Under the pieces are notes generated by a model. It worked only from the letters and a program-made list of their open reading frames with translations, did no database searches and had not been told where the DNA came from. A stretch of 20,814 nucleotides of DNA, taken from IMG/VR virus record IMGVR_UViG_3300032516_004143, positions 1 through 20,814 of that record. The stretch is one strand, 5' to 3'. Source of the DNA: a virus. Both the position numbers and the translations under genes were made by a program. This document shows positions 1-20,814 of the stretch, piece by piece; position 1 is the stretch's first letter; each line of letters opens with the position of its first letter.

Positions 1-11
1 TTTCCTTTCAA

Positions 12-443
12 TTAATTGTCTCTTTTGTTCTTTCGGAAGTTGCGGGTTTTTCCGCCCAGAATCTCCTCCGCGTTTTCTGCATTTGTTACTTTTCGGGTTT
101 CAAATTCCCCCGAAGCAACATTGACGATGGCAACAGAGGGAAAAGAAATTTCTTTCCCTTCCATTAGGCGTTGATTAATCGCGTCAATAGTCTTTCGTAA
201 CTTCCCCCGAACGTTTCTCATTTCTTCATCGGAAACTTGCTCGCGCGTTTTTCCATCGGCAAAAAGAGTGCGAGCCAATTTTCCTGAAGAAATGCGCGAA
301 CCCTTCGGAAGAATTTGCGCGATTTGTAAATGTAACTCCGGAGAATATTCTTTCGATACGCTGGAAGAATATACAGGTTTCTCTCCGGACAATTTTTCCG
401 CAAGGGTGGAGAGAATAGACAACGGGTTTTGGTTGGTTGGCAT
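12..443 (-). CDS. Hypothetical protein (143 aa), paralogue of the 1860-2231 product
   Basis: Unrecognised, probably cytoplasmic protein. The frame stays open further upstream, but I chose the ATG at 443 because AGGTG lies seven bases before it and because the longer start would lie on the -10 sequence near 503-508. Residues about 88-108 (VRGKLRKTIDAINQRLMEGK) match TRDKMRDLIRDINQAALEGK of the 1860-2231 protein at half the positions, and the following segment (ETRKVTNAENAEEI against QLKKVVSVERAAEL) also aligns, so the two share a C-terminal domain. The tail is basic (KTRNFRKNKRDN). A regulatory or DNA-binding role is possible but not shown. It is the last minus-strand gene in view and sits downstream of a palindrome-rich control region. 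Confidence 0.7.
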   Translation of the reverse strand: MPTNQNPLSILSTLAEKLSGEKPVYSSSVSKEYSPELHLQIAQILPKGSRISSGKLARTLFADGKTREQVSDEEMRNVRGKLRKTIDAINQRLMEGKEISFPSVAIVNVASGEFETRKVTNAENAEEILGGKTRNFRKNKRDN

Positions 444-473
444 AGCAATCACCTCATTGAATCGTTTTACTTT

Positions 474-508
474 GTCAATTGACGTTTTCAATTGACTCAT
501 GTAATATA
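474..508 (-). promoter_or_regulatory. Variant promoter/operator for the 12-443 gene
   Basis: On the minus strand TATATT at 508-503 is preceded by no -35 match at 17 bases. Just downstream lie two TCAATTGA boxes (about 474-481 and 488-495). The order TCAATTGAC then AATATAAT on the plus strand is the same as at the class 1 promoter near 8300, so this looks like a class 1 promoter that has lost its -35 half and gained a second TCAATTGA box. Control by a protein that reads CAATTGA is inferred. Confidence 0.4.
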
Positions 509-663
509 ATACATCAATAGGCAGGTAGGGGGAATGAACAAAATTCTTTTTGAATTGAGAAACAAATAGACGAGCAAACAAATACCCCCCCCGAATACAA
601 TTGTACTCCATTGTACTTTGCGAAGTTACTGGAGGTTATTTCTTATATTTGTATGGTAAATCA

Positions 664-707
664 AATTGAATATTCAATTGCAAATTTACAATTGAATATT
701 CAATTGT
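664..707. promoter_or_regulatory. Twin palindromic operator
   Basis: Two copies of a palindrome with core AATTGAATATTCAATT. The first is 16 bp (664-679). The second extends to a perfect 20 bp palindrome (688-707). Their centres are 26 bp apart, about two and a half helical turns. The half-site TTCAATT recurs at 474-495 and beside several class 1 promoters, which suggests one dimeric regulator binding many sites. The regulator gene is not identified. Confidence 0.55.
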
Positions 708-876
708 GGAAGGTGGGAAGGATGTGTGGGAATGGGATGGAGGTTTGTGAGAGTACTGGCGCACCGTCTTATCTCTTATACCTATCTGTCCCTCGGATCC
801 TATCCTTATATCCTATATAGAGTTCTCTCCAGTACGCTCGCACTTATTTCCCAAGAACTAGAAGAGCATTCGAAGA

Positions 877-1047
877 TTACCGATCCTTCAGAATCTTCTT
901 ATATTCCTTTAGTTCTTTTTGTTCCTGCTCTGACAATATATGTTTCCCAAACATAGTCTCGAAGATTGCCAGAGTCAGTGGCTTCGTTCTTATAATAGGG
1001 AGCAACTCCAACTGCCCCCCATTTGATTGTTGAGCCAACCTGATCAT
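877..1047 (-). CDS. Small hypothetical protein (56 aa)
   Basis: Short gene of unknown function. The ATG at 1047 lies just downstream of the stop of the 1052-1540 gene, with CTGGAG eight bases before it, so the two form an operon. The protein starts MIRLAQQSNGGQLELLPIIR and ends in a highly charged helix (SEQEQKELKEYKKILKDR) typical of a genuine soluble or coiled-coil segment. No Cys, signal or membrane segment is seen. Reading frame, ribosome site and composition support it; the function is unknown. Confidence 0.65.
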   Translation of the reverse strand: MIRLAQQSNGGQLELLPIIRTKPLTLAIFETMFGKHILSEQEQKELKEYKKILKDR

Positions 1048-1051
1048 TGTT

Positions 1052-1540
1052 TTAGCTCCAGATTAGCGAATCTTGTGCAATCCCAACTCCGTACTTCTTG
1101 ATGTGTTCCTCTTCAATCCATCGGTGCAGATCTTTGCAACCCCCTATTGCGTTGCAAAGCATATCGAGCTGATCAACCCAATCCGGAAAATAATCATAGT
1201 ATGTGTCGTCTCCCCCCAATCCATCCCGGATCTCTTGTATTACATACTCAGCCCACTGTTGAGCGTAGTTTCTCAAATCTCCCCGCGGGCCGATTATTCG
1301 ATATGTCCAACGGGATATTCCCACCCAATCATAAAAATCCTCTCTGACAACTCGAACTGATTCAAACTCCGGCTCCGGCGGGGCGTATTCTCCCAAGGGG
1401 TCAAAGTGCGAAATAACTATAATCTCCAGAGCCTCATTCTCCCCATCTCCCTTGCCAGATATTCCGAGCCCAAACATCCCTATCCCTGCAATCCCCAGCC
1501 CGCCGGCCCCAATTGTTTTCAAAAATTCTGTTCGGTCCAT
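1052..1540 (-). CDS. Putative exported protein with a Tat-like leader (162 aa)
   Basis: Begins MDRTEFLKTIGAGGLG followed by a Gly/Ile/Leu-rich stretch to about residue 30. This resembles a twin-arginine signal (RRxFLK) except that the second Arg is Thr, so Tat export is doubtful; an uncleaved N-terminal anchor is the alternative. The remaining 130 residues are acidic and rich in Trp and Tyr, with two Cys in LCNAIGGCKD that could pair. No family is recognised. The start is firm: AAAAGGAGGGTAAT precedes the ATG, and a class 1 promoter lies 55-85 bases upstream. The 56-aa gene follows four bases after the stop. Confidence 0.7.
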   Translation of the reverse strand: MDRTEFLKTIGAGGLGIAGIGMFGLGISGKGDGENEALEIIVISHFDPLGEYAPPEPEFESVRVVREDFYDWVGISRWTYRIIGPRGDLRNYAQQWAEYVIQEIRDGLGGDDTYYDYFPDWVDQLDMLCNAIGGCKDLHRWIEEEHIKKYGVGIAQDSLIWS

Positions 1541-1595
1541 ATTACCCTCCTTTTGTTTGTTTAACCCTGCCCGCCCCCTTCAATATCAACAATAC

Positions 1596-1624
1596 AATAT
1601 AATATATAGGATTGCAAATGTCAA
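1596..1624 (-). promoter_or_regulatory. Class 1 promoter
   Basis: TTGACA at 1624-1619, 17-base spacer, TATATT at 1601-1596 on the minus strand. AACTAT precedes the -35 box, as at most of the other class 1 copies. It drives the 1052-1540 and 877-1047 genes. Confidence 0.85.
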
Positions 1625-1665
1625 ATAGTTCGGGGGTTTAGGGGCCGATACTATAATCCCAATAA

Positions 1666-1688
1666 CATCGGAGCCTTCGGCTCCGATG
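1666..1688. repeat. Perfect hairpin, 10-bp stem
   Basis: CATCGGAGCC and GGCTCCGATG separated by three bases. It overlaps a copy of the dispersed element. No T-run follows directly on either strand, so it may be an RNA structure or protein site rather than a terminator. Confidence 0.6.
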
Positions 1689-1695
1689 GGTTCGC
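1674..1695 (-). repeat. Dispersed element, copy 1
   Basis: Minus strand GCGAACCCATCGGAGC then CGAAGG. On the plus strand GTTCGCTTATTT follows, shared with copy 2. Consensus GCGARCYCAYYGG, 2-3 variable bases, CGAAGG. Confidence 0.55.
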
Positions 1696-1821
1696 TTATT
1701 TTTATGGCATAGCTCTTGTGTATAGGGCTTATTTCCCTAGTCTCAAGACCCGTGCCGTGATTTTGTGAACGCACTCGCGCCGCACACACTTATCCCGTCC
1801 CTTTCGGAACCGGACACAATA

Positions 1822-1852
1822 ACAGGCCCCCTCCGGTGGGGTGGGGGCCTGT
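1822..1852 (-). terminator. Terminator-like hairpin after the 1860-2231 gene
   Basis: ACAGGCCCCC pairs with GGGGGCCTGT over 10 bp with an 11-base loop, starting eight bases beyond the stop codon. The run after the stem on the minus strand (TATTGTGT) is only moderately T-rich. The arm ACAGGCCCC recurs in the hairpin at 5686-5719. Confidence 0.65.
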
Positions 1853-1859
1853 CAACTAT

Positions 1860-2231
1860 TTACTTCTTGTTCTGGACTGGATCCTTGTATTCCTGCTTGT
1901 CCAGTTCGGCTGCCCTCTCAACTGAGACAACCTTCTTCAGCTGATACCACCCATGCCGTGTGTGGTAAACAAAGGCAGCTCCCTTACCCTCCAGGGCAGC
2001 CTGATTGATATCCCTGATCAGGTCCCGCATCTTGTCCCGAGTTCCCGGGGTGGCCCTACCGTACAGTGCCATGGCCATGATTCCCGAAGCATGTTCCTCA
2101 AAGTCCGAGAGGAACTTGACAAGATCCAGTTGCCCAGCAGCATTCTTGACGGCCGGAACAACTTGCTCTGCCGAGGCTGGGGCCGAGGCCATGATTGCCT
2201 CAACCGAGGTGGCTGATTCGGTCTTCTTCAT
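1860..2231 (-). CDS. Hypothetical protein (123 aa), paralogue of the 12-443 product
   Basis: Starts MKKTESATSVEAIMASAPAS, with an Ala/Pro-rich, probably disordered first 40 residues, then a helical segment (QLDLVKFLSDFEEHASGIMA), then residues about 70-110 matching the 12-443 protein (RDKMRDLIRDINQ and the KKV...ERAAEL tail). The ATG at 2231 is fixed by AAAGGAGGATGTT. A longer frame exists upstream but runs through the class 1 promoter. It forms a single-gene unit: its own promoter at 2305-2333 and a hairpin directly after the stop. The base composition is richer in G and C than its neighbours, with more CTG and GCC codons, hinting at high expression or separate origin. Function unknown. Confidence 0.75.
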   Translation of the reverse strand: MKKTESATSVEAIMASAPASAEQVVPAVKNAAGQLDLVKFLSDFEEHASGIMAMALYGRATPGTRDKMRDLIRDINQAALEGKGAAFVYHTRHGWYQLKKVVSVERAAELDKQEYKDPVQNKK

Positions 2232-2304
2232 AACATCCTCCTTTGAATCTTTGTCAATCCGGGCTTCGGGGTGTTTCCCAGATCGCCCTTCAAATTGACA
2301 ATAC

Positions 2305-2333
2305 AATATAATATATAAGATCACCAATGTCAA
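2305..2333 (-). promoter_or_regulatory. Class 1 promoter
   Basis: TTGACA at 2333-2328, 17-base spacer, TATATT at 2310-2305, followed by GTATTGTCAATTTGAA. This copy lacks AACTAT before the -35 box. It drives 1860-2231. Confidence 0.85.
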
Positions 2334-2432
2334 GGGGATTGCAAAAATAGGTTTAAAAGCTTTTTGATGATTTGCTGATTGATTTTACCCCCGGCGCAAT
2401 CTCCATGGGGATCAGCAAATCTATAACAATCG

Positions 2433-2453
2433 CTTTCTTTCCAGTGAGTTCGC
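2433..2453 (-). repeat. Dispersed element, copy 2
   Basis: Minus strand GCGAACTCACTGGAAAGAAA. The first 13 bases equal copy 4 (5637-5657). Plus-strand flank GTTCGCTTATTT is shared with copy 1. Confidence 0.5.
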
Positions 2454-2502
2454 TTATTTCTGATGGTGGGTAGGTATTTTTCCCCGGCGCAATCATCAAG
2501 TC

Positions 2503-2606
2503 AATCAGCAATCCAAAGTCTGGACCAAGGTATGAACCATAGATTGTATATAAAATCAGCAATCCAAAGTCTGGACCAAGGTATGAACCATAGATTGTAT
2601 ATAAAA
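2503..2606. repeat. Perfect 51-bp tandem duplication
   Basis: Two identical copies with a period of 51 bp, beginning AATCAGCAATCCAAAGTCTG. Identity runs from 2503 to 2555 against 2554 to 2606. The unit contains CCATAGATTGTATATAA, which resembles the class 2 promoter box on the plus strand but is not identical to it. The lack of any divergence suggests a recent duplication, or an assembly artefact. Confidence 0.9.
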
Positions 2607-2610
2607 ACAG

Positions 2611-2643
2611 TGGATCCAGAGCTGCAATAAAGCCCTGGATCCA
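2611..2643 (-). terminator. Terminator-like hairpin
   Basis: TGGATCCAG (2611-2619) pairs perfectly with CTGGATCCA (2635-2643). On the minus strand CTGTTTTTATA follows; on the plus strand ATTTTCT follows, so it could end transcripts in both directions. Confidence 0.5.
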
Positions 2644-2647
2644 ATTT

Positions 2648-2670
2648 TCTATCCTTCCCCGAAGGATAGA
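2648..2670. repeat. Perfect hairpin, 10-bp stem with CCC loop
   Basis: TCTATCCTTC, CCC, GAAGGATAGA. No adjacent T-run, so role unclear. Confidence 0.55.
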
Positions 2671-2704
2671 CGTTCAGTCTACAATTCTAAACCTATCATA
2701 TCTT

Positions 2705-2725
2705 GCGAACATATCGGATCGACGG
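2705..2725 (+). repeat. Dispersed element, copy 3
   Basis: GCGAACATATCGGATCGACG, preceded by TCTT as in copy 6 (19759-19779). Confidence 0.5.
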
Positions 2726-2762
2726 CAGGAGGGTTGGAAGGAGCATCCCATAGACACTCTCC

Positions 2763-2794
2763 AGCAGGCCCAAATTGATACCTTCGAGCCTGCT
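2763..2794 (-). terminator. Possible terminator after the 2817-3032 gene
   Basis: AGCAGGC pairs with GCCTGCT (7 bp, 18-base loop) about 22 bases after the stop codon. ATATAAGG stands between the stop and the hairpin, the same arrangement as after the 5752-5934 gene. No clear T-run. Confidence 0.35.
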
Positions 2795-2816
2795 AGACCT
2801 TATATCCTACCCTATA

Positions 2817-3032
2817 TCAGATGCCGGTATTCTCCTCCTTTCCTGAGATGCCAGAAAAAACCTTCTGTCCGCTCCCGGGCGGGAGAGCTAAAACCCTAGA
2901 TCTTGAATCCTCACTGAGGAGTATACGATTCTGATGTTCTAGGTCCTCAGACCTTAATAGTTCGTAAGAGCCTATATAACAATCGTTGCAGACTATATCT
3001 GTATATCTACAATTAGAACATAATGAGATCAT
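2817..3032 (-). CDS. Small four-cysteine protein (71 aa)
   Basis: C5-x2-C8 and C15-x2-C18 (CSNC and CNDC) near the N-terminus form a likely compact zinc site; the rest is polar with no recognised fold. CNDCYIG recalls CIDCYIK in the 10918-11136 protein, so they may be distant relatives. The ATG at 3032 has CGGAGGTCCT immediately before it, a strong ribosome site. The C-terminal part (ALPPGSGQKVFSGISGKEEN) looks disordered. It follows the 3072-3299 frame by about 40 bases. Moderately sure it is real. Confidence 0.5.
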   Translation of the reverse strand: MISLCSNCRYTDIVCNDCYIGSYELLRSEDLEHQNRILLSEDSRSRVLALPPGSGQKVFSGISGKEENTGI

Positions 3033-3071
3033 AGGACCTCCGAAGTAGAGCCGGCTGAATCCCTATTATAT

Positions 3072-3299
3072 CTATAGTTTATTTCTTTCTGTAGACCCAA
3101 CTATAACCAGATCCTTTAAAGCTCTTTCCCAATCAATCTTACCTTTGTCAACATCCATATTACCATCCAATTTGAATATCTCCAAGAACTTCTCTTTCGC
3201 CTGAACCATATTCCAGCTCAATATAAAAGCTTCATACTTTCTACCATCTAGACTTAGAGAACATTTGTATACTATCCCGATCTTGTCATAGAGAATCAG
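3072..3299 (-). CDS. Small protein without an AUG start (about 75 aa)
   Basis: A clearly protein-like frame ending at TAG (3074-3072): DKIGIVYKCSLSLDGRKYEA, then a charged stretch with KEKFLEIFKLDGNMDVDKGK. It follows the 3309-3554 gene in the same reading frame after two adjacent stops (TAA TAG). No ATG, GTG or TTG is available near the start. The nearest candidates are CTG at 3299 or ATT at 3296, right after AGGAAAGG. It could be a gene with a rare start codon, a readthrough product of the upstream gene, or the remnant of a longer gene broken by stop mutations. The first internal ATG lies about 33 codons in. Confidence 0.5.
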   Translation of the reverse strand: MILYDKIGIVYKCSLSLDGRKYEAFILSWNMVQAKEKFLEIFKLDGNMDVDKGKIDWERALKDLVIVGSTERNKL

Positions 3300-3308
3300 C
3301 CTTTCCTA

Positions 3309-3554
3309 TTATCCATAAGGTTCTGGTCTTGGTAGAACTCTAATCTGTGCTAGAAATATCTTTTCCTTCTTTGATAACCGTTTCCATATCTCTTCTGCAG
3401 CGTAGAGAACTTTCTCTTTTACTGAATGATAATATATCACATACCAACCTGGGCTCATATACTTTGGTTGCAGATCATGAATATACTTTGTTGCCTTGTC
3501 CGTAAGATCCTTTGAAATATTAGGATCCAACTGCACAGTCTCTATATAATTCAT
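3309..3554 (-). CDS. Hypothetical protein (81 aa)
   Basis: Unrecognised, rich in Lys, Tyr and Ile (YVIYYHSVKEKVLYAAEEIW, KRLSKKEKIF), probably helical and soluble. The ATG at 3554 has TGAGGAAA upstream, which also forms the end of the preceding zinc-ribbon gene, so the two are translationally close. The same frame continues beyond its TAA TAG stops as the 3072-3299 frame. Function unknown. Confidence 0.7.
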   Translation of the reverse strand: MNYIETVQLDPNISKDLTDKATKYIHDLQPKYMSPGWYVIYYHSVKEKVLYAAEEIWKRLSKKEKIFLAQIRVLPRPEPYG

Positions 3555-3558
3555 AGAA

Positions 3559-3705
3559 TTATTTCCTCAGGTTGATCTGCTGTCTGATAAGCTTGTCGCA
3601 CTCTTTGCAAATCTTTCCGCCATATACTTTCGAAGCATGGGACATTTCTCTTCTTGGCTTGGGGAGTTTGCAACGATGGCACTTGCTCATACGTTCTGAT
3701 TTCAT
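3559..3705 (-). CDS. Small zinc-ribbon protein (48 aa)
   Basis: Two CxxC pairs, C9-x2-C12 (KCHRC) and C33-x2-C36 (ICKEC), separated by 20 residues in a strongly basic background (KLPKPRREM), the usual look of a small zinc ribbon that binds nucleic acid or protein. The ATG at 3705 directly abuts the TAA of the upstream gene, with GATGAGG in that gene's end serving as ribosome site. The stop is five bases from the next ATG. The operon position and Cys spacing make it convincing. Its target is unknown. Confidence 0.75.
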   Translation of the reverse strand: MKSERMSKCHRCKLPKPRREMSHASKVYGGKICKECDKLIRQQINLRK

Positions 3706-3900
3706 TTAATCCTCATCGAATATGGCTAGAAGTTTTACCTTGCATTGTTTACATCCAAGAAACCAAATTATCTCTTGGGGACTAACATACTTATCATAAT
3801 AGCGATAGTACGCTGCTGCATATGCTTCATCAATATCATTGGCAAGGACTTGATATGTCTTACCATTGAATTCCACAATATGAATCTTTAGAACACCCAT
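3706..3900 (-). CDS. Hypothetical protein with a CxxC pair (64 aa)
   Basis: MGVLKIHIVEFNGKTYQVLA suggests two beta strands, followed by a helix rich in Ala and Tyr (DEAYAAAYYRYYDKY) and then CKQC at about residues 50-53. The single CxxC could be half of a zinc site completed by dimerisation. The ATG at 3900 overlaps the TAA of the 30-codon frame upstream by one base (TAATG), which supports translational coupling. No family recognised. Confidence 0.7.
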   Translation of the reverse strand: MGVLKIHIVEFNGKTYQVLANDIDEAYAAAYYRYYDKYVSPQEIIWFLGCKQCKVKLLAIFDED

Positions 3901-3992
3901 TATTCAGCCCTATTTATTTTGATTCTATGTGCCCACTTACTGAATGGCATTTTCCACCAGACAAAGCCAATTCTTGTTCTTCGGCATATCAA
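3900..3992 (-). CDS. Possible 30-aa basic aromatic peptide
   Basis: A short frame starting at TTG (3992) with GGGGAG eight bases before it and ending in a TAATG overlap with the next gene. The product contains RRTRIGFVWWKMPFSKWAHR, rich in Trp and Arg, which is unlikely by chance. The non-ATG start and small size keep confidence low. It could be a leader peptide controlling the next gene, or a membrane-interacting peptide. An overlapping ATG frame (MPKNKNW...) stops after 16 codons. Confidence 0.4.
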   Translation of the reverse strand: MICRRTRIGFVWWKMPFSKWAHRIKINRAE

Positions 3993-4037
3993 TACACAAT
4001 CTCCCCTATATCCGTGTCCTTTATGGACAGATCATCT

Positions 4038-4400
4038 TCAAATATCATTTGCCCTCCCATCGAATTCATAGTTAACCCCCAGTCTCAATCCCAGAATGAT
4101 ATTCTTTGCAGTGAATAGAGAACGTCTACCCTCGGTCAATCTATAATGCAACCATTCACTCTCCAGAGGATAATGCTTATCCATATATTCATTGTAGGCC
4201 TTATCCAGGGCTTCGATCATTGCTATGAGGTTATCCTCCAATTTAATTCTCTCTGGATCCAAGGGTGGAAACATTTTCTTTATCTCCTGGGCTATGAAGT
4301 CTATTGATTTCTGTAGAGCTTCATGAGGCTGCAATGCATCTGCCTTCTCCACTATTCCATCAAATATCCCACCATGTATTTTCGCTAGAGGCTTATCCAT
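4038..4400 (-). CDS. Hypothetical protein (120 aa)
   Basis: Mostly helical and charged, with no recognised domain; the middle part (PPLDPERIKLEDNLIAMIEA) looks like an amphipathic helix and the C-terminus contains LGLRLGVNYEFDGRAND. Its ATG at 4400 overlaps the end of the 4393-4644 gene by eight bases, so the two are co-translated. About 45 bases without a gene follow its stop. Likely soluble. Function unknown. Confidence 0.7.
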   Translation of the reverse strand: MDKPLAKIHGGIFDGIVEKADALQPHEALQKSIDFIAQEIKKMFPPLDPERIKLEDNLIAMIEALDKAYNEYMDKHYPLESEWLHYRLTEGRRSLFTAKNIILGLRLGVNYEFDGRANDI

Positions 4401-4644
4401 TGTTTTTCTCCTCTATTTCAGAAACATACTTGAGAACCATGGTATCATACTCTTCTAACTTAAATTGCATATCTGCATCAACCCCACCCAAAAACCCTAG
4501 AATCTCTTTCAACTCTTCTCTCCCCTCATCAAATCCCCTTCCATCAAATTGTCCCTCCTTTTCGAAGTACTCCCTTATTTCATTGAAAATATAATCACTT
4601 GCCATTTCATAGGCAATCGAGTCAGCTTTTTCTCTTAGTCTCAT
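4393..4644 (-). CDS. Hypothetical acidic helical protein (83 aa)
   Basis: Almost entirely predicted helix, acidic (EIREYFEKEGQFDGRGFDEG) with a Gly-rich turn (GFLGGVDADM) at its centre; possibly a small adaptor or inhibitor, but nothing is recognised. The ribosome site GGGAGGAG sits four bases before the ATG at 4644. It overlaps the next gene by eight bases and follows the 4654-5058 gene by nine bases. Confidence 0.75.
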   Translation of the reverse strand: MRLREKADSIAYEMASDYIFNEIREYFEKEGQFDGRGFDEGREELKEILGFLGGVDADMQFKLEEYDTMVLKYVSEIEEKNNG

Positions 4645-4653
4645 ATCTCCTCC

Positions 4654-5058
4654 CTAGTATACTAACCGAATTTCTTTGATATCCTCTACTTTTATTGTCC
4701 TTATGAACTCTTCATTACCCTCCCATTCACAATCAAGAACCTCAATCTCATTAAGTTTCTCCCAATCTACACATATTGTTGTGTTCTTATCCGTTCCTTT
4801 GATTTCGAATTGGGAAAAACCCAAGCACGTATCGATTCTGGATCCATCCTTCAAATCTATTTCCAGATACGGATCCCAATCACCTGTATGTTCCTGCCAA
4901 CTCAAGTCTCCAATCAAATCACAAACCTTAGAGAAGCAGAACAATCTTACCAATTTTTCCTGTTTGTTTAGGTCTTCATCCAACTTTAGGGTACCTAGCT
5001 CCTGCAACAATCTCTTTGACAACCCACTATGCTTTGTCCTATCATTGTAATTAAACAT
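4654..5058 (-). CDS. Hypothetical protein (134 aa)
   Basis: The N-terminal 45 residues are helical and basic (RTKHSGLSKRLLQELGTLKL); the rest appears to be beta-rich and acidic with Trp (WQEHTGDWDPYLEIDLKDGS, VLDCEWEGNEEFIRTIKVED). I chose ATG 5058 because AGGAGG lies five bases before it; the frame is open ten codons further but without a site. The alternating strands suggest a small beta barrel or sandwich. No family recognised. Nine bases separate it from the upstream gene. Confidence 0.75.
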   Translation of the reverse strand: MFNYNDRTKHSGLSKRLLQELGTLKLDEDLNKQEKLVRLFCFSKVCDLIGDLSWQEHTGDWDPYLEIDLKDGSRIDTCLGFSQFEIKGTDKNTTICVDWEKLNEIEVLDCEWEGNEEFIRTIKVEDIKEIRLVY

Positions 5059-5066
5059 ATTGCCTC

Positions 5067-5519
5067 CTATGACATCCAATCGGAACATTGAATAATTGCA
5101 TAACTTAGGTGAGTCCAGCTCCCATCTTCATTGCCCCAACCTTGATACAATTCGGGCGGAATCTCTTTTGGTATCCCATGACTTCCAAACCCTATCCTTG
5201 TGGTCCATTCTACAGCATCTAGATCATCCCAACCCATTTCCTCCAGCCCCTCAAACATCCCAACCAATATTGTCAACCTCTCCTCATTAAATTCCCTCGA
5301 GGTTCCTACCATAATTACCTTTTGATCTCTCCCCTTACCATCCGAATAGATCCTCAAATCAGGAAGATCCACAAATATCCCAGGCTCATCCGCCCGCCAA
5401 TCTGGACGAATACTATCTAGAATCATATTAAATCCATTCCTTGCCCAATCAACCGAAACCTTGTATTCCTCAAATCGCTCTGCTCGCTCTGCGTAGAATT
5501 CTTTTCCTTGCTGGTCCAT
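5067..5519 (-). CDS. Hypothetical acidic protein (150 aa)
   Basis: First gene of the unit driven by the class 1 promoter at 5568-5596. It starts MDQQGKEFYAERAERFEEYK, with AAGGAGATAAAACA before the ATG at 5519. The body is acidic and Trp/Asp rich (GLEEMGWDDLDAVEWTTRIG). No motif, signal or membrane segment is seen. Small acidic proteins at the head of phage early operons often bind host enzymes, but that is only an inference from position and charge. Confidence 0.75.
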   Translation of the reverse strand: MDQQGKEFYAERAERFEEYKVSVDWARNGFNMILDSIRPDWRADEPGIFVDLPDLRIYSDGKGRDQKVIMVGTSREFNEERLTILVGMFEGLEEMGWDDLDAVEWTTRIGFGSHGIPKEIPPELYQGWGNEDGSWTHLSYAIIQCSDWMS

Positions 5520-5567
5520 TGTTTTATCTCCTTTTGTTAACCTTTTGACCCCTTGAATTGACAATAT

Positions 5568-5596
5568 AATATAATATATAGGATTGCCAATGTCAA
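5568..5596 (-). promoter_or_regulatory. Class 1 promoter
   Basis: TTGACA at 5596-5591, 17-base spacer, TATATT at 5573-5568, with AACTAT upstream and GTCAATTCAA downstream. It starts the run of genes from 5519 down to 2817 or beyond. Confidence 0.85.
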
Positions 5597-5636
5597 ATAG
5601 TTTGCGGTTGTAGGGCCGCAATATACTCTCCTTCCT

Positions 5637-5657
5637 GCGAACTCACTGGCGCGAAGG
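5637..5657 (+). repeat. Dispersed element, copy 4
   Basis: GCGAACTCACTGGCGCGAAG then G, preceded by CTCTCCTTCCT exactly as in copy 5. Read on the minus strand it would encode FAPVSSQEGE, close to FAPMGSQEGE at the end of the 10229-10525 protein, but no gene is apparent here. Confidence 0.6.
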
Positions 5658-5685
5658 AATGTGGGAGGGATATCAATACACACTA

Positions 5686-5719
5686 ACAGACCCCAATTGT
5701 TTCTTCCCATGGGGCCTGT
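5686..5719 (-). terminator. Terminator-like hairpin after the 5752-5934 gene
   Basis: ACAGACCCCA pairs with TGGGGCCTGT over 10 bp with one G-T pair and a 14-base loop. It sits about 30 bases beyond the stop and shares its arm with the hairpin at 1822-1852. The T-run after it is weak. Confidence 0.45.
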
Positions 5720-5751
5720 CCTTATATTACCCAATTCTCACCTAAGGATTA

Positions 5752-5934
5752 TTACATATCCTCAATAACCCTTACATCCCGTTCTCTTATATTCTTAGAA
5801 CGTTTATATATTTCTCTCTCCAACTCATGCAGCTTATCTATATCAATCAGATCGTCGAATCCCCCCCTAATCAATTGCCTAGCTGTGTAAACTGCCTCTC
5901 TCAGATCCGTTAGTGCGTAGGTCGCTGCTTCCAT
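5752..5934 (-). CDS. Small hypothetical helical protein (60 aa)
   Basis: Two charged helices (TYALTDLREAVYTARQLIRG and DKLHELEREIYKRSKNIRER), consistent with a small helical hairpin or coiled coil. The ribosome site is excellent: AAAGGAGGT six bases before ATG 5934. It overlaps the end of the 5879-6094 gene by 56 bases in another frame, a long overlap even here. It closes this transcription unit, with a hairpin after it. Function unknown. Confidence 0.7.
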   Translation of the reverse strand: MEAATYALTDLREAVYTARQLIRGGFDDLIDIDKLHELEREIYKRSKNIRERDVRVIEDM

Positions 5935-6094
5935 TCCCTACCTCCTTTATTGTTTCATCAATTGCTACTCTTATTGCCCTCTCAATTATTACCTGCAGGG
6001 CAGTAGCATATGAGTCACAAGTGCATCTTCCTGAAACACCATAATACTCAAGCATTGCTGATGTCGCCATGCCTTGAATCTGGTTTTCCGTCAT
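5879..6094 (-). CDS. Hypothetical protein (71 aa)
   Basis: MTENQIQGMATSAMLEYYGV, then a CTC cysteine pair (RCTCDSY), then a helix (VIIERAIRVAIDETIKEVG) and a polar tail that overlaps the next gene. GGAGG stands eight bases before ATG 6094. The start lies 47 bases inside the end of the 6048-6782 gene. Overlaps at both ends leave only the middle unique, but the ribosome site and helical composition support it. No family recognised. Confidence 0.6.
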   Translation of the reverse strand: MTENQIQGMATSAMLEYYGVSGRCTCDSYATALQVIIERAIRVAIDETIKEVGNGSSDLRTNGSERGSLHS

Positions 6095-6782
6095 GTGCAG
6101 CCTCCACTGTAGAAGCTATCTCAGAGATTATTTCCTCTTGGCTAGGCACCGGGTTTATTGTTGTCAGAAACAAACCCCAGTGACTCAGAGGAACCTGTAA
6201 ATTAGTTCTATGGGAATATAGCGTAGCGTGACCTTTATAGAACGGGTACTCTTTCCATAATTCTCTCTTGTATACCCTAGAAGAATAAAAACTATTTCCC
6301 AATAGTACTTTGTATGTTTCCGGATTAAGACCAATGCTTCTCACAACCTCATCAGGCAAATCCTTCCTAAAGTAATAACATTTTTCTTTGCCAAATGAAG
6401 CCATTGAAGCTTTGAATCTTAAAAGATCACCAAACAACCACTTATCTAGAATAGGTTGAGCCCCCGATTTTATCTTCATAGGTACACTTATCATGAAATA
6501 CCATTGAAGATAACTCAGCAACTCTTTCCCTTCTTCCTCGCTCAACGGTCTTTTTATTTCGGGCGTGTGGATTGACATCCTTTTTACCTCAGGAGCGAAC
6601 TGCAACAGTAAATTGTCACAAGATAAATGTACATCCGCAGCTATACTCAAAGCTGTCTTGACTATATTATATGCTGCAACCCTAGGAGAAGGGGTCAATT
6701 GCCACTCTCCCTCTAGGGTGACCATATGTACTACTGAATCTTTCCTAATACTAGACTGTGCTCTCACTCGTCGAACTCGCAT
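6048..6782 (-). CDS. Hypothetical protein (244 aa)
   Basis: One of the larger genes, unrecognised. Regular alternation of helices and strands and many aromatic residues (YLQWYFMISVPMKIKSG, FGKEKCYYFRKDLPDEVV, YKRELWKEYPFYKGHATLYS) suggest a folded globular protein. The basic N-terminus (MRVRRVRAQSSIRKD) may contact nucleic acid. The ATG at 6782 is chosen over the in-frame TTG at 6788 because GAGGAGG lies six bases before it. Its start overlaps the PC4-like gene by 32 bases, so the two are probably co-expressed. I see no catalytic motif. Confidence 0.75.
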   Translation of the reverse strand: MRVRRVRAQSSIRKDSVVHMVTLEGEWQLTPSPRVAAYNIVKTALSIAADVHLSCDNLLLQFAPEVKRMSIHTPEIKRPLSEEEGKELLSYLQWYFMISVPMKIKSGAQPILDKWLFGDLLRFKASMASFGKEKCYYFRKDLPDEVVRSIGLNPETYKVLLGNSFYSSRVYKRELWKEYPFYKGHATLYSHRTNLQVPLSHWGLFLTTINPVPSQEEIISEIASTVEAAHDGKPDSRHGDISNA

Positions 6783-7038
6783 CTGCAACCTCCTCTAGTT
6801 TTTCCTCACTCCAAGTAGCTATATTTGACAACAGGATCATAGCTTTTTCAAAGGGCAGTGAAACACCTTTACTTGTTGGAACAAACTCAACAGAGTCATC
6901 AGGCTGATACCAATGTCGAATATCTACTCTAATAGTCTTATTTGATTCATTGCGGGTCAGAGTGGCGATGACCTTATTTGTAGCATTCAGGTCCACTTCT
7001 GCCTTTTTCAGTGAAGCATATTGCACGCGCTTTGCCAT
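6751..7038 (-). CDS. PC4/YdbC-like transcriptional coactivator domain protein (95 aa)
   Basis: Residues about 22-75 resemble the PC4 C-terminal single-strand-binding domain: a strand (NKVIATLTRNES), then IRVDIRHWYQ at 36-45, a stretch EFVPTSKGVSLP at 51-62, and a closing helix (FEKAMILLSNIATW). In that family the IRxWY and KGxSL elements form the DNA-binding beta sheet. The C-terminus (LEEVADASSTSESTV) is acidic and flexible. In phages such proteins are thought to bind single-stranded or opened promoter DNA; here that could mean replication or transcription control (inference). AAGGAG lies seven bases before ATG 7038. The start of the 244-aa gene lies within its last 32 bases. Confidence 0.7.
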   Translation of the reverse strand: MAKRVQYASLKKAEVDLNATNKVIATLTRNESNKTIRVDIRHWYQPDDSVEFVPTSKGVSLPFEKAMILLSNIATWSEEKLEEVADASSTSESTV

Positions 7039-7048
7039 TGTCTTCTCC

Positions 7049-7234
7049 TTAGTATGCCCATGAAACAATCCACAGCGTTAATCCAATAACCTCTTCTAAG
7101 GCCATTGGACGAGACAACCACATATCGTGATATTGCATATTCTGTCTCCATGTAAGGGTTATAGCATTCACAACAAACCCTCCAATGTAAACCCAGAAAT
7201 AAAGATGCAGAAACTTTGCCGCCAGTATTTCCAT
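7049..7234 (-). CDS. Small inner-membrane protein, two TM segments (61 aa)
   Basis: Two hydrophobic segments, LYFWVYIGGFVVNAITLTW at about residues 11-29 and VIGLTLWIVSWAY at about 49-61, joined by a polar loop (RQNMQYHDMWLSRPMALEE). The size and topology suit a small phage membrane protein, perhaps holin-like or an exclusion protein, but no family is recognised and no lysis gene adjoins it. ATG 7234 follows AAGGAG by six bases; the frame is open further up but without a site. The PC4-like gene begins ten bases after the stop. Confidence 0.65.
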   Translation of the reverse strand: MEILAAKFLHLYFWVYIGGFVVNAITLTWRQNMQYHDMWLSRPMALEEVIGLTLWIVSWAY

Positions 7235-7364
7235 TTCATTCTCCTTATAATTAAGACCAGCCCCGAAGTCGAAGACTCCGGTTTGGGCTACCACCCCGAA
7301 CGATTTGTAATTCCTATCCCTGGTAGGGGGCTAGAATCTTTGTCGTTCCTAACTGGCTGGTCCC

Positions 7365-7401
7365 TGACTGCCATGGATAAACCTTATCCACATGGCAGTC
7401 A
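7365..7401. repeat. Long hairpin between the 7408-7671 and 7049-7234 genes
   Basis: TGACTGCCATG pairs with CATGGCAGTCA (11 bp). Inside, GATAA pairs with TTATC around an ACC loop, leaving a two-base bulge. It stands about seven bases after the stop of 7408-7671. No T-run follows on either strand, so it may stabilise or process RNA rather than terminate. Confidence 0.6.
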
Positions 7402-7407
7402 AGATCT

Positions 7408-7671
7408 TTATGAGACTGATGCCTCATTTGTATTCGGTGTCAGGACTTCAACCTTGAAAGCTTTGCGGGATTTGCCTTCAACATCAACCCAGGCACCCAC
7501 AATCCGAGCACGGCCATCAAATTCCTTATTGAAGGCCGAATTTGCATCCCGGAATTTCTGTCTCCCGCTGGAAGTTGCGGGCAATCCAAAATATTCCAAG
7601 AGAGACTCAATTGTCTTGGGTTCCGTCTCAAGGAGACGGTAATAATCTTGGGCACTAAATGTGTTGCTCAT
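7408..7671 (-). CDS. Hypothetical protein, possible HTH (87 aa)
   Basis: The N-terminal half (YYRLLETEPKTIESLLEYFG then LPATSSGRQKFRDA) could be a short helix-turn-helix; the second half is beta-like and basic (GRARIVGAWVDVEGKSRKAF). AAAGGAG precedes ATG 7671 in the TCAAAGGAG leader context seen before several single genes here. It follows the 49-aa gene by 20 bases and is followed by a strong hairpin. DNA binding is a guess. A long plus-strand frame across this gene is its shadow. Confidence 0.65.
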   Translation of the reverse strand: MSNTFSAQDYYRLLETEPKTIESLLEYFGLPATSSGRQKFRDANSAFNKEFDGRARIVGAWVDVEGKSRKAFKVEVLTPNTNEASVS

Positions 7672-7691
7672 AGCTTTCTCCTTTGATCTGT

Positions 7692-7841
7692 TTATTTATT
7701 CTGGCCACTATGGCCAACATCCCGAACTTGTTTCTTCCAGGCACTCTTTGGAATGTATTTGGCTTTTCCTGCTTCAACCAATTTTTCTGCCTCTTTATCA
7801 CTAACTCGTGAAATCTTGGCTCCAACTTGAATAGTCTTCAT
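7692..7841 (-). CDS. Small basic protein (49 aa)
   Basis: MKTIQVGAKISRVSDKEAEK followed by LVEAGKAKYIPKSAWKKQVR. The first half reads as strand plus helix; the second half is basic with the KYIPKSxWK string often seen in small phage proteins of unknown function. AAGGAGG lies eight bases before ATG 7841. It begins 19 bases after the 7861-8283 gene and ends 20 bases before the next start, so it is part of the 8283-7408 operon. Convincing as a gene, unknown in role. Confidence 0.75.
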   Translation of the reverse strand: MKTIQVGAKISRVSDKEAEKLVEAGKAKYIPKSAWKKQVRDVGHSGQNK

Positions 7842-7860
7842 TGCCAATCCTCCTTATTTG

Positions 7861-8283
7861 TTATTTGCATGCTGAGAATACATAGTGCCACGTACGGTTC
7901 ATATAGAACGATGCTTCTAGATTTACTACATAATCCCCACTCGAGGCTTCATCTTCTGCCCAACCCTTGATTACAGATGCTAATCCATTCCAGAAGTTTT
8001 TCCTTTCTTCTGGCATATACATATAACCATCTTCGGCATAAGCATCTATGTATTCATCCTTTTCCCCGTCAGCATCAATTGTCATTATGAAGATGTATTC
8101 ATTCCCATGATCCATAGACTCTGGCGGGGTAGCATCCGTAACAGTAATAACCAAGTCTGGCATCTTACCATTATTAAAACTGGGATCTACCAGAGCCTTT
8201 TTGATTATCTCAATAGCACGATCTCCCCAGACCCCAGGCTCAGTATAATAATCTTCTAACTGTTTCTCAACCCTGATTTCCAT
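7861..8283 (-). CDS. Hypothetical acidic protein (140 aa)
   Basis: First gene after the class 1 promoter at 8310-8338. Acidic and aromatic: PDLVITVTDATPPESMDHGN, EYIFIMTIDADGEKDEYIDA, FYMNRTWHYVF. Looks like a compact alpha/beta fold, with no motif that I recognise. The start at 8283 has AAGGGTAGGGAA before it, a weaker ribosome site than usual. Promoter and start are only 27 bases apart, so the 5' leader is very short. Confidence 0.75.
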   Translation of the reverse strand: MEIRVEKQLEDYYTEPGVWGDRAIEIIKKALVDPSFNNGKMPDLVITVTDATPPESMDHGNEYIFIMTIDADGEKDEYIDAYAEDGYMYMPEERKNFWNGLASVIKGWAEDEASSGDYVVNLEASFYMNRTWHYVFSACK

Positions 8284-8309
8284 TTCCCTACCCTTTCAAT
8301 TGACAATAC

Positions 8310-8338
8310 AATATAATATATTGGATTGACAATGTCAA
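8310..8338 (-). promoter_or_regulatory. Class 1 promoter
   Basis: TTGACA at 8338-8333, 17-base spacer, TATATT at 8315-8310, AACTAT upstream, GTATTGTCAATTGAA downstream. It begins five bases from the stop of the gene upstream and drives 8283-7049 and perhaps further. Confidence 0.85.
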
Positions 8339-8342
8339 ATAG

Positions 8343-8564
8343 TTATTGAGACAATAGGGGCATCTTCTTCTTGAATTTCTTAGTCTTTCTAATATCATCT
8401 GTATCTCCTTGATTTCTATTCAAGCGGAAGTATATTATATCCCCATCTGTCTCAAACTCTATATCATGTACAAGACCACAATCACAACAGATAAATTTCA
8501 TCTTACCACCAGGAACCGAATAAAGGTGTCCCTCTTTTGCGGTAATGTACTTTATTTTTGGCAT
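8343..8564 (-). CDS. Small zinc-site protein, CCDCGLVHD type (73 aa)
   Basis: Holds FICCDCGLVHDIEFETDGDI at residues about 24-43 and a following strand YFRLNRNQGDTDDIRK. The CxxC plus His33 make a zinc knuckle, and the CCDCGLVHD string with a downstream FRxxRN is one I associate with a widespread phage hypothetical family. The basic C-terminus (KTKKFKKKM) suggests nucleic acid contact. ATG 8564 lies one base after the upstream stop, with TTGGGGA as ribosome site inside the upstream gene. It is last in the unit that starts near 9824 or above. Confidence 0.7.
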   Translation of the reverse strand: MPKIKYITAKEGHLYSVPGGKMKFICCDCGLVHDIEFETDGDIIYFRLNRNQGDTDDIRKTKKFKKKMPLLSQ

Positions 8565-8565
8565 A

Positions 8566-8955
8566 TTATCCCCAATGAATTACTGCTGCTAGATCCAACC
8601 CAATTGGATTATTTAAGTTACCCTTCACAAACTCATGAAAGCCCCCAAGTTGTATAGCCCCTAGAGACTTAATCACCCCCTCAAATACCTCCCCTTTATC
8701 CAGTAGGAAATCTACAACTACCATCCCGAATGCCTGGTATTTCTCTACTGCGTAACAGGCCTCATACTCTCCCAGGCACTTTATCAAATAGAACCCATCA
8801 TCAGCATCTTCAAATCCCATATCTATCAATTTACTCTTTTCCACAAATACACCTGGGAAATACTTGAGAAACTGATAGCCTCTAGACATATCTAACAGTT
8901 CAGCAATAGCTTCTGGTTCAAATGAGCGCGGCGTACGAGGATCTATCTTGTTCAT
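8566..8955 (-). CDS. Hypothetical protein (129 aa)
   Basis: Unrecognised alpha/beta protein: LDMSRGYQFLKYFPGVFVEK, then a region with GFYLIKCLGEYEACYAVEKY, then VDFLLDKGEVFEGVIKSLGA. Four-base overlap (ATGA) with the YspA-like gene upstream and one-base gap to the next gene show tight coupling. It may work with the YspA-like protein, though only adjacency suggests this. No catalytic motif seen. Confidence 0.7.
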   Translation of the reverse strand: MNKIDPRTPRSFEPEAIAELLDMSRGYQFLKYFPGVFVEKSKLIDMGFEDADDGFYLIKCLGEYEACYAVEKYQAFGMVVVDFLLDKGEVFEGVIKSLGAIQLGGFHEFVKGNLNNPIGLDLAAVIHWG

Positions 8956-9320
8956 AGCTGACTCCTTTTATGATCAAATAACTTGACCCTAAATCCGGCT
9001 TTAGTAGCCCTTTCAGCCATATCCTTTGAACCCTTTGATGTACTCAGACTATCATGAAATACCCAAACTTCATCAGGTTTTCCTTCATCCAGCATCTGTT
9101 GATTTCTAATAGGACCTGCTGCCTTACCATATAACCCCCACTGAGCAGGAAACTTCATTACTGGAATTCCCAATTCATCAGCAACAATCCCTGCTAATCG
9201 GTCAGCACCTTTTGCCTCCCCCTCTATAACAACCTCAATTTCCCCTACACCTTTGATTAGTTCATTTCTAATCATCTTAAAATCCCACCAATTACGATCA
9301 CCACAAATCAAGAGTCTCAT
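8952..9320 (-). CDS. YspA/YpsA-related SLOG-family protein (122 aa)
   Basis: Matches the SLOG Rossmann-like family found in phages (DUF2493/YspA type): CGDRNW at 6-11 after the first strand, EGEAKGADRLA at 33-43 (the GxAxGAD nucleotide-binding loop), WGLYGKAAGPIRNQQM at 61-76, and TSKGSKDMAERATKAGF near the end. Family members are thought to bind nucleotides or ADP-ribose-type ligands; the substrate here is unknown. The full motif series is present and the length is normal. It has four-base ATGA overlaps with the genes on both sides. Confidence 0.85.
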   Translation of the reverse strand: MRLLICGDRNWWDFKMIRNELIKGVGEIEVVIEGEAKGADRLAGIVADELGIPVMKFPAQWGLYGKAAGPIRNQQMLDEGKPDEVWVFHDSLSTSKGSKDMAERATKAGFRVKLFDHKRSQL

Positions 9321-9622
9321 GAGTTATCTCCGAATGTTTCTTTCAACCACTCTTCCCACTCTTCACTATCTTCAATTCCCACTTCCATAACAAGTACCAG
9401 AGCCATCTCCTCAATAGCCATGCCATCAATAGATGGAGTCCCTTCACTGCGCATATCAACCAATTCATTAACCAAATCGAGGAAACCCATACCTGAATAA
9501 TCAGCAGTTAATTCAGTCTCAAGTACCCTTTTAATTTTGAATGCATCTCCATTAGCTACATCTATAACTCTTATTGCTTTTCTCAAGAGTTCTGTGGGCA
9601 CCTCAACTAGTGGTCTATTCAT
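9317..9622 (-). CDS. Hypothetical acidic protein (101 aa)
   Basis: Helical and strongly acidic towards its end (MEVGIEDSEEWEEWLKETFG). The N-terminus (VPTELLRKAIRVIDVANGDA) is amphipathic. No motif recognised. The stop overlaps the start of the YspA-like gene by four bases, and its own start is one base after the stop of the 9624-9824 gene, with CAGGAGGTG as ribosome site. Possibly a partner of the YspA-like protein, by position only. Confidence 0.7.
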   Translation of the reverse strand: MNRPLVEVPTELLRKAIRVIDVANGDAFKIKRVLETELTADYSGMGFLDLVNELVDMRSEGTPSIDGMAIEEMALVLVMEVGIEDSEEWEEWLKETFGDNS

Positions 9623-9623
9623 T

Positions 9624-9824
9624 TCACCTCCTGGGTTCTAGGTTGTCCCACCAACTAGGTTGAACTTTATCTTTCTTCCTAATGCCTCTCTCAAACAGAA
9701 ATAACGGGGTTTTGTTTTCAGTCTTTGGATTCCGCCTCTGTACATCCCTGATATCAAATTCCAATTTACTAGGCAACTTAGTGACTGGAATTGAACTTGG
9801 GTTCCACCTGAATCTCTTAGCCAT
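9624..9824 (-). CDS. Small basic protein (66 aa)
   Basis: MAKRFRWNPSSIPVTKLPSK then FDIRDVQRRNPKTENKTPLF, rich in Arg, Lys and Pro, with little regular structure expected; a nucleic-acid or ribosome-binding peptide is plausible but not shown. ATG 9824 with AAGGGGGTCAAA before it is preferred to the start seven codons earlier, which lies inside the promoter. First gene of the unit driven by the class 1 promoter at 9849-9877. Confidence 0.65.
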   Translation of the reverse strand: MAKRFRWNPSSIPVTKLPSKLEFDIRDVQRRNPKTENKTPLFLFERGIRKKDKVQPSWWDNLEPRR

Positions 9825-9848
9825 TTTGACCCCCTTGATTAACAATAT

Positions 9849-9877
9849 AATATAATCAATAGGATTGCCAAAGTCAA
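9849..9877 (-). promoter_or_regulatory. Class 1 promoter
   Basis: TTGACT at 9877-9872, 17-base spacer, TATATT at 9854-9849, with AACTAT upstream. The -35 box differs at one base from the others. It drives 9824-8343. Confidence 0.8.
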
Positions 9878-9896
9878 ATAGTTAAGGGTCAAGGAG

Positions 9897-10232
9897 TTAA
9901 TCCTTAGTAGCCGTGCATATCAAATTCCTCGGTCCAGTACAAGGAAGATACTGAGTATTAAATGGAGTATTCCTTCCAGTTGGGATATTCGGCAACTTCA
10001 TATTCCAAGGACAGTCATTGGTAGTAATTGACATAATAACATCGTGGACATTATAACCAGTTTCATTTATCACTGCTCCTGAGTAGCAATAATAAGTTCC
10101 ACAACCCAGACAGCTGCTGTACTGATCAGTATGCATTATTTCTATTCTCAGTTGTACCTCTTTGTTTTCTGGGCCAGAAGGGTCTGAGCTGCATCCCATC
10201 AGTAGAAACATGAAGAGCATTATCTTTTTCAT
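9897..10232 (-). CDS. Putative lipoprotein (111 aa)
   Basis: Signal peptide MKKIMLFMFLLMGCSSDPSG with a lipobox ending at Cys14, so a lipoprotein of the cell envelope is likely. The mature part carries six further Cys (SCLGCGTYYCYS, NDCPWN, LPCTGP, LICTA) that could form disulfides outside the cytoplasm, and beta-like repeats. Phage-encoded lipoproteins can block superinfection or act in lysis control; either would be inference. Overlaps the upstream gene by four bases (ATGA). The unit ends about 20 bases before the next promoter. Confidence 0.75.
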   Translation of the reverse strand: MKKIMLFMFLLMGCSSDPSGPENKEVQLRIEIMHTDQYSSCLGCGTYYCYSGAVINETGYNVHDVIMSITTNDCPWNMKLPNIPTGRNTPFNTQYLPCTGPRNLICTATKD

Positions 10233-10525
10233 ATTTCCTCTCCTTCCTGCGAGCCCATCGGTGCGAAAGACTGCAAGATTTCAAGGACCCTTGGGTGATC
10301 GGGATTCTCAGAAATGAATTCAATGATGGCCTCTTTTATTCCCCCATCAAATAGCATCCGCGCGGCCTGGTAGACATCTGAATCATCAATCTTATTTCTT
10401 ATCCCTTCATCAAGCCATTCAATGAATTCTGGTAGATCTATCAAGCTTTCACTTGATTCTAATCTTTCTACCAGATCTCTTATATTGGACACGCTTATTT
10501 TCGGGTCCTGATCCAGCGTTCCCAT
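10229..10525 (-). CDS. Hypothetical acidic protein (98 aa)
   Basis: MGTLDQDPKISVSNIRDLVE then helices with RLESSESLIDLPEFIEWLDE and AARMLFDGGIKEAIIEFISE, an all-helical acidic protein. I chose ATG 10525; AAGGAG lies about eleven bases before it. A longer frame to 10624 would run through the next gene upstream. Its last residues (FAPMGSQEGEEI) are encoded by dispersed element copy 5. Overlaps the lipoprotein gene by four bases. Function unknown. Confidence 0.65.
   Translation of the reverse strand: MGTLDQDPKISVSNIRDLVERLESSESLIDLPEFIEWLDEGIRNKIDDSDVYQAARMLFDGGIKEAIIEFISENPDHPRVLEILQSFAPMGSQEGEEI
10249..10269 (+). repeat. Dispersed element, copy 5
   Basis: GCGAGCCCATCGGTGCGAAA then G, preceded by CTCTCCTTCCT as in copy 4. 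It lies in the 3' end of the 10229-10525 gene, which means either the element was captured into coding sequence or the repeats derive from this gene end. Confidence 0.6.
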
Positions 10526-10539
10526 TTTTATGAGTCTCC

Positions 10540-10770
10540 TTATACAGTTAAAATCCAGTGACGCTTGTTTGAATCCTGATCGCATGGTGTTGGACTTTTC
10601 ATTTTGCCAAACATAGTATCCCATTCTTTCGTGGAATCATGCGTCCATCCAGCCCTAGTACCGGCAGGATTATTGAGTTCCGCAAAGGCGAGGATTTCCT
10701 TTTCAGTATGTTCTTTATCTGCGCAAACGACTATATTGAGAACATGAAACTGTGCTATTTCAATACTCAT
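10540..10770 (-). CDS. Hypothetical protein (76 aa)
   Basis: Starts MSIEIAQFHVLNIVVCADKE at 10770, with AAAGGAAAAG before it; a further-upstream ATG in the frame would lie inside the zinc-knuckle gene. An early hydrophobic strand (FHVLNIVVCA) is followed by a helix (TEKEILAFAELNN) and a Trp-rich polar end (GTRAGWTHDSTKEWDTMFGK). It overlaps the preceding 53-aa gene by 11 bases. No family recognised. Confidence 0.65.
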   Translation of the reverse strand: MSIEIAQFHVLNIVVCADKEHTEKEILAFAELNNPAGTRAGWTHDSTKEWDTMFGKMKSPTPCDQDSNKRHWILTV

Positions 10771-10921
10771 TTTCTTTTCCTTTCTTATTATCACTCTGTT
10801 CCGGAGATTTAGTCTCCGGAACGAAGTAACAAACATGTCCATCTGTCCATTTCATTGGTCTGGGAGGAGTTGAGGCAATCACAATTTGCCCACAACTCCT
10901 ACAGACATATTTTATGGTCAT
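10760..10921 (-). CDS. Small zinc-knuckle protein (53 aa)
   Basis: MTIKYVCRSCGQIVIASTPP has C7-x2-C10, and GHVCYF supplies His29 and Cys31, a plausible CCHC zinc site. The tail is charged (SPEQSDNKKGKENEY). The ATG at 10921 overlaps the TGA of the 10918-11136 gene in the ATGA manner, and the end overlaps the next gene by 11 bases, so it belongs to the operon. It is too short for routine gene callers. Confidence 0.7.
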   Translation of the reverse strand: MTIKYVCRSCGQIVIASTPPRPMKWTDGHVCYFVPETKSPEQSDNKKGKENEY

Positions 10922-11136
10922 GGGGCAACCCACCCCTCTAGAGATGAAGGCATTCCTGCCTTAATATAACAATCAATGCACATAAAATGTCCATTGATTG
11001 GATTGAATGTCCCCTCTTCCTGCCGCACATAATCCTCGGGGGAAAGCACCATCTCCTCAGCCATTGAGATATATTCATCTAATTCACTGGGTTTCTTATT
11101 GCACCCAACACAAATGATCATATCATCAGTTACCAT
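10918..11136 (-). CDS. Small four-cysteine zinc-site protein (72 aa)
   Basis: CVGC at residues 9-12 and CIDC at 53-56 flank an acidic helix (SELDEYISMAEEMVLSPEDY); together they make a split zinc ribbon. CIDCYIK recalls CNDCYIG in the 2817-3032 protein. GGGAGGT stands six bases before ATG 11136, inside the end of the transglycosylase gene (seven-base overlap). Role unknown; small zinc proteins of this kind often bind host enzymes or nucleic acid. Confidence 0.75.
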   Translation of the reverse strand: MVTDDMIICVGCNKKPSELDEYISMAEEMVLSPEDYVRQEEGTFNPINGHFMCIDCYIKAGMPSSLEGWVAP

Positions 11137-11801
11137 GAACTTACCTCCCGTTTATCTCTGTAATAGAGGTATGCTCCAATTACTTTCGGAGCAAAGTCAA
11201 ATGTCTCATCTCTAGTGAAATTGACCGCAAACGCATTATTTGTAGAATGCACTTTCAATTTACGAATCATTTCAGATTCTCCACCATTATAAGCGAAGAG
11301 AACCTTGACAGGGTCTCCATTGAATAATTCATGAAGAGCCTTTATGTGTCTTATTGCTCCACGTGTAGATTTAAGGAAATCCATCCTATCATCTAAGCCA
11401 TTTGTATTTTTCAGACCAAATCTACCAGCAGTTGAGCTTATCTGCTGCCAGAAACCTATTGCATTACTAACTGAACGGGCTGAGGGTTCCCAATTCGATT
11501 CTACAGTGGGGAGTTCGGCATATAATCTGGACATCTCGGGAGAGAATCCAGCTTCCTCAAACATCTTGACTGCTTGAGGATAATAAAAGTTTCTTGCCCG
11601 GTCATTTATTCTCCAAGTACTATCCTTGTACTGTTCATAGAATTCAATGACCCTTGACTCACTCAGGAATTCAGGTTCTGCGTTGACTATTTCGGGGGTC
11701 TTAATTACTGTGCTTCCCGCGGGATTTGCTGTTGAAGCAATAAGAAAGAAAGCTGCGTAAAGTAGTCCAGCTCCACCCACGATTGATAATTTATTAAGCA
11801 T
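11130..11801 (-). CDS. Membrane-anchored lytic transglycosylase, SLT family (223 aa)
   Basis: Cleaves peptidoglycan glycan strands. Residues about 8-25 (VGGAGLLYAAFFLIASTA) are a signal anchor or signal peptide, placing the enzyme in the periplasm. The SLT domain covers about 90-215: PTVESNW with the catalytic Glu101, SNAIGFWQQIS at 113-122, TAGRFGLKN, a DDRMDFLKSTRGAIRHI block, and LFAYNGGESEM at 168-178, the standard order for MltD-type enzymes. The ribosome site GGAGGAAA precedes ATG 11801. In a phage it may act in lysis or in DNA entry; no holin is adjacent. The full motif set suggests an active enzyme. Confidence 0.9.
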   Translation of the reverse strand: MLNKLSIVGGAGLLYAAFFLIASTANPAGSTVIKTPEIVNAEPEFLSESRVIEFYEQYKDSTWRINDRARNFYYPQAVKMFEEAGFSPEMSRLYAELPTVESNWEPSARSVSNAIGFWQQISSTAGRFGLKNTNGLDDRMDFLKSTRGAIRHIKALHELFNGDPVKVLFAYNGGESEMIRKLKVHSTNNAFAVNFTRDETFDFAPKVIGAYLYYRDKREVSSW

Positions 11802-11824
11802 TGTAGATTTCCTCCGGTAGTTTG

Positions 11825-12169
11825 TCAGGACTGATCCTGCCCTCCACCAAACAATTCAGCATTTGGATCTATTCCAGCTATTTCCAATTTTGCAAGTAAG
11901 GTGTCGAACATGGCTGTTATTGCATCAATAGTCTCTAACAAAAGATCAGAATTTTGAATAATCTCATTATTTAGATGCAGCAACTCCATCAGTTGTTTTG
12001 AGTCAATAATTACATCTCCTTTCAGTTGTGGATTTTGTTCTAATATAGCATCATACATTTTCCTTGTAATGACTTGATTTGCCTGAGAAGCCTCAATAGA
12101 CTGCTTCTTATATGGATGAACAGTAGTCCTAGTTCTGAGGCTGAATTGTTTAATCTCATTTAATGTCAT
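11825..12169 (-). CDS. Hypothetical protein (114 aa)
   Basis: Long helices with heptad-like spacing (SKQLMELLHLNNEIIQNSDL then LLETIDAITAMFDTLLAKLE), suggesting a coiled-coil oligomer, ending in a Gly/Gln tail (FGGGQDQS). A polar basic N-terminus (RTRTTVHPYKKQS). ATG 12169 is two bases before the stop of the upstream gene; its ribosome site is AAGGAGTAAC. Could be structural or a scaffold for the neighbouring transglycosylase, but only position hints at this. Confidence 0.7.
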   Translation of the reverse strand: MTLNEIKQFSLRTRTTVHPYKKQSIEASQANQVITRKMYDAILEQNPQLKGDVIIDSKQLMELLHLNNEIIQNSDLLLETIDAITAMFDTLLAKLEIAGIDPNAELFGGGQDQS

Positions 12170-12170
12170 G

Positions 12171-12581
12171 TTACTCCTTATTAGTGGACAAACACATCTT
12201 TTCGAGCTCCCCGATATTTATCCCCTTCATAGAGATACAATCAAGTAACTCTTTTTGCATGGAATGTATAATGACTAAATCATCACGGTCTATCTCCCCT
12301 ACAGTTTTCTCAACTAGAATATCATATTCTAGAAGGTAGATTCTCTTCAGCAATGAATCATCAACTTTAAGGAACAGCTTATTTAGGAGAGATAACTTCT
12401 CCTCTATTTCCGGAGATAAAGGTCTCACGGAAACCATTTCAGAGGTTATTATAACCTCTTTCTTAGAAGAGTAGAATAAAGAATCTTCACTTTTCCTTAT
12501 CTTGCGGGTCTTTGAAAACTGCCTTATGTTGACAGATCCAGCAAACTTTTCGAAGCCTTGAAGGGAATCTAGTATGCCCAT
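12171..12581 (-). CDS. Hypothetical protein (136 aa)
   Basis: First gene of the unit driven by the promoter at 12626-12654. MGILDSLQGFEKFAGSVNIR, a basic Ser/Lys-rich segment (FSKTRKIRKSEDSLFYSSKK), then a long helical half (LSPEIEEKLSLLNKLFLKVD and LLKRIYLLEYDILVEKTVGE). TTGGAG lies seven bases before ATG 12581; the nine-codon longer form would begin at a position without a site. Together with the coiled-coil protein and the transglycosylase it makes a three-gene group. Not recognised. Confidence 0.7.
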   Translation of the reverse strand: MGILDSLQGFEKFAGSVNIRQFSKTRKIRKSEDSLFYSSKKEVIITSEMVSVRPLSPEIEEKLSLLNKLFLKVDDSLLKRIYLLEYDILVEKTVGEIDRDDLVIIHSMQKELLDCISMKGINIGELEKMCLSTNKE

Positions 12582-12625
12582 AATAACTCCAATTGTTTGA
12601 CCTGGCACCCATTTGATTGCAATTT

Positions 12626-12654
12626 AATATAATCAATAGGATTATCAATGTCAA
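12626..12654 (-). promoter_or_regulatory. Class 1 promoter
   Basis: TTGACA at 12654-12649, 17-base spacer, TATATT at 12631-12626, AACTAT upstream, AAATTGCAATCAAAT downstream. It drives 12581-11130 and perhaps on to the lipoprotein at 9897. Confidence 0.85.
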
Positions 12655-12677
12655 ATAGTTTTCTGGGGTTTTGAACC

Positions 12678-13007
12678 CTATCCCAGAGACCTAATGATAA
12701 CAATCAGGAGATATTTGGCAGTTACAAGAGGATAAGCATCTACCATAGGATTTTCCAATTTGAATAGGAAATCCCTGACAGCAATGCTTATTTCCTTTTC
12801 ATCCGGAATGACAGAAGATTCGATTGAGAACCAGATTGTAATGTTCTGAGAGGGACCGAATCTTGGAGAGAAATGTTGGACTAAATCGCAACGCTCGAAG
12901 GAATATCTTCCGGATAGCCAGGAGAGAAAAGAATTCAAAGGACTATCAGAGGAGGCATTACCCAACCCCACTCTAACATCATCCAATGTCAGCCAAGTCT
13001 TATCCAT
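12678..13007 (-). CDS. Hypothetical protein (109 aa)
   Basis: MDKTWLTLDDVRVGLGNASS, then aromatic and beta-like stretches (FLSWLSGRYSFERCDLVQHF, NITIWFSIESSVIPDEKEIS) and a hydrophobic end (LVTAKYLLIVIIRSLG) that may be a strand or a short membrane segment. Unlike its neighbours it has no clear ribosome site before ATG 13007; TATATT at about 13035 suggests a leaderless or poorly translated transcript, or readthrough from the gene upstream past the terminator. No family recognised. Confidence 0.55.
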   Translation of the reverse strand: MDKTWLTLDDVRVGLGNASSDSPLNSFLSWLSGRYSFERCDLVQHFSPRFGPSQNITIWFSIESSVIPDEKEISIAVRDFLFKLENPMVDAYPLVTAKYLLIVIIRSLG

Positions 13008-13042
13008 GATTAAATATCATTGGGGTAAAGCAATATAACCAA

Positions 13043-13074
13043 AAGAGGGGGAGTTCTAAACAACTCCCCCTCTT
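13043..13074 (-). terminator. Strong intrinsic terminator after the 13084-13347 gene
   Basis: AAGAGGGGGAGTT and AACTCCCCCTCTT form a perfect 13-bp GC-rich stem with a six-base loop, nine bases after the stop. TT of the stem end continues as TTTTGG on the minus strand. It isolates the single-gene unit. Confidence 0.8.
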
Positions 13075-13083
13075 CCCAGTGAT

Positions 13084-13347
13084 TTATCCCGGCAGCTGGT
13101 AAAGAGCATTGCGACCAGTGTGGTTTGAAGCCTTTCCTCCCACTGCCTTGCGGGCAAGGACCCGAGCCTTCTTGGCTGCCTTGCTGATCGCCGCCTTGTC
13201 GGCACCTTCCTCAAAGAGGCCAAGGGCGGAGGCAATCTGCCCTGCCGTCATACCTGACGGATTTGCCTCAAGAATTGCCTTCACTTTGTCAATCGCCGTT
13301 TCCTTGACTTCCGGGGCAACTGTGGTGACTTCTGCGGTCTGGCTCAT
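13084..13347 (-). CDS. Small winged-helix-like DNA-binding protein (87 aa)
   Basis: A disordered start (TAEVTTVAPEVKETA) leads into a helix-turn-helix: AIDKVKAILEANPSGMTAGQ then IASALGLFEEGADKAAISKA, followed by a basic wing-like end (KKARVLARKAVGGKASNHTG, then RNALYQLPG). The pattern GMTAGQIASALGL is typical of a recognition helix pair. Monocistronic: a class 2 site upstream, AAAGGAGAAGTT before the ATG, and a strong terminator after it. GC-rich codons set it apart from its neighbours, as with the 1860-2231 gene, suggesting high expression. A nucleoid-type or regulatory protein is likely; its targets are unknown. Confidence 0.65.
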   Translation of the reverse strand: MSQTAEVTTVAPEVKETAIDKVKAILEANPSGMTAGQIASALGLFEEGADKAAISKAAKKARVLARKAVGGKASNHTGRNALYQLPG

Positions 13348-13401
13348 AACTTCTCCTTTGAATGGTTAGTGGTTGATTAACCCATTGATTTAGGGTACTA
13401 C

Positions 13402-13418
13402 AATATAATAAACCGTGG
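13402..13418 (-). promoter_or_regulatory. Class 2 promoter-like site
   Basis: Minus strand CCACGG, TTTAT, TATATT, followed by GTAGTA. No -35 match lies 17 bases upstream. Same box-to-box spacing (5) as the sites at 17559, 19675 and 19725. It precedes the winged-helix gene by 55 bases. Confidence 0.7.
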
Positions 13419-13421
13419 TGA

Positions 13422-13682
13422 CTACTTCCTATAAAATTTGGTCCTTAGTCCTACTAATGTAAGGTAGATTTCTGTTACACGTTTAATGGTACGCCCGTCG
13501 CCTCTGAATAGATAATCAAGTTTACTTCCCCAATGACAAGCATGTTCTGGACCTAATATACGCCAGAACAATTCACAAGTCATAACTGCCAAATAAGGAT
13601 GAGAACTTTTTCCTGCTTCTGTTATCACCAATCTTTCTAATTCCCCTACAAGTGTATCAACTCTATCACCTCTTGTGGGCAT
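13422..13682 (-). CDS. Hypothetical protein (86 aa)
   Basis: Last gene of the ubiquitin-like operon. All helical, with MPTRGDRVDTLVGELERLVI, then a Cys/His/Trp-rich middle (MTCELFWRILGPEHACHWGS) and a basic end (DGRTIKRVTEIYLTLVGLRT). The two Cys and nearby His could bind metal. Its ATG overlaps the preceding TAA by one base (TAATG). Whether it works with the conjugation genes is unknown, but operon coupling makes it a candidate partner. Confidence 0.65.
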   Translation of the reverse strand: MPTRGDRVDTLVGELERLVITEAGKSSHPYLAVMTCELFWRILGPEHACHWGSKLDYLFRGDGRTIKRVTEIYLTLVGLRTKFYRK

Positions 13683-13945
13683 TAATTCATCCTCGATTTA
13701 ACAACGGTTAGTAGCTGGCTCTTCTGTTGTTCTGTAAATTGTTCTCCAATCTCAGGGAAGACCAAATCATCATCCATTACATGAACGTGTATATTTCCAT
13801 CTAGGGTTCTAACAATCATCTCGTCAGTTGATACATAGAGATTTGCTAGAAGGCCCCATACCTCCAATGGTGAAGGTACATCAGGATATACAATCCATTC
13901 ACCAGTAAGTTTTTTCTTCGCCTCTACCCTATACACTTTACTCAC
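13682..13945 (-). CDS. Hypothetical protein (87 aa)
   Basis: MSKVYRVEAKKKLTGEWIVY then PDVPSPLEVWGLLANLYVST and LDGNIHVHVMDDDLVFPEIG: beta-rich first two thirds and a helical end (TEQQKSQLLTVVKSRMN). Overlaps the 13942-14178 gene by four bases (ATGA) and the next gene by one base. No family recognised. Part of the ubiquitin-like operon. Confidence 0.65.
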   Translation of the reverse strand: MSKVYRVEAKKKLTGEWIVYPDVPSPLEVWGLLANLYVSTDEMIVRTLDGNIHVHVMDDDLVFPEIGEQFTEQQKSQLLTVVKSRMN

Positions 13946-14178
13946 CCCGTGGCTCCCTTATTGTATTTAGCCGACAATCTGTCGTAAGTTTCTACCGCAA
14001 TCTTTTCTGCCTCTTCAACTGTTTGCCCATATACCTTAACAGCAATTTGTGTCTGGCCCTTCGAATTCATTGCGAGCTCAACGGATGATTGGGCAAGATT
14101 TGCAATGATTTTTTCACTTGAGCTATTAACACCGTTAATGATAGTTTTTTCGATTGTGCCTGATACCATTGTTTCCAT
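13942..14178 (-). CDS. Hypothetical protein (78 aa) directly after the E2-like gene
   Basis: N-terminal amphipathic helix (GTIEKTIINGVNSSSEKIIA), a strand (TQIAVKVYGQ), then a long helix (TVEEAEKIAVETYDRLSAKY) ending NKGATG. Its size and mixed alpha/beta content are compatible with a second small modifier or a chaperone, but the strand order does not clearly fit a beta-grasp and the terminal GATG lacks a diglycine. Ribosome site AAGGAGGTCAAG before ATG 14178; ten bases after the E2-like stop. Confidence 0.6.
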   Translation of the reverse strand: METMVSGTIEKTIINGVNSSSEKIIANLAQSSVELAMNSKGQTQIAVKVYGQTVEEAEKIAVETYDRLSAKYNKGATG

Positions 14179-14188
14179 CTTGACCTCC

Positions 14189-15625
14189 TTATGTTGGTAG
14201 TGCTTCGGCTTCCCTAGTCATATCTGCTACTGCAGTTGACAGTGAAACCTCCATCTGTGTCAGATCTAAAGAAGGTGTTTTATTTACCTTAAGTAATTTG
14301 CCCTTCATTACGATCCCATTGATTACCAATCGAGGTAAATCGCCAGGAGTCATCAATTTTCCCTGCTCAGAGTGATGACGTACCTTATCATTCCAATTCG
14401 CTAATGTCTGATCAGGGTAACAGGTATTTATATCATAACTCTTCAGATATGATATAAATAAATCAGCTATGGATAAAAAATCTCTCTGAAGTAGAGCCGT
14501 GCTAAAAGGCCTTAACCAATTACCAAGACATGGAGAAGTACCATTAATATGAGGATGAATATCATCGGGACAATTAGTTGGTGCAGGTCCTAATCTATCA
14601 AATTCAATTCTCAAAACATCCGAATTACTAGTAGTAATTGAACAATCAAACTTACCAATAGGTATACCCCCTATATCTAATTCAGGGGTCCTAACTATAA
14701 TGCGTCCATTATTTATCCGTGTCCCTGGATATTTATCTAGGACCCTTTTCCAGTTTTCAGTAAGTGCTGCATAGGTATGCTCAGTTTCTCCCCCACCTAA
14801 TTGTGTTCTTGCCCACAGCTCAAGCTTTGAGAGGTCAACTATTAACCTCAAGGCTTCTTCCTGCAGCCTCTTGACTTTGAACATATCAACCTTCTTATTA
14901 GTAAACCCTATCATAGTCTTGAAGAATCTCTCAAGTTCTTTACTTCTAATATCCCTAAAGAAGTTTCCAATATAATCCTGAATCGACTTTTTACCTACAT
15001 CCCTAGTTAACAACATCCCCAAAGTCAATAAGTACTGGAAAGTCAACCAACTTGATTCACTACTCACATCCCCCAACATAATAGGTAGGTTGAAATAATT
15101 CGCCCCGGGAATAGTTAATACTATAGGGAACTCATTATCCTGGTAGTAATGGATTCCATATATACTATCTTTCCAGGAACTAAACTCAGGTGTATCATTG
15201 AGTTTTATTTCAAAGACTGGGTCAGTATATAACCTAAGGGGCTCATTAGTAGGAATTGATGACCTGAAAGATGCCATTTCATGTGGAACTGGATGCCAAT
15301 TAAAATCAACAGAGATCCTTCTAGAATAATCTGCAGCTTCTCTATCATTCCCAACACCTCCTACAGTAATAATAAACAGATCTTTATATTTGCTTGCAGC
15401 CTCTAGGTACGAGGCTGGAGGCAATCTTAGATCACAACATTTATCAATCCAAATAATTCTGATACTTTCAGGAGGAACCTTTGCAATAAGAGCATAATCC
15501 TCCCTAGCCTTGATTATGTAATCAGGAATATCCCCTGTAGTATAATTCTTCACACCCACAACATAAATATTATTAGTTGTAGGAGATGATAATATCTTCT
15601 CAAGCCTGGTCGGGGTCGGGAACAT
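14189..15625 (-). CDS. Protein with E2 (UBC)-like active-site region (478 aa)
   Basis: Probable conjugating enzyme of the ubiquitin-like system. Residues about 305-400 follow the E2 layout: strands RIIVRTPELDIGGIPIG, KFDCSITTSNSDVLRIEFDR, a Pro-rich turn LGPAPTNCPDD, then HPHI at 357-360, INGTSPCLGNW with Cys366, and helices RPFSTALLQRDFLSIADLFI. Canonical E2s have HPN, then about ten residues later a catalytic Cys in a CL string, as here. The first 300 residues are unrecognised; NIYVVGVKNYTT and DLFIITVGGVGNDREAADY suggest an alpha/beta region. A normal UBC domain is about 150 residues, so this is a large fusion. Start: GAGGAGG six bases before ATG, overlapping the E1-like gene by 26 bases. 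Confidence 0.7.
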   Translation of the reverse strand: MFPTPTRLEKILSSPTTNNIYVVGVKNYTTGDIPDYIIKAREDYALIAKVPPESIRIIWIDKCCDLRLPPASYLEAASKYKDLFIITVGGVGNDREAADYSRRISVDFNWHPVPHEMASFRSSIPTNEPLRLYTDPVFEIKLNDTPEFSSWKDSIYGIHYYQDNEFPIVLTIPGANYFNLPIMLGDVSSESSWLTFQYLLTLGMLLTRDVGKKSIQDYIGNFFRDIRSKELERFFKTMIGFTNKKVDMFKVKRLQEEALRLIVDLSKLELWARTQLGGGETEHTYAALTENWKRVLDKYPGTRINNGRIIVRTPELDIGGIPIGKFDCSITTSNSDVLRIEFDRLGPAPTNCPDDIHPHINGTSPCLGNWLRPFSTALLQRDFLSIADLFISYLKSYDINTCYPDQTLANWNDKVRHHSEQGKLMTPGDLPRLVINGIVMKGKLLKVNKTPSLDLTQMEVSLSTAVADMTREAEALPT

Positions 15626-16367
15626 CTTCGGCCTCCTCTTCTTCAGTTATTTCTACTTCCACTCCCTCTTCATTGAAGTGATAGAACTGGCGATTGAAAT
15701 GATCATAAACCATTTTGAATGCCACAGGCTTTTCAATCAGAATATTTCTTATGGTCTGGACTATCAATCCCCCTACCATGAACATCATATCAGCAATGCC
15801 CGCTGCTGTACATGATAAAGGAGTAGCCTCTGCATCAGAGAACAATGAATTAGAATAGGCCTTTGTTTGGGTTTGGTCACCCATATCTACTGTATAGATT
15901 TCAAGAACCTGTCCTGCCAATCTTCCATCAATCAAGACATTAACCAAAGACTTACTACAATGTTCAAACAATTCTTTCCTGGACTGCATATTGTCCATAG
16001 CAGACACAACAATACCCCCCATTTGAAGAAAAGATGTATCATTTTGCCAATAATTCTCAAGACACATAATTTCATTATCACCCGATCTACCTAGTCTGTC
16101 CATCAAAGCAAGAACCTTTGGTTGCCCAATATCACCACTATAGAACATTTGATTAGCTACATTATGAAGTTCTACTTTATCTGGATCAATGAGGAACATC
16201 TGCTTAATACCAATACGGGTTAGGCCCTCAGCAGTAACTGAACCTATTCCACCACAACCTACTATTATAATCAATGGATTACAATGTGTATCTGGATTAT
16301 ACCAATCCCTTTGGCGAACAAAGGGATCATTACTCACCGTCTCCGTAGTCGATATTGATTCTTCCAT
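15600..16367 (-). CDS. ThiF/E1-like adenylating enzyme (255 aa)
   Basis: Adenylates the C-terminus of a ubiquitin-like protein using ATP. IIIVGCGGIGSVTAEGLTRI (33-52) is the GxGGxG nucleotide loop; FLIDPDKVELHN (58-69) supplies the acidic residues; DIGQPKV (79-85) and VVSAMDNMQSRKEL (120-133) are the usual later motifs; PLSCTAAG (183-190) holds Cys186, the candidate thioester Cys. The family NxxRQ Arg is Asn here (NVANQ). Very acidic tail (ITEEEEAEDVPDPDQ). ATG 16367 has TTGGAG six bases before it and is preferred to the TTG at 16379. Overlaps the JAB gene by 38 bases and the E2-like gene by 26. Confidence 0.9.
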   Translation of the reverse strand: MEESISTTETVSNDPFVRQRDWYNPDTHCNPLIIIVGCGGIGSVTAEGLTRIGIKQMFLIDPDKVELHNVANQMFYSGDIGQPKVLALMDRLGRSGDNEIMCLENYWQNDTSFLQMGGIVVSAMDNMQSRKELFEHCSKSLVNVLIDGRLAGQVLEIYTVDMGDQTQTKAYSNSLFSDAEATPLSCTAAGIADMMFMVGGLIVQTIRNILIEKPVAFKMVYDHFNRQFYHFNEEGVEVEITEEEEAEDVPDPDQA

Positions 16368-17253
16368 GGGTTTCTCCAAAAGTTTCTTTTAAGGGGCCGT
16401 ACAAATCCCCCTTGGTAAAGGGATCATAAGCACCGCCATCAGATATAGCCCAACGGACTCTGAATTCATTAAAGGTAGAACCTGTCATCAAAGCATTTAG
16501 TGCTGCCTTTTTAAGCCAAATAGGTAGCTTTCTAAATACCTGGTAGTCTTTACCAAAGAATTCAGACATCAAGGTGTCCTGTGTAATAAGTGCATCTAGA
16601 TCAGGAACACCTTTATTTCTCTTGAGGAACTTCTTAAGAGGCTTGGGTAGTGAGAGCTTCCTTTCATTGTTCAGATAATGGAAAAGGCTTTCCTGAGTGG
16701 ATTTGCTACCATTCAATACAGATGTCTGAACTGCAACAGGTTTGCGGAACTTTACCTTTGAAAGGACCTCTGAAGCCATACTCATCTGTGTCTTCTGTGA
16801 CAAAGTAAAATCAGGTCTTAACTCAACACCAATATGACAAGCAACAGGCCTGAAGTAGTTGACCCGACAAATACATTCTCCAGCGAAGTTGACTACTATG
16901 GAGATTAAATAATCAACAGCCTTACCCCAGTCATCTATATGTTCTTGATCGGTGCCAGATACAAAGGCTTTTGAAGACCCATGAGAATGCCACCATACCC
17001 TATATTGCTCAGGCTTCTTTGACGAAGCAATATATGGGGCAAGATCTTCCATTTTGAAGTCTACATCACCTGTGCCAGCTGTTTGTTCAATAAGGATCAA
17101 ACTATGAATCAATCCTCTATTAGGATCATAAAGCCCATATCCCCCGATCTCCATAGGACTATTGGTATCGGGGGATATGGCTAGTTTTGCCCAATGAAAC
17201 AGCTTAGCATAATCTTCTGGGGTGATGTTAATCACTACAGAAGAATTAGCCAT
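16330..17253 (-). CDS. JAB/JAMM metalloprotease domain protein (307 aa)
   Basis: Likely isopeptidase or processing protease for the ubiquitin-like protein. The JAMM signature is complete: Glu35 in PMEIGGYG, then VWWHSHGSSKAFVSGTDQEH with His89, His91, Ser99 and Asp102 (HxH-x7-S-x2-D), which bind zinc and catalysis. The domain occupies about residues 5-160. The last 150 residues are unrecognised and basic (LSLPKPLKKFLKRNKGVPDL). The start at 17253 overlaps the TGA of the Ubl gene (TGATG), a sign of coupled translation. Also overlaps the E1-like gene. JAB proteins can trim Ubl precursors or remove Ubls from targets; which applies is not shown. Confidence 0.9.
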   Translation of the reverse strand: MANSSVVINITPEDYAKLFHWAKLAISPDTNSPMEIGGYGLYDPNRGLIHSLILIEQTAGTGDVDFKMEDLAPYIASSKKPEQYRVWWHSHGSSKAFVSGTDQEHIDDWGKAVDYLISIVVNFAGECICRVNYFRPVACHIGVELRPDFTLSQKTQMSMASEVLSKVKFRKPVAVQTSVLNGSKSTQESLFHYLNNERKLSLPKPLKKFLKRNKGVPDLDALITQDTLMSEFFGKDYQVFRKLPIWLKKAALNALMTGSTFNEFRVRWAISDGGAYDPFTKGDLYGPLKETFGETHGRINIDYGDGE

Positions 17254-17519
17254 CAATTCCCTGCCTTTCCTTTGGGCATTGCCACGATATTGTCATTCGG
17301 CTGAATTTGAGCCGAATTTTCTACCCGATCGGGCCCAACACAAAGGATATAGGTTGAAATGCTATGTTTCTGGGCTAGCTGTCCATAGGTCGTCCCAGGT
17401 GTAACTTTAACCGGTTTTGTTGCTTGTCCAAGAATTGTCAACTTGACACCGAAGACCTTCTTAGGGACTACTTTCGGAGTTGACTTTGTTGAAGTCGCTT
17501 TCTTCACTGGTTTATTCAT
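17253..17519 (-). CDS. Ubiquitin-like beta-grasp protein, ThiS/MoaD-type (88 aa)
   Basis: Probable modifier of the conjugation operon. After a Lys-rich, likely flexible N-terminus (residues 1-22), a beta-grasp pattern follows: strand FGVKLTILGQ, strand KPVKVTPG, helix TTYGQLAQKHSI, strand TYILCVGPD, and DRVENSAQIQPNDNIVAMPK ending GKAGN. The VxVxPGTT-helix and the NDxIxxxP end match ThiS/MoaD-type proteins. The terminus is AGN, not GG; loss of the last Asn would leave a single Gly. MNK at 17519 is chosen because GGAAGAAGAA and the class 2 site lie upstream; a longer frame would cross the promoter. First gene of the operon. Confidence 0.8.
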   Translation of the reverse strand: MNKPVKKATSTKSTPKVVPKKVFGVKLTILGQATKPVKVTPGTTYGQLAQKHSISTYILCVGPDRVENSAQIQPNDNIVAMPKGKAGN

Positions 17520-17558
17520 TTCTTCTTCCTTTCTATGGTGTTGATTTGATTGAAAGAC

Positions 17559-17575
17559 AATATAATATACTGTGG
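17559..17575 (-). promoter_or_regulatory. Class 2 promoter-like site before the Ubl operon
   Basis: Minus strand CCACAG, TATAT, TATATT, then GTCTTTC. No TTGACA lies 17 bases upstream. It would start transcription about 35 bases before the Ubl ATG. Confidence 0.7.
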
Positions 17576-17584
17576 ACTTTGATT

Positions 17585-17647
17585 TCACCTCTTCTTAAAG
17601 AAGTTGAGGATGTACAATAACAGACATAACCATAAAACCGTAGCCAT
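17585..17647 (-). CDS. Possible 20-aa membrane micropeptide
   Basis: After the ligase stop (17653) comes a near-perfect ribosome site, AAAGGAGGTTAAC, followed by two ATGs. The second starts a 20-residue peptide, MATVLWLCLLLYILNF then FKKR, a single hydrophobic span with a basic end, as in known single-pass micropeptides. The first ATG gives an 18-residue alternative (MHGYGFMVMSVIVHPQ) in another frame, also hydrophobic. A ribosome site this strong with no larger gene to serve makes one of the two likely. The ribosome site itself overlaps the ligase end. Confidence 0.45.
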   Translation of the reverse strand: MATVLWLCLLLYILNFFKKR

Positions 17648-17652
17648 GCATG

Positions 17653-18969
17653 TTAACCTCCTTTATGTATGATATCTGTCTCAGTCTTATCAGGGCGCAG
17701 CCTAACAAAACGGGGGAACCTGAGACTATATCCTCCCGAATCATTAATTGTAACTCTGTCAAACTTGACTTCAATGAGGGTGCCAAGTAGAGATCTCCTA
17801 ATATTCCAAAGATCAGCCCTTTGACTATCTGAGAAACCCCCACCCACCCTTACCTCAAAACCCGCATTTCCAATAGGAGTATAAACTGGAAGTTCTACAA
17901 CTATTGCTCCCAACAAGCCTTTATACTTCCCTTCTCCTTCCTGAAACCCAATAATCTTAAGATCCAGAGTATCAGTAGGCTTCATTTTCAACCAGGCTTT
18001 ATGTCTCTTGAAATAATAAGGAGCATTAGGATCCTTCAGCATTGCCCCTTCATAGCCTTTCTCGAGGAATTCATTATAAATGATCTGAGCATCCTCCCAA
18101 CTCTTGGTCTCCATACTATCAATAAGTTCGAGATTGTTACCTACATAGGAAACCAATAGGTTTTCCAACCAGGAACGTCTTTGACTGAATGACAGATTAA
18201 CTATCTTTGACCCTTTAGGGTAATTATCCATGGAAAACCCATCAAACACAGTGAGCAGGGTATCACTAGTGTCTACATTGTATTTTCGTCTCACCTGACT
18301 CATTGTACTCTGAAATGACCCCCTACCTACCAATTCTCCATCAAGAATAAAGTCTCCAGGGATTTCAGCAATCTCAGAGGCAATCTGGGGGTAATTTTCA
18401 AAGGTATGCCCACGCCTAGACCAGAGAGTTACTTTATCCTCTGACTTGACAACGAAACAACGTACACCGTCCAGTTTGGGTTCTATAATGCAAGGGAACG
18501 TAGGTTCTACTCCGTCTTCAATCTTCTTGGCTTTCATTACTTCAAATGTAGGGATGAAACCATCCCCATAAACATCTAACAGGATTTGAACACCAACCCC
18601 TACACCTAAATCCCTATCAAGGATCTTGAGGTATAAATCCGCCTCTTTGGGGTGTGCCCTATTTATGAAGTTAGACACTACTGCATCAGCATCTGCTCCA
18701 CGCCAGGCTCCACCCCTTAATCCATCAAGAATCTCCCTGAACATAGGCCATCCAACTGTACCTGCTTCATTGGGATTTGGTTTGCCAGAGGGGGTTTTAA
18801 TCCAATAACGGTAGAAGGGGTTATAGGTGTAAAAGAAAATTTCTTGGAGAAAGGCATCCGTTTTTGCTGCACCAAGTATAACCTTCTTTTCAATGGGGGA
18901 AGAAGTAGACTTGACTTTTTCCAAGATTTCGATCTGCCGCTTCAAAAATGAAGGGGAAATTTCATTCAT
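17653..18969 (-). CDS. ATP-dependent DNA ligase (438 aa)
   Basis: Joins nicks in duplex DNA, acting in replication and repair. The nucleotidyltransferase motifs appear in order: motif I EPKLDGVR at 163-170 with the adenylated Lys165, WSRRGHTF at 183-190 (motif Ia region), DGELVGRG at 210-217 (III), YEGAMLKD at 306-313 (IV), AWLKMKP at 325-331 (V), then an OB-fold C-terminus with KVKF-like VEVKFDRV. The N-terminal 150 residues form the extra DNA-binding domain seen in medium-sized viral and archaeal ligases. ATG 18969 overlaps the preceding TGA (ATGA). All key residues are present, so it should be active. It supports a phage-type replication module. Confidence 0.95.
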   Translation of the reverse strand: MNEISPSFLKRQIEILEKVKSTSSPIEKKVILGAAKTDAFLQEIFFYTYNPFYRYWIKTPSGKPNPNEAGTVGWPMFREILDGLRGGAWRGADADAVVSNFINRAHPKEADLYLKILDRDLGVGVGVQILLDVYGDGFIPTFEVMKAKKIEDGVEPTFPCIIEPKLDGVRCFVVKSEDKVTLWSRRGHTFENYPQIASEIAEIPGDFILDGELVGRGSFQSTMSQVRRKYNVDTSDTLLTVFDGFSMDNYPKGSKIVNLSFSQRRSWLENLLVSYVGNNLELIDSMETKSWEDAQIIYNEFLEKGYEGAMLKDPNAPYYFKRHKAWLKMKPTDTLDLKIIGFQEGEGKYKGLLGAIVVELPVYTPIGNAGFEVRVGGGFSDSQRADLWNIRRSLLGTLIEVKFDRVTINDSGGYSLRFPRFVRLRPDKTETDIIHKGG

Positions 18970-19343
18970 ACAAGAGGCTCCTGATTATCAAGTACTTCTC
19001 TGATCTTCTCCCTGAGCTCCTCTAGTCGTGTATAATCAACCCTTGGTGTTTCTAGCTTCATATCACACTGAGCTTGGGTCAATGCCTCAGCAATAACTTT
19101 GTCCATGAACCTGACAAGAGCTGCATTGACATAGTCATTAGCCTTTGTCACTGCTTCTTTGTCATACTGCCGACTGGCATTGTAGGCAGTTACACTGGAC
19201 TGAGTATTATTCTTGATTACCCGGGCTCCATTTATATGACTTAAAACCCGATCACGAATATTGGACTTTGACCGATTGAGTTCATCCTTCAATCGATCAA
19301 TCTCAGCATCATGGGCTTTGATCAGATCACCAAGTTTTTCCAT
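18966..19343 (-). CDS. Hypothetical coiled-coil protein (125 aa)
   Basis: Begins MEKLGDLIKAHDAEIDRLKD with regular heptads continuing (ELNRSKSNIRDRVLSHINGA), then a helical second half (NDYVNAALVRFMDKVIAEAL) and RLEELREKIREVLDNQEP. Likely a dimeric or trimeric coiled coil. GGGAGG precedes ATG 19343, which follows the upstream TAA with no gap (TAAATG). Overlaps the ligase gene by four bases. Could assist replication, by position only. Confidence 0.75.
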   Translation of the reverse strand: MEKLGDLIKAHDAEIDRLKDELNRSKSNIRDRVLSHINGARVIKNNTQSSVTAYNASRQYDKEAVTKANDYVNAALVRFMDKVIAEALTQAQCDMKLETPRVDYTRLEELREKIREVLDNQEPLV

Positions 19344-19634
19344 TTATGCGGCCTCCCTCAGTTTTTGAATGAAGAGTGTAAATTCAACACCCGCTGGGAT
19401 AACTCTCTGCCGGCACCAGAATTGATTCTTCACAAGATTCTTTTTCCCGAAGGTACCATTGACTGCTCCATACACACGCCTGAGAAGTTTCTTCTCGGGG
19501 AAGGAGATCTTGAGGGCTTGACCATCTTTGAGATTGATGATCTGTTCATACAAGGGACGATATTCTTCAGAATAAGCCCTTGCTTGTTGCATTATTGTTT
19601 CATCCACAACTTCAAATTTGAATTCGGTACTCAT
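19344..19634 (-). CDS. Hypothetical protein (96 aa)
   Basis: First gene of the ligase cluster. MSTEFKFEVVDETIMQQARA, then a segment with LKISFPEKKLLRRVYGAVNG and KKNLVKNQFWCRQRVIPAGV, mixed alpha/beta and basic in the middle, suggesting nucleic acid binding. ATG 19634 follows TCAAAGGAGAAATGCT; a longer frame to 19676 crosses the promoter. The class 2 site lies about 45 bases upstream. No family recognised. Confidence 0.7.
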   Translation of the reverse strand: MSTEFKFEVVDETIMQQARAYSEEYRPLYEQIINLKDGQALKISFPEKKLLRRVYGAVNGTFGKKNLVKNQFWCRQRVIPAGVEFTLFIQKLREAA

Positions 19635-19674
19635 AGCATTTCTCCTTTGAATGGTTTGATTTGAATGGCAATAC

Positions 19675-19691
19675 AATATAATAAACTATGG
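19675..19691 (-). promoter_or_regulatory. Class 2 promoter-like site before the ligase cluster
   Basis: Minus strand CCATAG, TTTAT, TATATT, then GTATTGCC. No -35 match at 17 bases. Confidence 0.7.
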
Positions 19692-19724
19692 CCTCAATTA
19701 GGCCCCAGTTGTAGTTGATACTAC

Positions 19725-19741
19725 AATTTAATAATCTATGG
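19725..19741 (-). promoter_or_regulatory. Second class 2-like site
   Basis: Minus strand CCATAG, ATTAT, TAAATT, then GTAGTATC, 50 bp upstream of the previous site and with the same spacing. TTGTAG and CTACAA (19709-19726) form a six-bp inverted repeat touching it, a possible operator. Confidence 0.55.
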
Positions 19742-19758
19742 AAACACAATACTTTCTT

Positions 19759-19779
19759 GCGAGCCTATCGGATCGAAGG
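19759..19779 (+). repeat. Dispersed element, copy 6
   Basis: GCGAGCCTATCGGATCGAAG then G, preceded by TTTCTT. It lies between the two class 2 sites and the initiator gene. Confidence 0.55.
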
Positions 19780-19862
19780 ATCCAGGGATTAAGAAATTAT
19801 GATAGAGGGTTACAAGTAGGGTCCACAGTCTTATTAATTATTATCAAATTGCCAACCAATTC

Positions 19863-19895
19863 AGACTACAGTATAAATCCTACATGCTGTAGTCT
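19863..19895. promoter_or_regulatory. Inverted repeat before the initiator-like gene
   Basis: AGACTACAG (19863-19871) and CTGTAGTCT (19887-19895), perfect 9-bp arms with a 15-base spacer, ending 16 bases before ATG 19912. It could be an operator or an RNA hairpin that limits translation of the initiator. TATAAA inside the spacer may be part of the plus-strand promoter. Confidence 0.6.
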
Positions 19896-19911
19896 TTATT
19901 TCTTCTTGCCT

Positions 19912-20676
19912 ATGATAAAAATTGACGATTCCATAATATCCCATTTTGATGAAATGACTAGAGATGACTTCAGAACTCTACTCATTATTAGTAGATATAT
20001 GACTGAGGGAACTTGCATTCCATTTGAAAAGCTAAAACATTTCTGGTCTAATGATACCAATGCCACTATTACATCCATCAATAGCATGGTAGATAAGTTA
20101 GGTTGGCGTTTCTGGGTGGATGGTAAAACTGGTGAATGGTTTATTGAGGACACTTTTCTAAAAAGAGTACTGAAGGTCGAGTTCTGCGATTCTTCTTTTG
20201 AATCAGGCTCAGCAGTATCTACTACAAATAAATTGACAGTATTACCCCCTAAAGGGGGTAATACTATAGATGTATCTATAGGGGGCACTGAAGGGTGGGA
20301 GTCGAAGGGAGAATCCTTATTGGGGCCCCACGCTTTGGTAGAGGTTCTAGAAGCAATGATCTCTAGTAAGAAATCTACTTCCCTTTCTTCAATGACCAAT
20401 ATCGTAAATCATTTTCTAGCCAAAAAGAAAGCTATAGATCCCTTACTAGTTATCGACAAAAGGGAAAGAGGCAAAAACTTCGGTAATGCAAAGTATCTCA
20501 CTAACAAATACCTCTCTATAGATGAACAAACTTGGCTAAAAGCCATTGATTTCTTCTTTAATGACCCCTTCTGGTCTCAACACTTCACAAGTCTTATATT
20601 TCTTGACAAACATCTTCAAAAATTCCTAGTAAACAAACCGCGCAGAGCAAGTACTAAGTATAAGGTAGTATCATGA
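19912..20676 (+). CDS. Replication-initiator-like protein (254 aa)
   Basis: The first plus-strand gene, divergent from the rest. N-terminal winged-helix-like part: FDEMTRDDFRTLLIISRYMT, then ATITSINSMVDKLGWRFWVD. Central linker (TVLPPKGGNTIDVSIGGTEG) is Gly/Pro/Thr rich. C-terminal part: SIDEQTWLKAIDFFFNDPFW then SQHFTSLIFLDKHLQKFL, recalling the AIDFxxxDPFW ending of phage replisome organisers of the O/DnaD kind. ATG 19912 is preferred: the 58 residues before it in the frame cross regulatory repeats and look non-coding. The ribosome site is weak. Two strong palindromes lie in the linker coding region. Initiator assignment is moderate; a general winged-helix regulator is the alternative. Confidence 0.55.
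   Translation: MIKIDDSIISHFDEMTRDDFRTLLIISRYMTEGTCIPFEKLKHFWSNDTNATITSINSMVDKLGWRFWVDGKTGEWFIEDTFLKRVLKVEFCDSSFESGSAVSTTNKLTVLPPKGGNTIDVSIGGTEGWESKGESLLGPHALVEVLEAMISSKKSTSLSSMTNIVNHFLAKKKAIDPLLVIDKRERGKNFGNAKYLTNKYLSIDEQTWLKAIDFFFNDPFWSQHFTSLIFLDKHLQKFLVNKPRRASTKYKVVS
20238..20281. other. Candidate replication origin inside the initiator gene
   Basis: Two perfect palindromic sequences overlap by two bases: AGTATTACCCCCT, AA, AGGGGGTAATACT (20238-20265) and CTATAGAT, GT, ATCTATAG (20264-20281). They sit in the low-complexity linker of an initiator-like protein, where lambdoid phages carry their origin within gene O. GGGGCCCC follows near 20323. Strictly repeated iterons are not seen, so an operator is also possible. 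Confidence 0.4.
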
Positions 20677-20814
20677 ATCATGAAATGGTATATGCATTCC
20701 TCAAAGAATGGGGATTGAATCCAGAACCCAAGCCTACACTTACCTCTGGAGTAAGTATTGAGGTTTCTGTTTATGCAAATAGTTTTCCAGCAACTAAAAA
20801 TCTGTTCTTATTTG
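20673..20814 (+). CDS. Hypothetical protein, partial (first 47 aa)
   Basis: Begins with an ATGA overlap with the initiator-like gene and runs off the window end. MNHEMVYAFLKEWGLNPEPK continues as PTLTSGVSIEVSVYANSFPA. In lambda-like layouts the gene after the initiator is a helicase loader or helicase, but nothing in this fragment confirms that. Confidence 0.6.
   Translation, partial: MNHEMVYAFLKEWGLNPEPKPTLTSGVSIEVSVYANSFPATKNLFLF

Follow-up and report, generated by a model that had tools for sequence, protein, structure and literature searches.

Does a stretch of viral DNA that carries genes for a ubiquitin-like protein (Ubl), a JAB protease, an E1-like enzyme and an E2-like protein encode a complete conjugation pathway, and, if so, what would a phage use it for? 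Conjugation of Ubls in bacteria is known as a host defence. The window analysed here is the whole of IMG/VR record IMGVR_UViG_3300032516_004143 (20,814 bp), and the presence of the four-gene set at 13422-17519 on its minus strand, as first described, is confirmed, with all four overlapping genes in the place and order originally predicted. The features of the locus are as follows:

17653..18969, minus strand: ATP-dependent DNA ligase, a neighbour (phrog_114, 1.6e-100)
17551..17575, minus strand: promoter-like repeat CCACAGTATATTATATTGTCTTTCA, upstream of the Ubl gene and belonging to a set of four similar copies nearby
17253..17519, minus strand: Ubl, 88 aa, beta-grasp modifier with a Lys-rich N-terminal tail and the C-terminus ...KGKAGN
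16330..17253, minus strand: JAB/JAMM metalloprotease of 307 aa, predicted to mature the Ubl and to deconjugate it
16948..16989, minus strand: JAMM motif H89-x-H91-x7-S99-x2-D102, metal and catalytic residues complete
15600..16379, minus strand: E1/ThiF adenylating enzyme with one adenylation domain, start TTG 16379 or ATG 16367
15810..15812, minus strand: codon of E1 Cys190 (Cys186 counted from the ATG), the predicted thioester Cys
14189..15625, minus strand: E2-like protein, 478 aa, with an N-terminal region, long helices and a C-terminal UBC-like domain
14381..14713, minus strand: predicted UBC-like catalytic domain, about residues 305-415, placed from the E2 alignment and the model of a compact relative (L163)
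14528..14557, minus strand: E2 active-site segment HPHINGTSPC (HPN-like motif and Cys366)
13942..14178, minus strand: 78-aa protein, co-transcribed, without significant family match
13682..13945, minus strand: 87-aa protein, co-translated, without significant family match
13422..13682, minus strand: 86-aa protein, co-translated, without significant family match
13394..13418, minus strand: next copy of the promoter-like repeat, directly past the operon

The operon runs from the Ubl through JAB, E1 and the E2-like gene to three small genes, all on the minus strand and translationally coupled. The Ubl gene (ATG 17519) has its stop at 17253, where it overlaps the JAB ATG (17253), the end of JAB (16330) overlaps either of the two possible E1 starts, and the E1 stop (15600) lies within the E2 gene (ATG 15625, stop 14189), giving an overlap of 26 nt. 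The three further downstream genes, also predicted to be co-translated, are indeed coupled through ribosome-binding sites or start/stop overlaps, and have no relatives in the related loci compared. A repeat search and alignment of the copies identified the promoter-like repeat as common to the operon and neighbouring genes. The DNA ligase reported beside the operon is borne out by a Pfam match as well as the PHROG match, while the proposed initiator at 19738-20676 found no such backing, matching no Pfam, PHROG or NCBIfam family. No E3 or proteasome-like partner is recognisable within the window.

The JAB, E1 and E2-like products carry the residues expected of their classes. The JAB protein has the complete motif HSHGSSKAFVSGTD at residues 89-102 together with a conserved Glu35, the Glu plus HxH-x7-S-x2-D signature of JAB/JAMM proteases, and although its score with Pfam Prok-JAB (2.9e-4) is below the cut-off (21.1 versus 25 bits), the family profile matches PfJAMM1 (2.3e-5), AMSH and CSN5. 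The E1 (259 aa, a single ThiF domain) matches Pfam ThiF well above the cut-off (1.3e-25, 90.4 versus 28.1 bits), with the nucleotide-binding motif GCGGIG, invariant catalytic D/N/Q/K/D residues and a candidate Cys, Cys190, invariant in 14 of 14 aligned relatives; these features place it in the ThiF/E1 superfamily. In the large protein, the HPH...C segment HPHINGTSPCLG lies at residues 357-368 with C366 as the Cys, and this HPH-x6-C-L-G arrangement is the HPN-like motif ahead of a Cys that characterises the E2/UBC superfamily.

For the Ubl, the beta-grasp assignment is upheld by the family profile, which matches SAMP2 structures across the domain (5lda, 3.5e-7, positions 1-68; 2l32, 2.5e-6), consistent with a ThiS/SAMP2-like beta-grasp. 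One relative (L124) is above the Pfam ThiS cut-off (28.4 versus 22.5); the window Ubl as a single query is below the Pfam cut-off and reaches SAMP2 with E=0.16 only. It ends in AGN, not GG, which is a point against conjugation, and it aligns with viral Ubls ending in GGN, KGN or AGN, with other relatives ending in QGG or carrying a tail after KGG. In some of its relatives several Ubls are strung together, joined at KG-N, and such tandem forms and KGG tails are the mark of a protease-matured modifier.

Equivalents of the cassette occur in 79 crAss-like IMG/VR loci and 41 other viral loci, and also in Bacteroides and Flavobacterium isolate phages and Xanthomonas/Erwinia jumbo phages, with cellular equivalents on two or three contigs. 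Recovery of the relatives relied on the degenerate pattern HN-x-[AP]-NQM[FY] and a crAss-only alignment, a 9-sequence E1 alignment being too diverse for scanning. Exact-peptide IMG/VR scans found two loci with the window E1 and no relatives with the E2, JAB, ligase or Xanthomonas E1, and neither a DNA-level search of phages with the window sequence nor tblastn of the window E2 against phages gave a match. The four-part set is present in 73-79 of the 79 crAss-type loci and, by motif, in 30 of the 41 other viral E1 loci, where the exceptions are mostly truncated loci, an intron-split pair and a variant motif (L138). The order Ubl-JAB-E1-E2 of the window differs, as had been suggested, from that of most relatives (Ubl-E2-JAB-E1). 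Replication genes adjoin the cassette in the window, in crAss-like phages and in jumbo phages, wherever neighbours are known. Relatives of the cassette are a regular component of numerous bacterial viruses, gut crAss-like phages among them, set among DNA-replication genes, and they appear to have been largely overlooked there so far. A partial literature collection contained no account of a phage Ubl-E1-E2-JAB set, which is weak evidence of novelty, and Yutin 2021 mentions none of ubiquitin, ThiF and JAB.

The locus is probably best read as a phage-encoded pathway for reversible Ubl-protein conjugation that works during phage DNA replication. The gene set, its coupling, its motifs, the families of its products and its retention in other phages are established by the present analysis; we infer its catalytic steps, bond type, targets and purpose as follows. 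The JAB protease would cut directly behind the Gly in the Gly-Asn end of the Ubl, and the C-terminal glycine so exposed would be adenylated with ATP by the E1 and then bound as a thioester on Cys190. The Ubl would pass to Cys366 of the E2, where HPH replaces the HPN of classical E2s, and the E2 would attach it to target lysines, either by means of the N-terminal region of the E2 itself or with the help of another protein (e.g., one of the three downstream products), with JAB able to remove it again. Since the operon is apparently expressed with the neighbouring replication genes, the targets are most likely to be found among phage or host proteins at work while phage DNA is replicated. The wide distribution of the cassette and its place inside replication modules point to a built-in role for the phage and not to an accessory weapon.

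The same chemistry might instead serve counter-defence, with a host immune or restriction protein tagged and inactivated. The set is phage-borne, its three lineage-specific downstream genes could set the choice of target, and some relatives have E2s fused to lineage-specific zinc fingers, yet typical anti-defence genes are patchy, unlike this cassette, which is kept as an ordered block in the replication module across very different phages and hosts, and counter-defence is on balance unlikely.

A weapon against rival phages (superinfection exclusion) is suggested by Bil operons, which combine Ubl, E2, JAB and E1 and defend bacteria (PMC11354881), and by relatives on a Rubrobacter MAG contig with an adjoining transposase and on a 1.7-Mb proteobacterial contig. 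Bil operons resemble the window set in holding all four components in a single operon for a predicted reversible protein conjugation, but their Ubl is double, their E2 has a CEHH motif and their E1 has two domains (PMC11354881), where the window has a single Ubl, HPH upstream of the Cys and a single-domain E1, and the window set, unlike Bil, is phage-borne and lies among replication genes. At the positions of the CEHH Glu, His and His (+6, +8 and +13 from the Cys) the window E2 has R, F and L, and neither a tandem Ubl nor an E1 pairing inactive and active adenylation domains is found. With these defining features absent, the set is by the features tested not a Bil operon; the original interpretation stands as to a conjugation operon on a phage, which is well supported, and is not supported as to close Bil kinship. 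The much larger E2 is likewise real relative to Bil but ordinary inside its own family (224-892 aa). Given also the promoter repeat that the operon shares with neighbouring genes, and conservation inside replication modules, which suggests self-use, we consider a weapon against rival phages quite improbable.

Returning to conjugation during phage replication, its least familiar component is the E2, for which there is no Pfam or NCBIfam model. An E2-domain HMM built with the window left out matches the window protein at residues 324-412 (E=2.6e-7), and P-H...C-x-G is invariant in 30 of 30 aligned domains. The AlphaFold2 model of the compact relative L163 (224 aa, pLDDT 78) is predicted to be UBC-like: in VIA, E2, RWD and UEV folds dominate and nearly all 50 rows belong to the UBC superfamily, the top match having a Z of 7.5, middling by itself (3.3 A over 108 residues). 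Foldseek of this model gave no significant match in the PDB (best E 0.097) and one in the viral library, an uncharacterised phage protein. The full-length 478-aa protein, modelled with 25 relatives, reached pLDDT 50 with no useful structural match, and this model was too poor to be counted as evidence. The large protein might then be a structural partner and no E2, with E1 and JAB acting on the Ubl alone (self-conjugation or polymerisation). The failed full-length model and the Foldseek result fit this, as does the lack of a mutual match between window-type and crAss-type E2 profiles (hhalign probability 3.8%), on account of which homology between the two is not claimed; the crAss-type E2s are putative, assigned by position and motif only. 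Against this reading stand an H and C invariant in the 30 domains and, among crAss-type candidates, in 68/68 and 69/69 proteins, a second His-to-Cys spacing in L124 that equals the HPN-to-Cys spacing of classical E2s, and the VIA alignment of the L163 model to many E2s, and a non-E2 role is very unlikely.

A pathway that transfers sulfur to a cofactor or tRNA (ThiS/MoaD plus ThiF/MoeB type), with the Ubl as sulfur carrier and JAB doing no more than maturing it, agrees with a Ubl family nearest ThiS/SAMP2 in sequence and an E1 nearest ThiF/MoeB/UBA5, but is highly improbable and not supported by the features tested, as the operon has no sulfurtransferase, rhodanese, MoaE, ThiG or tRNA-thiolation gene, the window E1 has no CxxC (two CxxC zinc motifs of MoeB/ThiF type occur in 0/139 family E1s) and is far under the ThiF/MoeB equivalog cut-offs (72.1 versus 159 and 58.4 versus 266 bits), and the set is accompanied by a UBC-like protein with an invariant Cys. 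With a Ubl family that is beta-grasp by profile, an E2 family that models as UBC-like and an E1 without cofactor-type zinc cysteines, none of the outcomes named beforehand as counting against the prediction (no beta-grasp, no UBC, a cofactor pathway) occurred.

Several known systems share parts of the phage-encoded conjugation pathway. PRTRC systems (Iyer class 6d: Ubl, JAB, ThiF and E2) have the same four component types, and the window shows weak similarity to PRTRC_A and PRTRC_ThiF, but it is far under the NCBIfam cut-offs (PRTRC_A, 14.5 versus 101.8 bits; PRTRC_ThiF, 42.3 versus 144.75), its E2 has the upstream His that class 6d E2s lack (PMC1779556), and no ParB was found; by the features tested, the set is not PRTRC. 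To Bub, for which BubCD E1-E2 structures exist (PDB 9ea4), the E1 adenylation domain is related by profile (4.6e-12), a comparison made through the E1 domain only, BubCD being one 458-aa chain where the window has separate E1 and E2 proteins. The Ubl family is nearest archaeal SAMP2 and the JAB family nearest JAMM1 and Rpn11-like proteins, whereas SAMP2-JAMM1 and the Caldiarchaeum E1/E2/RING systems are cellular, with canonical UBC E2s, and the window is viral. A zinc-finger partner is absent from the window and carried by other phage E2s. The best PDB match of the E1 family profile is UBA5 (4.6e-21), and in the E1 tree the window sequence is on a long branch without firm placement.

If a conserved, phage-owned pathway is real, bacterial viruses would use protein tagging in their own replication. 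The E2 family, in which an HPN-like active site occurs together with poly-Ubl and zinc-finger partners, is also relevant to how ubiquitin signalling arose. A broader proposal, offered tentatively and with slightly less than even confidence, is that tailed phages from a number of unrelated lineages operate complete Ubl signalling of their own, conserved in genome replication, with poly-Ubl precursors, JAMM proteases, E1s, and E2s that in some cases carry fused zinc fingers (possible built-in E3s), as a viral branch possibly ancestral to, or exchanged with, the cellular ones. Such a pathway would also account for a block of genes in gut phages of the crAss001 type whose annotation goes no further than thiamine biosynthesis / metalloprotease (gp76 and gp77; ThiF and 'metalloprotease domain'), and the question can be tested directly, as there are isolates with hosts (crAss001, DAC15, FpV4). 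The layout there is of the same type as in the window, whose Ubl and E2 have no detectable sequence homology to the putative crAss001-type Ubl and E2 (crAss Ubl HMM, no match, 0.47), while its E1 and JAB match the crAss-cassette HMMs at 6.7e-41 and 4.3e-11, respectively.

The window spans the whole of an IMG/VR viral record (20,814 bp). Seven closely packed genes occupy its minus strand at 13422-17519, and the overlapping Ubl-JAB-E1-large-protein set of the original prediction is borne out by the gene coordinates:

17519-17253, minus strand, Ubl gene, overlaps the JAB gene
17253-16330, minus strand, JAB gene, overlaps the Ubl and E1 genes
16379-15600, minus strand, ThiF/E1 gene, overlaps the JAB and 478-aa protein genes
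15625-14189, minus strand, 478-aa protein gene, overlaps the E1 gene

Three small genes lie downstream of the 478-aa protein gene in the operon. A repeat search of the window located a promoter-like element (TTATATTGT, with CCA-AG upstream) before the Ubl gene, again directly past the operon end (13394-13418) and in two more copies near 19667-19741, upstream of neighbouring genes; the operon appears to be transcribed as one unit and controlled by the phage itself, in the class to which its ligase-side neighbours belong. Farther left in the window (1571-12660) there are six copies of a 60-nt promoter repeat of the TTGACA type, distinct from this element. A 51-bp unit is perfectly duplicated in tandem at 2503-2604, and the gene at 11130-11801 encodes a protein that is lytic transglycosylase-like, has a hydrophobic segment near its N-terminus and resembles phage tail/endolysin proteins (phrog_2013, 2.2e-14).

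The window E1 matches Pfam ThiF (1.3e-25), its canonical adenylation residues are invariant in alignments of nine and fourteen relatives, Cys190 is kept in all 14 relatives and UBA5 is the family's top profile match among solved structures. MoeB and ThiF are zinc-bearing, whereas two CxxC motifs were found in none of the 139 family E1s examined, and MoeB/ThiF identity was ruled out for the window E1 on the features tested. The JAB motif is complete, as had been claimed (HSHGSSKAFVSGTD plus a conserved Glu); the protein matches the crAss-cassette JAB HMM (4.3e-11), and its family profile matches PfJAMM1, AMSH and CSN5. As a single query the window Ubl is barely detectable (SAMP2, 0.16); the profile with viral relatives spans SAMP2 end to end (3.5e-7), in agreement with the proposed beta-grasp fold, and one relative exceeds the ThiS cut-off.

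The 478-aa protein had no match in the family libraries searched, and relatives were reached through E1 by comparing the matching gene of each locus. The domain motif of these genes reads HPHISDSGIPCLG in L124, HPHILPDGSPCWG in L161, HPHIQDGLPCLG in L163, HPHVNGGNGEACWG in L115 (all of them loci reached in this way) and NPHIxxxxCLG in a large clade, with P-H..C-x-G invariant in 30 of 30 aligned E2-like domains. An HMM built from seven relatives, leaving the window out, found the window protein among 2,320 proteins (2.6e-7, residues 324-412, motif aligned). AlphaFold2 gave a full-length window model of unusable quality; the 224-aa relative in L163 was modelled with a pLDDT of 78 (core blocks >90) as a helix, five-strand meander, active-site loop and two helices. 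Foldseek returned no significant match to this model in the PDB, and in VIA-align E2 enzymes, RWD and UEV domains filled nearly all of the best 50 rows (2h2y, Z 7.5, 3.3 Å over 108 residues), bacterial CdnG-E2 and Cap2 also being among the matches. Since Z <8 is regarded as middling, the claim that the family is E2-like rests on the profile, the invariant His/Cys, the spacing and the uniform VIA-align list together.

Querying with a crAss-like E1 alignment recovered 79 IMG/VR loci, in which HMMs for the four neighbours scored Ubl in 73, an E2-position gene in 74, JAB in 75 and E1 in 79. Their order is Ubl-E2-JAB-E1, exceptions being mostly loci cut at contig ends, in contrast to the window's Ubl-JAB-E1-E2, so that the predicted difference in gene order stands. 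The E2-position gene has invariant His182, Cys198 and Gly200; hhalign gave no link between crAss-type and window-type 'E2' profiles, and its identity as an E2 is therefore hypothetical. Gly90 of the crAss-type Ubl (e.g., L020 1742-2419), invariant in 68 of 68 and followed by a long variable tail, is a candidate JAB cleavage site. The cassette is also present in isolate phages, among them Bacteroides crAss001 and DAC15 and Flavobacterium FpV4. A degenerate E1 motif scan added 46 viral loci. Of these, 41 encode a true E1; both JAB and E2 motifs are found in 30 of the 41, and the remainder are mostly cut at the locus edge, intron-split or variant in motif. Xanthomonas and Erwinia jumbo phages encode a Ubl (ending SGG), an 892-aa E2 and E1, with no JAMM motif found within 20 kb. 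Other copies look cellular: they lie on MAG contigs of a proteobacterium (1.7 Mb) and of Rubrobacter. A further contig, assigned by binning to an Aenigmatarchaeota archaeon (L170 2-3058), has E2-like, JAB, E1 and Ubl genes; its E2-like protein apparently carries the domain twice, and one of the two lacks the catalytic Cys.

Bil is defined by an E2 CEHH motif and its Ubl and E1 arrangement (PMC11354881), whereas the window E2-like protein lacks CEHH and is accompanied by one Ubl and a single-domain E1; Bil identity was ruled out on these features, as was PRTRC (class 6d, defined in PMC1779556) on those tested for it. The likeness to Bub that was seen is that of the E1 domain to BubCD. Known phage Ubl-JAB pairs, the lambda-type tail assembly genes, are described without E1 and E2 (PMC1779556), and no description of a phage-borne four-component Ubl-E1-E2-JAB set was found in the literature searched, which covered the field in part. 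There is a good chance that the cassette is a widespread, largely unrecognised viral pathway.

Two phage genes (L115 8781-9557 and L118 3261-3674) encode tandem poly-Ubls with KG-N junctions, likened to polyubiquitin precursors; Ubls end in GGN or AGN in L124 and L133 and in QGG in L161, and that of L163 has KGG plus a tail. Judged from their sequences, these forms are the signature of a putative protease-released modifier, and a JAMM protease is encoded in the same operon. The window Ubl end, KGKAGN, would be compatible with cleavage ahead of the final Asn. Cys-rich zinc-binding regions occur in several E2-like proteins (L115 7281-8612, L124 1680-4175, L153 5344-7131) and in those of the jumbo phages (L010 6214-8892); such regions might bring in targets as an E3 does and are possible built-in E3-like modules. 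The window E2-like protein has no such region, and the three downstream genes or its N-terminal 300 residues may replace it.

The window cassette adjoins a DNA ligase gene, as originally noted, jumbo-phage cassettes lie near DNA ligase and topoisomerases, and crAss-like cassettes sit between primase and uracil-DNA glycosylase/polymerase genes. Phages that are unrelated share this placement among replication genes, which points to an inherent role at the replication stage more than to a patchily distributed weapon. The placement speaks against both weapon-type readings, of which counter-defence is unlikely and exclusion of rival phages slightly more so. In two related phages (L002 11064-12209 and L155 8715-10076) a reverse-transcriptase gene lies directly beside the Ubl cassette, and the phage of L124 has a second, different E1, whose neighbours are a von Willebrand-like gene and another gene of the JAB-like kind (L152 17015-18921). 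In L118 the JAB gene is split exactly at its HSH metal-binding codons by a group I intron (1677-1931; Rfam RF00028 at 58.9 bits, 2.7e-14), and so is that of L110.
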